Part shown: in pieces, positions 1 through 64,000 of the stretch
Layout: every line of letters begins with the position of its first letter
How positions within the stretch are numbered: position 1 is the stretch's first letter
Assembly (NCBI GenBank): GCA_902386135.1
Contig: CABMIB010000043.1
Span: 1-64,000 of the forward strand
Length of the DNA stretch: 64,000 nt
Direction of reading: 5' to 3'
Source of the DNA: an uncultured archaeon
Lineage (GTDB): Archaea; Halobacteriota; Methanosarcinia; Methanosarcinales; Methanoperedenaceae
Position numbers and translations under genes: made by a program
The notes under the pieces: model-generated
What the model was told of the DNA's origin: nothing
Seen by the model: the letters and a program-made list of their open reading frames with translations, nothing else
Database searches by the model: none

Positions 1-28
1 ACACTCACATTTGTTGATTTAACCTCTT

Positions 29-184
29 TCACTCATATTGTGCGCCTTTTGGCTGTTCTGCCTCTCGTGCTCTCAATTTTGCATAGAAGTCTTTTTGTCT
101 CTTTTTTTCTGCGGCATCTTCTTTTCCAACTTTGACTTTCTGTGCTTTTTCTGCATTGTCCATCGAGCTTTCTAATCCTACCAT
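29..184 (-). CDS. 51-residue protein, paralogue of the N-terminus of the next gene upstream
   Basis: This small gene is supported by a near-ideal ribosome binding site (GGAGGTGA, five bases before the ATG at 184) and by homology to its neighbour. Its product begins MVGLESSMDNAEKAQKVK and continues with a charged helix ending KLRAR, matching the first 40 residues of the 103-residue protein at 260..571 (MVGLESTLEQAETAKKVK ... QLRAR). It stops just after that region and lacks the neighbour's Lys-rich linker and metal-binding tail. I see no signal peptide or membrane segment, so it is probably cytoplasmic. It is the third gene of a same-strand set (776 to 29). A shared helical N-terminus with and without a metal domain suggests that this part is a docking or oligomerisation segment. 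That is inference; I do not recognise the family. Confidence 0.72.
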   Translation of the reverse strand: MVGLESSMDNAEKAQKVKVGKEDAAEKKRQKDFYAKLRAREAEQPKGAQYE

Positions 185-259
185 TTTTTCACCTCCTTTT
201 ATATTATAAACATTACAATTTTTATATTTTATTATTTTAATTTTCTCTTTTATTTAAGC

Positions 260-571
260 CTAAAACACATACATCACTTCATCACAGCAGACAATCGGGC
301 TTTCGCTGTCAGTTGTACATAAGACTTCACAGCCGCAAACCGTACAATAATACGTCTCGCCTTTACTGGCTCTTGCCATTCTCTTTCCTTTTTTCGGCTT
401 TGCTTTCGCTTTAGCTTTTACCGGTTTAGCCGTTTTGACTTTTACAGGTTTACGGGCTCTTAATTGCGCCAGGAACTTATCCTGTCTCTCTCTTTCTGCT
501 TCTGCGACTTCCGGTTTTTTGACTTTCTTAGCAGTCTCAGCTTGTTCCAATGTGCTTTCCAGTCCAACCAT
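260..571 (-). CDS. Small desulforedoxin-like metal-binding protein with Lys-rich linker
   Basis: A 103-residue protein in three parts. Residues 1-40 are a charged helical segment shared with the 51-residue protein at 29..184. Residues 41-70 are a Lys/Ala/Pro-rich basic linker of the kind that binds nucleic acid or acidic surfaces. Residues 74-103 form a compact Cys cluster: CTVCG at 76-80, further Cys at 81 and 85, and a CC pair at 95-96 followed by DEVM. The spacing C-x2-C ... C-C matches the desulforedoxin domain, also the N-terminal domain of desulfoferrodoxin, which holds iron in a Cys4 site. A desulfoferrodoxin would continue into a superoxide-reductase domain; this protein ends instead. 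The start at 571 has AGGAGGT eight bases upstream. Electron transfer or metal sensing is plausible, but the exact role is unknown. Cys81 and Cys85 are additional to the usual four. Confidence 0.85.
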   Translation of the reverse strand: MVGLESTLEQAETAKKVKKPEVAEAERERQDKFLAQLRARKPVKVKTAKPVKAKAKAKPKKGKRMARASKGETYYCTVCGCEVLCTTDSESPIVCCDEVMYVF

Positions 572-599
572 TTATTTTACCTCCTGTTCTATTATGGTT

Positions 600-776
600 T
601 TATATCTGACTCACTCTTCTCAGTATGATCTTTTCATTATCAATTTCAACATTGATTTCAGCACCTTTTTCAACCGGTAAAGGAAATTGAGAATCATTGA
701 CGATCTTTGATTCAATAAGTAATTTAAAACTGCTCGTCGGGGGTACGGCTATAACTCTCCCTTTTCCTCTTAACAA
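600..776 (-). CDS. 58-residue hypothetical beta-rich protein, first gene of the small-protein operon
   Basis: An open frame of 58 codons starting with TTG at 776, preceded by GAGGAGAGG at 780-789 and by a TATA-like box at 821-830. The product is rich in short beta-type stretches (RGKGRVIAVPPTSSFKLLI, then EINVEIDNEKIILRR) and has no Cys, signal peptide or membrane segment. The second half faintly recalls the swapped-hairpin fold of AbrB-type DNA-binding proteins, but I cannot assign it. It ends 28 bases before the desulforedoxin-like gene on the same strand, so the two are probably co-transcribed. It is too short for usual gene-finder cutoffs. Support is the ribosome binding site, promoter spacing and protein-like composition. 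Confidence 0.6.
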   Translation of the reverse strand: MLRGKGRVIAVPPTSSFKLLIESKIVNDSQFPLPVEKGAEINVEIDNEKIILRRVSQI

Positions 777-780
777 CTTA

Positions 781-830
781 ACCTCTCCTCAAATTGTAAT
801 ATTTATTAATTACGTACCTGTATTTATACC
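781..830 (-). promoter_or_regulatory. TATA box and ribosome binding site of the small-protein operon
   Basis: On the reverse strand GGTATAAATA (821-830) lies about 45 bases upstream of the TTG start at 776. This places transcription start near 797, with a ~20-base leader holding GAGGAGAGG (780-789). It is consistent with archaeal TBP-dependent promoters; not tested. Confidence 0.5.
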
Positions 831-962
831 TATCTCCGTACCTATTTTTTAAATCCCCTTATAGACTGAGGCCGGGTCAATTATCATAATTTTTATGCAT
901 TTATTAAATAAGCACTAAATAGATAAACAATAACGATGTAGTTAAAACTTGTTTGAATATAT

Positions 963-1035
963 AACTTATAAGTATATTCAGCAAGGATAGAAAATGAGCA
1001 CTCTTGTTAATATGAGGGGATAGGCTGGAGCCAGA
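963..1035 (+). promoter_or_regulatory. TATA-like box and GGATAG-containing leader of the 26-haem cytochrome gene
   Basis: CTTATAAGTATATT at 964-977 is a TATA-like element about 60 bases before the ATG at 1036. The leader holds GGATAG at 985-990, GGGATAGG at 1017-1023 and the ribosome binding sequence GGAG at 1027-1030. GGATAG-type sequences recur in leaders of many exported-protein genes in this window (see findings). Confidence 0.45.
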
Positions 1036-4000
1036 ATGGATAGGACAGGTTCGCACTTAATACAGCTTATAACATCTGATAGAGGGAAACTTCCAGCCCG
1101 TTTTCTTACAGGCATAACTGTTTTACTTTTGATCCTTGCAGGCTCGCCTTTTTTCAATGGTACAGAGATAGGGGCAAACGCAGATACCAACCCTTACGCT
1201 TCTCCATCCATTTTGAATCTAACGAACACCGGACCCACCTCAAGCGGCTCTTTTATTTTCTGGGATACTAATGTATCCACCAATAACAGGGTATATTATG
1301 GTCTGAATGAATCCGATGTCAATAACCTGATAAACGGGAGCTGGAGCATCTGGGATAATAGCACGCTCAATATAAGTATCAGAGTCTCAGGATTATCTGC
1401 AAACACTACTTATTACTATAAGCCTGAAAGCTGGTCCTCCACTGCCAACGATTCTGTACCTGCCAGCTTGCTTGTGACTCTCAAACCCGGGGTATGGGCA
1501 AGTCCCTCGGAGTACATGGTCAGCCCGCCCGGATGGACCGGCTCGCCTGTTAACTTCCGTACGGTCAATATATCAGCAGCTATCCTGAATGATAACGGAC
1601 GTTACATTCCCGGTCTATCTCTTGAAGCTGTTATCTATAACAGCACAGGCACCGAGATAGGAAGAACGAACCTGAGCGGTGCAGGTCCTTATTCCGGGAA
1701 CTTTACACTGCCTGATTATTTAGATGAAGGTGGATACGTAGTACGGATAACAGGCTATCCCAATGTGGCAGGAGAGTTCAGCGTCCTTAGATGGGGCTGC
1801 GCCAATTGCCACACGAATAATTATCCATCAACATTTAATGCCACAACGGTTCATCCCCAACATTTCGATACTACAAATATTACATCTCTAAATGTATTCC
1901 ATTGTGGTGATGAACAGTGTATTAACTTGGATACGCAGTATTACTCTACAAGCCAATGCGACGGATGCCATGCTTTCAGTTACCCCAATTTACAGCTATT
2001 TGGGGTACAGCATCCTCAATCAGGTGCGTGCAGCGATTGCCACAGGACTCCATCGGGTGGAAATGCTGCTCTTATATGCGAAAACTGCCATAATGATATA
2101 ACATCAGGCGATAGCTATCTTTCCCCGCGTTACGGTCAGGATAGACACTACCAGAACGCGACATGTAACGATTGCCATAACAATCTAACTTCTTTAATAA
2201 CTAAACCGAATTGTACAACCTGCCATCCGAGACCGGGCTCAATCCTCAGCAATATGACCATTCCCGATTCTATCGAAAACACGACACACTCTACCCAGAA
2301 AACAGTACCCTGCGGTCTATGCCATAACAGGGAGCACGATGTAAAATCTCTCTACACGCTGGATGCTACTGTATGCAGGACCTGCCATTCAGGCATAACC
2401 CATAATATGGGAGCGCAGTGTACAACATGCCACGGAAAAGACCCGCATAATATATCATTCAATGCTGGTCCGAACTGCATAGGTTGTCACGGTATAGGAG
2501 AAGTCGCACTTCATCAAGTGAACAGTTCAGCCATGAATTCAAGCGATGCCATCCATGCCAACCTGAACAGGAACGCGACTAACTCAACGGGTATATCAGC
2601 CGAGAACAAGAAATGCTGGGGATGCCATGATTCCACCGGAAGCCAGCCGGCTAACGATAGTATGGGAAGCAGGTTCAGCAACCCGTATAAGTGCTACGAC
2701 TGCCACAACGGCACAGCTAAACCGTATGATAATGTCAGCAGTGCCCCGAACGTGAGCCAGCATTTCCTGAACGGGACCAGTATAAAGGCCGCCTTAAATG
2801 CCTCAGATAATTCTTCCTCCTGTATAGTGTGCCACAACCTGACCGAGATGAAAGTGGATTATACAGGCGATAACTATGGAACTAACTTTTCACTTCCTTC
2901 CCACTATGGCAGAAGCAGGGCGCTTGACCCGCAGGTCAGGCAGGGGAATGCTACCGACTGTACATACTGCCATCAAAATACCAGCACGGTATTCGTTGTA
3001 GCAATGATGGATCTGAATAACAGTAACATCTCTAACCACAGCCTGCGCTATAATAACTCAAATCCGCCCTGCGTCCAGTGCCACAATTCCGGCTGGATAC
3101 ACAATTCCACTCTTACCAAACCTGCACTCACTCTTCCCAACTCAACGTTCTGCCTGTCGTGCCATGGCAATAACGGCAGCGGAGGCACGAATTACTCAGG
3201 TATGGTTACCGGCATAAGAGAGAAACACAATAATACGATAAATTGTACCGAATGCCATTTCAACATCAGCCGGGATATCCATCCCGTCAAATATCTCCAG
3301 CCGGATGAGAGTTACAGTACAAGCAATTCCACGGGTGTTAACTGCACTAACTGTCATCAGGACCCTGCGTTTTATCCGAACCTGTCGAAAACACCGCCAA
3401 AGATACCATATCCATTGCACCACAGTGACAATCCCTCCAACGGGACGCGCTGGAACTCATCGGGATACTGGGATAATACATCAGAGATCACAGCCTGTAT
3501 CTACTGCCACAATGACACTAAACATAAAGCAGCAGCTCTTGGCAGGCCCGAGAACTGGAGAGGGAACAATATAGTCAATTCAAGTATCGTGAATACAAGT
3601 AACTGGTGTGCAGGCTGCCACTACCAGGGATATTCGAACGGGGGAAAGAATTACGAGAATATGACCTCAACATTTATCTCTGCGAACCTGCCTGTTCCTC
3701 CGGAGATCACAAATGGAACATATGCCGTCAGTACCATGAGCGATTTCTACTATCATAACTTAACGCCGGATTACAATGATTCCACCTGTAAGACCTGCCA
3801 CAGCATCGGTCTGAATAACGGGGCGATGGATGCCTTTTTACACAATATCACAGCCAGGGACTGCAGCGGATGCCATTTCTCCTATGATGTGATGAACAGC
3901 AGCCGGAGCCCAACAGCCCCTGCGAGATATGTTAATCCTGATATGTTCAATGAAAGTGCCCATGGTAATGTCAGTTGCAGGAATTGCCATACCGGAGGGC

Positions 4001-4260
4001 ATAACAACATCGGCGCGAGAAAAGCCTGTGAGGACTGCCATGCTGTCCGGGACCCGGACAACCCGCGGGAAAGGCATAACATAACAGGAGACCCCTACAG
4101 TTATAAAGTCGGCGGGGTATCGGTTGTATATATTACGGACTGTACGATATGCCACGACAGGAATTTATATAATAACGCTACTGCCACATATGGATTTAAT
4201 AAACCGGTAGATTGCAATTACTGCCATACGTACCCTGATAAAAATTATTCGTCATGGTGA
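1036..4260 (+). CDS. Giant secreted multihaem c-type cytochrome, 26 CXXCH
   Basis: A 1074-residue exported cytochrome that probably conducts electrons at or beyond the cell envelope. A hydrophobic signal segment lies at about residues 20-45 (LTGITVLLLILAGSPFF). Residues ~50-245 form a haem-free, sequon-rich beta region resembling fibronectin-III or purple-acid-phosphatase-type N-terminal domains. From about residue 255 to 1061 I count 26 CXXCH motifs. The first nine and the beta region closely match the 12-haem protein at 33859..35577. Motifs 10-21 follow the order of the 12-haem repeat in the 47-haem protein at 21529..28641, starting at a different point of the cycle. One CX4C (HCGDEQC) lacks the His and probably does not bind haem. 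There is no C-terminal anchor. It is the first gene of a run with the two small cytochromes that follow. Exact electron partners are unknown. Confidence 0.93.
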   Translation: MDRTGSHLIQLITSDRGKLPARFLTGITVLLLILAGSPFFNGTEIGANADTNPYASPSILNLTNTGPTSSGSFIFWDTNVSTNNRVYYGLNESDVNNLINGSWSIWDNSTLNISIRVSGLSANTTYYYKPESWSSTANDSVPASLLVTLKPGVWASPSEYMVSPPGWTGSPVNFRTVNISAAILNDNGRYIPGLSLEAVIYNSTGTEIGRTNLSGAGPYSGNFTLPDYLDEGGYVVRITGYPNVAGEFSVLRWGCANCHTNNYPSTFNATTVHPQHFDTTNITSLNVFHCGDEQCINLDTQYYSTSQCDGCHAFSYPNLQLFGVQHPQSGACSDCHRTPSGGNAALICENCHNDITSGDSYLSPRYGQDRHYQNATCNDCHNNLTSLITKPNCTTCHPRPGSILSNMTIPDSIENTTHSTQKTVPCGLCHNREHDVKSLYTLDATVCRTCHSGITHNMGAQCTTCHGKDPHNISFNAGPNCIGCHGIGEVALHQVNSSAMNSSDAIHANLNRNATNSTGISAENKKCWGCHDSTGSQPANDSMGSRFSNPYKCYDCHNGTAKPYDNVSSAPNVSQHFLNGTSIKAALNASDNSSSCIVCHNLTEMKVDYTGDNYGTNFSLPSHYGRSRALDPQVRQGNATDCTYCHQNTSTVFVVAMMDLNNSNISNHSLRYNNSNPPCVQCHNSGWIHNSTLTKPALTLPNSTFCLSCHGNNGSGGTNYSGMVTGIREKHNNTINCTECHFNISRDIHPVKYLQPDESYSTSNSTGVNCTNCHQDPAFYPNLSKTPPKIPYPLHHSDNPSNGTRWNSSGYWDNTSEITACIYCHNDTKHKAAALGRPENWRGNNIVNSSIVNTSNWCAGCHYQGYSNGGKNYENMTSTFISANLPVPPEITNGTYAVSTMSDFYYHNLTPDYNDSTCKTCHSIGLNNGAMDAFLHNITARDCSGCHFSYDVMNSSRSPTAPARYVNPDMFNESAHGNVSCRNCHTGGHNNIGARKACEDCHAVRDPDNPRERHNITGDPYSYKVGGVSVVYITDCTICHDRNLYNNATATYGFNKPVDCNYCHTYPDKNYSSW

Positions 4261-4264
4261 TCAA

Positions 4265-4705
4265 ATGGATAAAAGAATATTATTGATATTTGTAATTTTC
4301 GGGGCACTGTTCTTTGTTTCCGCTTTTAAGACCTATGCGGTTTTCTCAGGCGGACATGCGATCTATGAGAATAAGACCACGGCACCTGAGTTCTGTATTA
4401 AATGCCACCCGGATAAAGTGTCTTTCGTAAATAAAAGCGTCCATCGCAACGCAGGGTGCATATGCCATGGTTATAATCCTAATGCATCTTCGCTTTACAA
4501 TATTAATTTAGCACATAATCTTACCAAGCAGATCTACTGCACCAACTGCCATACGAACTACTCCGTGGATACTGGCGACATAATTATACACCAGGATGAA
4601 AATATGATAATAAGTGGAATAAACCAGTCTGCACATTATATTATTCCAAAAGGGAACAAAGCTCTGGTATATGACAGGGCAAGACAGTACTTTAATGGTT
4701 CATGA
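4265..4705 (+). CDS. Small exported dihaem-type cytochrome of the GQH/CxKCH family
   Basis: A 146-residue protein with an N-terminal hydrophobic segment (LLIFVIFGALFFVSAF), then AVFSGGHAIY and the first haem motif CIKCH. This N-terminal signature is shared with six other cytochromes in the window. A second canonical motif is CTNCH. Between them GCICHG gives CXCH rather than CXXCH, as if one residue were lost, so haem attachment there is uncertain. The gene starts four bases after the stop of the 26-haem cytochrome with GGTGATC as ribosome binding site, implying translational coupling. It may be an accessory subunit or linker for the giant cytochrome. Its function is otherwise unknown. Confidence 0.85.
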   Translation: MDKRILLIFVIFGALFFVSAFKTYAVFSGGHAIYENKTTAPEFCIKCHPDKVSFVNKSVHRNAGCICHGYNPNASSLYNINLAHNLTKQIYCTNCHTNYSVDTGDIIIHQDENMIISGINQSAHYIIPKGNKALVYDRARQYFNGS

Positions 4706-4712
4706 GGTATAG

Positions 4713-5495
4713 ATGAACAAGAAAATACTATTATACGTGGCTTTCATGGCTCTCAGCCTTTACGCAATGCCCAAGACAGTAGCATTGTTCGCAGGTCAGC
4801 ATACGTACTACAGCGGGATGGGAGTAGAGTGCGAGAAGTGCCATTCCGATATATTAGCGGAGATCGAAACAAGCGGGTATGTTTATGAAAAACACCGGGA
4901 AGCAGCTGGTAACATAAATTATACGACATACCTTTCCCTTGGGGGTATAGATTATTCTGGCGGGACTATAACAGCATACGATGGAACAAAATGGACATGG
5001 AATAATTCTGGAAAAACTTGGGAGAGTGGATTGCAGGTTCGGAATGTCAGCCTTGACAGGAATAATAACGGTATAATAGATGGCGCTGAAATCTGCATGC
5101 TGTGCCATAACGCTTCTCTTGCAGGTTCCAATGACCATACAGGAATAATTGTAAGGGGTTGCGACGATGACATGTGCCACGGTAACAAGAACAATATTTA
5201 TAACAGCCCGGCGCTCTTCAATAAGACCACGCCCGATATTATAGCAGCAGGGCATGCTCTGAGCCAGGCTAATATCCACCAGCCATTTTACCTTGAGGCA
5301 AGCAACCAGTCTTCGCGTTATGGGGCAATTATGGCTTTCAACCGGACACCTGGAAATATAAATGGCGATAGCATCTCAAAAGGGCACTGGACATGCGAAG
5401 GGTGCCATACTGGAACAACTATTAATGTTACCATACTCCCTCCTCAGGCGTATAATCATTCGGATAGCTATCCTGTTAAGAAGAGATATAATTAA
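4713..5495 (+). CDS. Small exported multihaem cytochrome: 3 CXXCH plus one CX4CH
   Basis: A 260-residue secreted cytochrome. The N-terminus has a hydrophobic leader (LLYVAFMALSLYAM), then ALFAGQHTYY and CEKCH, the signature of the ECN-like group in this window. Other motifs are CMLCH, the expanded CDDDMCH (CX4CH) and CEGCH, so up to four haems. A calcium-site-like stretch DRNNNGIIDGAEIC precedes the second motif and resembles a dockerin or EF-hand loop; calcium binding there is inference. It lies seven bases after the preceding gene with GAGGT as ribosome binding site. Its stop overlaps, tail to tail, the stop of the 12-haem cytochrome on the other strand. Size and motif number resemble tetrahaem ECN subunits, but similarity beyond the N-terminus is not obvious. 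Confidence 0.87.
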   Translation: MNKKILLYVAFMALSLYAMPKTVALFAGQHTYYSGMGVECEKCHSDILAEIETSGYVYEKHREAAGNINYTTYLSLGGIDYSGGTITAYDGTKWTWNNSGKTWESGLQVRNVSLDRNNNGIIDGAEICMLCHNASLAGSNDHTGIIVRGCDDDMCHGNKNNIYNSPALFNKTTPDIIAAGHALSQANIHQPFYLEASNQSSRYGAIMAFNRTPGNINGDSISKGHWTCEGCHTGTTINVTILPPQAYNHSDSYPVKKRYN

Positions 5496-6499
5496 CTCGT
5501 ATTCCTGAGGCCTACCTTTATTGCGTAGTCCTTAAGTTGCTTTTCATCAGATATTTCAGGAAGGCCATTCCGTGGGGCATGGGGGTTGGTATGGCAGTCG
5601 GTGCATCCTATGACATAGCGGTGGCAGCTGGCACAATTATATTTGCCTGGGTGGAGCGGCCCGTGGGGCATATGACATTTCATGCATGAAATTACTTCTT
5701 TGTGTTTAGGATGGCAGTTGATACATGCAGGTACATTCCGGTTATGTTTGCTATCATACATTGTGAGGTTGTCGTAGACATCACTATGACAGGGAGCGCA
5801 CATTTCTTTTGTAGCGGTATCTTTGAAAACGGCATTTCGGACAGGAAGATGCGGGTCGCTGTGACACCCAAGACAGATGCTCCTATCCCATTGTGCGTTT
5901 TTTAAGTGGGGCTTATGGCATTTGGTGCACTGGGGAAGATCATCCAGTCGCGTGGGATCAGTTCCGTGGCAGTTGCCGCAGGTCAGGTTCCTGTGCCCTC
6001 CTTCGCCGATGTGCCTCCAGAAGCTTGTCTCGACTTTTACCGGTACCTCTTTGTGCATGAGATGGCAGCCGTCGCAGGAGGTAGCATTGGAATGGTTGAA
6101 CTTGAATGATATTATCTTTTTAGTATCATGACATTTGGTACAGTTGGCTTCCAAGAGCGCAAAATCAGAGGCATTAACACTCTGGTTCAACGTAAAATTT
6201 GAGGACATCAGTTTGTTGAGCACAGGAAGAGAGTAATTGATGAGCTGGATATCTATGAGCAGTTTTTTGGTAGCCATGTTTGATTGGATTCCCGTACCGG
6301 AATGACACTCTATGCAGTTAATACCTTTTACTTTATGGAAAGGCATGTCCGAGTTGTTAAGCGGAGAAATGTAGGTCTTATATTCGGATGCATGGCATCT
6401 GGCACAATAGAGCGGGTCGTTAAGATTTCCGAATACGGTCGATGAAACATACACCGATGCGACGACAAGCAGAAGTGCCGGTATCAGCCATTTTTTCAT
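5492..6499 (-). CDS. Membrane-anchored 12-haem c-type cytochrome (NapC/NirT-like N-terminus)
   Basis: A 335-residue protein with an N-terminal hydrophobic segment (residues 4-24) that could remain as an anchor, followed closely by CARCH, an arrangement like NapC/NirT-type quinol-oxidising cytochromes. I count 12 CXXCH motifs, unevenly spaced with many additional His residues, consistent with bis-His coordination. The short charged C-terminus has no second membrane segment. It is the one cytochrome here that looks suited to pick up electrons at the membrane and pass them outward. The quinol or methanophenazine role is inferred from architecture only. The ATG at 6499 follows AAAGGAT. It converges on the operon at 1036..5495 with a four-base overlap. 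Confidence 0.9.
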   Translation of the reverse strand: MKKWLIPALLLVVASVYVSSTVFGNLNDPLYCARCHASEYKTYISPLNNSDMPFHKVKGINCIECHSGTGIQSNMATKKLLIDIQLINYSLPVLNKLMSSNFTLNQSVNASDFALLEANCTKCHDTKKIISFKFNHSNATSCDGCHLMHKEVPVKVETSFWRHIGEGGHRNLTCGNCHGTDPTRLDDLPQCTKCHKPHLKNAQWDRSICLGCHSDPHLPVRNAVFKDTATKEMCAPCHSDVYDNLTMYDSKHNRNVPACINCHPKHKEVISCMKCHMPHGPLHPGKYNCASCHRYVIGCTDCHTNPHAPRNGLPEISDEKQLKDYAIKVGLRNTS

Positions 6500-6599
6500 A
6501 TCCTTTGATTAGTAGTTACTGATTTAAGTATGCAACTGTAACTTAGTTAATATTTATAGGACCTAAGATGCCTCAATACCAGGGGCTTCAAAGGAATAG

Positions 6600-6693
6600 A
6601 TAGTAAGGTATATACTCTATAAAATACAATTATAATTAAGTTGGATTATATGTGAATTTAATAAATAAAAAAGGTAGGTAAGGAGAGGAAATC
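6600..6693 (+). promoter_or_regulatory. Promoter and leader of the tetrahaem ECN-like gene
   Basis: The AT-rich leader contains GGTATATACTCTATAAAATA (6604-6623), two possible TATA elements about 70-90 bases before the ATG, and a strong ribosome binding site AAGGAGAGG ending five bases before the start at 6694. A strong site with an independent promoter and a terminator suggests a highly expressed single gene. Confidence 0.5.
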
Positions 6694-7341
6694 ATGAACA
6701 GTAGGATATTTTTGCTAACCGTCGCGGTCGCGGCAGTCGGGCTGTTTGCAATGCCGAATACGTTAACGTTATTCTCAGGACAGCATACGTTCTATGGACC
6801 TGCTGATGTAAACTGCAAGAAATGTCATCAGGATATTTACGATGAAATGAACAACAATATCAGCACTGCACACACGACACAAAACATGACAGACAGATGC
6901 GTAGGTTGCCACAGAACAGGAACTCTAACCGGTGTTCCTATTAACGGAACAGACTATACTGGGACTCGTGTTACTGATGTTAAAAATAATTCACAGGCCC
7001 ATGCTGCGGTGACACTGGAATGTATAACATGCCATACAGGAGTAGGTAATGAACTGACCGGTAAAGATGAAGCCCATACAGCATATTACTATGGTTCGAT
7101 ATCCAATAAGACTAATTCCAGTGGAACTTTAGGAACTGACTTCAACCAGACGGTGATCCAGTTAAAGGGTGCAAATACAGCCTGTGTCGGATGCCATACC
7201 CACATAACTATGAATATAACATGGATAAGGGCTAAAGGCTACAATATGATCGCGAACGAAAGCACTGGCAGCTATAACCTGACGTTCCTGGCCAACCAGT
7301 CAAGTGATAACCTCAATACAACCTACTCAGCCGGACAGTAA
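6694..7341 (+). CDS. Tetrahaem extracellular cytochrome, candidate ECN-type nanowire subunit
   Basis: A 215-residue secreted protein with exactly four CXXCH motifs (Cys41, Cys69, Cys110, Cys164). A hydrophobic leader is followed by the signature LFSGQHTFY just before the first motif. Enough extra His residues (31, 60, 103, 128, 170) are present for bis-His coordination of all four haems. Size, four haems and a secreted, anchor-free architecture match the tetrahaem proteins that polymerise into extracellular cytochrome nanowires in Pyrobaculum and Archaeoglobus. That match is by pattern, not by alignment. The C-terminus is sequon-rich (NQSSDNLNTTYSAGQ). The gene stands alone with a strong ribosome binding site and its own terminator, consistent with an abundant structural protein. 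Related proteins are at 36704..38041 and 40009..40974. Confidence 0.88.
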   Translation: MNSRIFLLTVAVAAVGLFAMPNTLTLFSGQHTFYGPADVNCKKCHQDIYDEMNNNISTAHTTQNMTDRCVGCHRTGTLTGVPINGTDYTGTRVTDVKNNSQAHAAVTLECITCHTGVGNELTGKDEAHTAYYYGSISNKTNSSGTLGTDFNQTVIQLKGANTACVGCHTHITMNITWIRAKGYNMIANESTGSYNLTFLANQSSDNLNTTYSAGQ

Positions 7342-7368
7342 GCCGGTTGAGTTTCTTTTACTTTTTTA
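7325..7368 (+). terminator. Hairpin and T-tract terminator after the tetrahaem gene
   Basis: ACTCAGCCGG (7325-7334) pairs with CCGGTTGAGT (7343-7352) as ten pairs with one G-U. The stem spans the stop codon and is followed by a T-rich run to 7368. It is an intrinsic-terminator-like structure, plausible for archaeal transcription ending on U-tracts. Confidence 0.6.
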
Positions 7369-7400
7369 TCCCCGCCTCATTTGGTTAAAGCCCGACAGTA

Positions 7401-7823
7401 CTATGTCAGGATAATTTCTTTTGAGACCACTTCAATGTCCTGAGAATTTGCATTTGTAACTCGTGCTGTTACTCGCACGATATCTCCGGGCTTCGGATTA
7501 TTTATTAATCCAACGGTCAGATTGTAAACTCCACTTCCGTTATAAGGCACTGATGTCCATTCACCTATCATCTGCATGTTCTGCAAAACCACTACTGTTA
7601 CACCCGGTGTTATCAATAAATTACTGTTTGGTTCGCTTATTTTATTGACTGATTGTAAATGAGCGGTTATGTCCCCTATTGTTGCATTATTGAGGTCGCC
7701 CTTCACCAACACCTGGACCTGCAGGACGGATGCCTGTTTCTGTCCGCCCAGATAGTAAAATATTCCCAGAAGCGCCAAAATAATAAATCCAATGATTAAT
7801 ATGTTCCTGGTAAACTGTTTCAT
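7401..7823 (-). CDS. Small membrane-anchored beta-rich protein, possible ECN accessory
   Basis: A 140-residue protein with one N-terminal membrane segment (residues 9-26) and an extracytoplasmic beta-rich domain with several N-X-S/T sequons. No Cys and no haem motif are present. The C-terminal pattern (GVYNLTVGLINNPKPGD, then a beta strand) parallels the 154-residue protein at 39543..40007 (GTYNLRLFFKDGYEPKQGD). Both sit directly beside ECN-like cytochrome genes. I infer a related immunoglobulin-like fold and a role in anchoring, nucleating or chaperoning the extracellular cytochrome. I recognise no named family. The gene converges on the tetrahaem gene. Confidence 0.75.
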   Translation of the reverse strand: MKQFTRNILIIGFIILALLGIFYYLGGQKQASVLQVQVLVKGDLNNATIGDITAHLQSVNKISEPNSNLLITPGVTVVVLQNMQMIGEWTSVPYNGSGVYNLTVGLINNPKPGDIVRVTARVTNANSQDIEVVSKEIILT

Positions 7824-7950
7824 AAAATATAATAAACGTTGCGCCGTATAAACATTACTAAATAGCAGCCGGCCACGGCCATTAAACCCATCTTCCGGCC
7901 CCGGTTGGGAGTTAATTATTTATGTAGAAGCAGTCAAGAGAAGAAACATC

Positions 7951-9429
7951 TTGGCCAATAGATCATTAATTTGCATCCTGATATTGCTCTCACTGAGCAT
8001 ATACACAACCGGCAGCATTCATTTCGACTACCGCTTCCCTTTTCATGCGGACGAGTGGGACAACATAAAGATCGCCCAGGAAATCTTAAATGAAAAAAAA
8101 CTGGTAGAGTACAATCCATTTCTTCCCGGAAACCCGTATTATGTTAATTTCAATGAGGAAGCCCACGGAGTTGCAAATACCAGTTCTGCCAGGTGGGAAC
8201 TGAATTACAATCTTTTTATCGCGCTCTCAAGCCTTTTCACAGGGATTTCCCCTCTGGATATTGGACCGGTTCTTCCTGCAGTTCTCGTCTTCATAATGTC
8301 TTTCAATACATTCATCCTGGTAAGGTACCTCACAAAAAACGACCTGCCTGCACTGATAGCTGCTATTTTCGTCATGACCCTGAAAAGCGATGTATTTTTC
8401 CTTGGCCCGTGGTTCCTGGTAGCTGCATCCTTTGGTCTTGCCTTCATCCCTTTGATCTTTTACCTTTTCCTGAAATCCCATGTCTCAAATAAATACCTCC
8501 CTGTACTTTTATTTGTTTTCGCGGTCACAGCGCTGGCGCACCCTGCCTCGGCTGTCATATTCGTTCCGATATTCGGTCTTTATATGGTGTTCAATCCGCA
8601 TATCATTAAAAAGTATAAAAATGAACTCCTCATTTTCGCTGCTATATCACTTGTCCTGCTGTTCGTACTCGTCCCTTTTGACGGCTCGGTCACAGGCTAT
8701 GCCGCAAAGATAATTAAAATCCTTACATTCCCGCGCGCAACCCCGATAAATGGGTTCCTGGCCGTGATGCAGTTTCCGGTATATATCGGGATAATCGCCT
8801 TCGGGCTTTCAATATTCGGCTTCTCAAAAGCAATGGCGGATAATGAAGCGAAAATACTTCCACTATCTGTAGATGCGCTGCTTATCCTGATACTTGTTTA
8901 CATTTACCTGGGATATGCATTTTTTGCCCCGTACGAACGGGTAGTAATGTACATGGCCGAGCTGCTGTTGATACTGGCCGGGATCGGATTGTATTATATA
9001 TCTACATCCATCAAGAACAAAAAAATAGCCACTGCACTTGTTGTTATAATCCTGGTACTTCAGGTCAATTCTATCTTTGCTTATAAAAAAGATATACCTC
9101 TGGTAATAGAGCCTGAGGAATACGGACCGATCTTGTGGCTGAAAGATAATACTCCGCAGAATGCTGTTATCCTGGCAACCCCAAGAACCTCGGAAGCCAT
9201 TGGCGTGATTTCAGACCGGAAGGTGGTATCGCTGTTGCGGGGAAGGCTGGGGTCAAGCGAAGAGAGTGTTAATAAAAGCCTGGATTTCTTCAAAGGGGAT
9301 ACGGAAATGAAAGAGAAACTCCTGCTCGAGTTCAAACCTAATTATATATACAGCAAAGGAGAAATCAACATGAGTTCCTTGAGATTAGTGCATAACCAGA
9401 ACGACATATATATCTATGAGGTAAAATGA
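7951..9429 (+). CDS. Polytopic GT-C type membrane glycosyltransferase-like protein
   Basis: A 492-residue membrane protein with about ten hydrophobic segments. The first extracytoplasmic loop carries an acidic motif (FHADEWDNIKIAQ), where GT-C enzymes of the PMT/GT39 type hold their catalytic Asp. A soluble C-terminal part begins near PEEYGPILWLKDNTP, a feature typical of archaeal GT39/AglB-like surface glycosyltransferases. It probably transfers sugar from a polyprenyl-phosphate donor to a surface glycan or glycoprotein; donor and acceptor are unknown. TTG at 7951 is the only reasonable start in this frame and has a weak purine-rich upstream region. The gene overlaps the next by ATGA, so it heads a translationally coupled operon reaching to 13836. 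Confidence 0.78.
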   Translation: MANRSLICILILLSLSIYTTGSIHFDYRFPFHADEWDNIKIAQEILNEKKLVEYNPFLPGNPYYVNFNEEAHGVANTSSARWELNYNLFIALSSLFTGISPLDIGPVLPAVLVFIMSFNTFILVRYLTKNDLPALIAAIFVMTLKSDVFFLGPWFLVAASFGLAFIPLIFYLFLKSHVSNKYLPVLLFVFAVTALAHPASAVIFVPIFGLYMVFNPHIIKKYKNELLIFAAISLVLLFVLVPFDGSVTGYAAKIIKILTFPRATPINGFLAVMQFPVYIGIIAFGLSIFGFSKAMADNEAKILPLSVDALLILILVYIYLGYAFFAPYERVVMYMAELLLILAGIGLYYISTSIKNKKIATALVVIILVLQVNSIFAYKKDIPLVIEPEEYGPILWLKDNTPQNAVILATPRTSEAIGVISDRKVVSLLRGRLGSSEESVNKSLDFFKGDTEMKEKLLLEFKPNYIYSKGEINMSSLRLVHNQNDIYIYEVK

Positions 9430-9761
9430 TAGAATTTCTACGGGCTATCCTTGGCGGTCTTTTCCTGTTCCTTGTCCCGGGTCTTGCCTGGTGCCTTTTG
9501 CTTTTCGAGAAAGAGAAGAAGGATACGCTGGAACTTGTTGCTTTATCTATCGCCCTGTCGATCTCTATCTCGACATTAAGCATCTCTTTCCTGAGCTTTA
9601 TGCCGGGTATCAAAATCACTCTTATTAACGCCGGGATAATCCTTGTTACCCTTAGCGTTATACCTTTCTTTATCCTGATAAGGAAAGGTAACAGCCTCCG
9701 GGATTTATATGAGGAATTAACTGCCCGGTCGTACAAAAAATTAAACGGGAAAAAAATATGA
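9426..9761 (+). CDS. Small DUF1616-like membrane protein
   Basis: A 111-residue protein with three hydrophobic segments. The start (FLRAILGGLFLFLVPGLAWCLLLF, then an acidic/basic break and ELVALSIALSISISTLSISFL) resembles the N-terminal part of the archaeal DUF1616 family, whose members are usually about three times longer and sit in surface-glycan clusters. Here only that membrane part is present. It overlaps the genes on both sides by four bases (ATGA), arguing for tight co-expression. A partner role for the flanking glycosyltransferase is likely; biochemical function is unknown. Confidence 0.72.
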   Translation: MIEFLRAILGGLFLFLVPGLAWCLLLFEKEKKDTLELVALSIALSISISTLSISFLSFMPGIKITLINAGIILVTLSVIPFFILIRKGNSLRDLYEELTARSYKKLNGKKI

Positions 9762-10732
9762 CCACGTCGGTAACTATCGGAAGAGTTTCGGAAGAAGTGA
9801 TGGCAGCCGCTTTTAAAAACATCCCGAAAGTCAATAATTACGTCATCAAGGTAAACCTCTGCACCATAGCATCCTGTCCGATAACAACGGGCGTAGAATC
9901 CGTAAAAGGTATAATAGCCCGCATACTGGAGATAAATTCCGATGCCCGAATAAAGGTTGTTGAATCAGACGCCACAGCATTGAACGCGGATATAGCTTTT
10001 AAGAGGCTCGGATATGCTGAACTGGAAGGCGCCGGGGTCGTGAACCTGTCAAAGGACGATGCTGTGAAAGTGGAAGTGAACGGCAGGATAATAGGCGTAC
10101 TTAACGTCCCTCTCACTTTGTATGAGTGCGACTACCTGATAAATATGGCAAGATTGAAAACGCATGTCTTTACAAAAGTCAGCCTCGGGACCAAAAACCT
10201 CTTTGGAATGATAACAAGGAAAGACAAGGAAAGTCTTCATCCGTTCCTTGACGGCATCCTTGTAGACCTTGCAGGGTTCTACAGACCGAATCTTACTATC
10301 ATCGAGGGAAACATGGGTCTGGAAGGTAGAGGACCTGTTGACGGGATGCCCAGGCAGGATAATGTTTTCATTGCAGGGGACGATGTTTTATCTACCGACC
10401 TCGTGGCTTCAGCCTATATGGGAATAAAGAAAGTGCCCCATCTTGAGCTGGCCCAGAAAGTCCTCGGTAAGAGGAATATACATATAACCGGCGAGACGAG
10501 GCTGCTTGATAATCCTGATCCTTATAAGATAACGGCGCGCCTGCCTTACACCACTACGAGGTTTGGTTTTTATATCGCGTCCCTCGGGAAGCGGCTTGAG
10601 ATGCTTGGGAATTCCATTGCATTTGCAGGTGATGCACTCGGGGCTGTTGATATGGAAGTGCTGAAGCAGAAGATATCATATCGTGATGCGTTCTCCGTGT
10701 TGCTTAGAAGAACGACTAAAATCAATATATAG
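9758..10732 (+). CDS. DUF362 family protein
   Basis: A 324-residue soluble protein with the DUF362 pattern: an N-terminal KVNLC strand, VVESDAT, then LINMARLKTHVFTKVSLGTKNLFGM, and LTIIEGNMGLEGRGP with DVLSTDLVASAYMG. DUF362 proteins are often fused to ferredoxin domains, but no Fe-S cluster motif is present here. The enzymatic role of the family is not settled. It starts inside the end of the DUF1616-like gene (ATGA overlap) and is followed by the Gfo/Idh/MocA oxidoreductase seven bases later. The neighbourhood implies a step in building or modifying a surface sugar or lipid. Confidence 0.85.
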   Translation: MTTSVTIGRVSEEVMAAAFKNIPKVNNYVIKVNLCTIASCPITTGVESVKGIIARILEINSDARIKVVESDATALNADIAFKRLGYAELEGAGVVNLSKDDAVKVEVNGRIIGVLNVPLTLYECDYLINMARLKTHVFTKVSLGTKNLFGMITRKDKESLHPFLDGILVDLAGFYRPNLTIIEGNMGLEGRGPVDGMPRQDNVFIAGDDVLSTDLVASAYMGIKKVPHLELAQKVLGKRNIHITGETRLLDNPDPYKITARLPYTTTRFGFYIASLGKRLEMLGNSIAFAGDALGAVDMEVLKQKISYRDAFSVLLRRTTKINI

Positions 10733-10739
10733 GTGAGAA

Positions 10740-11756
10740 ATGAAACTCAATATAGGAATCATCGGCTGCGGTAACATAGCAAAGAGCGTACACCTGCCGA
10801 TCCTGGTCAAGAACCCTGATATAAAGGCGGTTTTCATCTCTGATACGGATGCGAAAGCGCTGGAGAACATAGGTGAGCAATTTGGCATTGAAAAAAATAG
10901 AAGGTTCCCGGACTACAGGGAACTTCTCGGCTCAGTGGATGCCGTGTTCATACTGACACCTCCACATACGCATTATGCCCTGGTAATGGATTGCCTGAAC
11001 AGTGGAAAACACATATTTGTGGAAAAGCCTCTGTGCATGACGGCAGATGAGGCGCTGAGCATCGAGAAAACAGCCGTGAACACAGGTCTTATTGTAGAAA
11101 CGGGCTATAACCTCAGGTTCATGCCGCAATTGAAATTAGCCAGGAAGCTCCTGGAAAGAGGGCATATCGGCAGGATTATTACCATAAACGGGTACTACCT
11201 GGCTGAAGCGGCTTATTTGCGGGAGAACAAATCTTTTTATTTAGACCCGGGAAAAGGTGGCGGCGTGCTCATGGACGGCTTATGCCACCTTATCGACATA
11301 AGCTCATGGCTTGCTGACAGCAGCATTGAGGAGGCATACGGGTTCAGCGGTACTTATGATGACATGCCTGTTGAGAATATCGCAGATATCTCGGTTAAGT
11401 TTGAGAACGGGGTCATCGGCCATCTCCAGGCACTGTGGGCACCATTATCCGAGTACCTCCATACCGAGACTCTCAAGACCCTCAGGGTCGTAGGGGACAG
11501 GGGTGTTCTTACCCCTGCCATATATAGTGGAAAGATAAATGAATACAGGGCTGGAAAAGGTACTCATACCATTTATCCGGAGAATATGGACCTAAGAAAT
11601 CCCATGTGGGCTTTGAACAGGTCATACCTGGAGCAGGATACAACTTTTATAAATCATATAAAAGAAGGGATAAATAATATTAATAAGGTTAAAGAATCTG
11701 TACATATAATAGAGATACTGGATGCAATCAAGAAAAAGAAGGCGTATAAGAGATAA
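10740..11756 (+). CDS. Gfo/Idh/MocA family NAD(P)-dependent oxidoreductase
   Basis: A 338-residue protein with an N-terminal Rossmann motif (GIIGCGNIAKSVHLPIL), the characteristic EKPLCMT (family EKP) after the HIFV strand, and a C-terminal alpha/beta domain with a dimer sheet. The family oxidises or reduces sugar hydroxyls and keto groups, often on nucleotide sugars in surface-polysaccharide pathways. The substrate cannot be read from sequence. The conserved catalytic region KGGGVLMDGLCHLID carries the His expected in this family. The start follows GGTGAGA. It overlaps the downstream GT39 gene by 35 bases, consistent with one operon. Confidence 0.9.
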   Translation: MKLNIGIIGCGNIAKSVHLPILVKNPDIKAVFISDTDAKALENIGEQFGIEKNRRFPDYRELLGSVDAVFILTPPHTHYALVMDCLNSGKHIFVEKPLCMTADEALSIEKTAVNTGLIVETGYNLRFMPQLKLARKLLERGHIGRIITINGYYLAEAAYLRENKSFYLDPGKGGGVLMDGLCHLIDISSWLADSSIEEAYGFSGTYDDMPVENIADISVKFENGVIGHLQALWAPLSEYLHTETLKTLRVVGDRGVLTPAIYSGKINEYRAGKGTHTIYPENMDLRNPMWALNRSYLEQDTTFINHIKEGINNINKVKESVHIIEILDAIKKKKAYKR

Positions 11757-13836
11757 AGAGTATTCAGGTGAACCTTCAAAGATACCGGAAGGTGTTCCGG
11801 CGGTTTACAGGGAAAAGACTTTTGATATCAGTACTTCAAGGTTCTCCAGGATCATCATCTTATTAGTCCTGGTATCGGCTTTTTTAGTGCGCATTATCAG
11901 AATCGATGAACACGCATTTGTTTTTGATGAAGCTATCTACGTGAAGATCGTAAAGGATATCGTAGCGAACGGATACGACTGGCAGAGCATGAGGATGCTC
12001 GGGACAGCTCATCCTCCTGTTTATTTTATGCTTATGTCGTTCCTCTATAAGTATTTTTATTTTATGAACGACGAGGCGTTTTTCCGTATCATAACAGTAT
12101 TAATATCGGTTGCAGTTACTTATTTTATTTACAAACTGGGCTCGGAGTACAGTCCCTCTACCGGTATTATAGCCTCGTTAATTTTTGCTTTTAACCCGTA
12201 CTTTATAGCTTATTCAAGGTTTGCGACACTGGATATGCTTACCATCCTTTTCATAACAGCGGGTATTTATTTTTATTCAAAGTATCTGTCGTCCGGAAAA
12301 CCATACCTCCTGCAAATAGCGGGAGCAATGTTCGGTCTTGCGACGTTTACCAAGATATATGCCGGTATATTCCTGTTGATAACTATCATTCATCTAATGA
12401 TGAAAAGAACTAAAAAGCCAATGGAGATAGTGCAATTTATAACACCGTACACCGCCGTGATACTGCTGATATCCCTGATGCTGGGACAGAGCATCTATTT
12501 CCCGTGGATAATCCTCAAAACAACTTACGGATGGAGCGTGGGGCAAAAAATTGCCTTTAACTGGGCATTGATAACAGTAAGCACACACATAGGGTTCATA
12601 TCTTTTGTTATTTCCATGGTAGGCTTCGGGTTCTTAACCGAAAAAGCAATTTCTGAGCACCACAGGTTGAGCGCCTTTTATGTACTGGCTTTCCTGTTGA
12701 ACATAGTTATCTTTACCGTTTTCTCAGGGACGTATTTTGCACGCTACCTTTTGATCCTGGCGCCATCCATATGCATATTTTTCGGTTATTCCCTGGATAG
12801 ACTGCTCTCTAAAATAAGAGGCTTTCAAACCTGGATAGCTGCGGTAATTCTGATATTCCTGCTGGCAGGTTTATCTTTTGATTACAGCAGCGTGGCTAAT
12901 GGCTCTGTTTATTCTGCTACGCTCATAGACGACTGGTGGCATATAGATTCTTTAAAAGAAGCAGGAAAGTATATTTCGAACAATAATACGCCTTATTATC
13001 TGACGGATAATAAAGACCTCCATGCGGGGGGAGAGTTTTTCATTACGAATGCCCACTATCCTGTTCTTGAAGTCTACAGCGGCATAAAGGGTGCGTTCTA
13101 TATGGGAAATTCCCCTGAAAGCGTCAATCTTTACTGGTTAGGATATAAAGGCAATGCACTGGGAACATTCCATCTGGATGCAAAGAGCGAGCAAAACGCT
13201 ACTTATATAGTACTGGTGGACAGGTATACTAAACTTGACCCCAGGTACGTGCTCTATCCTACAGATATTTCATTTTCTTATTCCATGAACGATTTTCTTA
13301 ATGAATACCTGGTATTTTATGAGAACGATAGAAAGTTCACCGACAACTCAGGTATAGAGTCCCGTGTATTCAAAAGAAATTCAAACAACACATACGCCAG
13401 AATGGAAAATCCGACAATATTCATCGGCGAACCTGCAGATAACTGGGCAAAAAGTAACAACGGATGGATATACGGGAAGGCGTGGAGCGCGCCGAAAAAC
13501 CGCTCAAGATATGTCCAGAACCCTGGATACGGGGGCGCAATTTTAACGATACCTGATGAAAATAATAACTCCAGGTTAGAAATCGAATTACAGGACATGG
13601 GTTATGACACTATGGTTTTTGAGACTGCCAGAGGCAGCATGAATATAACTCTCGGAGAAATAACTCTCAATAATACGAAAAAAATAATCCAGCCGCAATT
13701 TACAGTCCCGAAAGAGATGTACTCTGACACGGACGGCATCAAGCCGGGTGTCCAGCAGCAGTTCCTGATATGGAAAAAAGGCAACACCAGCGGAGTGCCT
13801 GTATTCAGGGCAACGATATCAAGATCGCTTTCATAG
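11722..13836 (+). CDS. GT39 (PMT)-type membrane glycosyltransferase with C-terminal beta domain
   Basis: A 704-residue protein. A ~45-residue cytosolic N-terminus precedes the first membrane helix (IIILLVLVSAFLVRII). The first extracytoplasmic loop has HAFVFDEAIYVKI, with the acidic DE pair expected for GT39/PMT enzymes, followed by the family-like stretch GTAHPPVYFMLM. Some ten more helices follow, then a ~290-residue soluble region with sequons. It likely uses a dolichyl-phosphate sugar to glycosylate surface proteins or a lipid-linked glycan. The start at 11722 lies within the preceding gene. The gene ends two bases from the convergent radical SAM gene. It is the second GT-C enzyme of this operon. 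Confidence 0.88.
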   Translation: MQSRKRRRIRDKEYSGEPSKIPEGVPAVYREKTFDISTSRFSRIIILLVLVSAFLVRIIRIDEHAFVFDEAIYVKIVKDIVANGYDWQSMRMLGTAHPPVYFMLMSFLYKYFYFMNDEAFFRIITVLISVAVTYFIYKLGSEYSPSTGIIASLIFAFNPYFIAYSRFATLDMLTILFITAGIYFYSKYLSSGKPYLLQIAGAMFGLATFTKIYAGIFLLITIIHLMMKRTKKPMEIVQFITPYTAVILLISLMLGQSIYFPWIILKTTYGWSVGQKIAFNWALITVSTHIGFISFVISMVGFGFLTEKAISEHHRLSAFYVLAFLLNIVIFTVFSGTYFARYLLILAPSICIFFGYSLDRLLSKIRGFQTWIAAVILIFLLAGLSFDYSSVANGSVYSATLIDDWWHIDSLKEAGKYISNNNTPYYLTDNKDLHAGGEFFITNAHYPVLEVYSGIKGAFYMGNSPESVNLYWLGYKGNALGTFHLDAKSEQNATYIVLVDRYTKLDPRYVLYPTDISFSYSMNDFLNEYLVFYENDRKFTDNSGIESRVFKRNSNNTYARMENPTIFIGEPADNWAKSNNGWIYGKAWSAPKNRSRYVQNPGYGGAILTIPDENNNSRLEIELQDMGYDTMVFETARGSMNITLGEITLNNTKKIIQPQFTVPKEMYSDTDGIKPGVQQQFLIWKKGNTSGVPVFRATISRSLS

Positions 13837-13838
13837 GT

Positions 13839-15299
13839 CTACCATATTCCGGCCAGTCTTGAGAATTTACCAGTCAGAAACCGGAAGTCTGATACGGATC
13901 TTATATTCTTGAGCCTATGTAATATGCTATCAGGTCTTATTTCTTTGCGGAACCTGAACATATAGAAATCCCGTATTAATCTTCTCTGGATATCGACGAT
14001 CTCTTCCCGGGTGAAATTACCCGTGCCAGTGACCGCGTCCATGTTCCTCAGCTTTGAGAAATCATCGAGTTCCATACCTTCGCCGAACATCAGCTTGTAA
14101 AGTTCAGTACCCGGAAAAGGCGTGGCAATCGAAAAGAACGCGGAATCAAGCCCCGAGTCCCGGGCAAAACCGAGTGTGTCTTTAATCATCTCCCACGTCT
14201 CCCCGGGGAAACCTATCACGAAAAATCCGTGTGTCCAGATGCCTGCGTCCTTTGCATACCTGATAACTTCTCTAGTGCGGGATAAGGAGATGGGCTTGCG
14301 TATGATCCTGCGCAGCACATGCTCGTTCCCGGACTCTATTCCGAAGGCAAGCTGGTAACACCCGCTTCGTTTCATCTTATACAGGAGCTCCCTGTCCAGG
14401 GTATTCACAGCAACGCCGTTGGGTGTTGTCCAGGAAATATCCAGGTCCCTGCCAATGATCAGCTCGCAGATATCTGCCATCCTTTTTTTATCCAGCGAAA
14501 TGTTATCGTCTATGAAATGTATCTCTTTGATCCTGTACCTGTCCACAAGCTCCTCGATCTCATTAACTACGTTCTCAGGGCTCCTGGGTCTCCATTTTTG
14601 TCCCCACACAGTTTTTATAGAACAAAAGACGCAATTGTTTGGGCATCCCCGGCTTGTGAGCATTGTCGTGAACCTGCGGTTCTTCTGGCTGCCCGGGGCT
14701 TTCCCGGTTTGTATGTACTTTTCCATGCGTATCAGGTGCCTTGCAGGGAAAGGTATTGAATCAAGGTTCCGGATATGAGGTCTCGGAGGGTTTAAAACGA
14801 TCGAGCCATTATTTTTAAAAGCCATACCCGGGATATCTGAGAAGTGCGCAGAACCGGAATAAAAATCAGCAAGTTCCCTGAATGTTTCTTCCCCTTCACC
14901 GACGATTACACAGTCTGCACTTGAGTTCTCCAGGGAATATTCCGGAAGCGCTGAAGGATGAAAGCCGCCCAGCACTTGCAGCGTGTCAGGCATGATATCC
15001 TTCAGTATCGCTGATAACCTGGAAACATCTTCCCACATAAAACTATACATGCAACTGATCCCAATAATATCAGGGTCAGAGTCATGTATTCTGGAAGCCA
15101 GCCCGGCAACAGGCATCCCGATACGCCTGAAATTATCTTCATAGTGAGTCGATCCTTCGATCATGCCATCTATTATATTGACCTTGTGACCTGATCGTTC
15201 CAGGACCGCTGCTATGTAACACAGACCAAGAGGAGGGGCAACCCCGTAGAACTCCCTTCTTCCTACTTTCATGGAGGGCTGAACAAGCGTTATTTTCAT
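13839..15299 (-). CDS. B12-binding-domain radical SAM protein
   Basis: A 486-residue protein starting MKITLVQP; the ATG at 15299 overlaps the stop of the upstream GT2 gene, and the longer 498-codon frame starts within that gene and is less likely. The N-terminal ~150 residues form a cobalamin-binding-type Rossmann fold (APPLGLCYIAAVLERSGHKV). The core has SRGCPNNCVFCS, the CX3CX2C site for the 4Fe-4S cluster, with GIESGNEHVLRRI and GFFVIGFPGETWE downstream. Family members methylate unactivated carbons or rearrange lipids, cofactors and peptides. With the GT2 partner and the convergent glycan operon, a surface-lipid or glycan modification is the likeliest role. Substrate unknown. Confidence 0.88.
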   Translation of the reverse strand: MKITLVQPSMKVGRREFYGVAPPLGLCYIAAVLERSGHKVNIIDGMIEGSTHYEDNFRRIGMPVAGLASRIHDSDPDIIGISCMYSFMWEDVSRLSAILKDIMPDTLQVLGGFHPSALPEYSLENSSADCVIVGEGEETFRELADFYSGSAHFSDIPGMAFKNNGSIVLNPPRPHIRNLDSIPFPARHLIRMEKYIQTGKAPGSQKNRRFTTMLTSRGCPNNCVFCSIKTVWGQKWRPRSPENVVNEIEELVDRYRIKEIHFIDDNISLDKKRMADICELIIGRDLDISWTTPNGVAVNTLDRELLYKMKRSGCYQLAFGIESGNEHVLRRIIRKPISLSRTREVIRYAKDAGIWTHGFFVIGFPGETWEMIKDTLGFARDSGLDSAFFSIATPFPGTELYKLMFGEGMELDDFSKLRNMDAVTGTGNFTREEIVDIQRRLIRDFYMFRFRKEIRPDSILHRLKNIRSVSDFRFLTGKFSRLAGIW

Positions 15300-16201
15300 T
15301 TTTGAACTTCCTTGGTAGTTCTTATGGCATCCCATATATAGGGATTCCTTCTGCGGATATAAAAATCATAGATACCTAAAGCCCTGCCCATAAGTTCCAG
15401 AAGAATAGCGCCTGGTGTATAAAGGATATCTCTGATATTGAATTTAAGACTTTTTAATGTCAGAAGCAGGATATCCAGGGAATCCATAGTGGAGAGCTTA
15501 TACCCGGTCTTTCTTTTGATGTGCAGGTGACCGGCAAATATTCTTCGCCGCTGCTTCAGGAAATCTGAGATCGTTTCAGGACCCCTGTTATACACTATTG
15601 CCTCAGGCACGTACAATATCCTGAAGCCCTTGCTCTTGATGATCGCCTCTATCCAGGCCTCATCGACAGCAGTATCGTCTGGTATCCGCACAACGTTCCT
15701 CAGGGCGATAATTTCACCGAGCTTGGGATTTTTCAAAGATATAAGATGATGCAGGTTCCAGAGCAGGTGGTCCGTGAATCCGATAAGCCGGTTCCTGTCA
15801 TTTACGGGTACGGGATGTCCTCCGGTCATGCCAACGCCCGGATCATGCAAAGGTGATACGAGCTTTTCGATCGTATCCTCATTAAGGATAATATCACCGT
15901 TCACAATAGCTAAAATCTCATGCGATGCGTGCTCAAAGAAAAGGTTAAGAGCCGAGGCTTTACCCTCCCGCTTTTTCTGGATGAGCAGCTCAAAGTTGGC
16001 GGAGTTTTTAAAGAAATCAGAGACTATCGCATCAGTCCTGTCTGTGGAACCCGAGGATATGATTATTACCTCTTTTATCTCCACCCTTTCCGTCTTCTGG
16101 GAGAGAAGGGAGCGCAGAAGCAGGGCTATGTTTTTTTCCTCGTTATAGACACAGACACCGACGCTTATGGGAAGTCGTTCATATTTAGAGGTGCTAGTCA
16201 T
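15296..16201 (-). CDS. Family 2 glycosyltransferase
   Basis: A 301-residue GT-A fold enzyme: VGVCVYNEEKNIALLL at the N-terminus, IISSGSTDRTDAIV, then AIVNGDIIL as the DXD-equivalent and DEAWIEAII as the probable catalytic acidic motif. A QRRRIF motif, typical of processive GT2 enzymes (QXXRW-like), is present near residue 220. The C-terminal hydrophobic stretch (YTPGAILLELMGRALGIYDF) may contact the membrane. It overlaps the radical SAM gene by ATGA. The product is likely a glycosylated lipid or surface glycan; sugar specificity is unknown. Confidence 0.87.
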   Translation of the reverse strand: MTSTSKYERLPISVGVCVYNEEKNIALLLRSLLSQKTERVEIKEVIIISSGSTDRTDAIVSDFFKNSANFELLIQKKREGKASALNLFFEHASHEILAIVNGDIILNEDTIEKLVSPLHDPGVGMTGGHPVPVNDRNRLIGFTDHLLWNLHHLISLKNPKLGEIIALRNVVRIPDDTAVDEAWIEAIIKSKGFRILYVPEAIVYNRGPETISDFLKQRRRIFAGHLHIKRKTGYKLSTMDSLDILLLTLKSLKFNIRDILYTPGAILLELMGRALGIYDFYIRRRNPYIWDAIRTTKEVQK

Positions 16202-16344
16202 GGTTATAAGTCAATGTTCTCTTTAGCAGTAAAGGCTTCATTATAATATAAAAATATTGTTAAAATTTAAAATTGTCTTTTAATCTACGCTAGAGGAATA
16301 GGGCATGAAATTCTAAATATTAAAAAGCTTTTTTGCCGATTTCT

Positions 16345-16388
16345 ATTTTAAAAATAAAAAATAATCCATACCTTGAAGGGTATGGATT
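16345..16388 (-). terminator. Hairpin terminator of the repeat/DNRLRE protein gene
   Basis: AATCCATACC (16363-16372) and GGTATGGATT (16379-16388) form a perfect ten-pair stem with a six-base loop, eight bases beyond the stop codon on the reverse strand. An A-rich stretch on the forward strand reads as a T-tract downstream of the stem. Confidence 0.72.
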
Positions 16389-16396
16389 CGCTTCGT

Positions 16397-18010
16397 TTAT
16401 ACAACGGTGTATTGAACCACCAGCGTCGGTCTAAGGCTTGTATCTGAATACTCCCTAGTATAGAATGTCGTAGTGTATTGTGTTGATGAATTTTCAGACT
16501 GATCTGATATTTGCCATCCATAGTTATAATTACCACTGACCCAGGCTTGCACATCTGGTGTTACAGTCCAGCTCATCCAGCCTGGTGATAAAGGTGTATT
16601 GGCGAAAGCAGTTACACTTGATGCCACAGATGGCATATTGTTCCAGGTTATAGTTGTTTCATCCCAGTTTTGTCCTACCCTTTGAACTTTATAATTTCGT
16701 GTTGAATTGGATACATTCATGGCGTATAGCTGGAGGGCTGTTGAAAGTATTGTAGAACCAGCGGGTATAGATGACGTATTAAACTTTACAAAGGAACGTT
16801 CATTCTTTAAGTTTCCAGAGACACCTGGTGAAAAGCTTTGTACATTCATTGTTATAATAGTTCCATAGTTAATATTGTTCTCTTGTTTGAATTGACTGAT
16901 GTAAGCATCTGCTAATGATTGTAATTTTACAGTATAGATGGTCTTATTATATGTTCCTGTGAAGGCTATAGTACCCTTGCTCGTAAGGGTCTGGGTATCA
17001 CTTGCAGGCGTGTCGTATCCGGGGATTGGGTCAAAGGTTATGGTATATGTACCAATTGGAGCATTAGATTGGCTCCAACTTATTCCACTTCCTGTATATG
17101 TGGCCGGACCGGTAATTGTGAAGGTTGCCGCGCTATTATTAGTGGTTACGGTAATCGTTCCAACAGAAAGATTGTATGTTCCTGTAAAGGCTATAGTGCC
17201 TTTGCTTACAAGAGTTTGAGTATCACTCGGAGGAGTGTCATATCCTGAGACCGGATCATAGGTTATAGTATAAGTACCAATTGGAGCATTTGATTGGCTC
17301 CAGCTTGTTCCGCTACCTGTGTAGGTGGCAGGACCAGTGATGTTGAAAGTTGCTGCACTATTATTGGTAGTTACGGTGATCGTTCCAACAGAAAGATTGT
17401 ATGTTCCTGTGAAAGCTATAGTGCCTTTGCTCACAAGGGTCTGTGTATCACTTGCAGGCGTATCGTATCCGGGGATTGGAACAAAGGTTATGGTGTAGAT
17501 GCCCGCAGGTGCATCAGCCTGGCTCCAACTTGTACCACTTCCTGTATATGTAGCCGGACCGGTAACCGTGAAAGTTGCTGCGCTATTATTGGTAGTTACA
17601 GTGATCGTTCCAACTGAAAGATTATACAATCCTGTAAAAGTGATAGTGCCTCCGTTAACAAGAGTCTGTGTATCACCTGGAGGCGTGTCGTATCCGGGGA
17701 TTGGATCAAAGGTTATGGTGTATGTACCAATTGGAGCATCGGCTTGGCTCCAACTTGTTCCATTGCCTGAATATGTAGCCGGACCGGTAAGGGTGAAATT
17801 TGCAGCGGTATTATTAGTGTTGACAACAAGTGTTCCGACAGAGGCATAAGGGTTCGTTTGCGCACTTGCCGTGTTAGTGTTTATATTAGCAAATGGTGAC
17901 CCGGCGAAAATTAGAAACAAAACTGTTGCAGCAGTTATCAGCCAGGCAGCAAGCTTTTTTTTATCTTTAGTTCCATCAAGTATCCACTTTATTACCATCA
18001 TTTTTGACAT
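16397..18010 (-). CDS. Exported surface protein: four 75-residue repeats plus DNRLRE domain
   Basis: A 537-residue secreted protein without haem motifs. Residues ~20-58 (KLAAWLITAATVLFLIFAG ... NPYAS) match the leader of the multihaem cytochromes at 1036 and 33859. Residues 60-359 are four near-identical 75-residue beta repeats (TITVTTNNSAATFTVTG ... YNLSVG). Residues ~365-537 are a DNRLRE-type carbohydrate-binding-like domain (SFVKFNTSSIPAGSTI, NWDETTITWNNMP, PTLVVQYTVV). It is probably an S-layer-associated or matrix protein. The ATG at 18010 follows GGATAGGAG in the leader. A TATA-like box near 18106-18116 on the reverse strand implies an ~80-base leader. Sharing a leader with cytochromes suggests a common export or assembly route. 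Confidence 0.88.
   Translation of the reverse strand: MSKMMVIKWILDGTKDKKKLAAWLITAATVLFLIFAGSPFANINTNTASAQTNPYASVGTLVVNTNNTAANFTLTGPATYSGNGTSWSQADAPIGTYTITFDPIPGYDTPPGDTQTLVNGGTITFTGLYNLSVGTITVTTNNSAATFTVTGPATYTGSGTSWSQADAPAGIYTITFVPIPGYDTPASDTQTLVSKGTIAFTGTYNLSVGTITVTTNNSAATFNITGPATYTGSGTSWSQSNAPIGTYTITYDPVSGYDTPPSDTQTLVSKGTIAFTGTYNLSVGTITVTTNNSAATFTITGPATYTGSGISWSQSNAPIGTYTITFDPIPGYDTPASDTQTLTSKGTIAFTGTYNKTIYTVKLQSLADAYISQFKQENNINYGTIITMNVQSFSPGVSGNLKNERSFVKFNTSSIPAGSTILSTALQLYAMNVSNSTRNYKVQRVGQNWDETTITWNNMPSVASSVTAFANTPLSPGWMSWTVTPDVQAWVSGNYNYGWQISDQSENSSTQYTTTFYTREYSDTSLRPTLVVQYTVV
16934..17833 (-). repeat. Four tandem 225-bp direct repeats within the DNRLRE protein gene
   Basis: Each unit encodes 75 residues. 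Units 2-4 are more alike than unit 1, which suggests recent amplification. The repeats keep frame exactly, so copy number could vary without breaking the gene. Confidence 0.88.
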
Positions 18011-18239
18011 AATACTCCTATCCTACGTAAATTCGACCTAGTACTTTTAGACCTGGCGTTTTTACCTATCTATCCTTAATAGGTGATTTTAGTTAACTTT
18101 CTAGTACATATATTTATCGTTAGAAAAAAATATAATTATAATCATCATCATTATTTGATAATTTTTGAGATCATTTTACATCTCAAATGTCCGATAAGTG
18201 ATATACTCAAGAAACTAAATATAAGAGCTCCTTAAATGT

Positions 18240-18440
18240 TTATTTTTTTATTTTAGTTACCATGTACATTGCAGCTAATAGTCCCACCACATTTGTCAGT
18301 ATATCAAAACCCTGGATAGATTTATTAGTTTCCGCCGATGAAGCGGTTGCTGATGCCCCGTCCAGAACATAGAGGAGCCAGGCATCAGTTCCTCCTGCAC
18401 CGTAGGAAGACGTAGTTCCTGCAATTATATACCCGCCCTC
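18240..18440 (-). pseudogene. In-frame continuation of the 18441..19205 gene beyond an internal TAA, with sorting-signal-like tail
   Basis: After the TAA at 18441-18443 the same frame stays open for 66 codons to a second TAA at 18240-18242. It finishes the interrupted repeat (GGYIIAGTTSSYGAGGTDAW) and ends in SIQGFDILTNVVGLLAAMYM followed by VTKIKK. This is a hydrophobic segment plus basic tail resembling PGF-CTERM-type archaeosortase signals, with QGF in place of PGF. A surface-attachment tail found only downstream of the stop argues that the full 321-residue reading was the functional protein. The TAA is therefore a recent nonsense change, a sequence error or a readthrough site. Confidence 0.7.
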
Positions 18441-19205
18441 TTAAGTTTGCTTCACCTGGGATGCAGAATCATTTCCAGTTCCCCCAAACGTTTTGTCCCA
18501 CACCCTGGTTCCCCTGGCATCAGTTTTGATCAGCCATGCATCGGAACCTCCTGCGCCATAAGTGTCTGTAGTTCCTGCAATAATATACCCGCCATCTGAT
18601 GTTTGCTGCACCGAAGAAGCCGAATCATTACCAGTTCCCCCAAAGGTTTTATCCCACATCCTCAATCCTTTATAATCCGTCTTGATAAGCCATGCATCGG
18701 AACCTCCTGCGCCGTACGTATATGTAGTTCCTGCAATTATATAGCCGCCATCCGAGGTCTGCTGTACCGAAGAAGCCGATTCGTTACCAATTCCTCCGAA
18801 TGTTCTGTCCCAGACTTTATTCCCGTTAGCATCCATCTTGATCAGCCATGCATCGGAACCTCCTGCGCCGTATGAAAACGTAGTCCCTGCAATAATATAC
18901 CCGCCGTCCGATGTCTGCTGCACCGAGGTTGCTGCATCGTAATACTTTCCTCCGAATGCCGCATCCCATATCCGTGTTCCTTTATAATCGGCTTTGACAA
19001 TCCATGCATCGGATTCCCCCCAACCGTAAGTAGACGTGGTCCCCACAAATATATACCCGCCGTCCGAGGTCTGCTGTACTGAGGTGGCAGATTCATTGTC
19101 CGCTCTTCCGAAAGTCGTATCCCAGGCAGGAACTGCTCCAAGTACCAAGCTGGCAAGAAAAATGTTTACTAATGCAGCGATTATTACATTTTTTTTATAA
19201 TACAT
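18441..19205 (-). CDS. Exported repeat protein (52-residue SDGGYI-type repeats), truncated by in-frame TAA
   Basis: A 254-codon frame with a signal peptide (VIIAALVNIFLASLVLGAVP) and about five copies of a 52-residue repeat (VQQTSDGGYIIAGTT, then GSDAWLIK, W.KTFGG.GN.SAS). This repeat is common in archaeal and bacterial surface proteins and is thought to form beta-propeller-like blades. The frame ends in mid-repeat: where other copies read QTSDGGY the sequence reads QT-TAA-EGGY. Reading continues in frame to 18240 and adds a sixth partial repeat and a C-terminal membrane/sorting tail. The upstream leader contains ATAGGATGG (19246-19254, reverse strand). Function is unknown; surface structure or adhesion is likely. 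Confidence 0.72.
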   Translation of the reverse strand: MYYKKNVIIAALVNIFLASLVLGAVPAWDTTFGRADNESATSVQQTSDGGYIFVGTTSTYGWGESDAWIVKADYKGTRIWDAAFGGKYYDAATSVQQTSDGGYIIAGTTFSYGAGGSDAWLIKMDANGNKVWDRTFGGIGNESASSVQQTSDGGYIIAGTTYTYGAGGSDAWLIKTDYKGLRMWDKTFGGTGNDSASSVQQTSDGGYIIAGTTDTYGAGGSDAWLIKTDARGTRVWDKTFGGTGNDSASQVKQT

Positions 19206-19385
19206 GAGAATCCAACCATTTCGATTGTCAATTATTTTATTGCTCTTTCCATCCTATTTTTTCATATATAGTTATCGAAATTGATTGTTTACATTTGATG
19301 CCCGAATACAGCATAGCCTGTAGAATAACCATAGATATATCTAACCCACTCCCCGCTGACAGTAAAACCTGTTTCCTATCCTGTT

Positions 19386-21368
19386 TTACCAGAGTTGAGA
19401 TAAGTCGGTGGTAATATTGGCATTACCGTGCCACTGGCTCGGTTTCCTGTGGCAATCGCCGCATTTCTTTACGTTTGAGCGGTTCATGTCCTTGTTATAG
19501 TGACATGACCAGCAATCGACATTGTTCAATGTTGCGGGTGGAGTAGAATTTATGTTCTGGTGGATGGATTCATTAAAGGCTGAGATATTTACGAATGTTT
19601 GATTAACTGAAGGTGACGCACCCGAGTAATTGGTGCCGTGGCATTCAATACAAGTATCTCCACCTGCAACGATTACATTGTGCGGATCACCATGGCATGC
19701 GAGGCATTGACCTGGAGTATACAGGGTGAATGCTGGCTCGCTTATGGGATGGTTTTCCGGTGCTGTGGTATGGCAGTTCTGACAGCTTTTAATCGTTATG
19801 TTATGCATTGCATCGTGACACATCCTGCATTGGACATCAAGTGTACCATCCTTATTTGTATCGGCATGGGCAAAGCCTGATTTCCAATCAGGAATCTGGT
19901 CTTTTGTGAAAGCTTTTCCAGAAGCTTTTGAGTTATGGCAGCTATTGCATTCAGGTACTGTCGGTAAATTCTTTTGTTGTATGGGGTACGTGGAGTAAAT
20001 AGTATAATTTAATGTGGGCTGCACCATTCCAACCCAGAAGTTTGTCAGGTTGTAGCCGTATACCGCAAGTATCCATATACCTGGCAGAGGCGTGTTATTT
20101 GTATAATTTTCTGGCTTATTGGTGAAAGTTGAACCGTTGTAATAGGGGTAGTCACCTTTATCCGGGCTGAAAGGGCTTGTTCTGTTTCGCGGGTTAAAAT
20201 TTGGTGGATAGAGATAGAATCCGATGTTTGAAGGTCCTTCCCAGTTAAGGGTTACGTTAAGTGGTCCCTCCGGGGTTACATTTATGAGATAATAATCCTG
20301 GAATTGTTGGATGCTCGCAAAGTCAGGGGTGTAGTTATTGATTGTGTTTTGTATAGTGTAATTGTCCTGCTTGAAGCCGCCCCATGGAGGGGATAGCGTA
20401 AGATCTTTATGGCAATCTGTGCAGCTGAGGTTTGTATGAAGACCGCTGTTTGGCTGTGTCGTTATATAGTTATATTGAGGTACAGATTTGCTATTGTTAA
20501 TGCCACCTGGTGTGAATTTAACACCATTGAAGGTATCTGGGTTCAGGCTTTTGTTGGTGTGGCAGTCTGTGCATTGAATATTTCTGTGTGCTGTGTTTTG
20601 GTGAGGATTTCCCGCATCATCTTGGCGGTGTACTAACTGATTTAAGCCATGGCACAGATAACAGTTTTCATCCAAGTTTAATAATTTTGTCTGATGCGCA
20701 TTTGGACTGCCGTGGCAGTCTTCGCATCCCCATGGTGTTACTTCAAAGCTCAAATGAGCCGTTGAATTTTTGTCTTTCACCTGTGCCGTAATTGTAGCTG
20801 TGTAATTCCCGGGGAATTGGCCTACCTGTAACTTCCCTCCATGCGCTGGATGGCAATAACTGCATCCACCTTGGTATCCTGAATTTCCATAGAAATAGAA
20901 GATCCCGCTATAAAAACCACTGTGGTTTGTGTCCTCTGTGAGTTGAATCTGACTGGTTTTATTAGTATAGTTTGCGCCATCGTATGTCCAGAAAGTTATA
21001 TTTGCAGTGACCTGGGCGCCCATTATCGGGCTGCTGTTATTTCCACTGTCAAGAAGGAGAGCGTATATGTTGTTTCTTTGAGTAACTTTTTCAGGGGGCG
21101 TTATATAACCACTTGAGTATCCACTATTTGAGAAGCTTTCGTCAAAGAATGTCCATCCCCAACCATTGCTATCCAGCCCGTTGATTCCCTGCTGGTACCA
21201 GTTCTGTCCCAGACTGGTTATGAGAGTTATGTTTCCTGATATATTGGCGGTCGGTGTTGCATAACCGGGGGCTGCAGTGATAAGAATCAATGTAATCATT
21301 GTTAAAATAAATGACCTGTTATAATTATTTGATTTACGGGTTCCACTCATATCTACTATCCTATCCAT
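19386..21368 (-). CDS. Secreted 12-haem cytochrome with the shared 3-haem C-terminal cap
   Basis: A 660-residue exported cytochrome. A signal segment (FILTMITLILITAAPGYATP) is followed by a beta domain with two early haem motifs (CSYCH, CEDCH). Further motifs lead to a ~170-residue haem-free beta insertion (residues ~310-480) that resembles a pre-peptidase-type beta sandwich (GPLNVTLNWEGPSNIGFYLY, PGIWILAVYGYNLTNFWVG). The remaining motifs give 12 CXXCH in total. The last ~85 residues (CIECHGTNYSGASPS ... SQLW) are nearly identical to the ends of the proteins at 21529..28641 and 33859..35577. The cap probably has a shared docking or assembly role. The gene follows the giant cytochrome gene on the same strand with a 160-base gap. 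Confidence 0.91.
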   Translation of the reverse strand: MDRIVDMSGTRKSNNYNRSFILTMITLILITAAPGYATPTANISGNITLITSLGQNWYQQGINGLDSNGWGWTFFDESFSNSGYSSGYITPPEKVTQRNNIYALLLDSGNNSSPIMGAQVTANITFWTYDGANYTNKTSQIQLTEDTNHSGFYSGIFYFYGNSGYQGGCSYCHPAHGGKLQVGQFPGNYTATITAQVKDKNSTAHLSFEVTPWGCEDCHGSPNAHQTKLLNLDENCYLCHGLNQLVHRQDDAGNPHQNTAHRNIQCTDCHTNKSLNPDTFNGVKFTPGGINNSKSVPQYNYITTQPNSGLHTNLSCTDCHKDLTLSPPWGGFKQDNYTIQNTINNYTPDFASIQQFQDYYLINVTPEGPLNVTLNWEGPSNIGFYLYPPNFNPRNRTSPFSPDKGDYPYYNGSTFTNKPENYTNNTPLPGIWILAVYGYNLTNFWVGMVQPTLNYTIYSTYPIQQKNLPTVPECNSCHNSKASGKAFTKDQIPDWKSGFAHADTNKDGTLDVQCRMCHDAMHNITIKSCQNCHTTAPENHPISEPAFTLYTPGQCLACHGDPHNVIVAGGDTCIECHGTNYSGASPSVNQTFVNISAFNESIHQNINSTPPATLNNVDCWSCHYNKDMNRSNVKKCGDCHRKPSQWHGNANITTDLSQLW

Positions 21369-21528
21369 AATTCCAACCTCTATCCCGTTTTAATAAACTA
21401 TTGACAACCTGATGCTTTAAATCTTTCGATTTATATCAGCCGGATAAGCACCTGGTTGTAAAACACAGTTTCCCCAGCTACGCTAATACTACCCACTCCC
21501 CTTGCAGCTCAAGCCTGTTTCTATCCTC

Positions 21529-24500
21529 TTACCAGAGTTCTGACAGGTTGGTTGTAATATTGGCATTACCGTGCCACTGGCTCGGCTTCCTGTGGCAGTC
21601 GCCGCATTTCTTTACATTCTGGCGGTTCATGTCCTTATTATAGTGGCACGACCAGCAGTCAAGATTACTCACAGTATCCGGCGGGGTCATGTTTAAGTTC
21701 TGGTGGATGGATTCATTGAAGGCTGAGATATTTACAAAGGTTCGAGCTACCGATGGTGATGCCCCTATGTAATTTGTGCCATGACAGTCAATACAATTAT
21801 CTCCTCCTCCCTCGCTTATGCTGTGCGACAGGTTCAGGGAAGTCTCTGAATATCCAGATAAAGCACGTCCATGGCAGTTCTTACAATTGGAATCGTTGAA
21901 ATTCGTAAGTCCGCTGTGGTTAAAGAAGAGCGTTCCATCAATTGCCACAAGGCTTGAATTGGTAATCTCAGGCGGAACTACAGATAGCAGATTCCCTTTA
22001 TAATCCTGGGCTCCTGCATAGTGACAGTTCGCGCACCATGTAGAGTTTGCAAGATCCGGGTTATTAAAGGTGTTTGAGCCACCTATGACTGAAACATTAC
22101 CAAGAAGACCTGTATTGTTTTCGTGGATCTCATTCTGATGGCAATAATAGCATGCTGTTATCTGCGAAGTATTGTCCCAGTAATTGCCCCATTTCTGACC
22201 TGCACTAAGAGCTGTCGAGTGGTTCACTGGTTCAGGTACTTTCGGTGCTCCATCGAACCCGCTAACGCCTGTACCCTGATGGCAGTTGGTACAGTTGGCT
22301 GCCTGAGCTCTGCTTGTATCAAAGGTTCCGGTATTCTGGATGAACTTTATCGGGTGGATAGTATCGCTGCTGCTCTGGTTGATATGGCAGTTGCTGCAAT
22401 CCAGTGTACCGTTATGTGTCTGCCTGGTTGTATGGCAGTTCTGGCAGAACGTCGCTGTGCTGCCCGGATTCAATGCAGGTCTGGTAAGAGTATTGTTGTG
22501 TATCCAGCCGCTGTTATGACAGGTTGAATTGTAACAACCGGGTGAAGCCTGGGTCTGGCTGTGGTTCTGGATTGAACTGTTGTAGCCGGGATTGAGCATT
22601 CCGATTGCAAATGCTGTACTTGTGTTCTGGTGACAATAGCTGCAGTTTTCAGCCTGACCTGAATCCCATGTGCGCAGGTCTGTTCTTGGTTTGCCATAAT
22701 GATAGAAGCTCATGTTCCCGCCTGTGAGCCTGATACCATCACCGGCAAATGTGCCGTAATCAGGATCGCTGTTATTGATTATCATCTCGCTGACATTCTC
22801 GTGGCAGTTGATACATGATGCAATGTTCGAGTTTGAGTTCCCGGCTTTTATCTGGCTTCCGTTATAGTAATGTTCACTAACTGTAGGACCGCCCCATGTT
22901 ACTGATTGCGAATAATAGGCACCAGAGGCGAGGTGGCAGTCATCGCATTTCTTGGGCGTATTATATATATCGCCCATTATCTGGTTGCTCGGGTTGTTTG
23001 TAACATTACCGTCTGTATCGTGGCATGCCCAGCAGGCACCGTCAATCGCTGCAAACCCTGCGCTGGTCGCATTATTACTGTTCATACCTGAATGGACACT
23101 GACATTAGCAGCCACTGTATCGATGTTGTGGTACGGACTGCCTACATAGTGGCAGCTTATACAATCAGCACCACCACTTACTCCCACATTGAGGCTGTGT
23201 GAATAGTTCAACGATGTGGTTCCGTATGCTCCATTCAGGGCATGGCATGACTTGCATTTCTCATCCTTGTATCCACTGGCTACATAACTGGTATGGTTCT
23301 CCCAGCCACTCTTGCCTGTATTATTGATTGTGATTGTCGGAGGCACAGGGCTCCACTGGCTACCAAGATAATTGGTATTGGCCGCGTCGCTGTAATGGCA
23401 ATCTGCGCACCATGTGGTTGTCTGGAGAGCGCCATTCTTTGTGTTGTTTGAATCAAGTGTGAGATTGCTGATAAGACCTAAAGCAGTATTATTGTGTTTC
23501 GTATTACCGTGGCAGTAATAACATGAACCCTGCTCTGATGTCCAGTACGTGCCCCAGATTGTGCCATTTGAAAGGCTTGCACTATGCTTCAATGGATCAG
23601 GGATTATCGGAGCTGTGCTGAACCCTGGTAATTTAGACTGATGGCAATTGGTACAGTTAACTGCGTTTGTCTTCGCCGTGTCCCAGTTTACGCCGTCCTG
23701 CTGGAGATACTGTACTGGATGGATGCTCCTGCTGTTGTTTAAGTGGCACTGCGTACAGTCAAGAGTTCCATTATGCTGCTCCTTATTCTTTATAGTTGCA
23801 GTGCCGTTAGCCCCATGGCAGTTCAGACAGAATGTTGAGTTGGGCAGACTGAACGCCGGTTTATACAGCGTGCTGTTATGTATCCTGCCTGCCTGTGTGG
23901 CATGGCAGTCAGCACAATTAGGACTTGATGCATAGTTGGTTGAGTGATTTGCTATGGTCTTGTTTGCATTATCTATGAATGGGAACACTGTTGATGGGTT
24001 GCTATGGCACTGATAGCAATACTCGTTAGTTCCCTGAACTGGATAATCTGAGCGCTTCTTGCCATAGTGACTTGTGCTGTTGCTTCCACCATTTGCTCCA
24101 CCGTATACACTTGCTGAACCGTCAGGATCAAGGTTCTGACCGAGCATCATTTCACTCTTGTTATGACAATCATAGCACGAGGCTACGGCTGCTGTCTTGA
24201 TGCTGGTACCGTTCCAGTAGTGCTGTGTGACGTTGAGTATGCTGTTGGGCGTGAAGTTTGTATTTTGTCCTGCAGACGGGACATGGCAATCCGCACACCT
24301 GTAAGGTGTCTTGTAATTAGATGGATGCCCGCCTACAGATTCACTGCCATCACCATGGCATGCCCAGCATTTCTTGTTTTCTGCTGAGAGAGATGTTACA
24401 GCACCACTGTTCAGGTTCTTATGTATGGCATTGCTGTCGTTCATGGCGCTGACGTTTACAAGTCTTCCTGCACCGGCAATACCACCTATATTATGGCATG

Positions 24501-27500
24501 AGATACAATCCGGGCCGCCTGCTTTACCTTGAGCGGTATTATGCAGGAACCCACTCATATTGGCACTACTGCTCAGCAGCGAGCCGTGGCAACTCTTGCA
24601 AGTCTTATCATTATAGACACCTAGCGAATGATTATAATAGTTAATATTCCCATTCCAGCTAGTGCCGTTAGTTATTTCAGGAGGTATCGGTAATCCACTG
24701 GACGTAAATACGCTTTGCATTATTGAATAGTTGCCCGAACTCTTATAGTGACAGTCTGCACACGACGTATTGGCATCTATCAAACCGTACATCGTGTAAT
24801 TAGGATTCCACTGGAGAATTCTTCCAAGTGGTGTTGCGTTATGCTTTGTATCGCTGTGACAGTATGTACATGCTGTATTCGTCCCAGGTATCCAATAGTT
24901 ACCCCAAACTGTTCCATTCAAGATGTTATTGCTGTGATGCAGAGGATTCATCATCTTGGGTGGAACGAAACCGACAAGCGAAGAGTCTACGTTTGTTGTC
25001 TGGTGACATGTCACACAGTCCACAGCACTTGAATTTGACGTTGAGAAGGTATTGTTCTGTGCCAAATACTTTATGCCATGTATATCTTTACCTGCTAACT
25101 GTACAGTCCCATTTGCATGACATTCTGTACAGTACAGATTCTTATGCTCCACCTTACCATTTATGGGAGCGCTTCCTCCAGGACCATGACATGTCTTACA
25201 TAAAGTATCATTGCTCACTGGTTTTATCAGTGTACTGTTGTGCAATCTTGCAAGGCCCTCTTTTATCGTATCATGACAATCTGCACATTGTGCAGTTTCC
25301 GGTCTTGCAGAGTGGTTTACAATAGAATTATTGAAATCACTCACACCAAATGCCACATTTTCAGTAGAACTGTTGTGACAATATATACAATATGCCGTCT
25401 GTGTCAACCCAGTCAAATCTGTTCTCTTCATACCGTAATGTGATGGCAACGAGAAGTTTGTACCAGCATTGTCCCCTGTGTATATCACTTTCATTTCCCC
25501 TGTATTATGACATGCTATACAGGAACTACTGTCATCTGGGACACTTCCTTGTGCCTTTATATTAAGCCCAGATCTGAAGTGATTACTTACAATCGGAGCA
25601 CCGCTCACATTGGGATATGGTGCAGTTCCATTATGGCAGTCATTACACTTGTATGGGTTGCTATATCTATCACCCATTCCGATGGGTTGCTGACCATTAC
25701 TCTGATGACATGCCCAGCATTTCTTATTTTCTGAACTTATTCCAGTTCCATTAACCGAATTACTGTTAATATTGACATGTACTCCTATATCCATAGCCGT
25801 ATTATTTACAATATGTTGAGTAATACCTCCAATATTATGGCAGGATATGCAATCAGGTCCTCCTAATGATCCAATCTTCACATTATGGCTGAAATTAAGA
25901 GAAGTCGCACTAGCACTAAGATTGTTATTATGGCAACCCTTACAGGTAGTGTCATCATAACTTGACGAAAGAACACCTGAGTGGTTGTAGAAAGAAGTAC
26001 CATCACTTGATGTTGCAGGCACAAGTCCGCTCTTATTTGTTATCTCTGGAGGCTGTGGGTTGAACAGGTTTCCTGTATAATTAGGTGCATTTCCGTAGTG
26101 GCAATTTGCACACCATGTGCTGCCTGTAAGGTTCTGGTTTAGACTGTTCGTCCCTTTGATCGTGTTGATATTCCCCAGTGCAGAAACATTATGGAGCGAT
26201 TTCCCGTGACAGTAATAACATGCACTTGTTTGGCTTGTATTGACCCAGTAGCTTGGCTGAGCACCATCCCACAGGGAACCGTTTAGAGGGTCAGTGCTGT
26301 GGTTCAGTGGTACCGGAATCTGGGGTGCATTTCTGCCTGTGTAATTTCCTGCACTTGGCTGGGATTTTAATAATGCCAGGAATGTGGCATTCTGATGGCA
26401 GTTAGTACAGTTGCCCTGATTGGGGCTGCCGTGATTTACATATCCAGCATTCTGTGAAAAGACCTGTATGGCATGTACATCATCACTGTGACAGAGTGTG
26501 CAGTTCACACTTGTATTGTGTTTGTTGTAATTTTGATGGCAGGTCGTACATTGGCTATCTTCTGTGATATTATTTTTAATGAACCGCTGGGATTCATCCG
26601 GCTTTGTTATGTTGTGCATTGGTCCGTGGCAGATGATACAGGGAATAGTCGAATTTGTATCATGGTAATCTGAAGTAGTGGAATAATTAGAGACTATGCC
26701 GTTCAATGTGGTCTTCTTTGATAGATCGGTTCTATTGTGGCAGTTGCTGCATGAACCTATTACCATATTGGTTGTATGCTGACTGATACTTCCATGACAG
26801 CTCGGATTATCGCAGGTCAGATTGCTATGTACATCCGAAGTGTTCATGGAAGGAGTGGAACCCTGCCCATTGTATGAAAGATGACAATACATACAGACAT
26901 TGGACGACTGGTGCGCACCATCTCGACCTACAACAGCATCATGTCCGCTCAAATAAGGTGAGTTAATTGGCGCTCCTGTAGTCAAGGTTTGAGATCCATG
27001 CCCACCGCAGCCCGCCCCTCCGCCGCAGCCCCACCAGTTGTAGATAAATGAAGTGCTGTCATTCAAGCCAAAAGCTGTAGCATTAACTACGATTTGCCAT
27101 TTCCCATAATAGTTTGCACCATTCAAGTCATGGGTAACATTGACAAGTCCGTTGCTATCAGTTGATTTAGTCAACGTGTAATCCGTGGTACCAAGCGGGT
27201 TTTTAAGGGTGAAATTCACATTGGTATTCGGCACCGGCATCCCGTTTTGGTCGAGCACCATTGCCCACATCGTTATTGTTGTCTCGTTCCCCAAAAAGTA
27301 ATTAGTTCCCCAGTTGTTGGACGGATTCTTGAAACCTGTTCCGTTGAAAGAACCTGTATTGGGGTCGTCAAGGACGACGTATCTATTACTGGCTACCAGT
27401 ATTCTCCCAGTCATCTGCGTGGGAGGCATCAGTGTAAGCGAAATATTAGCATTGCTCACCGCAGCGCCATTTACTGTTTTTGTAACAGAGTTATCGGTGT

Positions 27501-28641
27501 AACCAGTCTTACTGGCTGTTATATTATAGGTGCCATTGTTCACCATGAAGCTATAATATCCTGCAGAATCTGTGGCAGTGCTTGAGCCTATATTCAGAGT
27601 AACAGTTGCAGCAAATATGGCTGCACTGCTTGATTTATCAGTAACGTAGCCAGACAATTGATACGTTTGTCCAGGCGGTAGAGGTGATAAGGGGATATTG
27701 GCATTGATGACATTTGCGCCATTGATAGTTGTAGATGTAGAGTTTGTGGTATAACCGCTGAGGGTTGCGTTTATCGTATATGTGCCATTGGATAGATTCC
27801 CGAAGTTATAATAGCCGGTGGCATTTGTGGTCGTACTTAGACCCGTATTGGTCTGAACTACGGCTCCACTCAGAGGAGAACCGCTGGTTTTGTTTGTCAC
27901 GTAGCCTGATATATTGTATGAAGAAACAATTGAAGTCGCAATATCTACCCTAATTGAGCTATCATAACCACTGGTTGTTCGATAAGTATAGAATCTTGGC
28001 GCTATACTAGATGTTGTTCTCATCCATATGCGTACAGCTGATTTTTTACCAGCCGGAATAATACCAGATGAGCTGCTAAAAGATACCGGATATGAATTTT
28101 GTGTATTGGATGATACTCCTGTTGTTTCACTCGAATTAAACAAGTTAACGAAATTATCTGGAGCTCCACTCGGGTCGTAATATCCAAATTCTAATTTTCC
28201 ATATACTGTTCCGCTATAACCACTGCCATGATCCATAGAGATTGAACCATTAATACCAGTAACAGTTGTATCAGTTGAATAAGCTGAATTGTTTACAAAA
28301 AATGCATACATCTGTTGTCCGCTAAAACTAGAAAATTGTATAGTACTGCTGGTTGTACCCGATGGATCTAAAAGTAATCCAGTTCTGAAGGAGCTATAAG
28401 TGCTGCCACAAGCGCTATCAGTAGTATCAGTGCCTATGGAAGTGCCACTATTACACCTTAAAGCATCTCGATCTATGGCTGCGCTTGCCCCCCCGCTGAA
28501 AACCGCGATAACCAGTGTAAAAATGATTAATGTCCGCAATACTCTTGCATGTTTCTCTTGTACATGATTCGACGACAAAATTCTTACTATACTTAGTGTA
28601 TTTTTGTATCCCTGGTCATCTTCTGATATCATTTTTTCCAT
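21529..28641 (-). CDS. Giant secreted cytochrome with 47 CXXCH and 2 CX4CH motifs
   Basis: About 2370 residues if started at the ATG at 28641 (directly after AAGGATAGG); a TTG at 28659 would add six. A signal segment (LIIFTLVIAVFSGGASA) leads into a ~180-residue beta domain, two carboxypeptidase-regulatory-like domains (YNISGYVTNKTSGSPLSGA; YQLSGYVTDKSSSAAIFAA) and one Ig-like domain. From about residue 580 to 2350 I count 47 CXXCH plus CDNPSCH and CYNSTCH. The middle is three copies of a 454-464-residue, 12-haem unit with motif order TN, YY, AN, KG, IS, WA, ND, IA, IY, AD, KT, TE. A partial copy and the 3-haem cap ending SELW follow. There is no C-terminal anchor. It is among the larger haem loads I know of in one polypeptide and suits long-range conduction across or beyond the S-layer. 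Confidence 0.93.
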   Translation of the reverse strand: MEKMISEDDQGYKNTLSIVRILSSNHVQEKHARVLRTLIIFTLVIAVFSGGASAAIDRDALRCNSGTSIGTDTTDSACGSTYSSFRTGLLLDPSGTTSSTIQFSSFSGQQMYAFFVNNSAYSTDTTVTGINGSISMDHGSGYSGTVYGKLEFGYYDPSGAPDNFVNLFNSSETTGVSSNTQNSYPVSFSSSSGIIPAGKKSAVRIWMRTTSSIAPRFYTYRTTSGYDSSIRVDIATSIVSSYNISGYVTNKTSGSPLSGAVVQTNTGLSTTTNATGYYNFGNLSNGTYTINATLSGYTTNSTSTTINGANVINANIPLSPLPPGQTYQLSGYVTDKSSSAAIFAATVTLNIGSSTATDSAGYYSFMVNNGTYNITASKTGYTDNSVTKTVNGAAVSNANISLTLMPPTQMTGRILVASNRYVVLDDPNTGSFNGTGFKNPSNNWGTNYFLGNETTITMWAMVLDQNGMPVPNTNVNFTLKNPLGTTDYTLTKSTDSNGLVNVTHDLNGANYYGKWQIVVNATAFGLNDSTSFIYNWWGCGGGAGCGGHGSQTLTTGAPINSPYLSGHDAVVGRDGAHQSSNVCMYCHLSYNGQGSTPSMNTSDVHSNLTCDNPSCHGSISQHTTNMVIGSCSNCHNRTDLSKKTTLNGIVSNYSTTSDYHDTNSTIPCIICHGPMHNITKPDESQRFIKNNITEDSQCTTCHQNYNKHNTSVNCTLCHSDDVHAIQVFSQNAGYVNHGSPNQGNCTNCHQNATFLALLKSQPSAGNYTGRNAPQIPVPLNHSTDPLNGSLWDGAQPSYWVNTSQTSACYYCHGKSLHNVSALGNINTIKGTNSLNQNLTGSTWCANCHYGNAPNYTGNLFNPQPPEITNKSGLVPATSSDGTSFYNHSGVLSSSYDDTTCKGCHNNNLSASATSLNFSHNVKIGSLGGPDCISCHNIGGITQHIVNNTAMDIGVHVNINSNSVNGTGISSENKKCWACHQSNGQQPIGMGDRYSNPYKCNDCHNGTAPYPNVSGAPIVSNHFRSGLNIKAQGSVPDDSSSCIACHNTGEMKVIYTGDNAGTNFSLPSHYGMKRTDLTGLTQTAYCIYCHNSSTENVAFGVSDFNNSIVNHSARPETAQCADCHDTIKEGLARLHNSTLIKPVSNDTLCKTCHGPGGSAPINGKVEHKNLYCTECHANGTVQLAGKDIHGIKYLAQNNTFSTSNSSAVDCVTCHQTTNVDSSLVGFVPPKMMNPLHHSNNILNGTVWGNYWIPGTNTACTYCHSDTKHNATPLGRILQWNPNYTMYGLIDANTSCADCHYKSSGNYSIMQSVFTSSGLPIPPEITNGTSWNGNINYYNHSLGVYNDKTCKSCHGSLLSSSANMSGFLHNTAQGKAGGPDCISCHNIGGIAGAGRLVNVSAMNDSNAIHKNLNSGAVTSLSAENKKCWACHGDGSESVGGHPSNYKTPYRCADCHVPSAGQNTNFTPNSILNVTQHYWNGTSIKTAAVASCYDCHNKSEMMLGQNLDPDGSASVYGGANGGSNSTSHYGKKRSDYPVQGTNEYCYQCHSNPSTVFPFIDNANKTIANHSTNYASSPNCADCHATQAGRIHNSTLYKPAFSLPNSTFCLNCHGANGTATIKNKEQHNGTLDCTQCHLNNSRSIHPVQYLQQDGVNWDTAKTNAVNCTNCHQSKLPGFSTAPIIPDPLKHSASLSNGTIWGTYWTSEQGSCYYCHGNTKHNNTALGLISNLTLDSNNTKNGALQTTTWCADCHYSDAANTNYLGSQWSPVPPTITINNTGKSGWENHTSYVASGYKDEKCKSCHALNGAYGTTSLNYSHSLNVGVSGGADCISCHYVGSPYHNIDTVAANVSVHSGMNSNNATSAGFAAIDGACWACHDTDGNVTNNPSNQIMGDIYNTPKKCDDCHLASGAYYSQSVTWGGPTVSEHYYNGSQIKAGNSNSNIASCINCHENVSEMIINNSDPDYGTFAGDGIRLTGGNMSFYHYGKPRTDLRTWDSGQAENCSYCHQNTSTAFAIGMLNPGYNSSIQNHSQTQASPGCYNSTCHNSGWIHNNTLTRPALNPGSTATFCQNCHTTRQTHNGTLDCSNCHINQSSSDTIHPIKFIQNTGTFDTSRAQAANCTNCHQGTGVSGFDGAPKVPEPVNHSTALSAGQKWGNYWDNTSQITACYYCHQNEIHENNTGLLGNVSVIGGSNTFNNPDLANSTWCANCHYAGAQDYKGNLLSVVPPEITNSSLVAIDGTLFFNHSGLTNFNDSNCKNCHGRALSGYSETSLNLSHSISEGGGDNCIDCHGTNYIGASPSVARTFVNISAFNESIHQNLNMTPPDTVSNLDCWSCHYNKDMNRQNVKKCGDCHRKPSQWHGNANITTNLSELW
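22287..26405 (-). repeat. Three direct copies of a ~1.37-kb, 12-haem coding unit
   Basis: The CTNCH-type landmark recurs near 26405 (CTNCHQN), 25012 (CVTCHQT), 23650 (CTNCHQS) and 22287 (CTNCHQG). Spacings are about 1393, 1362 and 1363 bases. Within each interval the twelve motifs appear in the same order with the same flanking words, such as ENKKCWACH, PPEITN and HYGKKR. The third copy uses CX4CH where the others have CADCH. Confidence 0.85.
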
Positions 28642-28867
28642 CCTATCCTTGTTTAACAATCAACGTAGTCCATTTTAGGTACACCCATAGGGAACTACTG
28701 TTCCGTAATCCTATCTGTATTTCTGAATAATTTCTTTAGTTAAATATGTTTCGATTTCCCAGGGTTATTTATCATTATTTTTAATTAACAAAATCTGTTT
28801 GAAAAAAGCTTGGTGGCAGGATTGGCTTGATCTTTATCCACAGCTTTAGGTTTTGGGATGTCCTCAT

Positions 28868-29218
28868 TCAATGAAAAGTCATTCTGTAGGCAAAATAGCC
28901 ACTAATGCCAAAAATTATTAGTAATAGAATATGCTTGATTACCAGCATTTTCCGCCTGGTCTTTTCTATGTCTGCCCCATAAAAATTGTCCAGATATGTA
29001 AAAGTACGTATTCCACCTGTGGCAAAAATTACCACCGTTGTCCCCAAAATGTTCCAGAAGAAGAATCGTTCTATTATATTTATAATGTCAGCCACCGCAG
29101 TATATTTTTCCTGGAAATTGTGCAAAAACATGATTACGATCAGGGAAGATAGCCAATAACCTGTAGCAAGGTCGTGGATAAAGCCATTCAGAACAACTGC
29201 GGTTTTTCTTAGATTCAT
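28868..29218 (-). CDS. Small integral membrane protein next to cytochrome maturation genes
   Basis: A 116-residue protein with three to four hydrophobic segments (WLSSLIVIMFLHNF; RFFFWNILGTTVVIFATGGI; MLVIKHILLLIIFGISGYFA) and His residues at helix ends (HDLATGYW, FLHNF, IKHILL) that could ligate haem, as in CopD-like membrane proteins. It lies 41 bases after ccsA on the same strand and is probably part of the same operon. A role in haem handling or electron supply for cytochrome maturation is inferred from position only. I do not recognise a named family. Confidence 0.72.
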   Translation of the reverse strand: MNLRKTAVVLNGFIHDLATGYWLSSLIVIMFLHNFQEKYTAVADIINIIERFFFWNILGTTVVIFATGGIRTFTYLDNFYGADIEKTRRKMLVIKHILLLIIFGISGYFAYRMTFH

Positions 29219-29259
29219 AATTATTTACCTCAAAAGATTTATTCAAGAAGATTTAAATT

Positions 29260-30111
29260 TCATGAAGTTAAATAACTTGTATGAAGGCCTGAGTACACAT
29301 ATCCAACACCTAAAAATGAGAACGCCAGGATGAATATGCTGAAAATGATTAACCATGCTATCCTCCTTCCAGACCATCCGACATTCAATCTCAGATGCAG
29401 GCAAATCCCGTATGTGAGCCATGTGATCAAAGACCATGTCTCTATGGGGTCCCAGCCCCAGTACCTGCCCCACGTCTGGTTCGCCCAGATGGCGCCGGCA
29501 CCTATCATTATTGTAAGAAACAGCAGCCCGAAAGCTACGAAACGGTATATCAGTTCGTCCATAACCTTTAACCGGGGCAGTTTATTGTAAAACGAATCAT
29601 CATTTTCTATTTCCGTTCCGGCGTTATTTGAATGACGTTCTTTCAAAATATAAAGTGCAGCTACTCCCACAGCCACCAGTATCGAGCCGAAGGCAAGACT
29701 TGCAAAACCCACATGGGCTATCAACCAGTAGCTTTGAAGAGAGGCAGGTATCATCTGAATATCCCTTGAATATGTTGAACCTACACCCATAATCAACAGC
29801 GATACAGGCATTACTATAAAGCCGGCAATCTTTATCTTTTCAATTTTTTGCTGGACTAGCAGGAAAATGACAACTGAAAACCAGGCAAATTTTGATAAGA
29901 CCTCGAACATGCTTATATAAGGCCCGTGTCCTGTTTCTATCCACCGCAAAGCTATGGATACGCTGTGGAACAGCAATCCGACAAGTGCGGCGCTGACCGC
30001 TAGATTTAGTTTTTCGTCTTTCTTGAAAACAAGACAGTATATATACAAAATTGAACTGATCGCATATAGCGTTGTGGCTGTCAGGTACATGATCCAGTCA
30101 ATCTGTCCCAT
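29260..30111 (-). CDS. ccsA: CcsA/ResC-type haem-handling protein of System II cytochrome c maturation
   Basis: A 283-residue membrane protein with eight hydrophobic segments. The tryptophan-rich haem-handling motif WGRYWGWDPIETW lies at residues 214-226. Conserved external His candidates are His49, His133 and His239. CcsA works with ResB/Ccs1 to carry haem across the membrane and ligate it to CXXCH apocytochromes. It overlaps the upstream resB frame by 14 bases, as expected for the CcsBA pair. The neighbouring giant cytochromes are the obvious clients. Length matches the short ResC/CcsA class rather than fused CcsBA or CcmF. Confidence 0.93.
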   Translation of the reverse strand: MGQIDWIMYLTATTLYAISSILYIYCLVFKKDEKLNLAVSAALVGLLFHSVSIALRWIETGHGPYISMFEVLSKFAWFSVVIFLLVQQKIEKIKIAGFIVMPVSLLIMGVGSTYSRDIQMIPASLQSYWLIAHVGFASLAFGSILVAVGVAALYILKERHSNNAGTEIENDDSFYNKLPRLKVMDELIYRFVAFGLLFLTIMIGAGAIWANQTWGRYWGWDPIETWSLITWLTYGICLHLRLNVGWSGRRIAWLIIFSIFILAFSFLGVGYVYSGLHTSYLTS

Positions 30112-31510
30112 TTGATAACCTCTCTTTGATTTTGTTTACAATACTGCAATACTCTTCTTCATACAGGGATCTGAACTTATCCGCCCTTCCTCCGATATAG
30201 ATTTCTATCGCGCTGTTGTTTTCGTCCTTAACGAGATCGACCCAGACCTTTTTAGGGATTATAAAAAAAGATATCACCAGGCTCAGGGTTAAAAGCCCGA
30301 TTCCAACGTACACTAAAAGCGTACCGTCATCTTTCACGACATAAAAATTACTCCAGTACTTTATGTCATAGAAACTAAGATATTTATCGGATATCTTGAC
30401 TGTATCATTGAGTCTCAGCGTCCCATTGTATATCTCCTTTCCTCTATCAAATACCTTAAGGAACAGGATTGGAGTTTGTTTCACATCCGACTCCATAATT
30501 TTTTCTGACGTTAAATTTGAGGTCATATACACCATCAAACCGCCCTTAAGTCCAGTGTTTCCCATTTCAAAATACGTAACATACCTCCCGCTGTTATCAT
30601 TATCAGACGCTGTTATATAAGAGCCTGAGTAGACCGTCCCATCCGGGTTCCTTAAAATCAGCAGGGGCGCCAGGCCATAGACATTTCCGAGAAAAGTGTA
30701 ACCCCCATATGTCATCATATGGTTTGAATAGACAATATCCGTTTTTACTTTCTGTCCGTTCTCTGTTATATCAAGCTTTCCTGCAGGTCCACGCGATGTC
30801 CCAGTTTCATCCTTATAATCAGGATAGAACTTCTCAAGATTGATATCGAATCCCTGGTGTTTTTCATAAAAAAAAGGACCTTCGTTAATAAACATATAAT
30901 TCCCATGCTCCTCCGAAAGTGTCTGCCCTTCTATTAATCGCATATCCCCTTCCATCCTGGATACACCTCCATATACCGAGGCAACTATGATAAAAAGTAT
31001 GCAGGCATGGAACAGCGGCGTACCAAATGCTCCGATCCTGTTCTTTTCGGCAAACATGCGGTTTTCTTCCTGAGTTACTTTATACCCGCACGACCTGAGT
31101 ACAGAACTTATTAAAGAACTGACCTGACCGCCCTCTTTTCCTGCCCTGATCGATGTGCTATTTTCAAGCCCGCTGATATAAGCTTTATTCTGGAATTGTT
31201 TTTTACCCGATCTTTTAATAGCGGTACTGAACATATTTGACGTACAGAAGAGGGTATTTATAAAAAGAAGCGATGCAAGACTTATAAATATAAATGATGA
31301 AAAAAGATTTGTCAGACCGAGTTTCTCAAATAATGCAGCCAGGGAAGGATGATTGTTTCTCCAGGTGTTGTAAACATCAGGCTTGAGCTGTGATTTCTGC
31401 GGTATATGCGTCCCTATTATTGAAAAAATAATAATAAGAAAAATAAGAACTATAGCAAGCTTCCGGGATTTAAAAAAATTGGATACTTTTTTTCCTGCAT
31501 TAAAATCCAT
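30098..31510 (-). CDS. resB: ResB/Ccs1-type cytochrome c maturation protein
   Basis: A 470-residue protein. Membrane segments near residues 18-36 (LAIVLIFLIIIFSIIGTHIP) and 65-85 are followed by a third near 165-183 (TPLFHACILFIIVASVYGG). A long extracytoplasmic beta domain comes next, then a last helix (LLVYVGIGLLTLSLVISFFI) and a short cytosolic tail. This is the ResB topology: four helices with a large external domain that receives apocytochrome. The KSRKLAIVLI start and the GTHIPQ motif fit the family. It forms the System II synthetase with CcsA, its overlapping downstream neighbour. No CcdA is present in this window; the divergent thioredoxin-like gene may supply the reductant. Confidence 0.92.
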   Translation of the reverse strand: MDFNAGKKVSNFFKSRKLAIVLIFLIIIFSIIGTHIPQKSQLKPDVYNTWRNNHPSLAALFEKLGLTNLFSSFIFISLASLLFINTLFCTSNMFSTAIKRSGKKQFQNKAYISGLENSTSIRAGKEGGQVSSLISSVLRSCGYKVTQEENRMFAEKNRIGAFGTPLFHACILFIIVASVYGGVSRMEGDMRLIEGQTLSEEHGNYMFINEGPFFYEKHQGFDINLEKFYPDYKDETGTSRGPAGKLDITENGQKVKTDIVYSNHMMTYGGYTFLGNVYGLAPLLILRNPDGTVYSGSYITASDNDNSGRYVTYFEMGNTGLKGGLMVYMTSNLTSEKIMESDVKQTPILFLKVFDRGKEIYNGTLRLNDTVKISDKYLSFYDIKYWSNFYVVKDDGTLLVYVGIGLLTLSLVISFFIIPKKVWVDLVKDENNSAIEIYIGGRADKFRSLYEEEYCSIVNKIKERLSNGTD

Positions 31511-31600
31511 TATTTTATCTTTCCTTACTTGATATGTTATTATAATTCCGTTCTTTGAAATGGATTTCCGGGTTCATAAGATATTCAATTAAACCAAGTT

Positions 31601-31636
31601 AAGTATAAATAACTTTGCAGACGATGTAAACAAAAA
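31601..31636 (+). promoter_or_regulatory. TATA box for the thioredoxin-like gene with very short leader
   Basis: AAGTATAAAT at 31601-31610 lies 27-36 bases before the ATG at 31637. Transcription should therefore start almost at the start codon, suggesting a leaderless mRNA. No Shine-Dalgarno sequence is visible. Confidence 0.5.
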
Positions 31637-32113
31637 ATGACTCCGGCAAATAAGCTCATATCAATAATTATTCTCGGCATGGCACTGTTTTTAATTGCGA
31701 ACTGGTGGCAGGATTCACTCTCAAAAACTGAAGGAGACTTCATCAAACTTGGCGGTCTCTCGTTTTACACATCAATAGATAAGGGAACTGAACATGCAAA
31801 GAATCTCAGTAAGCCGATTTTTCTGTATTTCAGATCTGAGACGTGCGAGTGGTGCATAAAATTCGAAGAAGAATCGTTGTCCGATAAAAAAGTCATGGAC
31901 ATCCTCAGTAAAAATTTCATTCTTATATCGATAGATACGTTCAAACAAAAAAATGTCGCTTCCAACCTCAATGTCCGGAGTACCCCCTATATGATTTTTT
32001 TTACTAAAGACGGCGAAGAGATATCGAGGATACCTGGATACATCCCGACAGATGAGTTCCTTGTTAAATTAAATGAGACGCTTGAAAGTGCTAAAATCAG
32101 CCCTAACTCTTGA
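31637..32113 (+). CDS. Membrane-anchored thioredoxin-fold protein, likely for apocytochrome reduction
   Basis: A 158-residue protein with an N-terminal membrane anchor (residues 7-22) and a thioredoxin-like domain. The active site is CEWC (Cys70, Cys73), preceded by PIFLYFRSET, and a cis-Pro lies in RSTPYMIFF (Pro117). This is the Thioredoxin_7/ResA-SoxW type layout, facing outside. In System II maturation such a protein keeps CXXCH cysteines reduced before haem ligation. It diverges from the resB-ccsA operon across a 126-base gap, which supports that role. A general disulfide-reductase role cannot be excluded. It overlaps the 3' end of the convergent radical SAM gene by 11 bases. Confidence 0.87.
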   Translation: MTPANKLISIIILGMALFLIANWWQDSLSKTEGDFIKLGGLSFYTSIDKGTEHAKNLSKPIFLYFRSETCEWCIKFEEESLSDKKVMDILSKNFILISIDTFKQKNVASNLNVRSTPYMIFFTKDGEEISRIPGYIPTDEFLVKLNETLESAKISPNS

Positions 32114-33557
32114 TTTTGAGAACATATTTATCTATAAATTCCCTCACCTTCTGGGGCATCTTTCCCTTCATCTGGCTTGAGAGGTATGAATCTTCAATCA
32201 GTAACTTTGTTACGTCAATCATGTAGTTTTTCTTGAACTCGCTCATCTCCTCTATCCTCCCGAGCTTATCCATGTAGAACTCCCTGAACGCCCTGAGAAG
32301 ATGCCTGTTGAGCTCTTCCCGTGTCATGTTACTGGGTCTGACTATCGGTTCAATAAGGTTGTATTTTGAATAGTCGAATTCTTCAATATACGGGGCAAGT
32401 TCAGGATAGATATCAGAATACGGCCACGGGGCTATGGCAAGGAAAAATGCCAGGTCGGGATTATAATACTGTGCCAGTTTTTGTGCTGCCTCTATGGATT
32501 CCGGTGTTTCATCAGGCATACCGAGGACAAAAGATGTCTCTGAGATAATCCCGGCATTATTGATTATATCAATTGCTTCCTTGGACTGCTCGATTCTAAG
32601 GTTCTTATGATATCGGTTAAGCGTGTCCTGGCTTGCTGATTCTGCGCCGACATAGATATGAAGGATACCTGCTTTTGTATATTTATTTATTATATCTTTA
32701 TCACGCAGGATGTCATCCACCCTGGTTTCCATTAACAGTTCGAGGTCAAGTTTTTTTTCAATAAGCAAATCCAGGATTCTTTCCCATCGTTTGCGGTCAA
32801 ACGTGGGGGTTTCGTCCGCTATCATGGCAACATCCACACCATAAGTATTGTTCAGGTATTCTAACTCGGAGACGAAGTTTTCAGGGCTTCGCGCTCTCCA
32901 TTTCTCTTTCCAGAAGAGCCTCTGGGAACAGAAGGTGCATTTCTGTGTGCAACCCCTGGATGAACTAACAACTGCCAGCGTGGAGTTTTTCTTGGTCTTG
33001 AATGTGTAATCTTTCCATTCGATAAGGTTCCATGCCGTCGGTAAAGAGTCAAGGTCTTTTATGAGTGGCCGATCAACTGTGCATGTAATCTTTCCATCCC
33101 TTGCGAAGGCAATCCCTGGGAGATCCGGGTGCTTGCCAGAAAAAATGTAGTCAAGAAGTTCCGTGGTTGTTATCTCACCCTCGCCGCGAATGATATAATC
33201 TACTGCATTACCATCTTTTTGAAGTATCTCTTCCCAGCAAAAGGCAGGGTGTATGCCGCCCAATAGTGTGATTATCCCGGGATTTACCTCCTTGGCTATC
33301 CGGAGGACCGCTACGGCATCATAAAGGCTCGATGTGTATGCGGCCGTCCCTACAGCATCCGGATGAGACCTTTTTATATAGTTCTTAATATCATCGAACG
33401 TATGGAACTTTGACATGGCGTCGTATATCCTGACCTCATACCCGGCATTTTGAAGGCTGCCTGCCACATATACCATGCCAAGCGGCATCCATGTGCCTGC
33501 CGACTCAAGTACGCCGCAATGATAGGGAGGTGTTATTAAAAGAATTTTTTTGCTCAT
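32103..33557 (-). CDS. B12-binding-domain radical SAM protein
   Basis: A 484-residue protein: an N-terminal cobalamin-binding-like domain (WMPLGMVYVAGSLQNAGYEV; GGIHPAFCWEEI) and a radical SAM core with SSRGCTQKCTFCSQ (CX3CX2C). Downstream are GAESASQDTLNRY and SFVLGMPDETPES, typical of this class. It is similar in layout to, but distinct from, the protein at 13839..15299. Members modify lipids, hopanoids, cofactors or peptides; the substrate here is unknown. The position between cytochrome maturation and a giant cytochrome gene gives no firm clue. It has its own promoter region upstream (AT-rich box near 33612-33625 on the reverse strand). Confidence 0.87.
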   Translation of the reverse strand: MSKKILLITPPYHCGVLESAGTWMPLGMVYVAGSLQNAGYEVRIYDAMSKFHTFDDIKNYIKRSHPDAVGTAAYTSSLYDAVAVLRIAKEVNPGIITLLGGIHPAFCWEEILQKDGNAVDYIIRGEGEITTTELLDYIFSGKHPDLPGIAFARDGKITCTVDRPLIKDLDSLPTAWNLIEWKDYTFKTKKNSTLAVVSSSRGCTQKCTFCSQRLFWKEKWRARSPENFVSELEYLNNTYGVDVAMIADETPTFDRKRWERILDLLIEKKLDLELLMETRVDDILRDKDIINKYTKAGILHIYVGAESASQDTLNRYHKNLRIEQSKEAIDIINNAGIISETSFVLGMPDETPESIEAAQKLAQYYNPDLAFFLAIAPWPYSDIYPELAPYIEEFDYSKYNLIEPIVRPSNMTREELNRHLLRAFREFYMDKLGRIEEMSEFKKNYMIDVTKLLIEDSYLSSQMKGKMPQKVREFIDKYVLKIKS

Positions 33558-33858
33558 TGCATTCTCATTAGTTGCTTTTTTTAGTCAGGATTTCAAACAT
33601 AATCATATCTTATATTTAAATTTGCCTTTTTTGTTGATATACTCTCAAGATATAAATTATCTTTGTTCAGTCCAGGGTAGAAAAATGCCTGAAAATACAA
33701 ATGACTTCAATGTAATAAACTAGCTGCTTCAATTAGATTTCAAGTAAATTTCAAGTTTACATTTCTTACGCCACATTAAAAAAGGCAGAGGTTTGTATCT
33801 GAATCAGTCCATTCACTATACAAACCTACTGAGCCTACTACAATTTTCTACCTACCTC
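33558..33858. other. Intergenic region: radical SAM promoter and cytochrome terminator
   Basis: This 301-base gap holds the presumed promoter of the radical SAM gene (TTTAAATATAAG near 33612-33625, reverse strand) and the terminator hairpin of the cytochrome gene (33777-33827). I found no credible ORF or RNA gene between them. Confidence 0.5.
33777..33827 (-). terminator. Hairpin terminator of the 12-haem cytochrome gene
   Basis: AGGTTTGTAT (33789-33798) and ATACAAACCT (33818-33827) form a perfect ten-pair stem with a 19-base loop, 31 bases past the stop codon on the reverse strand. A six-base A run at 33778-33783 reads as a T-tract after the stem. Confidence 0.72.
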
Positions 33859-35577
33859 TCACCAGATCAATGACCAGTTGGTGGTAACGTTCGCATTACC
33901 GTGCCACTGGCTCGGCTTCCTGTGACAATCGCCGCACTTCCTTATATGCGAGCGGTTCATATCCTGCTGGTAATGGCACATCCAGCAGTCGTTATTATTC
34001 ACAGTATCCGGCGGAGTATTGTTAATGTTCTGATGGATGGAATCATTAAAGGCGTTTATATCAACCAAAAATGTCGCACTTACCATCGGATTTGCACCTG
34101 TATAGTTTGTACCGTGGCAACCAACGCAGTCAGTTCCACCTGCGAATGTGATTCTGTGCGGATCGCTTCCGTGGCAGGTTGTGCATTGCGCTCCTCCGTT
34201 ATGATTTATGCCTGGATGGCATGTCCTGCATACTGTTATATCCAGAGTCTGGAGGGACTTCACATCATGCTCGCGGTTGTGGCATAGACCGCAGGATACA
34301 GTCTGACTTAGGGAATGTGATGTATTTTCAATGGAACCGGGGATATTTGTGTTGTTCAGAATTGATCCCGGTCTGGGATGACAGGATGTACAGTTCGGTT
34401 TGGTGGTTAATGAAGTTAGAGTACCATGGCAATCGTTACATGTTGCATTCGAATAGTGCCTATCCTGACCGTAACGCGGGGAAAGATAACTATCAGTTGT
34501 TGTTATATCATTGTGGCAGTTCACACATGCAAGAGCTGCATTTCCACCTGATGGTGATTTGTGGCAATCGCTGCATGCACCCGACTGAGGATGCTGTACT
34601 CCGGGGAACATCTGTGGATTGGGATAACTTAAAGCATGACAACCATCGCATTGCGATATGGAAGTATATGTGGTTTGGGATGTACACGCATCATCTGCAC
34701 AATGGACTACATTTAGAGATGTAATGTCCGTAGTGTCGAAATGTCTTGGATGAGCTGTTAAGGGATTGAACGTAGATGGATAATTATTCGTGTGACAATT
34801 GGCGCAGCCCCATCTAAGGACGCTGAACTCTCCTGCCACATTGGGATAACCGGTGATCCTTATTACATACCCACCCTCATCCAGATAATCAGGCAGTGTG
34901 AAGTTCCCTAAATAAGGACCGGTACCGCTCAGGTTAGCTCTTCCAATTTCGCCGCCTGTACTATTATATATAACAGCTTCAAGAGATAGACCGGTAATAT
35001 AACGACCGATATCATTCAGGATCGCTGCTGATATGTTGACTGTACGGAAGTTTACAGGCGAGCCGGTCCATCCGGGCGGGCTGACCATGTACTCCGAGGG
35101 ACTTGTCCATACTCCGGGTTTGAGAGTCACAAGCAAGCTGGGAGATATCGAATCATTGGCTGCGCCTAAATACCAGCTCTCAGGCTTATAATAGTAAGTG
35201 GTATTCGCAGACAGACCTGATAGTCTTATACTTACATTAAATGTATTATTATTCCAGGTACTCCAGCTCCCGTTTGTCAGGTTATTGACATTGGCTTCAT
35301 TCAGACCATAATATACCCTGTTATTTGCGGATACATTGGTGTCCCAGAATATAAAAGAGCCGCTGGAAGTGGGTCCGGAGTTTGCCAGGTTGGAAATAGA
35401 AGGAGATGCATAAGGGTTGGATGCGGCATTTACTCCATTTGTATTCATATTAAAAAAAGGGGTACCTGCGATAATCAAAAATAAAACCGTTGCGCCTGTA
35501 ATAATGCGGGCAGTAAGTTTTTGTTTATCGGATTTCAACATCGAGCATATATAACTAAAGTTACCTCTCCTATCCAT
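33859..35577 (-). CDS. Secreted 12-haem cytochrome: mosaic of two other cytochromes in the window
   Basis: A 572-residue protein if started at the ATG at 35577, which gives MDRRG, matches MDRTG of the 1036 gene and follows GGTGATC. The first ~480 residues (leader KLTARIITGATVLFLIIAGTPF, Fn3-like beta region, nine CXXCH) are very close to the first half of the 26-haem protein at 1036..4260. The last ~85 residues are the 3-haem cap (CVGCHGTNYTGANP ... WSLIW) shared with the proteins at 19386 and 21529. The total is 12 CXXCH. HCADDACT is a His-less CX4C at the same place as HCGDEQC in the 1036 protein. It has its own terminator. The protein directly shows module exchange between cytochromes here. 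Confidence 0.92.
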   Translation of the reverse strand: MDRRGNFSYICSMLKSDKQKLTARIITGATVLFLIIAGTPFFNMNTNGVNAASNPYASPSISNLANSGPTSSGSFIFWDTNVSANNRVYYGLNEANVNNLTNGSWSTWNNNTFNVSIRLSGLSANTTYYYKPESWYLGAANDSISPSLLVTLKPGVWTSPSEYMVSPPGWTGSPVNFRTVNISAAILNDIGRYITGLSLEAVIYNSTGGEIGRANLSGTGPYLGNFTLPDYLDEGGYVIRITGYPNVAGEFSVLRWGCANCHTNNYPSTFNPLTAHPRHFDTTDITSLNVVHCADDACTSQTTYTSISQCDGCHALSYPNPQMFPGVQHPQSGACSDCHKSPSGGNAALACVNCHNDITTTDSYLSPRYGQDRHYSNATCNDCHGTLTSLTTKPNCTSCHPRPGSILNNTNIPGSIENTSHSLSQTVSCGLCHNREHDVKSLQTLDITVCRTCHPGINHNGGAQCTTCHGSDPHRITFAGGTDCVGCHGTNYTGANPMVSATFLVDINAFNDSIHQNINNTPPDTVNNNDCWMCHYQQDMNRSHIRKCGDCHRKPSQWHGNANVTTNWSLIW

Positions 35578-35768
35578 ATGATCACCAATTATTGTCCTAA
35601 TCAAGGTAAATCAACATACTATTTATATCTGTTGGTTTAATAATGACCGTTGTTGCTTACTGGCCAAATTTTCAGTCCCCTGCATCCTTGCAGTAAATAA
35701 CCCACCTCAAGGAATGCGAAAGATAGTTGGATAACGCCGTGCAACCACATTTCATCGAAATAAATTCT

Positions 35769-36458
35769 ATGCCGCCAGAAATATCAATTGTTGTACCTAC
35801 ATACAACGAAAGCGAAAACATAGGGAATCTTTTACAGGCAGTTTCAAAAACACTTGAAAGTTATGATTATGAAATAATAATAGTAGATGATAATAGCCCG
35901 GACGGGACAGCCGGAATTGTTCGAAAAATAAGCTGTGAAGATAATAGGATCAGACTGGTGGTACGCAGCGGTAAGCTCGGTCTGGGAAGCGCGATACTTG
36001 AAGGATTCAGCATGGCGGAAGGAAATTACCTTTTAATGATTGATGCTGACCTATCGCATAGACCTGAGGATATAAAGCGATTGATCGATCGCCGCAAAGA
36101 GGCTGATATTATAATAGGGTCACGCTACATAAAAGGCGGAAGAACGATATGCTGGCCTGTGAAAAGAAGAATCATAAGCAGGATCGCTATTGTTCTTGTA
36201 AATCTCTTTTTTAACTTATCTGTCAAAGACCCTGTGTCGGGATTTGCGCTTTACAAAAAAGAAACTTTTGAGCGTCTTGACGGCAAACTCAAACCGATGG
36301 GATATAAACTGCTGCTTGAAGTATTGGCAAAATCTCCCGGATTAACTGTTATTGAAATACCGATAACATTCATCAACAGGAAAACCGGAGAATCCAAACT
36401 TGGCATGGATGAAATTTTGAATTTCATCAAGCTATGCTGGAGCCTTAGGAATACTTGA
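35769..36458 (+). CDS. Dpm1-like polyprenol-phosphate sugar transferase (GT2)
   Basis: A GT2 enzyme of the dolichol-phosphate mannose synthase type: ISIVVPTYNESENIG at the N-terminus, IIVDDNSPDGTAGIV, LGLGSAILEGF, and MIDADLSHRPEDI with the metal-binding DAD. IIGSRYIKGG and the WPVKRRIISR region follow. No C-terminal membrane helices are present, as in the short Dpm1 form. It would make the polyprenyl-phosphate sugar donors used by the GT-C enzymes at 7951, 11722 and 55654. The ATG at 35769 fits family N-termini; an upstream in-frame TTG at 35727 would add 14 residues. No clear ribosome binding site precedes either. Confidence 0.87.
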   Translation: MPPEISIVVPTYNESENIGNLLQAVSKTLESYDYEIIIVDDNSPDGTAGIVRKISCEDNRIRLVVRSGKLGLGSAILEGFSMAEGNYLLMIDADLSHRPEDIKRLIDRRKEADIIIGSRYIKGGRTICWPVKRRIISRIAIVLVNLFFNLSVKDPVSGFALYKKETFERLDGKLKPMGYKLLLEVLAKSPGLTVIEIPITFINRKTGESKLGMDEILNFIKLCWSLRNT

Positions 36459-36592
36459 GTTTTGGGGAGGTTATATTGCTCGTAATGAACCCTCAAGCGA
36501 AAGGATTATTTTGTTATGGAGTTTATTGGGATATTTATGCTGCAGTAACTGTTTTTATGATATGATGCTCATCATGAGTATTATTATAAACT

Positions 36593-36703
36593 TGAAACGA
36601 TAAATATATATACCAACCTGAGCAATACATAATTATACCCAAATTCACCCCAAATTGGGGAAACATGGGTAGGAATAGGATAGAATAGAGGTGAAAAAGA
36701 AAC
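36593..36703 (+). promoter_or_regulatory. Strong BRE/TATA promoter and structured leader of the ECN-like cluster
   Basis: GAAACGATAAATATATATA (36594-36612) is a convincing BRE/TATA element, putting transcription start near 36632-36636. The ~70-base leader holds the palindrome CCCCAAATTGGGG (36648-36660), GGAATAGGATAGAATAG and the ribosome binding site GAGGTG (36688-36693). Upstream, CTCATCATGAG (36568-36578) is a second palindrome. Either palindrome could be an operator or RNA control site; this is inference. Confidence 0.6.
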
Positions 36704-38041
36704 ATGAATAGTAAATTTACTTTAGCCTTGATTGCGCTTGTTGGCGTAGGCGTATTTGCTCTTCCATCTACGATGGCATTGTTTGCAGGGCAGCACTCCT
36801 TCTACAACATAGATGCAACAGGTAACCAGGTACCGTGCGTTAAATGCCACGGTGATGTAAAAGCAGAATTAAGCAGTGGTTATTCAGCAACAACAAATAC
36901 GTCTGGACCACACGCTAACTTCAAGTGCGAGTACTGCCACAGGGCTGAGGCAGGCGCTTCAAGCGGTGACGACGCATCAGCAGAACTCACATATGCTGCC
37001 GTAGCTCCGGGCACTGGCTCTATTAAACTCGTAACCACAGTACAGAATTTTGAGAGAGGAAACTTCCCGAAGTCTATAACATATAGGACTGGTATGAATG
37101 TAAGCAACTGGAATGCGACAGCCTCGGATGTACAAAATCTGGATGGCACAAATTTCGTAGATCAACTTGCATACCGGGATTACCAGGGTAATTACAGGGG
37201 CAGCCTGACGACTTTTGGTACCGCTGGCACAATATACAACTATTCCAGCAGCGCCGAAGTAGCACTCCGGCCTAATGGAGTACCGAAAGACACCCAATCT
37301 ACAAAGGACGCCGCTTTCAATCCCAGAGCAGTTAACTGGACTTCAAGTACAGCTGCAGTCTATGATTATGCAGGTTCAAGAGAAGTCACACCAGGTTCAC
37401 AGTACCATGCAGCATCGCTAGTCTCATGCATGGAATGCCATGGCGGAGAAAAGGAAACCGGTATTGCAGGATATGTGATCGAAAGTGGACCACCATATAA
37501 ACATGAGACTTGGATAATGAACGGAGAGCTTGCAAGCGATTGTAATGCCTGCCACTATGGTTCAGGTGGACTAAGGGAGCGGAACCTTGCTGCAGGTGGA
37601 TTCGGTCTGACCACATATGGCAACGATACAGGTAGTACGGAAGCGCACAAAGACTTCGTAGGAGCCACTGGAGGAGTCCTGAGATTTGGCTACGGTGCAG
37701 CTAACGATGCCTGCGTTGGATGTCACACACACGTTGCAGTAAGCATCAACTTCCAGAAGAAGTACATGCTGACACTCGATGCCAATGCATTCACAGGTGG
37801 AGCCGGCGGGAGCGCTAACCACGGTAATTGGAGCGTTGGAAACTTCGATTCCAAGGGTACAGTTAATGTCGTAGAATTCGGCAACGGTACCGGCGGAGCA
37901 TTTGCAACAGGCCCCAAGGACTATAACTGGACTGCAGACAAAACTTTGTACCTTGTAAACTCTAACGGCACACAGGGTGCACAGGTCACTGGCATGGACC
38001 ATACAACCACCGACAATTCGTCAGCATTACAAACACAGTAA
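36704..38041 (+). CDS. Pentahaem ECN-like secreted cytochrome
   Basis: A 445-residue protein starting the central cytochrome cluster. A hydrophobic leader (LALIALVGVGVFALPSTM) precedes LFAGQHSFY and the first motif CVKCH (Cys45). CEYCH (Cys75), CMECH, CNACH and CVGCH follow, five in all. Segments such as FERGNFPKSITYRTG, YRDYQGNYRGSLTTFGTAGT and ACVGCHTHVAVSINF align well with the tetrahaem protein at 40009..40974 (LQRGNFPNSILGETT, RDVDNQYAGSMTPGETGV, NCIACHTSIAVSINW). The two are clear paralogues, this one with one extra haem and an insertion. The strong promoter and following terminator imply an abundant protein. A filament-forming role is inferred from the ECN-like layout. Confidence 0.9.
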   Translation: MNSKFTLALIALVGVGVFALPSTMALFAGQHSFYNIDATGNQVPCVKCHGDVKAELSSGYSATTNTSGPHANFKCEYCHRAEAGASSGDDASAELTYAAVAPGTGSIKLVTTVQNFERGNFPKSITYRTGMNVSNWNATASDVQNLDGTNFVDQLAYRDYQGNYRGSLTTFGTAGTIYNYSSSAEVALRPNGVPKDTQSTKDAAFNPRAVNWTSSTAAVYDYAGSREVTPGSQYHAASLVSCMECHGGEKETGIAGYVIESGPPYKHETWIMNGELASDCNACHYGSGGLRERNLAAGGFGLTTYGNDTGSTEAHKDFVGATGGVLRFGYGAANDACVGCHTHVAVSINFQKKYMLTLDANAFTGGAGGSANHGNWSVGNFDSKGTVNVVEFGNGTGGAFATGPKDYNWTADKTLYLVNSNGTQGAQVTGMDHTTTDNSSALQTQ

Positions 38042-38043
38042 AT

Positions 38044-38081
38044 GAAATGGGATTTTCCCATTTCTCTTTTTTCTTTTTTAG
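38044..38081 (+). terminator. Hairpin and T-tract terminator of the pentahaem gene
   Basis: GAAATGGGA (38044-38052) pairs perfectly with TCCCATTTC (38056-38064) with a three-base loop, followed by a T-rich run to 38080. It lies three bases after the stop codon, separating this gene from the rest of the cluster. Confidence 0.78.
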
Positions 38082-38165
38082 CTTAAAAATCATTATAAAT
38101 CTCTTCTATCCTGGGGTTAATTATTTATACTGCTGTTCCAGATATATTTCGTATTGAATCGAACA

Positions 38166-38756
38166 ATGAGAACATTTAGAAAAATTGAACCACTGTATCT
38201 TTTAATCTTCATTTTACTTATCACAGGATTTGCAAAGGCTGATATGCCGGACGGGCACAAGCCCGTTCCATGCATAGGATGCCATCAGGAAGGTTTCAAT
38301 GCGTATGTCGGAGAATGTGATAACTGTCATGATTATACGTTGAATGGTAACGGGTTGAATGTACCTCTTCTGGAGGATCGCCATAATCCAAAAATATGCA
38401 CGGCATGTCATATGGGAAATACGTTAATCAATGCCACTACTAGAGAAATTTTCCACAATGGTCACAATGTCGTAAGCTGTACCCGTTGTCATACCGAAGA
38501 TAATTTTAATGTTATAAAGATAAAAAGCGATGGATTTAAGTGTGTATCATGCCATGGAACTCAGATTCATTCAATTCATGTCAAAAACCTCCCTAAAGTC
38601 TGCCCCATATGCCACGGCTCATGGGCAGCAGGCAAATCTTATCAGGGGAAAGAATCTCCATCATCGGATAAGTCCGAAAAAAAGGAAAAATACGAAGGGT
38701 TTACGGCATTTTATTTTATAAAAAGTTTAATTAATGCATTATTAGGAATAAAGTGA
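38166..38756 (+). CDS. Secreted hexahaem cytochrome, copy 1
   Basis: A 196-residue protein from the ATG at 38166; an in-frame TTG at 38154 would add four residues. A leader (PLYLLIFILLITGFAKA) is followed by CIGCH, CDNCH, CTACH, CTRCH, CVSCH and CPICH, six haems in about 130 residues. A charged linker (SPSSDKSEKKEKYEG) and a hydrophobic, possibly amphipathic C-terminal tail (FYFIKSLINALLGIK) could touch the membrane. The compact haem spacing suggests a periplasmic or S-layer-space electron shuttle. No Shine-Dalgarno sequence is visible. TTATTTATAC about 40 bases upstream suggests a short leader. Its sister gene follows in tandem. Confidence 0.88.
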   Translation: MRTFRKIEPLYLLIFILLITGFAKADMPDGHKPVPCIGCHQEGFNAYVGECDNCHDYTLNGNGLNVPLLEDRHNPKICTACHMGNTLINATTREIFHNGHNVVSCTRCHTEDNFNVIKIKSDGFKCVSCHGTQIHSIHVKNLPKVCPICHGSWAAGKSYQGKESPSSDKSEKKEKYEGFTAFYFIKSLINALLGIK

Positions 38757-38928
38757 TTAATTGAATTAGAAGAGTAACGCCTTGTAAATAGTGATAAAAC
38801 GTTTAATTCGATAATTGAATGGGGATATACTTACATAATATTCTCCTTAAAAATCATTATAAATCTTTTCTATCCTGGAGTTAATTATTTATACTACTTT
38901 TCCGATATGTTTCGTATTGAATCGAACA

Positions 38929-39510
38929 ATGAGCATATTTAGAAAAATTGAACCCCTGTACTTTTTAATCTTCATTCTACTTATCACAGGGTATGCAAAG
39001 GCTGAAATGCCTGAATCACATAAGCCCGTTCCATGTACCGGATGCCATGTGGAGACCCTTGGTGCAGATGCCGGTGAAGTCAATTGTGAAAACTGCCATT
39101 ACTACGGACTTGATGTAAACAAATTGCAGACAGAACATAATCCGAAGATATGTACAGCCTGTCATATAGGTAATACTACAGCAAATGGGGATGAGAGGGA
39201 GATTTTCCACAACGGTCACGGCGCCGTGAACTGTACACAATGTCATGTCGAGGATAATTTTACAGTCCTAAAGATAAAAAACGACGGATACAAGTGTGTA
39301 TCATGCCATGGGACAGACGCTCATTTAATCCATGCCAAAAACCTTGCTAAATCCTGCCCCATATGCCATGGCTCATGGGCGGCAGGCAAAGTTTATCAAG
39401 GAGGGGAAGTATATTCCTCAACGAATGACTCTGATAAGGAAAAATTAGAAAGATTTACTATATTTAATTTCATAAGAAATCTGTTTAATGCACTTTTAGG
39501 AATTAAATAA
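38929..39510 (+). CDS. Secreted hexahaem cytochrome, copy 2
   Basis: A 193-residue paralogue of the preceding gene, again with six CXXCH motifs (CTGCH, CENCH, CTACH, CTQCH, CVSCH, CPICH), the same leader (PLYFLIFILLITGYAKA) and the same C-terminal tail ending NLFNALLGIK. Differences cluster in the linker before the tail and around the second haem, so the pair has diverged under constraint rather than being a fresh copy. The in-frame TTG at 38917 is an alternative start. It is followed 32 bases later by the anchored beta-protein gene, and so heads the downstream operon. Confidence 0.88.
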   Translation: MSIFRKIEPLYFLIFILLITGYAKAEMPESHKPVPCTGCHVETLGADAGEVNCENCHYYGLDVNKLQTEHNPKICTACHIGNTTANGDEREIFHNGHGAVNCTQCHVEDNFTVLKIKNDGYKCVSCHGTDAHLIHAKNLAKSCPICHGSWAAGKVYQGGEVYSSTNDSDKEKLERFTIFNFIRNLFNALLGIK

Positions 39511-39542
39511 ATAAAAGGATAAGGATAGAAGGTGAATTAAAA

Positions 39543-40007
39543 ATGGATAAGGAGAGAACAGTTAAATTAGCTAAAATATTAGTAGTATTGCTGATATTCT
39601 CGGTAGCCGGGTACTATCTGTACCAGCATGCCCTAGAATATGGTCTGACAAAACCAGCGCTTGTGCTCAAGGTTTCCATGAACGTAACCTCGAAAGGCAC
39701 ACCAATGATAAATAACGTAACTTTTGAGCAATCAGGCGTGCCGTTTTTCTATAAAAGGGTAGATTCAATTCCGAATTTCCCTGAAATAGACGTCAATGCC
39801 AGGATAAACACATTAAGTTCAGCACCGGCAAGCTACTGGGCATCGGAACACGTTAATTTTAATGAACAAGGCACATATAACCTCAGGTTATTCTTCAAGG
39901 ATGGCTATGAGCCAAAACAGGGAGATGTCCTGATACTGCCGATACGTATTATCAGCCATACAGGAGCTGTTGCATACAAGACCACAGCTTTTTACCTGTG
40001 GGAGTAA
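39543..40007 (+). CDS. Small membrane-anchored beta protein upstream of the tetrahaem ECN-like gene
   Basis: A 154-residue protein with one N-terminal membrane segment (ILVVLLIFSVAGYYLYQ) and an extracytoplasmic beta domain, with no Cys or haem motif. It parallels the protein at 7401..7823 in size, topology and C-terminal pattern (GTYNLRLFFKDGYEPKQGD). It starts after GAAGGTGA and ends one base before the ATG of the tetrahaem gene, whose ribosome binding site (GGAG, 40001-40004) lies inside this gene. The two products are therefore probably made in fixed ratio. I infer an anchoring or assembly role for the ECN-like protein. Confidence 0.8.
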   Translation: MDKERTVKLAKILVVLLIFSVAGYYLYQHALEYGLTKPALVLKVSMNVTSKGTPMINNVTFEQSGVPFFYKRVDSIPNFPEIDVNARINTLSSAPASYWASEHVNFNEQGTYNLRLFFKDGYEPKQGDVLILPIRIISHTGAVAYKTTAFYLWE

Positions 40008-40008
40008 T

Positions 40009-40974
40009 ATGAAGTTACTCTGGGTTCTGTTCGCTCTGGCCGGGATTTCCTTATGGTATATCCCGAATACTCTGTCCCTTTTTAGCGGACAGCACAGCTA
40101 CTATAATATCAATGCGAACGGTTCCCAGGTCCCATGCCAGAAATGCCACGGAGATGTGCAAATAGAAGTCCATACCGGTTCTATACATAGCAATTTTACA
40201 TGTGCGGACTGCCACCGTGTCCAGAAAGGCGTACAGTACGCAAGCGGTGATGATGCCTACGAAAGAATACTGTATATTAACGTCACACCATTGAGCACGA
40301 CGAACATCCAGTACAGGGTACTTGCGACCACCCTGGGGAATCTCCAGAGAGGAAACTTCCCCAACTCAATCCTGGGTGAGACCACTATTGATCAGTGGGC
40401 TGCTGCAGGGAACGACCAGGCACAATTCCGTGATGTAGATAACCAGTACGCTGGCAGTATGACACCTGGTGAGACCGGTGTACTGTATAATTATGTATAT
40501 GCGAATGAGACTGCCACATATTTTAACGGTGCACCTATAGACACTAACCCGTCCACACAATACCAAGCGCTTGATCCGAGAAAAATTAGCGTGAATCCAT
40601 ACCCGTACGGCATGGATAACCTCACAGGCGCAGGCTCCAGGGTAACTACACCGGGCACCTTAGCCCACGCTGCATCAACCATCCAGTGTGCTGACTGCCA
40701 CTCGCAGTTCCTTAGCAGTACGCCTGATACTGTTCATGAAGCTTTTATCAGGTATGGTATGGAACAGAACAGCAGCGATAATTGTATCGCCTGCCATACT
40801 TCCATAGCCGTCTCAATAAACTGGTCGCGACCTGCTGCGATAAGCATAGATACGCTATCTGATGGATATAATATAACAATTAATGGAACCCGTACTGCAT
40901 ACTGGGCAAGGATAGAGACCTTTGGTAACCAGTCAGGTGAGGCAATTGCGGTATCCAACGTCACGGTGATCTAA
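40009..40974 (+). CDS. Tetrahaem ECN-like secreted cytochrome
   Basis: A 322-residue protein from the ATG at 40009, with GGAG at 40001-40004; a longer frame from 39970 would overlap the preceding gene and spoil the signal peptide. A leader (LLWVLFALAGISLWYIPNTL) leads to LFSGQHSYY, then CQKCH, CADCH, CADCH and CIACH, four haems. Several segments align with the pentahaem protein at 36704..38041. The C-terminal ~60 residues form a beta-like tail with sequons after ACHTSIAVSINW, a layout also seen at the end of the 6694 protein (GCHTHITMNITW). It is a candidate nanowire or conductive-filament subunit. Confidence 0.89.
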   Translation: MKLLWVLFALAGISLWYIPNTLSLFSGQHSYYNINANGSQVPCQKCHGDVQIEVHTGSIHSNFTCADCHRVQKGVQYASGDDAYERILYINVTPLSTTNIQYRVLATTLGNLQRGNFPNSILGETTIDQWAAAGNDQAQFRDVDNQYAGSMTPGETGVLYNYVYANETATYFNGAPIDTNPSTQYQALDPRKISVNPYPYGMDNLTGAGSRVTTPGTLAHAASTIQCADCHSQFLSSTPDTVHEAFIRYGMEQNSSDNCIACHTSIAVSINWSRPAAISIDTLSDGYNITINGTRTAYWARIETFGNQSGEAIAVSNVTVI

Positions 40975-40975
40975 A

Positions 40976-42445
40976 GTGATAAAATATAAAACTTCACATC
41001 TGTTCATCCTGGTGATGTTCACCCTGATGCTTTCGATCCAGCTAGCATCTGCCGAGGGCGAGTTCAAGTTTGATTTAGCAACAAAGGTAGCCGGAATTGA
41101 TAATTACACAAAGCACTGGTCCAATACATATCCCCCTGACCCGAAGGCTAACATTATAATCTACTCTTATGCCGGGAACCTGTCCTACAAACGCCTGTCT
41201 GCGGTTGGTTTTATGTATGTCGTCTACGATCCGCTGGATAACATTGTAGCCGTAGAAAAAATGAGTTCGTTCCAGCGCAGCTACCAGCCCAACGTTGTCT
41301 ACTATACTCTGCATCCCCAGTCCGACTGGATAGATGGTACCTACAAAGTTAAAATAGTCGTATTCAATCAAATAGACAAGGATGCCTTTGAAAACAACAT
41401 ATCAACTGACCCTTATGGTATCGTCTCTGATCCTGAAAAATATAAACAATTCTATGAGACAGGATCCAACGCCAAGGATATGGGCGTTCTGAGAGACATT
41501 GGCGACCCCGTTGCACGGGCGGTTCTCAACTTCCAGATAAGTAAATCAGCGGCGCTTTATCCCCCTGATCGCTTCCTCCTGCATGATGTACACTTCGCTG
41601 ACAACATCACAGACCGGATACTGGGTGAGAACCTTAGTATCGTAGTACAGGTAGATAATAATTACTTGGATGATGGAACGTTCAAGCTGGCTATGCTGGT
41701 AGATAACAGTCTTGTGTCTACACAGGATGTTACTGTCAAGGGACTGAATACTTCTAAGGTTATCTTTGGAGCGAAAGCTGGTAAAACCGGTACCTTCAAG
41801 CTGCACTTCGGGGCAGATATCTCTGAAGTGAAATATAAGGATGCTGAACTGACATTTTCTATTAAGAACGAGACCGAGACCACAAGGCTGGATATCCCGA
41901 AGATCGAGATCACAGGGATGAACGTTAATAAAGAGTTCGCGGCTATTAGCAGCAATATAACAGTATCTGTAACTGCAATCAATAACGGGAAGATGGGGAA
42001 TAAGACCATCACTGTTTACTCCAACAGAGTGCCTATCGGCTCTGCTGAACTAAATCTCCAGTACCTTGAGGAAAAAACGATCGAGATACCTGTAGTTCTG
42101 AAAAATATGGGAATAAACAGGATTACAGTGTCCGACTCACCTCAACTGTTTAGAAATGTGTTCGTGCAGGAATCCGAAGGCTCACCGATAGAGGAGAACC
42201 TTATTATGAAAAGGCTTAAAGAAAATCCACTGAAAGTGTCTGCTGTATTTGTATTTATGGTGTTCGGTGGAACACTTTACTACTTAAGAAGGCGGTTATT
42301 CGGGGAGGAAGCTCTCCCTGTTGAAGTCCCGGTCAAAGTAGCTGCTGATAAGCCAAAGAAAAAGATGCTGTCCGGTATAGGAGAATATTTTGCAAGTAAG
42401 ATACGGAGCATAAGAAGAGTTAAAGATAAAAGGCAGAAGCCCTGA
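40976..42445 (+). CDS. Membrane-anchored extracellular Ig-like (CARDB-type) protein
   Basis: A 489-residue protein with a signal peptide (LFILVMFTLMLSIQLASAEG) and a long beta-rich ectodomain. The two last repeats read like CARDB/Ig folds (NLSIVVQVDNNYLDDGTFKL; NITVSVTAINNGKMGNKTI). A single membrane helix (VSAVFVFMVFGGTLYYL) is followed by an unusually basic cytosolic tail rich in Lys/Arg/Pro. It contains no Cys in a haem motif. It starts with GTG one base after the stop of the tetrahaem gene. Its position suggests a surface scaffold that holds the cytochrome filament or complex at the membrane. No specific family is recognised. Confidence 0.85.
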   Translation: MIKYKTSHLFILVMFTLMLSIQLASAEGEFKFDLATKVAGIDNYTKHWSNTYPPDPKANIIIYSYAGNLSYKRLSAVGFMYVVYDPLDNIVAVEKMSSFQRSYQPNVVYYTLHPQSDWIDGTYKVKIVVFNQIDKDAFENNISTDPYGIVSDPEKYKQFYETGSNAKDMGVLRDIGDPVARAVLNFQISKSAALYPPDRFLLHDVHFADNITDRILGENLSIVVQVDNNYLDDGTFKLAMLVDNSLVSTQDVTVKGLNTSKVIFGAKAGKTGTFKLHFGADISEVKYKDAELTFSIKNETETTRLDIPKIEITGMNVNKEFAAISSNITVSVTAINNGKMGNKTITVYSNRVPIGSAELNLQYLEEKTIEIPVVLKNMGINRITVSDSPQLFRNVFVQESEGSPIEENLIMKRLKENPLKVSAVFVFMVFGGTLYYLRRRLFGEEALPVEVPVKVAADKPKKKMLSGIGEYFASKIRSIRRVKDKRQKP

Positions 42446-42451
42446 TCGAAA

Positions 42452-43135
42452 ATGAAAGACATAGATTTTACAATAGCAATACTTGTCTCAGGGGTTTTTA
42501 CTTTGTTATTGTTTGTTTTCTATCTTTACAAAAAAGAGAACAGCATAGTGATGGGTTTGCTTTCAGGCTGGTTTATGAAAACCAGATACAGACCTGCAGA
42601 GCTACAGAAGGATACCCGAAAAAAGGATTCTGTTCTTCTAGCGGTACTGGTAGTCCTTATATTAGCATTTGGTTTCAAGTTCATTACTTTTCAGGTTGTT
42701 GTCTCTGACTCCATGAAGCCGGTGTTCGAACGGGGCGATATGGTGCTATCCCAGGCCATCTCTAAAGAACCACATGTTGGTGATATAGCCACGTTCAAAG
42801 CAAGAGATGTTCAAAACCCTATAACCCACAGGATCATAGGTATCCAGAATAATATTATTACTACAAAAGGCGATAATAACCCACTTGCTGACGGATACGG
42901 GACCACAAAAGATGATATTATCGCAAGAGCTATAGTAATCAATGGTCAGCCTATTGTATTGAAGGGTGTAGGTTCTTATTTTATTCTTGATTTCACGCAG
43001 CAGGGTGCGGTCTCCAAGTACGGTGACAAGTTCACATTCCTGCAGCAGATGTTCCAGGTTATACGAACCTGGGGATATGTCATAACCATAATAGCCTTTA
43101 GTGCATTATTAATGTCCATGGCAGGTAAGAGATGA
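42452..43135 (+). CDS. Archaeal/ER-type signal peptidase I (S26B)
   Basis: A 227-residue membrane protease. Helices lie at residues 5-27, 60-84 and ~200-225. The catalytic Ser87 is in VVSDSMKP and the His base is His126 in PITHRIIG; S26B enzymes use His where bacterial enzymes use Lys. Asp141 in TKGDNNPLADGYG and the Asp pair at 154-155 complete the conserved boxes. It removes signal peptides from Sec-exported proteins. Lying between an anchored Ig-like protein and two octahaem cytochromes, and overlapping the next gene by ATGA, it looks like a dedicated peptidase for this cluster's products. That specialisation is inference. Confidence 0.93.
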   Translation: MKDIDFTIAILVSGVFTLLLFVFYLYKKENSIVMGLLSGWFMKTRYRPAELQKDTRKKDSVLLAVLVVLILAFGFKFITFQVVVSDSMKPVFERGDMVLSQAISKEPHVGDIATFKARDVQNPITHRIIGIQNNIITTKGDNNPLADGYGTTKDDIIARAIVINGQPIVLKGVGSYFILDFTQQGAVSKYGDKFTFLQQMFQVIRTWGYVITIIAFSALLMSMAGKR

Positions 43136-44013
43136 ACAAGAAATATTATATAATAGTAATCCTGGCAATCCTGGTAACTACCCTGAGCCAGACCGTTTCT
43201 TTCATTGGCGGGGAACATAAGTTATATCAGACTGTACAGGACAAATGCGCTAAGTGTCATGGCGATATCAAAAATCAGTTGTCTGCCTCAGCAATACACT
43301 CCTCTTATTCCTGTATTTTCTGCCACCGCAAATCCACGACCAACCACACCAATACCAAACCTGTCTGCCAGGATTGCCATGAGGTCTTATTGAACGATAC
43401 GCTTGAGGCGCACGGGGACTTTGCAGTTCTCGGCTCCGAGGGCTGCATAGCCTGCCATACGACCTATAATGTCGTTATAAACTATTCAAGGCCTGCCTAC
43501 ATAGATTATGACATTACAAACAGCAGTGGCGAATGGATAATCACTAATTTCACAACTATCGGGACGCTTAATCTTTCGTACAATACCCAAAGAGACGGCG
43601 GCAATCATGATTTGAGCGAAAACACATCATGCAGGGACTGTCACAGGGATATCTTTGATGCAGTCTCAATCGGGGGTCATGCAATCGTCATCGGAAAAGA
43701 CGGAAGACAGGCGTCAACACATAATACAGGCAACTATACCACATTAAAAGCGTGGTGTCTTTCATGCCACAATGGCAGTGACCCGAAATTTCCGACCAAG
43801 CAGCACTCGGCACGCAAAACCACATGCGATGAGTGTCATGAGGCTTATGGGGGAAGCCATCCATATAACTTATATGCAAGTATCAAGACAGTACCTCATT
43901 TATACAGGAGTCTTGTCTGCATAGCATGTAAATCTACAGGCTGGCCTGCACCCAATGCTACGATGCATTTCAGAGTACATCAAGAGCCTTACTTTGATGT
44001 CACAACGTGGTAA
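43132..44013 (+). CDS. Secreted octahaem-type cytochrome with seven CXXCH and one CXXCK
   Basis: A 293-residue cytochrome. A leader (YYIIVILAILVTTLSQTVSF) is followed by GGEHKLYQTVQDKCAKCHGDI, the group signature. Motifs are CAKCH, CIFCH, CQDCH, CIACH, CRDCH, CLSCH and CDECH, then CIACK (Cys263-Lys267). The aligned motif in the next gene is CISCH, so a Lys replaces the haem-ligating His. CXXCK is known for the catalytic haem of NrfA nitrite reductase, where Lys is the proximal ligand; similar chemistry here is only a possibility. The protein ends shortly after, at FDVTTW, where its paralogue continues into adhesin domains. It overlaps the signal peptidase gene by four bases. Confidence 0.9.
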   Translation: MNKKYYIIVILAILVTTLSQTVSFIGGEHKLYQTVQDKCAKCHGDIKNQLSASAIHSSYSCIFCHRKSTTNHTNTKPVCQDCHEVLLNDTLEAHGDFAVLGSEGCIACHTTYNVVINYSRPAYIDYDITNSSGEWIITNFTTIGTLNLSYNTQRDGGNHDLSENTSCRDCHRDIFDAVSIGGHAIVIGKDGRQASTHNTGNYTTLKAWCLSCHNGSDPKFPTKQHSARKTTCDECHEAYGGSHPYNLYASIKTVPHLYRSLVCIACKSTGWPAPNATMHFRVHQEPYFDVTTW

Positions 44014-44094
44014 TTTTAATAATCATATGAAAATAAAAAACACGCCTCTACGGAGTGGCTATCACGCCGCTAATAATCACGGCTACAAAATAGG

Positions 44095-47000
44095 ATGAAT
44101 AAAAAAATATACATAATAGTAATTCTGGCAATAATCGTAACAACACTGAGCCAGACAGTCTCATTCATCAGTGGTGAGCATCAGTTCTACCAGAGTGTAC
44201 AGGACAAATGCACAAAGTGCCATGGGGATATAAAAGCTCAGCTATCAATGTCAACCAATCATTCCTCTTCTTCCTGTGATTTCTGTCACGTTAAATCCGC
44301 AACCAATCATACCAATACAAACCCTGCGTGCCAGGACTGCCATAATACGACACAGAAATTGAACGACTCACTCGAAGCGCATACGGATTTTTCATCTATG
44401 GGCTCAAAAGGGTGCATAGCCTGTCATACGACCTACAATGCGCTGGTGAACTACTCCAGGGCTGAATATATTGATTACACCATTACGAATAATAACGGTA
44501 ACTGGATTATCTCCAGTATCACGACCATCGGAACATTGAACCTCTCTTATAATGCCCAGAGGACAGGAGGGGACCACGACATACAGAACGTATCCTGTAG
44601 AGACTGCCATGAAGATATCTTCGAAGCAGTTTCACTCGGTGGTCATGCAGTTGTTCTTGCCAAAAATAGTACAAACATTACAAACGGGACTCAAGTGCCC
44701 TATCATGATAACTCCAATACTACCCTTGAAGCGTGGTGCAGGACCTGCCATAGCCGGAATGATGCTAATTTTTCAACCCAGCAGCATTCGGTCAGGAAAA
44801 CCACCTGTGAGGAGTGCCACCAGGCGTATAACTCAACACCCCATCCCGGTAATTTCTTTGCAAACATCAATATGGTTCCTCATTTATACCGCAGCCTTGT
44901 CTGCATATCATGTCATTCCATAGGCTGGCCTGCACCCAATGGAGGGATACACTTCAAAGTACACCAGGAACCTTATTTCGACGTTACGTATGAGATAATA
45001 GCGCCTCTTTTAATCATAAATTCAACACCTGCTAACGACCCCACTACAACTGTTGGCACCGCACAAGCATTTTCAATAACCCTGAACAGGCCTGCTGATA
45101 TTTACTGGTATAATAACGGCTCCGAGATTTTTAGAGCATTGGGTGTAATATCATCAAGTTACTCAAGTTCCAATGCAGGTATTGGGGCTTATAACATAAC
45201 TGCTACTGCCGATGATGGCTCTGCCACGGCCTCAAGGACATGGAACTGGACTGTTACAAACCAGACCGGTAATGGAACTGGTGGGGGCGGCGGGGGTGGA
45301 AGTATCCCTGTCGGAAAAATCATTACCGGAAGCGCCACAGGCCCAAGCGGCTCTAACAATATCAGTGGTTACGTGTTCGATAATAATGTTTTAGCACTGC
45401 CAGGTGTCCTGGTGCAGAACGGCAGCTATCAGAATACCACGAATATATCCGGCTACTATTCGATGACCGGCCTTCCGAACGGTACTTATACCTTCAGTTA
45501 TTCAAAAGCAGGGTTTGATACCGGCTACTCTGTATTTACGTTAAACGGCGCATCAGTCGAAAATGTGAACGTGATAATCTACGATACCACTCCACCGGCA
45601 TCGGTATCTAACATCAACACAGCAGGAGGCAACTTTTATATAAATAATACATGGACTAACCCCGCAGATGCGGATTTCAATTACACGTGGTTCAGATATG
45701 ATAATGGCACGACGCTGCAGAGCGTTAATAGCTCAACAGACTATCTCAACCTCACATGGTCGCCGCATTATACCCAGAATATCAGCGCCCAGACTGTGGA
45801 TACGTACAATAATATTAACCCGACTCAGGTCTGGTTCAATTCCACAGTACCTAACAACGCCCCGGTACAACTGCAAATTGGAAATAAAACCGTAGATGAG
45901 GGACAGCCGCTAAACTTCACGGTATCGGCAACAGATGCAGATAATGATACCATAACATATGGTACTAGTGCCACAAAAGGAGACTTCAACTCCACAACAG
46001 GTAACTTCTCATGGATTCCAACCTATGGGGATGCAGGAGTTTATTACTGGTACTTTAACTCAAGCGATAATTACGGCGGTATATCAACCGAAAATATAGC
46101 AGTGACCGTGAATAACGTGCCCCTGTCCATCACAAATTCATCGCCTGTCAGCGATCCCGCTACAATAGTTGGTTCATCCCAAACATTTTCAATAACTCTC
46201 AATAGAACCGCTGATATTATCTGGTACAATAATGGCTCTGAGGCTTTCAGAGTACTAAATGTAACATCAGCAACCTATATCAATTCCACAGCGGGTGTTG
46301 GTACTTACAACATAACAGCCTTTGCCAATGACAGCCATGACTCAGTCTCAAGAAGCTGGAACTGGAGTGTTACTCCCAATATAAACGGCACCAATGTAAG
46401 CGGCGGCGGAGACGGTGGCGGAGGTAGCGGAGGCAGTAACAATAGTGTAAGCGGCTATGTATTCGATAACTTTGGTTTGTCTCTGGGAGGCGTACTTGTG
46501 CAGAACGGAAGCTACCAGAATACCACGGATGCATCAGGTTATTATTCAATAGCCAACCTTTCGAGCGGCACTTATAATTTCAGCTATTCCAGGGCAGGGT
46601 TCAATACTGCCTATTTTGAATTTACGCTCAACGGCGCAGTTGTCATGAATGCGAACAGGACGCTCTATGATATTATGCCAGCCGCCCCGGTATCCAATCC
46701 CTCCATGACCACAGGCAACTTCTATGTAAATAATACATGGATTAACCCGATAGACGTCGATTTCAATTATACATGGTTCAGATACAGCAATGATACCACC
46801 TTACAAAATGTCAGTAAGCCTGTTAACTACCTCAATCTCACCTGGCAGCCTCATTACACCCAGAATATCAGCGCACAGACTGTAGATACTTCCGGTAACG
46901 TTAATCAGACGAAGATATGGTTCAATACCACTATACCCAATAATGTACCGTTCCAGTATGCAATTGGAAATAAGGTAGTTAACGAAAATGAGAACCTGCA

Positions 47001-50000
47001 ATTCAATGTTACAGCTACGGATGCTGATAACGATACAATAACCTATGGAACGAATGCTTCAAAGGGAACCTTTAATACAACTACAGGTAACTTCTCTTGG
47101 ACTCCAGGTTATGGAGACGCTGGATTTTACTTCTGGAACTTCAATTCAAGCGACGGCTACGGTGGCACTGCAAATGAAAATGTAGCAGTGACCGTGATTA
47201 GTGTGCCTCTGTCGATCACAAGTTCTTCACCTGTTAGCGATCCCATTACAATAATCGGTACGACCCAAGCATTTGGAATAACTCTCAATAGAACGGCTAA
47301 TGTTACATGGTATATCAACAGTTCTGTAGTCCAGAGTAATTTAAGTGTAGTATCCGCGAACTACACCAACTCTACTGCGGGCATTGGAGGGTATAACGTC
47401 ACTGCAATTGCGAATGACAGCTATAATTCAGCCTCAAGAACCTGGAACTGGACTGTTAGCCCGCAGCCTACCCATAATATAAGCGGCTATGTGTTCGATA
47501 ACTATGGTTCGGGGCTTGGAAGTGTTCTGGTGAAGAACGAAAGCGGCCAGAACACAACTCTGACGTCCGGTTATTATTTGATTACCGGTCTACTCAATGG
47601 CACGTACAATTTCAGTTATTCCAGACCCGGGTTTAATACAGGCTATTTAGAAGTTACAATTAACGGTGCAGATAACACAAGCGCAAATACAACGATATAC
47701 GACACCACACCGCCGGCTTCGGTGTCTAATACGACTTCAGCAACAGGCAACTTCTATATAAACAACACATGGGTTAACCCGACAGATGCGGACTTCAATT
47801 ATACCTGGTTCAGATACAGCAATGGTACTAATTTGCAGAACGTCAGTTCCCCGGTTAGCTATCTCAACCTCACATGGTCGCCGCATTATACCCAGAATAT
47901 CAGCGCACAGACTGTAGATACATATGGTAATATCAACCAGACCGAAGTATGGTTCAATGCTACAATACCCAACAATCCTCCGGTCCAATCATTAATTGGG
48001 AATAGAACTATAACTGCTGGTAGCCTGCTACAGTTCAACGTTACAGCCACAGATGCTGATTCGGACCAGATAACGTACGGCACAAATGCCACAAACGGGA
48101 CCCTAAATTCAACAACTGGGGCATATTCATGGCAGACCAATAATAGCGATGCTGGAACTTACATCTGGTACTTCAACTCCAGTGATAACTACGGCGGAGT
48201 AGCAAGCGAAACAATAACAGTGACCGTGACGTTGGCTCCATCATCTAAATACATCCCGCCAATACCAATCAACCTCACAAGCACGCAGGGGAACTTCTGG
48301 ATAAATAATAGCTGGCAGGCAGGAGCAGGTAATGCGACAGATAGCTATAACGTCAGTGTGAACGGTAGCTGGATGAACGGAACAACGAACACCTACCATA
48401 ACAACACGGTTGGACCGCATGGGTGGAGCAACATAACGGTCTGGGCTTACAACAATTCAGACGGCGGCAGTCTGAGTTCCGCCCCCGTATCGCAGAGTAC
48501 ACAGGTTGCCAATAACGCACCTCTCCAGATTACGATAGGGAATAAATCCGTGGACGAAGGACAGTGGTTGAACTTTACAGTTAATGCAACCGATGTTGAT
48601 AACGATACTATAACTTATGGTACCAATGCCACGAAAGGAAGCTTCAACACCACGACCGGCAATTTCTCATGGATGCCAAGCTATGGAGATGCCGGAATTT
48701 ACACTTGGTATTTCAACTCAAGCGATGGCTTCGGTGGTGTAGCGAGTGAAACTATAATATTAACTGTGGGCAGCGTGCCTCTATCAATTACATCTTCATC
48801 GCCTGCGGGCGACCCCACTACAACAGTTGGCACAGCCCAAACGTTTGGAATAACCCTTAATAGAACTGCAAATGTAACCTGGTATATTAATGGCTCAGCG
48901 GTCCAGACGAACTCAAGTGTGATATCGGCAAATTATACAAATTCTACGGCGGGTGCCGGGATATATAATGTAACTGTAGCTGCTACTGATGGTTATGATT
49001 CGGTCTCAAAGCAGTGGAACTGGACAGTTAGCCCGCAGCCTGTGTATGCTCCAGGTATAACCTCATGGAACAATAATAAGACCAATAACAATAGCTTAAC
49101 TTTTGCAATAAACGCTAGTGAAGTCGTTAATTTCAATGCTACAGCCAATCAGACGATAACGATATGGAACTGGTACCAGGACGGCGTGAACCAGAACAAC
49201 AACTATGATAATTTCACAGCGTCCTGGAATACAGCGGGAACAAAGACGATACAGGTAAACGCCACTAACAGTAATGGTACATCAAATACCATCACATGGA
49301 CTGTAACAGTCCAGGCGCAGCCAGTAACATATATTCCCCCATCTCCCGCGAACATAACCTCAATAACAGGCAACTTCTGGGTAAATACAACATGGCAACC
49401 AGGGGCGGGTAATACAACGGATAGCTATAATGTCAGTGTGAATGGTGCATGGGCTAATGGGACAACCAACACGTCTGTTAATTCTTCTTTGTCAGCCCAT
49501 GCATGGCAGAATGTAACGGTTTATGCATACAACGCTTCTGGAAGCGGCTCATTAAGCGCATCTCCAGCCACAAAGAACACTCAAATCCCGAACAATCCGC
49601 CAGTCCAATATCCTATTGGAAATAAGACAGTTTATGAAGGTCAGTGGTTGAACTTCACAGTTAATGCCACAGATGCTGATAACGATACTATAACCTATGG
49701 CACCAATGCCACAAAAGGAAGCTTCAATGCTACGACTGGTAATTTCTCCTGGCTGACAACTTATTCAGACGCGGGAACGTATGTCTGGTACTTCAACTCA
49801 AGCGACGGCTATGGTGGCGTAGCAAGTGAAACGATAACCGTAACAGTAAACAATACACTGCTATCGATTGCTTCATTCTCACCGCCATCAGATCCAACAA
49901 CTACACAGGGCACGGCGCAGACTTTCAATGTAACCCTGAACAGAAATGCTAATGTAACATGGTATATGAATGGCGCTCAGGTTCAGACCGATATAGGTAC

Positions 50001-50025
50001 CACTTCAGCGAGCTATACTAACTAA
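44095..50025 (+). CDS. Giant octahaem-adhesin fusion protein (N-terminal part, ends at an in-frame TAA)
   Basis: A 1976-codon frame. Residues 1-295 are an octahaem module (eight CXXCH, first near Cys40, last near Cys271) paralogous to the 43132 protein. The rest is a mosaic of surface domains: Ig-like (LSITSSSPVSDPITIIG), carboxypeptidase-regulatory-like (SGYVFDNYGSGLGSVLV), Fn3-like (NFYINNTWVNPTDADFNYTW) and cadherin-like (ATDADNDTITYGTNA), in several cycles. Two Gly-rich linkers (GTGGGGGGGS; GGGDGGGGSGGS) are included. The frame ends at TAA 50023-50025 inside an Ig-like domain, where all sister domains have Ser (YTNST). The same frame continues to 52920. The product probably places an eight-haem head on a long, sequon-rich stalk outside the cell. 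It has its own leader after an 81-base gap. Confidence 0.9.
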   Translation: MNKKIYIIVILAIIVTTLSQTVSFISGEHQFYQSVQDKCTKCHGDIKAQLSMSTNHSSSSCDFCHVKSATNHTNTNPACQDCHNTTQKLNDSLEAHTDFSSMGSKGCIACHTTYNALVNYSRAEYIDYTITNNNGNWIISSITTIGTLNLSYNAQRTGGDHDIQNVSCRDCHEDIFEAVSLGGHAVVLAKNSTNITNGTQVPYHDNSNTTLEAWCRTCHSRNDANFSTQQHSVRKTTCEECHQAYNSTPHPGNFFANINMVPHLYRSLVCISCHSIGWPAPNGGIHFKVHQEPYFDVTYEIIAPLLIINSTPANDPTTTVGTAQAFSITLNRPADIYWYNNGSEIFRALGVISSSYSSSNAGIGAYNITATADDGSATASRTWNWTVTNQTGNGTGGGGGGGSIPVGKIITGSATGPSGSNNISGYVFDNNVLALPGVLVQNGSYQNTTNISGYYSMTGLPNGTYTFSYSKAGFDTGYSVFTLNGASVENVNVIIYDTTPPASVSNINTAGGNFYINNTWTNPADADFNYTWFRYDNGTTLQSVNSSTDYLNLTWSPHYTQNISAQTVDTYNNINPTQVWFNSTVPNNAPVQLQIGNKTVDEGQPLNFTVSATDADNDTITYGTSATKGDFNSTTGNFSWIPTYGDAGVYYWYFNSSDNYGGISTENIAVTVNNVPLSITNSSPVSDPATIVGSSQTFSITLNRTADIIWYNNGSEAFRVLNVTSATYINSTAGVGTYNITAFANDSHDSVSRSWNWSVTPNINGTNVSGGGDGGGGSGGSNNSVSGYVFDNFGLSLGGVLVQNGSYQNTTDASGYYSIANLSSGTYNFSYSRAGFNTAYFEFTLNGAVVMNANRTLYDIMPAAPVSNPSMTTGNFYVNNTWINPIDVDFNYTWFRYSNDTTLQNVSKPVNYLNLTWQPHYTQNISAQTVDTSGNVNQTKIWFNTTIPNNVPFQYAIGNKVVNENENLQFNVTATDADNDTITYGTNASKGTFNTTTGNFSWTPGYGDAGFYFWNFNSSDGYGGTANENVAVTVISVPLSITSSSPVSDPITIIGTTQAFGITLNRTANVTWYINSSVVQSNLSVVSANYTNSTAGIGGYNVTAIANDSYNSASRTWNWTVSPQPTHNISGYVFDNYGSGLGSVLVKNESGQNTTLTSGYYLITGLLNGTYNFSYSRPGFNTGYLEVTINGADNTSANTTIYDTTPPASVSNTTSATGNFYINNTWVNPTDADFNYTWFRYSNGTNLQNVSSPVSYLNLTWSPHYTQNISAQTVDTYGNINQTEVWFNATIPNNPPVQSLIGNRTITAGSLLQFNVTATDADSDQITYGTNATNGTLNSTTGAYSWQTNNSDAGTYIWYFNSSDNYGGVASETITVTVTLAPSSKYIPPIPINLTSTQGNFWINNSWQAGAGNATDSYNVSVNGSWMNGTTNTYHNNTVGPHGWSNITVWAYNNSDGGSLSSAPVSQSTQVANNAPLQITIGNKSVDEGQWLNFTVNATDVDNDTITYGTNATKGSFNTTTGNFSWMPSYGDAGIYTWYFNSSDGFGGVASETIILTVGSVPLSITSSSPAGDPTTTVGTAQTFGITLNRTANVTWYINGSAVQTNSSVISANYTNSTAGAGIYNVTVAATDGYDSVSKQWNWTVSPQPVYAPGITSWNNNKTNNNSLTFAINASEVVNFNATANQTITIWNWYQDGVNQNNNYDNFTASWNTAGTKTIQVNATNSNGTSNTITWTVTVQAQPVTYIPPSPANITSITGNFWVNTTWQPGAGNTTDSYNVSVNGAWANGTTNTSVNSSLSAHAWQNVTVYAYNASGSGSLSASPATKNTQIPNNPPVQYPIGNKTVYEGQWLNFTVNATDADNDTITYGTNATKGSFNATTGNFSWLTTYSDAGTYVWYFNSSDGYGGVASETITVTVNNTLLSIASFSPPSDPTTTQGTAQTFNVTLNRNANVTWYMNGAQVQTDIGTTSASYTN

Positions 50026-51170
50026 ACTGCCGCAGCCGGAACATGGAATGTGACCGCAAGTGCAACAGATGGTATTGATACAGTCTCAAGAACCTGGAAC
50101 TGGACTGTGAATGCCCTGCCGCCGACTACCTATATTCCTCCAAACCCGACCAATCTTCAGAACACCACGGGCAGCTTCTGGGTAAACCATACGTGGCTGG
50201 CTGGAATAGGCAATACCACTGACTCGTATAATGTAAGCGTTAACGGGACTTGGTATAATGGTACAATAAATACATTTAAGAACACAACAACTGTGCCGCA
50301 CGGATGGGTGAACATAACTGTATGGGCTTACAACTCATCCGGCGCTGGTTCTCTCAGCGCAGGAAGCGTAAGCCAGAGTACCCAGGTTCCAAATAATCCA
50401 CCAGCCCAGGCTCAAATAAAAGATAAGAATGTAACCGCGGGCGATTTATTAACCTTCACAGTTTCAGCTACGGATGCTGATAACGATACCATAACCTATG
50501 GAACAAATGCCACAATAGGGACTTTGAACACTACAACAGGAGTATATTCATGGCAAACCACCAGCAGTGATGCCGGTGCATATGTATGGTATTTCAATTC
50601 AAGTGATAACTATGGCGGAGTAGCAAGTGAAACTATAACAGTAACTGTTAATAGTGTGCCTCTATCGATTACATCTTCATCTCCTGTAGCTGATCCCTCT
50701 ACCACGGTCGGTGCATCCCAGATATTTGGAATAACTCTTAATAGAAGTGCAAATGTGACCTGGTATATTAATGGATCTACAGTTCAGACAAATTCAAGCA
50801 CTGTATCTGCAAATTATACCAACTCCACAGCAGGCGTTGGAGTATATAACGTCACTGCGACTGCAAGCGATGGGTTTGAATCCGTGTCCAGAATATGGAA
50901 CTGGACTGTTATCTCGCAGCCTGCGTATAATGTAAGCGGCTACGTGTTCGATAACTATGGTTCAGGACTTGAAGGCGTTCTGGTGCAGAACGGCACCAGT
51001 CAGAATACCACATCAATATCCGGCTATTATTTGATTAACGGTCTCATTAACGGCACTTATAACCTCAGCTACTCTAAAGCAGGGTTTAATACCGGCTATT
51101 TAGAGATTACAATTAACGGTGCGGACAATACCACAGCGAATACAACAATCTATGATACCACACCACCGGC
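45003..51170 (+). repeat. Array of recurrent surface-domain coding units in the octahaem-adhesin gene
   Basis: Six Ig-like units start near 45003, 46125, 47210, 48783, 49862 and 50668. Six cadherin-like units start near 45878, 46960, 47990, 48530, 49610 and 50410. Four carboxypeptidase-regulatory-like units start near 45355, 46440, 47470 and 50928. The first three cycles form a higher-order direct repeat of about 1.1 kb. Such repeats favour unequal recombination and complicate assembly. Confidence 0.8.
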
Positions 51171-52920
51171 AAGCATCAGCAATCTTACAGCAGCTTCTGC
51201 GCCCTCATATATCAACTGGACATGGATAGATCCACCGGAGCCAGACTTTGACCATGTAGAAGTGTACATCGATGACACATTCATGAGAAATATAGCCAAG
51301 GGAATGCAGTTCTATAATGCAAGCTACTTCATGCCCAATTCGACTCACACAATATCAACCCACACCGTGGATACCTATGGCAATGTGAATATCACGTGGG
51401 TTAATAATACAGCCACTACCCCCTCTGCGTATACATATGTGTTCGGTTACCTGAGCACAACAGGTACAGTCACAAACTTCAGCAACGCCCAGAGTGATAG
51501 CGACGGCGGGGCATCAGCCACCTTTTCCGAAGTTCAGGTGGGCGGGGCTAACCAGAGTGATAGAACGATAAACCCAAGTAAAACCATAACCAGCGGCACT
51601 CAGGATAGTATATACAATCCATCTTACTTGGACAATACTGATGGGTTAATTGATAAAACAGTACCTGCCATATCTGCAACTGCCGAAACCGGCTACCTCA
51701 TGAGCACACCGAACACGGGGGTGGGCGGCACAACTTATTGGAATCTCAATGGAACCTCTGGCGGCGTTGCAAACACTACAACAAGAATAACAATCAGTGG
51801 AACTAATAATTTGAGATATATATTCAGACCTGGTATACAAAACAACAAACAATCCGGGACACCAGGAACAGTACCTGTCGGTTACGGGTGGGCTTCAAGC
51901 GCTCCCATTAACAGAGTAACAAGCGCTGGAACCTGGAGCTTCCAGGTAAAGACAAACTACTTGAGTACATCAAATCGGACCGGAACGATACTTGCTTATG
52001 TCTATAAATATAATGCCACTGGCGGCACCAATACGTATCTTTTCAATGTATCAGGTACTGTAAACCATCTCGTCAATAGTACAGTCACAGAGAACATAAC
52101 CAGCGCTATCCAGCCTTCATTTACGTTCAACTCTACCGAGTACCTGAAAGTAGAATACTGGCTGAACGTATCAACTGCTCTAAATAACGCAGTTATAACC
52201 TTTGAAGCCAACTCACCAACGCCATTCGTGGGATACTCTAGGAATAGCTATTCTCTTGACGCCACATACACTTTCACGGAAACGAACTCAAGCGCAACAT
52301 GGCAGAGCATAAGCGTGCAGGACAACTCATACGGGGATGCGCTCGCCAATACCAGCATATTCAATTCCACGAGCGGACAGTGGGAATCAATCCTTACCAG
52401 CGCCTTTAATAGCGATATTACGCCTGCGCAGCATGTAAACGTTATTAAGGGAGCGAACGGCAATGCCAGCAGCTACGATGCAGGGTCGGGTCAGATAAGG
52501 CTCAGGTACAACTGGACAGGCGCTTTATTCAATAACAGCCTTGGTGTTGATCAACTGAATGTTACCGTAGGATACCTGGCTGCACGTCCATACCGCCTTG
52601 ACATTACTACCAATACTACAGATATACCCGATGCCGGTATCCACACGCTCCAGCTAATGTACAACGTTTCAGGTGACAATTTCACTCTGCAAATCTGGAA
52701 CGGATCGGCCTGGAGCAACAGGACCACTCTAAACGATACTTCGCTATCCTACCGCAATATCACTCTTATGCCTGAAGAGTTAATCCCCGAGGGATATTCT
52801 GCGGGCAATGCGGGCAGCATAAACAGATACTATGTGCTCGTCCGCTACCTTGACCTGAATGCAAGTGCAACTTCGCAGGGCAGGCTTTACCTGGATTACC
52901 AGAGGGTTTACAGCGAATAG
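50050..52920 (+). CDS. Giant octahaem-adhesin fusion protein (C-terminal part after the in-frame TAA)
   Basis: The frame of 44095..50025 continues directly after the TAA. Sense codons 50026 onward complete the broken Ig-like domain (TAAAGTWNVTASATDG), followed by one more Fn3-like, cadherin-like, Ig-like and carboxypeptidase-regulatory-like set. A unique C-terminal region from ~51420 (YVFGYLSTTGTVTNFSNAQ) contains beta domains and ends LYLDYQRVYSE without an anchor. The first possible independent start is GTG at 50050, in mid-domain, with no signal peptide and no good ribosome binding site, so separate translation of a secreted product is unlikely. Read through, the whole protein would have 2941 codons before the final stop. 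The intact state of this part suggests the stop is recent, an error, or bypassed. Confidence 0.72.
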   Translation: MTASATDGIDTVSRTWNWTVNALPPTTYIPPNPTNLQNTTGSFWVNHTWLAGIGNTTDSYNVSVNGTWYNGTINTFKNTTTVPHGWVNITVWAYNSSGAGSLSAGSVSQSTQVPNNPPAQAQIKDKNVTAGDLLTFTVSATDADNDTITYGTNATIGTLNTTTGVYSWQTTSSDAGAYVWYFNSSDNYGGVASETITVTVNSVPLSITSSSPVADPSTTVGASQIFGITLNRSANVTWYINGSTVQTNSSTVSANYTNSTAGVGVYNVTATASDGFESVSRIWNWTVISQPAYNVSGYVFDNYGSGLEGVLVQNGTSQNTTSISGYYLINGLINGTYNLSYSKAGFNTGYLEITINGADNTTANTTIYDTTPPASISNLTAASAPSYINWTWIDPPEPDFDHVEVYIDDTFMRNIAKGMQFYNASYFMPNSTHTISTHTVDTYGNVNITWVNNTATTPSAYTYVFGYLSTTGTVTNFSNAQSDSDGGASATFSEVQVGGANQSDRTINPSKTITSGTQDSIYNPSYLDNTDGLIDKTVPAISATAETGYLMSTPNTGVGGTTYWNLNGTSGGVANTTTRITISGTNNLRYIFRPGIQNNKQSGTPGTVPVGYGWASSAPINRVTSAGTWSFQVKTNYLSTSNRTGTILAYVYKYNATGGTNTYLFNVSGTVNHLVNSTVTENITSAIQPSFTFNSTEYLKVEYWLNVSTALNNAVITFEANSPTPFVGYSRNSYSLDATYTFTETNSSATWQSISVQDNSYGDALANTSIFNSTSGQWESILTSAFNSDITPAQHVNVIKGANGNASSYDAGSGQIRLRYNWTGALFNNSLGVDQLNVTVGYLAARPYRLDITTNTTDIPDAGIHTLQLMYNVSGDNFTLQIWNGSAWSNRTTLNDTSLSYRNITLMPEELIPEGYSAGNAGSINRYYVLVRYLDLNASATSQGRLYLDYQRVYSE

Positions 52921-52962
52921 ATTTTAAAACTGACATAAAAGAAAAAGTGAACAAGCAGACAT

Positions 52963-53247
52963 ATGAAAAATGAATCAGGAGATGGAATTTGCAAATGGAC
53001 TGTTCCAGAGAAAACTATTTATAATGTTAGCAACCATATATTTTATAACTATGGTTCAGGACCAGGAGGTGTTCTGGTGCAGAACGATAAAAAACAGAAC
53101 ACCACGATAGCATCTGGCTATTATTTGATAACCGGTCTGCCAGACGGTGTATGTAACGTTAGCTTTTCAAAGGATTCTTATAACAGTTGGGGTCAAAACT
53201 TACCGATTTTAAGCTTCAAAACAGCGCCCCGCAGTGATAAAAAATGA
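52963..53247 (+). CDS. Orphan carboxypeptidase-regulatory-like domain fragment
   Basis: A 94-codon frame whose core (YNVSNHIFYNYGSGPGGVLV, IASGYYLITGLPDGVCNVSF) is a degenerate copy of the repeat domain in the preceding giant protein (YNVSGYVFDNYGSGLEGVLV). It has no signal peptide, and SGYVFDN has decayed to SNHIFYN. The flanks (residues 1-20 and 73-94) match no repeat. The stop overlaps the start of the next membrane-protein gene (ATGA). It is probably a duplication remnant at the end of the adhesin array. Translation for coupling purposes remains possible. No function is inferred. Confidence 0.5.
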   Translation: MKNESGDGICKWTVPEKTIYNVSNHIFYNYGSGPGGVLVQNDKKQNTTIASGYYLITGLPDGVCNVSFSKDSYNSWGQNLPILSFKTAPRSDKK

Positions 53248-54128
53248 AAGATAAAATCGCAGTTTTCAGTTCTATCTTGCTGGGAATAGTAGTAGGACTA
53301 TTCGCAACAGTATCCCTGGTTATAGATGCTTTCATGATCGATAACCTGACAGGTACCCTGATAGACCTTATCATAATGGGTTTCTCTTATATGACAGCAT
53401 GGATCGGTATCCGTCATGCCCTGATGGAGAAGCTCGCCAACGATAAAATGGACAGGGAGTGGGATTACAAGATAGAGCCTATCGCAAAAATGCTTACAGA
53501 TACGGTCGGGCGTATGAATGCGGTGGAAATGCAACTCATGGAAACCAGCCAGAAAGTTGATACTACGCTGGATTACATGACCCAGATGCAGGATATGGAT
53601 GCCACAAAAGTATACATCCTGCCCGGCGTTTCTTTTAAGTTCATAACCAAAGTCCTTGTCCTCATAATCTTCACTTTCTCGGCACTGGTCTATGTTGTTG
53701 AATATCCGCTCAGCATAGTTCATTATTTCATTCTGGTTATCTATTTAGCATGGTGGGCATTATTCACAGCCGAATACAAGCTTTTTGATAATAAGACGGC
53801 ATGGATATGGGCACTGACACCTATCATGACGGTACCGGTCGGAGGTATTATCCTTGACTCTACCCTCGGTGTGAACAACATGGTAGGCATCCTGTTCTTT
53901 TTCATGTTCATTTACGCATATTTATATTATTCATGGGCAGCGTACATGACGGTCGGGTTCAAGCTGATAGATCTCAGTAAAATACGTGATTATATAATCA
54001 GACACTCCGACACTTACCTGGAGCAAAAAAAGGCTGAACGTAAGATTGACAGAAAATGGATCGATGCCGGGATCCTTTTATGTATAGCGCTCGCAGGAGT
54101 TATCGCAGTATGGTTACTTATTACCTGA
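53244..54128 (+). CDS. Polytopic membrane protein with central coiled-coil segment
   Basis: A 294-residue protein. Two helices at the N-terminus (SSILLGIVVGLFATVSLVI; LIDLIIMGFSYMTAWIGI) are followed by a ~80-residue cytosolic helical segment rich in Met, Gln and charged residues (MLTDTVGRMNAVEMQLMETS), probably coiled coil. Four more helices and a last C-terminal helix (GILLCIALAGVIAVWLLI) follow. There are no Cys or haem motifs. It is conserved in neither name nor family that I recognise. Placed after the adhesin array and overlapping the fragment gene, it could be a membrane partner of the surface proteins. Topology is the only firm statement. Confidence 0.8.
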   Translation: MKDKIAVFSSILLGIVVGLFATVSLVIDAFMIDNLTGTLIDLIIMGFSYMTAWIGIRHALMEKLANDKMDREWDYKIEPIAKMLTDTVGRMNAVEMQLMETSQKVDTTLDYMTQMQDMDATKVYILPGVSFKFITKVLVLIIFTFSALVYVVEYPLSIVHYFILVIYLAWWALFTAEYKLFDNKTAWIWALTPIMTVPVGGIILDSTLGVNNMVGILFFFMFIYAYLYYSWAAYMTVGFKLIDLSKIRDYIIRHSDTYLEQKKAERKIDRKWIDAGILLCIALAGVIAVWLLIT

Positions 54129-54160
54129 TGTACACGTTTTAAGTATGTGACCCGACCGGC

Positions 54161-54604
54161 TTATTCCTGCTTTCCCGACTTCACCTTATTTGCAATATCC
54201 TTTCCCAGACGTTTGCACTCCTCAAGATCTTTATCGGTAGGTTGATACTGGATACGCAGTACCGGGTCAATCACGGTCATACCAAGCTGGCGTAATTTTT
54301 CCGCGATCATCACAGGCGCCTCACCGCTCCAGCCGTAAGAGCCGAACGCTGCTCCTATCTTTGCTTTTACCTTTGCTTTTTCAAGGCTTTCGATGAATTT
54401 TTCCATGGGAGGCAGCATCTTATAATAGAAGGTCGATGAGCCAAGCACGATAGCATCTGCTGATTTCAGGTCTTCGATCCTCGCCTCGTGGAAATTCACT
54501 GTCTGGACATCTATGTTCCTTGACGATACACCTTCAGCTATGGAATCAGCCATAGCCTTTGTATTACCCGATGTGCTGAGATACACGATAACTACTTTTG
54601 GCAT
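54161..54604 (-). CDS. Short-chain flavodoxin-like protein
   Basis: A 147-residue protein starting MPKVVIVYLSTSGNTKAMAD. The STSGNT loop (residues 10-15) is the FMN phosphate-binding site. SSTFYYKMLPPMEKF and GSYGWSGEAPVMI provide the two flavin-stacking loops. It matches the flavodoxin domain of FprA-type flavodiiron proteins but lacks the metallo-beta-lactamase part. It is a likely one- or two-electron carrier in the cytoplasm. The ATG at 54604 with GGGG upstream is chosen; the reading frame extends to 54787, but that extension translates a GC-type repeat and is basic, low-complexity sequence. It converges on the membrane-protein gene at 53244..54128. Confidence 0.9.
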   Translation of the reverse strand: MPKVVIVYLSTSGNTKAMADSIAEGVSSRNIDVQTVNFHEARIEDLKSADAIVLGSSTFYYKMLPPMEKFIESLEKAKVKAKIGAAFGSYGWSGEAPVMIAEKLRQLGMTVIDPVLRIQYQPTDKDLEECKRLGKDIANKVKSGKQE

Positions 54605-54737
54605 ATTTTTCCCCTTATCAGATGGTCTAACCTGTACCATCTTTAATAATAATGATAAATGCAATCTCATATAAACATATCGCCTGGCGGTAATTATAGT
54701 TAAGAACCTAATATTTCTAACATAACTTATGAACACT

Positions 54738-54803
54738 TTGCGTTCTTGGCGTTCTTTGCGTTCTTTGCGGTGTGCGATTTCATTCACCGCAGAGGGCGCA
54801 AAG
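54738..54803. repeat. GCGTTCTTTGCG direct repeats and CACCGC hairpin
   Basis: Three to four overlapping copies of TTTGCGTTCT-type units (54738-54769) run into an imperfect hairpin: CTTTGCGTTCTTTGCGGTG (54754-54772) pairs with CACCGCAGAGGGCGCAAAG (54785-54803) around a 12-base loop. Similar CACCGCAGAG/CGCAAAG elements recur between genes of many microbial genomes, and this one is probably a small dispersed repeat. It lies upstream of the flavodoxin gene. Confidence 0.6.
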
Positions 54804-54936
54804 GTCGCAAAGATAAGTTAAATATCGTTGGTTTTTAACTATAATTCATAGTATACAAAATTCACCGCGCGTGCAGGTACAGGCGTCTCTCGAAAACTAT
54901 AATTACAACATCCGACAAAAAAGTTATCGGGATTAG

Positions 54937-55503
54937 ATGAGCATTAAGCTCTTGATAATTTTATTTCTCCTTGCAGCCATCTCAGGATGCATTGCAGGAG
55001 AAAAGAAAGATAATACAAAGGAGGTAGCTATGCAGAACATTTCAAATATCATAATATCAGTAGAGGCTTTCAAGGATGGGGGGAACATTCCTGCAGTATA
55101 TACCTGCGATGGCAGGAATATCTCACCTGCGTTAACATGGAATGGAATACCCGCTGGCACAAAGAGCATCGCGTTGATCATGGATGACCCGGATGCACCG
55201 CGCGGCACGTTCGTACACTGGGTACTGTTCAATATCCCGCCCGATGCGCGGGGATTGCCTGAAGCAGTGCCTAAAAACCAGACGCTGAAAGACGGGAGTC
55301 GCCAGGGCAATACAAGCTACGGCGAGGCGGGGTACGGAGGCCCGTGCCCGCCGCCAGGGAAGCCGCACAGATATTATTTCAAGGTATACGCCCTTGATAC
55401 GAAGCTTGACCTGCCTGCCGGAGCCACAAAGGCAGATGTGGAAAAAGCGATGAACGGGCATATACTGGCAAAGGGCGAGCTCATGGGCAAATACGGGAGA
55501 TAG
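54937..55503 (+). CDS. YbhB/YbcL-type (PEBP) lipoprotein
   Basis: A 188-residue protein with a lipobox (AAISGC, Cys18) after a hydrophobic leader, so probably lipid-anchored outside. The PEBP fold is marked by SPALTWNGIPAGTKSIALIM, DDPDAPRGTFVHW (from residue 83), NTSYGEAGYGGPCPPPGKPH and RYYFKVYALD. Members bind anionic or phospholipid-like ligands; the prokaryotic role is poorly known. ATAATTAC at 54900-54907 and TATC lie upstream; there is no strong ribosome binding site. The gene is monocistronic, and its GC-richer 3' half differs slightly from its neighbours. Confidence 0.92.
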   Translation: MSIKLLIILFLLAAISGCIAGEKKDNTKEVAMQNISNIIISVEAFKDGGNIPAVYTCDGRNISPALTWNGIPAGTKSIALIMDDPDAPRGTFVHWVLFNIPPDARGLPEAVPKNQTLKDGSRQGNTSYGEAGYGGPCPPPGKPHRYYFKVYALDTKLDLPAGATKADVEKAMNGHILAKGELMGKYGR

Positions 55504-55653
55504 AGTACTGCTTAAGATACTGCTTAAAGCAGTTAGAGATGCTCCTTAACCGGGTTTCCTCTAACTTGAAATAAGTGTAAAGCATTCCGAGCAATAATAT
55601 CCAGGGGATTAATTATTAAAAATATGTATTAATTCAGAAGGCAAAATTGCATT

Positions 55654-56871
55654 ATGGGCGTGGGGTTCAAACATATACAAAAACAGCATTTAGCTATTGC
55701 ACTTGCTCTGTTCATCTCATTTATATTGAGGATATATCTCTCGCAGTTTGAGGGACATGCTCTCGATATACTGCACTTCAAAGACTGGAGCCGCGCAGTA
55801 TACTATAATGGGTTTCCGGATTTTTATTCCAGCGTATGGGCCGACTACCCTCCGTTCTACATCTACATTTTGTGGTTCGTGGGTGCTATCTATAAATTAT
55901 TCTTTTCTTACCCTTTCGACATCCATACCGATGTTTTTACGGTTTTAATAAAAAGCCCTGCCAATGTAATGGACATTGCTGTTGCGCTGTTAATATTTTT
56001 AATTGTAAAAAAACACGCAGGTTTTAAATTAGCCTTTCCTGCTATGTTATTCTATGCGTTCAATCCCGCTATCATATACAACTCCGCGGTATGGGGTCAG
56101 GTAGATTCTGTCAATACTTTTTTTATCCTGCTTGCCCTGATGTTCATGGAATCTGAAAAGCCGGAACTGGCCGGAGCCTCGATGGCTGTCGCGATTCTAA
56201 CAAAACCCCAGAGCCTGTTGCTCCTGCCTCTCATAGTTATCTTACTTGTGAAAAGCCAGAAACCTTTCAGGATTGTAAAAGCATCCATGGTATCCGTTGC
56301 CGTATTTATGGCTCTGGCACTGCCATTTTATTTAAAAACATCCCTGTTCCAGCTTATAAAAACCTACGGTACCGCCTATAATGAGTACTCATTTACATCC
56401 CTGAACGCTTTTAATCTCTGGGCATTCCCCGGTTTCTGGAAGCCGGATAGTACGCCCTTCCTGTTATTAAGCTACAGAATATGGGGATATATCTTATTTG
56501 GCGCACTTTTTGCCTATGTGGCGTACCGGACAGCTAAAAACAGGGATAACATGTCAATATACTTTGCTTCAGCCGTCCTGTTCTTCGGGTTTTTCATGCT
56601 TTTTACACGTATACACGAAAGATATCTCTTCCCCATGTTCGCACCGCTTGCTGTAATAATGAGCCTGGACAGGCGCTTTATCGTTGTCTTCTGGATTATG
56701 ACAGCCACATTCCTGTTCAACCTTGGTTATGTACTGGAGTTTTCGCACATGGATATGCCTGTTCCGGACGGTGACCCGTACGTGATGCTTACTTCAGTAA
56801 TAAACATGGGAATATTAATATACACTTTGTACTGTTTTTCAACATCAAAGGAAAAGATAGTTAACACATAA
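55654..56871 (+). CDS. GT-C type membrane glycosyltransferase
   Basis: A 405-residue protein with about ten hydrophobic segments. The first loop holds GHALDILHFKDWSRAVYYNG with an Asp-rich region, and SVWADYPPFYIYILW. NPAIIYNSAVWGQVDSVNT is typical of the ALG6/8 and mannosyltransferase-like GT-C group (YNSAVWGQ.D). Later TRIHERYLFPMFAPLAV carries the HERYLFP motif frequent in this group. It likely uses polyprenyl-phosphate sugar for glycolipid or N-glycan assembly. It is solitary, with AT-rich promoter-like sequence (ATTAATTATTAAAAATATG) about 50 bases upstream and a weak ribosome binding site (AAGGC). Donor sugar cannot be predicted. Confidence 0.88.
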   Translation: MGVGFKHIQKQHLAIALALFISFILRIYLSQFEGHALDILHFKDWSRAVYYNGFPDFYSSVWADYPPFYIYILWFVGAIYKLFFSYPFDIHTDVFTVLIKSPANVMDIAVALLIFLIVKKHAGFKLAFPAMLFYAFNPAIIYNSAVWGQVDSVNTFFILLALMFMESEKPELAGASMAVAILTKPQSLLLLPLIVILLVKSQKPFRIVKASMVSVAVFMALALPFYLKTSLFQLIKTYGTAYNEYSFTSLNAFNLWAFPGFWKPDSTPFLLLSYRIWGYILFGALFAYVAYRTAKNRDNMSIYFASAVLFFGFFMLFTRIHERYLFPMFAPLAVIMSLDRRFIVVFWIMTATFLFNLGYVLEFSHMDMPVPDGDPYVMLTSVINMGILIYTLYCFSTSKEKIVNT

Positions 56872-56952
56872 CGTATATCTCAGGCTCACAATGCTCCAGC
56901 AGAAAAACATGCAGGAGCGAATCTATAAAAACTATTTGTAGGTTTAAAGAAT

Positions 56953-57321
56953 ATGGTAACCATAGGCGCCACGACCCAGTTCCTGACTATAATACTCTCA
57001 ACAGCAGGGATACTCCTTATAGCCAGGATACATACGATGAAATATGGCGTGGACAGCGCTACGCTGAGAGCCAGGGCATTTCTTGATGAGTCTTTCCTGA
57101 GGGATTGCTGGCGGCTGCTTCTTGTAGCATGTACTTTATTCTTATTGCACGCTATTTTTGAGCTAACCGGGCTGCTGGAAGCACCGATGGATGAGAGCAG
57201 CCTGATCGCAGTACTGTTGGATGAGGTAACGGAGCTTGGGATACTGATATGTATTTTCATCCTGGTGTACAAATGGCTCAAACTGGTAAGCCCGCGAAAG
57301 AGCTTTGAGCGAAAAGAGTAA
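56953..57321 (+). CDS. Small membrane protein of unknown function
   Basis: A 122-residue protein with three hydrophobic segments (FLTIILSTAGILLIA; LLLVACTLFLLHAIFELTGL; LGILICIFILVYKWL) and a basic C-terminus (KSFERKE). The acidic loop ESSLIAVLLDEVTEL precedes the last helix. No motif or family is recognised. It is convergent with the tRNA-Leu gene and separated from it by 11 bases. The layout resembles small archaeal membrane proteins next to tRNA genes, without functional meaning. Confidence 0.7.
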   Translation: MVTIGATTQFLTIILSTAGILLIARIHTMKYGVDSATLRARAFLDESFLRDCWRLLLVACTLFLLHAIFELTGLLEAPMDESSLIAVLLDEVTELGILICIFILVYKWLKLVSPRKSFERKE

Positions 57322-57332
57322 GATCTTATGAA

Positions 57333-57417
57333 TGCGGGGGATGGGATTTGAACCCACGAATTCCTGCGAAACAGGACCCTGAATCCTGCGCCTTTGACCG
57401 GACTTGGCAACCCCCGC
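57333..57417 (-). tRNA. tRNA-Leu (anticodon CAG)
   Basis: The 85-base gene folds as a class II tRNA. Acceptor strands are GCGGGGG (57411-57417, reversed) and CCCCCGC, with discriminator A at 57333. The D stem is GCC/GGC and the anticodon stem CAGGA/TCCTG. The loop TTCAGGG has CAG as anticodon (57379-57381). A long variable arm and T arm GTGGG-TTCAAAT-CCCAT complete it. CCA is not encoded. It starts ten bases after the argF stop on the same strand. Confidence 0.95.
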
Positions 57418-57427
57418 AATGGGGTGA

Positions 57428-58336
57428 TCACGATAACAATTTCAGCAGCAGCGCTTTCTGGGCATGCAGCCTGTTCTCCGCCTGGTCGAAAACGGCTGAA
57501 TTTGGTCCATCGACCACTTCTGCCGTTATCTCCTCGCCCCTGTGGGCAGGAAGACAGTGGAGTACCATCACATCATGTTTAGCTTGTTCTAAAAGCTTAC
57601 TGTTAATCTGGTAAGGCTTGAAGTCGCGCAGCCGCTGGTCGTACTCTTCCTCGTCGCCCATGGAAACCCAGACATCAGTATAGAGGATATCCGCATTTTT
57701 TGCAGCCTTCACAGGGTCGTGGATAACACTGACAGTTCCTCCGATATCTCTCGCTTTGTTGACAATTTCGCTGTTCGGCTCATAACCTTCGGGACATGCA
57801 ACTGTTATTTTCATCCCGGTCAGTGCGCATGCAAGTATAGCTGAGTTGCAGACGTTATTTCCATCGCCTATCCATGAGAAATTGAGATTTTTGAGTTTCC
57901 CTTTGTATTCGCGTATCGTGAGCAGGTCGGCAAGGACCTGGCACGGGTGCTCCAGGTCTGAGAGGCCGTTTATAATCGGCACTGTTGAATACTTTGAAAG
58001 TCCGGTGAGCGTTTCATGCTTGTACACACGCGCCATGATGGCATGTACATAGCGCGACATGACGCGCGCGGTATCAGCCACTGATTCCCCGCGCCCGAGC
58101 TGGATATCTTTGTAATTCAGGTAAATAGCATGTCCGCCAAGCTCGGTCATCGCGACTTCGAATGAAACCCGTGTGCGCGTGGAGGATTTTTCAAAAATCA
58201 TGGCAAGCGATTTGTTCTTTAACCCTGTGGACGTTTTCCCGCGCGCCCTTTTTTCCTTAAGGTCAGACGCGATGTCAAGTATATCGATGAGTTCTTCATA
58301 CGATAAGTCTGCAAGGGACAATAGATGAGATGGCAA
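57428..58336 (-). CDS. argF: Ornithine carbamoyltransferase
   Basis: A 302-residue enzyme of arginine synthesis that converts ornithine and carbamoyl phosphate to citrulline in the cytoplasm. The carbamoyl-phosphate site SSTRTR lies at residues 51-56, HPCQ at 130-133, the ornithine-site DVWVSMG at 221-227 and HCLP at 260-263, all intact. Length is typical for the trimeric family. The start is TTG at 58336 with GGAG ten bases upstream; family N-termini (HLLSLADLS) support it. An ATG 27 bases further upstream is in another frame. A tRNA-Leu gene follows within ten bases. Confidence 0.97.
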
Positions 58337-58665
58337 AATCAGGATGCTCCATTAATTTATCCTCCAATTGTAGATACATATTTAAATCACTTTTGATAAT
58401 GCCTTAGAACAGGCATCCCGGATATTGTTAAAATCACATTGCCTGAAAGCTCATAAGCTTCTGAACGGCTCCCTGTGATCTCTGTAACAGCTCCCATTCT
58501 TTTTCGCTACATCCTGGAGATACTTCCCATAAAAACTTTACAGCTTACGCCTATAATAATCTGTGTAATCTCAATATGGCGAATACATATGCTTCCGATA
58601 GATAACCTTATGTGAGTCGAAAACGTAATTAGCATGAGTTTATACTCGTACAGGGGGGTAAATCT
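58337..58665. other. Divergent intergenic region between argF and a secreted-protein gene
   Basis: This 329-base gap holds the argF leader (GGAGGATAAATTAATGGAG near 58344-58362, reverse strand), an A/T box TATTTAAATATG around 58375-58387 on that strand, and near its other end TTTATACTCG before the 58666 gene. In between I see no ORF with a ribosome binding site and no strong hairpin. Confidence 0.45.
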
Positions 58666-59097
58666 ATGAGAGCAAAAACAAAGGGAGTTATATCCATATA
58701 TGTACTGCTGATTCTCACAATACTATCAACAGCAGTAGCAGTGGTATATGCAGCAAGCACAAGTGACATCAATCAAAATCCATCCAGCGACCCGAACATG
58801 ACGTACTATTGGAACAGGAATCACGATGGTGCACTTATAGTAACGTTCAAAGACAATCAGCAATTCTTAATCCCTTATGGCGTAGCTCAACAAGAGTTAG
58901 ATAAAATACGTAACGAACGTCATAATAGCAACCTTAAATATGAAGCGCAATGCCAGCCTGTAAGTTATGATAGCAATGGTAAAGCAGTGTACTCTGGGAT
59001 ATGTGTAATGAGGCTCAATGTGATCGCCCAAAAATACGAGTTGGGGCTTCAAAGATTAAGCAGGGAATACAATATACCTAGGGAATATCTCTATTGA
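58666..59097 (+). CDS. Small exported or membrane-anchored protein of unknown function
   Basis: A 143-residue protein with an N-terminal hydrophobic segment (ISIYVLLILTILSTAVAVVYA), which may be cleaved at AAS or kept as an anchor. An extracytoplasmic domain of ~115 residues follows with two Cys (CQPVSYDSNGKAVYSGIC) that could form a disulfide. The C-terminus is helical (YELGLQRLSREYNIPREYLY). The ribosome binding site GGGGGG lies eight bases before the ATG. No family is recognised. It is monocistronic, between argF and a small regulator-like gene. Confidence 0.75.
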   Translation: MRAKTKGVISIYVLLILTILSTAVAVVYAASTSDINQNPSSDPNMTYYWNRNHDGALIVTFKDNQQFLIPYGVAQQELDKIRNERHNSNLKYEAQCQPVSYDSNGKAVYSGICVMRLNVIAQKYELGLQRLSREYNIPREYLY

Positions 59098-59294
59098 GAT
59101 CGTAGCAGACGGATAAGATAGGAAGCAAATAACGCATTGAGAAAAACGGTTTTTTATTTTATTGGCGATAAAGACCTGTCCTATATATTGGAAGAATTAG
59201 TTTAGTGTAAGTATAATCAGCATACTCAGCCATAACTCTTCTAACCAGCTTTGGCGGGGTCGTCATCTTACATGGGCTAAAAAAATCATATTAT

Positions 59295-59579
59295 CTAAAC
59301 CTTATTTTTCGCGGTATAGTAAATCTTAGACCCGGGTATATCTTTTTTTTCAGATATGCTATCTATCTTTTTAGTTGTTTCTAAATGCTGCAGCGTAATA
59401 CTGACCAGTTCCCTGTAAAGTTCCTGGAAATTTAACTCTTTTATAATGTCTTCAACAGTATATGTATTTTTATCATTTTTATCAAAAAACTCTACAATAT
59501 TATAGGCTAAAGACCCTTTTTCCAACTGTTCACCTGATGGTTTGTTTCCCTCGGTAAGTTCATTTCTTAATACCACCAT
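59295..59579 (-). CDS. Small winged-helix-like protein, possible transcription regulator
   Basis: A 94-residue protein. LAYNIVEFFDKNDKNTYTVEDIIKELNF, then ELVSITLQHLETTKKIDSIS and GSKIYYTAKNKV, follow the pattern of a winged-helix DNA-binding domain: helix, helix-turn-helix, wing. No Cys, metal site or membrane segment is present. The start at 59579 follows TGAGGCG. Its target is unknown; the nearest candidates are its own promoter and the divergent sucCD operon. The DNA-binding assignment rests on secondary-structure pattern only. Confidence 0.68.
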   Translation of the reverse strand: MVVLRNELTEGNKPSGEQLEKGSLAYNIVEFFDKNDKNTYTVEDIIKELNFQELYRELVSITLQHLETTKKIDSISEKKDIPGSKIYYTAKNKV

Positions 59580-59865
59580 ATCATACGCCTCAGATTATAT
59601 AATGTTGTACAGTTATAAAAATCTACCGATAACTGTATTTAAGTAAAGACCTTCTTTTTATATCTCTCCAGGGTAACTGATAACTCTGAAGATAAGGCTC
59701 CAGTTAGCGATATGGTTCTGCCTCCTTTTCATTTACTTTTCGATTAGCCAATGCTGGTTTTGCACTGGCATTTACCCGGTTCCCAGCACATTTAAGCTTT
59801 ATGATGTTAATAAATAGTTAAATGGGCTATAATGTCTTATTATTGCCAGATAAGGGGTGTAGATC

Positions 59866-60972
59866 ATGATGCTATATGAACATGCGGCCAAGGAGATATT
59901 TTCGCGATACAGTATCCCGGTCCCCGAAGGAAGTCTTACCACAAGGGCGGATGATGCGGGCGCAATAGCCAAAAAACTGGGAAGCGTTGTCGTTAAAGCC
60001 CAGGTCACGGCCGGCGGAAGGGGAAAAGCCGGCGGTATCCTTACAGCCGCAACTCCGGATGAAGCAGTAAGGGATGCACAGCGTATCCTTGGTATGTCAA
60101 TAAAAGGATTGCCAGTTAAAAAAGTACTTGTCGAGGAATACAAGAAGCCGGATAAAGAGATGTACCTGGGGATAACCATCGACAGGAAGGCGCGCCGCCC
60201 GATAATAATGGCAAGCACAGAAGGCGGCGTGGACATCGAAGAGACAGCCCGGAGCACTCCTGAAAAGATTTTCAGGGTGCATATTAACCCGCTGGCAGGG
60301 CTCCATGAGTACCAGGCGAGGGAGGTCGCATATTTCCTGGGCAGGGAAAGTTCGGCGCAGATCATCGATGTTGTAAAGAAACTCTACCGTGTTTTTACTA
60401 ATAATGACTGCACGCTTGCCGAGATAAACCCCCTGGCTCAAACAGGAGGGGCGATTATTGCGCTTGATGCAAAAATGATCATCGACGATAATGCCCTGTT
60501 CAGGCAGCAGGTCGAAGAAGAGGAAGAAGATACTCTTTCCGGGCTTGCAAAAAAGCATGGGATGAGCTATGTCGCTCTTGAGGGCGATATCGGGTGTATA
60601 ATAAACGGTGCAGGGCTTGCGATGGCGACGCTTGATATGATAAAACAATATGGCGGCGAGCCTGCCAATTTCATGGATGTAAGGGCGGGAGCAAGTGAAG
60701 AGCAGGTAAAAACTGCGCTGCGGATAGTATCATCCAATAAAAATGTAAAGACCATACTCATCAATATCTTTGGCGGTCTTACAAAATGCGATGAAGTGGC
60801 GCGCGCAATAATCGACGTAAGCCCGGAAATAAAAGTGCCTTTTGTTGTGAGGCTTGCCGGGACGAACGAAAAAGAGGGGCGGGCGATGCTTGAAAGGCTG
60901 GGCATAACCTTTGCATCGTCCACAGAGGAAGCTGCAAGAAAGGTGATAGAACTTGGGCATACTTATAGATAA
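59866..60972 (+). CDS. sucC: Succinyl-CoA synthetase (ADP-forming) beta subunit
   Basis: A 368-residue ATP-grasp subunit. The N-terminus MLYEHAAKEIFSRYSIPVPEG, the nucleotide region VVKAQVTAGGRGKAGG, LTLAEINPL-type metal site (CTLAEINPLAQTGG) and the C-terminal NIFGGLTKCDEVARAI are all as expected. With SucD it interconverts succinyl-CoA, ADP and phosphate with succinate, CoA and ATP. The ATG at 59866 has AAGGGGTG upstream. It overlaps sucD by 20 bases. In methane- or acetate-oxidising archaea the enzyme serves an incomplete biosynthetic citric-acid cycle; that role here is inference. Confidence 0.97.
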   Translation: MMLYEHAAKEIFSRYSIPVPEGSLTTRADDAGAIAKKLGSVVVKAQVTAGGRGKAGGILTAATPDEAVRDAQRILGMSIKGLPVKKVLVEEYKKPDKEMYLGITIDRKARRPIIMASTEGGVDIEETARSTPEKIFRVHINPLAGLHEYQAREVAYFLGRESSAQIIDVVKKLYRVFTNNDCTLAEINPLAQTGGAIIALDAKMIIDDNALFRQQVEEEEEDTLSGLAKKHGMSYVALEGDIGCIINGAGLAMATLDMIKQYGGEPANFMDVRAGASEEQVKTALRIVSSNKNVKTILINIFGGLTKCDEVARAIIDVSPEIKVPFVVRLAGTNEKEGRAMLERLGITFASSTEEAARKVIELGHTYR

Positions 60973-61816
60973 AAATACGCGCGTTCTGGTGCAAGGGATC
61001 ACAGGGCGTGAAGGGTCATTCCAGGTAAAACAGATGCAGGAGTTCGGGACGAACGTCGTGGGAGGCGTAACGCCGGGCAAAGGAGGAAGCGAAGTATACG
61101 GAGTTTCGGTCTTTGATTCCGTAGCCGGAGCGGTTGATGAGGTAAAACCCAATGCTTCGGTCATCTTTGTCCCCCCCAAGTTCGCGGCGGATTCTATCTT
61201 TGAGTCCATAGACAGTGAAATCGGGTTGATAGTGTGCATTACCGAAGGTGTCCCTGAGCATGATATGATGCGTGTGTGCGCCTATCTTGAAAACTCAAAT
61301 TCGAGGCTTATCGGTCCGAACTGCCCAGGCCTGACAACGCCAGGTGAATCAAAAATCGGCATAATGCCAAACCCGATTCACAGGGAAGGGAACGTCGGAC
61401 TGGTATCAAGGAGCGGTACGCTTACATACGAGATAATAGACCTTTTATCAAAGAGCGGGATCGGGCAATCAACATCCGTTGGCATAGGTGGCGACCCTTT
61501 GATAGGTACGTCTTTTGAGGATATACTGCAGCTATTTGAAAAAGACCCGATGACCCATGCGGTCGTGCTTGTTGGGGAGATAGGAGGGACGGCCGAGCAG
61601 GATTCGATAGAGTACATAAAACAGATGGACAAGCCTGTTATCGCTTACGTGGTCGGTGTTTCAGCGCCCCCGGGAAAGACAATGGGTCATGCGGGAGCTA
61701 TCGTATCGATGGGGGGGGGCACAGCGCTTGAGAAAATCCATGCGTTTGAGAAGGCGGGCATCACGGTAGGAAGAAGCCCTGGGGATATAGTGCAGAAAGT
61801 TAAAACTATATTATAA
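60953..61816 (+). CDS. sucD: Succinyl-CoA synthetase (ADP-forming) alpha subunit
   Basis: A 287-residue subunit with the CoA-binding Rossmann start ([20 protein letters not shown]), [29 protein letters not shown] and [10 protein letters not shown]. The phosphorylated His246 is in [14 protein letters not shown]. All catalytic elements are intact. The TTG at 60953 with AGGTGA a few bases upstream gives the normal N-terminal length. The gene overlaps sucC by 20 bases, so the two subunits are co-translated. No obvious terminator follows directly; the next promoter starts 28 bases downstream. Confidence 0.97.
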
Positions 61817-61843
61817 ATTAGATATTTTTATTAATATGCACAA

Positions 61844-61861
61844 CCGAAAGTTATATATATA
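61844..61861 (+). promoter_or_regulatory. BRE/TATA promoter of a short transcript between sucD and the M1-ChaN gene
   Basis: CCGAAAG (61844-61850, BRE-like) directly precedes TTATATATAT (61851-61860). Transcription should start near 61880, 14 bases before a small ORF with ribosome binding site GGAGG (61884-61888). No annotated-size gene lies downstream on this strand. Confidence 0.6.
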
Positions 61862-61893
61862 CTAATCCGCTGTATTATGTATTGGAGGCTGAC

Positions 61894-61995
61894 ATGATAA
61901 TCATCATTACTATGAAAAATAGTTGTGATAATATATATGAAAATATCCATGAGTCCGAGCCCGCTACCTCCTACGGGTTGCTCTTCTGTTGCTAA
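61894..61995 (+). CDS. 33-residue small ORF with strong ribosome binding site
   Basis: ATG at 61894 follows GGAGGCTGAC. The peptide starts MIIIITMKNSC and ends GLLFCC. It has an Ile-rich start, three Cys and no recognisable motif. Its 3' half lies inside the three-way-junction RNA at 61953..62022, so a translating ribosome would open the outer stem and the first inner hairpin. That arrangement resembles leader peptides that control RNA folding, but no downstream gene on this strand is seen. It could be a true micro-protein, a leader peptide or a chance ORF; the promoter and ribosome binding site favour translation. Confidence 0.45.
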   Translation: MIIIITMKNSCDNIYENIHESEPATSYGLLFCC

Positions 61996-62022
61996 ATAGG
62001 GGGTGAAAATCCCCCCTCGGAC
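61953..62022 (+). ncRNA. Candidate structured RNA: tRNA-like three-way junction
   Basis: A perfect seven-pair outer stem (GTCCGAG 61953-61959 with CTCGGAC 62016-62022) encloses two hairpins that abut it without spacers. These are CCCG/CGGG (61960-61963 with 61974-61977, ten-base loop) and GGGGG/CCCCC (61999-62003 with 62011-62015, seven-base loop TGAAAAT). A 70-base length, seven-pair closing stem and a five-pair arm with a seven-base loop stacked on its 3' side mimic acceptor and T arms of tRNA. No anticodon stem can form in 61978-61998, so it is not a normal tRNA. It may be a terminator, a small RNA or a mobile-element end. Confidence 0.5.
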
Positions 62023-62034
62023 AATTTCCTCCTT

Positions 62035-64000
62035 TTAGAGAGTAGTAGCAAATTCAAGCTCTTTCTCCCCGGCAAGACCCTTTCTCGATATCCTGACCTT
62101 TATGGTATCGCCTTTCTTTTTATCGAACATGGCGATCTTTACATCGTCTATGGCTTCAATCTTCCAGTCGTCGATAGAGAGCAGGGTATCATTATTCTGG
62201 AGTCCTGCTTTCTCTGCTACGCTTTCATTTTCGACGCTGGATATCTTAACACTGCCATTCACTTCAGTCGGGAAAATCCCGAGCTGGAGAACGGGAAGCG
62301 GCGATACGGGTTTCGGGAAAAGCACAAAATCCCCCACATCCCCGTCAATGCTTTCAGGGTTTTGTACCAATGTTGCGTAATCTTTTGCGTTCAGCCTGTA
62401 TGCCCGTTTCGGGATACCCGAGCCATACATGATATGTCCCGAACCTGCAAGTACAACAATGTTATAATCCGGTTTTTGTTTCAGGAATTCATCTATGGAG
62501 TGGGCCATGGTCTCATCCCAGATTATCTGGGATTGATAGAAATAGTTAAAGTTCCCGAATCCCTGGTCAGCATGCTGGTCAAAAACCTGTTTAAGACTTC
62601 TTTTGTAATCCTCATCCGACATATCCATATCCGCAGGGAGTTGTTTTTTTTCATCATCAGTCAAGGCATCAAGACCGCCTTTTGAAACATTTTCAATGAT
62701 CTCTGACCGCTGGTTAAGCGCTACTATCGGGATTTTCTTTGCTTTTGCAAATTCGATAATTTCCCTGTAAAGATTGTAATCATATCCCCATCTCTTGAAA
62801 TACTGGGTTTTCTTTAAAAATTCCTTTTCTGTTATGTTTCCCGAGATGTAATCATCAACTGCCTTCTGGAATGGTTTCTGGAACATCTCCATGCCAATTG
62901 CAAACTTGTTGCCCTGCCCGGAGAGGTTCATAATAACCGCAAGCTGCACCTTATGTTCTTCATAATTGGTATGTGTTTCCCCGATGTAGATAATTTTCTT
63001 ATTGGAAATATTACGGATAATATCATCAAGCTTAATTGTCCTTTGGGGCTGGATGCCCAGCACAGGCTCGTTTAAACTGACCCTTATCCCCTGTTCGGTC
63101 TCATCTGTCCTGTTTTCTACATTTTTACCTTTTTCGAATCTTATAAAAGAATACTGCCCGTAGTGGAATATCTTTCCTGACGCAAGGTCGATCTCTTCCT
63201 TTGAATCACCATCGGCAACAGCTACCACATTTGATGTATTCAGGGGATTTTCCGCTATGGCAAGGCTGAATCCGGCATCCGGCTTTTTCCATCCGCCAAA
63301 GAGCCTTTTAAGTACCGGGCTATCGTAACCTAATACGAGAAGGGAGGATGCCGTTATATTCTCATCCCTGAGCTCTTTTTCCTCTTTTGGAATAAAACCC
63401 TCAGCTTTGAAAATGTCGATTAAACCCTCGTATTTTTTTTTATCTTTTTCAGGAATAACGATAAGCCCATTTTCATCTCCCAGCAGCCTTGCTATAACAG
63501 GCGGGTATTCATTTTCGGAGAGATTGCGCATCAAGTCGTAGTCGCCATCAAAAACAAGCTCCGGAGGTGTGCCGTTTAAAGGGACATCAAAGGACTCATT
63601 TTCCTTTTTCACATTCAATATCTTTATGAAGCCGCCTTTGTCCGTATTTATCTTGAGCGACAGGTTAAATTGATACGGCTCACCTTCCTGGATGATCCTG
63701 AAAGATACTGTCGGGACGCCATTTAAGACCGTTACTCTCTGGTCTTCTATATCGATTGAGATTTCACCTTTCCTGTAAAGCCACTGGTTGAAAAACCACT
63801 CAAGGTTCCTGCCCGAGGCATTTTCAAAGGCCATTCTCACATCGTCCCATGTTGCTTCCCGGGATGCTTTTTCTTTGATGAGCCCCCTTAATCCCCTGTA
63901 GAATGCATCATCTCCTATTTCATTATTTAGCATATTAAATAACATTGTCCCTTTTCCATAACCAATTGCCTCAGACGCGAAATCCGTCCTCCCGAAGAAA
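62035..64000 (-). CDS. M1-family peptidase / ChaN-like / PDZ fusion protein (5' end beyond window)
   Basis: The frame is open to the window edge; at least 654 codons are seen. The first part (EAIGYGKGTMLFNMLNNEIG, DDAFYRGLRGLI, WFFNQWLYRKGE) is the C-terminal catalytic region and following domain of an M1 aminopeptidase; its HEXXH site lies outside. Next comes a ChaN/DUF399-type domain (IIYIGETHTNYEEHKVQLAV; FAIGMEMFQKPFQ; VVLAGSGHIMYGSGIP), a fold linked to haem binding. Last is a PDZ domain (VKISSVENESVAEKAGLQ; DTLLSIDDW). It is likely an exported or surface protease. In a cytochrome-rich organism a role in haem or cytochrome turnover is attractive, but it is inference. Convergent with the small RNA/ORF unit. 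Confidence 0.88.
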   Translation of the reverse strand, partial: FFGRTDFASEAIGYGKGTMLFNMLNNEIGDDAFYRGLRGLIKEKASREATWDDVRMAFENASGRNLEWFFNQWLYRKGEISIDIEDQRVTVLNGVPTVSFRIIQEGEPYQFNLSLKINTDKGGFIKILNVKKENESFDVPLNGTPPELVFDGDYDLMRNLSENEYPPVIARLLGDENGLIVIPEKDKKKYEGLIDIFKAEGFIPKEEKELRDENITASSLLVLGYDSPVLKRLFGGWKKPDAGFSLAIAENPLNTSNVVAVADGDSKEEIDLASGKIFHYGQYSFIRFEKGKNVENRTDETEQGIRVSLNEPVLGIQPQRTIKLDDIIRNISNKKIIYIGETHTNYEEHKVQLAVIMNLSGQGNKFAIGMEMFQKPFQKAVDDYISGNITEKEFLKKTQYFKRWGYDYNLYREIIEFAKAKKIPIVALNQRSEIIENVSKGGLDALTDDEKKQLPADMDMSDEDYKRSLKQVFDQHADQGFGNFNYFYQSQIIWDETMAHSIDEFLKQKPDYNIVVLAGSGHIMYGSGIPKRAYRLNAKDYATLVQNPESIDGDVGDFVLFPKPVSPLPVLQLGIFPTEVNGSVKISSVENESVAEKAGLQNNDTLLSIDDWKIEAIDDVKIAMFDKKKGDTIKVRISRKGLAGEKELEFATTL

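Follow-up and report, generated by a model that had tools for sequence, protein, structure and literature searches.

A locus in the genome of an uncultured archaeon of the Methanoperedenaceae (positions 36704-44013 of the window, the 64,000-nucleotide stretch of DNA analysed here, on contig C43; the assembly comprises 3.24 Mb and is 99% complete) is, judging from its genes, probably a module for the export, maturation and assembly of ECN-type (AvECN-like) cytochrome wires in a presumed Candidatus Methanoperedens species. The computed basis consists of homology, gene linkage, co-occurrence, a conserved motif and intact catalytic residues, from which we infer precursor cleavage, polymerisation in the host, and the roles of the hexahaem proteins and of the proteins named here BETA, ANCH and OCT. 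A wire assembly system, as a preliminary description of this DNA had put it, is the best reading of the locus that we can infer from these data.

The genes of the locus lie on the forward strand. A pentahaem ECN-like precursor with a long insert (36704..38041, 445 aa, five CXXCH motifs) is followed by a weak terminator-like hairpin (38044..38064, 9-pair stem and T run; 8 such sites were found, compared with 6.0 in shuffled sequence), and because hairpin and T run follow it, this gene may form a separate transcription unit. Next come hexahaem small cytochrome 1 (38154..38756, Pfam cytochrome c7/c3) and hexahaem small cytochrome 2 (38917..39510, start probably ATG 38929), which have six CXXCH motifs each and are 67% identical. 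The five following genes, separated by 1, 1, 6 and -4 bases, encode the membrane-anchored beta-sandwich protein BETA (39543..40007, 154 aa), a tetrahaem ECN-like precursor (40009..40974, 321 aa, four CXXCH motifs; likely start ATG 40009, not TTG 39970), the exported protein ANCH (40976..42445), an ER-type (S26B) signal peptidase (42452..43135) and the multihaem cytochrome OCT (43132..44013). The two ECN-like precursors, the hexahaem duplication, the anchored beta protein, the S26B peptidase and the close packing of 39543-44013 had all been proposed from the sequence by the preliminary description, and each is borne out. A giant protein (44095..50025, forward strand, in-frame TAA at 50023, past which the frame runs on to 52920) is encoded downstream. 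Most of the gene set was also recovered, as that description had suggested searching for, in Methanoperedens, ANME-1, Syntrophoarchaeum and an Archaeoglobus sp. The locus is not a chance assemblage: its genes occur in the same order in other Methanoperedens assemblies, and homology E-values lie between 1e-17 and 1e-24.

The window carries related genes outside the interval covered by the preliminary description: a further ECN-like protein with an LFAGQH motif (4713..5495, forward strand, three CXXCH and one CX4CH), a second tetrahaem ECN-like precursor, compact like AvECN (6694..7341, forward strand, 215 aa; 8e5g match 1.7e-15 across 206 residues), and, convergent with the latter, a second BETA gene (7401..7823, reverse strand; profile A5 match 2.4e-11 at 7434-7799).

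The ECN assignment is made by comparison with AvECN of Archaeoglobus veneficus (PDB 8e5g, UniProt F2KMU8), which phmmer matches to the tetrahaem protein at 1.8e-17 and to the pentahaem protein at 3.5e-24. The ECN family profile matches 8e5g at 9.3e-71 over the full chain, and the homology is whole-chain and includes all four haem motifs. (Genomes were scanned with ECN profile A3, the members of an alternative 8-sequence ECN alignment being too divergent for that purpose.) Features shared with AvECN, besides these motifs, are the LPSTTSLFLGQHMWYN start, the AHAA and EAH histidines and the CIACHT...IN ending. By contrast with AvECN, both ECN genes of the locus carry inserts of >100 aa and one has a fifth haem. 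Exactly three non-CXXCH histidines (H29, H220 and H243) are invariant in an alignment of 25 ECN sequences, and are candidates for distal ligands of the AvECN type; in the AvECN polymer, three of the four haems take their distal histidine from another subunit (PMC12203936). An AF2 model of the tetrahaem protein has a pLDDT of 38, too low for fold comparison with 8E5G. The closest named relatives of the tetrahaem protein are from Candidatus Methanoperedens (84-87% identity), and close paralogues of the pentahaem protein are encoded elsewhere in the genome, on contigs C41 and C91, with no S26 gene alongside.

The ECN precursors share an N-terminal signature, LPxTx[SA]-LFxGQHx[WF]Y, which spans the likely cleavage site (hyphen); in the tetrahaem precursor it reads PNTLS-LFSGQHSYY (40063..40104, forward strand, predicted cut point). 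Among 107 distinct N-termini, the signal side has P in 93%, T in 89% and S or A in 98%, and the mature side has L in 87%, F in 87% and A or S in 85%, followed by G, Q/E, H, x, W/F/Y and Y; the search pattern, and in part the scan, dictated G, [QE], H and the final aromatic, but none of the preceding positions. Hexahaem proteins encoded at these loci, used as a negative control, show no signal-region conservation save common alanines. The order T-x-S/A then L-F agrees with the -3,-1 rule and places Phe at P2'. A cut after [AS], directly before GQH, is disfavoured because AvECN has Leu at that position, and the site three residues earlier is preferred. The proposal that PNTLSLFSGQH acts as a signal for the 42452 enzyme gains support from this conservation and from the co-occurrence of enzyme and ECN described below. 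In Bacillus, Phe likewise occupies P2' of TasA; the bacterial Ser-Lys enzyme cuts TasA poorly, and its processing falls to SipW, a dedicated ER-type signal peptidase (PMC10269814). Both systems would thus pair an extracellular filament subunit with an ER-type signal peptidase of its own, a parallel that is suggestive only, TasA being an unrelated filament protein that carries no haem.

The 42452 peptidase matches PF10502 (1.1e-6) and TIGR02228 (4.3e-22, 78.7 bits against an NCBIfam cut-off of 51.85), and has a weak match to the SipW model (6e-9) that falls below the cut-off. Alignment with SEC11A (2.4e-7) supports the catalytic residues S87, H126, D141 and D147, which are kept in this enzyme and invariant in 33/33 cytochrome-linked enzymes. 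It additionally has an extra N-terminal membrane segment and a C-terminal extension. Had it been the genome's only copy, this would have counted against the preliminary reading; instead, the genome has four S26 genes (42452, one on C107, and short copies on C5 and C81), with 42452 in the cytochrome-linked clade and the C107 copy, near a six-haem protein, also on the linked side of the tree. Genes resembling fwd adjoin another S26 gene of the genome; together with the close relatives of the tetrahaem protein in Candidatus Methanoperedens, they suggest that the host is a Methanoperedens species.

A TIGR02228 search of 25 genomes with inspection of gene neighbourhoods found a cytochrome gene within 5 kb of 33 of the 42 long S26 genes; for short ones (<215 aa) the count was 1/26, that one being cut by a contig end. 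The S26 tree splits, at 99/98, into 35 rows of which 33 are linked and 33 rows of which one is linked; this lone linked row has a near-identical orthologue without a nearby cytochrome. The tree and the adjacency counts carry ascertainment, as the presence of S26 at the ECN locus was part of the reason for including the 24 further tree genomes. An order-wide scan of 186 genomes with a profile of the C-terminal extension is the fairer test, because the tree genomes were reached via ECN loci and some were picked for S26 there, although ECN loci also supplied the seeds for its profiles, and the genomes are related to each other. Linked-type S26 was found in 56 of the 186 genomes, namely 55/63 ECN-positive and 1/123 ECN-negative. 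In the one ECN-negative genome that has it (G203), BETA and S26 lie within 1 kb of each other on one contig and BETA is 260 bases from the contig's first base, so that an ECN gene may have been lost there. Of 72 linked-type S26 genes, 33 have no detected ECN gene within 3 kb; these lie mostly on contigs without ECN and in some cases in other cytochrome settings, such as that on C107.

BETA has an N-terminal membrane helix and an AF2-modelled beta sandwich (pLDDT 90). Neither Pfam nor NCBIfam gave a match or has a name for its family, and a Foldseek search of the PDB returned only generic beta-sandwich fragments, with no match at E<=1e-3. Order-wide, BETA is present in 52/63 ECN-positive and 1/123 ECN-negative genomes (n=186), with 50/70 copies within 300 bp of an ECN gene; phylum-wide (n=295), 36 of the 38 genomes with BETA are ECN-positive, the other two being 82-87% complete. 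Seventeen seeds for BETA derive from ECN loci, so that adjacency is partly built in, and genome-level exclusivity much less so. At other ECN loci, BETA homologues are preceded by homologues of hexahaem small cytochrome 2, and some relatives (L084, L089 and L091) have an apparent lipobox instead of the helix. Apart from the start Met, no Cys, His or Met of BETA is invariant, which makes a role in haem ligation unlikely; BETA may serve as an anchor, a chaperone or a base. ANCH, described earlier as an anchored Ig-like protein with a basic tail, carries a signal sequence and, towards the C-terminus, a CARDB-like region (profile-to-PDB, profile positions 295-375, best 3.5e-7); a hydrophobic stretch, unflagged by a hydropathy scan, and a basic tail follow. 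Full-length ANCH homologues are present at related ECN loci. Co-occurrence was discarded as evidence for ANCH, the profile matching CARDB-like domains in 117/186 genomes, mostly over positions 291-375 only.

OCT is octahaem, as described earlier, only if a CXXCK is counted: seven of its haem motifs are CXXCH and the last, CIACK at residue 263, is a CXXCK. The N-terminal 155 residues of OCT and of the giant 44095 protein constitute a complete ECN domain, a feature that had been missed in both. The OCT N-terminal profile matches the ECN profile at 4.7e-38 (profile-profile) and 8e5g at 1.6e-12, making OCT an ECN-domain cytochrome with four added haem motifs; the giant protein, 67% identical to OCT over 300 aa, fuses the ECN and octahaem domains to Ig-like repeats. 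A homologous 8-10-haem protein is encoded after an ECN or S26 gene in Archaeoglobi, ANME-1 and Syntrophoarchaeum, an arrangement seen at 27/70 loci, often with a 4-base overlap, many of the others being cut by contig ends or differently laid out. The pairing of ECN with a larger ECN-domain cytochrome is thus recurrent and not a local oddity.

These components can be arranged into a putative pathway. The tetra- and pentahaem ECN precursors would be exported and cut by the dedicated S26 enzyme just before LFxGQHxxY. The freed N-terminus, with its invariant GQH histidine six residues into the expected mature protein, would join in subunit packing and in haem ligation between neighbouring subunits. 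If a correctly cut, free N-terminus matters for assembly, this would explain both the dedicated enzyme and the conserved signature. Through their ECN domain, OCT and the giant 44095 fusion may be built into the same chain, where they would end it, form its base or act as adhesive subunits. The anchored BETA may assist assembly at the membrane or act there as a base factor; electrons may reach the wire from the hexahaem proteins. More tentatively, and with somewhat less than even confidence, the locus may represent a dedicated assembly kit that archaeal ECN wires widely share, in which a separate S26 clade licenses polymerisation by cutting LPxTx[SA]-LFxGQH and acts together with BETA and ECN-domain terminal subunits. 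On the same tentative footing, BETA, which almost never occurs without ECN, would be the anchored assembly factor, and OCT and the giant fusions would cap, anchor or functionalise the wire.

An alternative that we regard as unlikely is that the linked S26 enzyme is a general signal peptidase for exported multihaem cytochromes, coupled to haem attachment, and adjoins ECN genes by way of cytochrome islands. In ANME, Chadwick et al. (2022) found that CcmF and MHC-B have a signal peptidase as neighbour, for which they proposed cytochrome signal cleavage in general (PMC9012536); ANME-1 loci have CcmF beside BETA, and in Archaeoglobus and Geoglobus the linked S26 gene is found beside hexahaem and ANCH genes. 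However, linked S26 is missing from 122 of the 123 ECN-negative genomes of the order, taken irrespective of their other multihaem cytochromes, and the strict signature is confined to ECN-domain proteins and does not extend to hexahaem signal regions. No CcmF gene adjoins the 42452 peptidase, the window having instead a ResB/CcsA pair at 29260-31510.

It is rather doubtful that the ECN-like proteins are non-polymerising surface electron carriers, forming a short-range conduit in which the long inserts block stacking. The inserts of the tetra- and pentahaem proteins are homologous and both lie between the second and third haems, and Methanoperedens on electrodes has so far been tied to OmcZ-like genes (PMC10874420). 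Nevertheless, the tetrahaem insert (~125 aa) is absent from some orthologues, including compact 194-aa ones at the same locus (L024, L025 and L028) that are 71-74% identical elsewhere, the key histidines are invariant, and the 6694 protein shares the compact form of AvECN. A third reading, which we consider improbable, takes the signature to reflect packing of the mature N-terminus only, with cleavage by any signal peptidase and the S26 enzyme serving OCT, ANCH or BETA. Structural conservation of the mature-side GQH..Y residues is indeed expected, and the S26 and OCT genes overlap by 4 bases in several genomes; yet conservation of the signal-side P, T and S/A at the levels given above is unusual for a cleaved signal peptide, and OCT itself carries the same signature. 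The export, maturation and assembly module remains the preferred reading.

Several known systems resemble parts of this module. MmcX of Ca. Serpentinarchaeum (Met12) and its clade are AvECN homologues, the published clade including Methanoperedenaceae, ANME-1, Syntropharchaeales and Archaeoglobales; the available text of that study concerns a single gene and describes no peptidase or BETA partner (PMC11176372). Shewanella oneidensis has served as laboratory host for MmcX. The ANME clusters of Chadwick et al. (signal peptidase, 8xTMH protein, CcmF2/MHC-B) likewise place a peptidase beside cytochrome and haem-attachment genes, but the available part of that paper makes no tie to ECN, a separate S26 clade, the LFxGQH signature or BETA (PMC9012536). 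In the OmcZ/OzpA nanowire cluster, an operon protease is needed to mature the nanowire cytochrome (PMC11208441, PMC10874420), but OzpA, a serine protease, acts on the OmcZ precursor and is no signal peptidase, and the cytochrome family is different. A full-text literature search for nanowire cytochromes jointly with signal peptidase returned only unrelated pilus work, and overlap with a Cell 2023 ECN neighbourhood analysis is possible. As far as the literature searched shows, neither the signature nor the BETA family has been described before, and it is likewise new that this enzyme type is linked to ECN and forms a separate S26 clade, and that the octahaem proteins are ECN-domain proteins.

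The same literature holds no description of the maturation and assembly of archaeal cytochrome wires. The S26 clade, the BETA family and the putative terminal subunits with an ECN domain are named candidates that can be tested gene by gene, and the predicted cleavage signature is precise. They come from organisms that use external electron acceptors to oxidise methane, and provide markers for spotting wire loci in metagenomes.

The octahaem protein encoded at 43132-44013 combines an ECN domain (the AvECN-type multihaem cytochrome family) with four extra haem motifs, the last of which is CXXCK, at residue 263. This CXXCK is retained in all five of the stand-alone octahaem orthologues examined from other Methanoperedens (L019, L021, L022, L027 and L028) and in three of four octahaem-type proteins of a second Methanoperedens locus, while nearly all of the ANME-1 and Archaeoglobi homologues have CXXCH at the final motif. 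In NrfA, a CXXCK motif binds the catalytic haem.

The frame at 44095-52920 encodes a giant protein with ECN, octahaem and Ig-repeat regions, interrupted by a single in-frame TAA at 50023, beyond which it is open up to 52920; the TAA may be a nonsense mutation or a sequence error.

A second ECN group (4713-7823) comprises an ECN-like gene with a CX4CH motif, a 12-haem gene on the opposite strand, and a compact tetrahaem ECN gene convergent with a gene of the membrane-anchored beta-sandwich family BETA. In other Methanoperedenaceae (L084, L089 and L091), a paralogous second locus contains 5-haem, BETA, ECN, S26 (ER-type signal peptidase), 7-11-haem and ANCH (exported, CARDB-like) genes; no intact copy of this set was found in the window's genome. 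That genome does carry a second member of the cytochrome-linked S26 clade (L016:8711-14217, contig C107). BatD/AAA-type genes and a cytochrome with 6 haems lie close to it, and fwd-like genes lie upstream.

The window also encodes large cytochromes with 26 CXXCH motifs (1036-4260, plus strand) and, on the minus strand, with 12 (19386-21368), 47 (21529-28659) and 12 (33859-35604), the latter three sharing a C-terminal KCGDCHRKPSQWHGNAN end. Cytochrome genes flank the system II cytochrome c attachment genes ResB and CcsA and a thioredoxin-like gene (29260-32113); ANME-1 ECN loci contain CcmF in place of ResB/CcsA.
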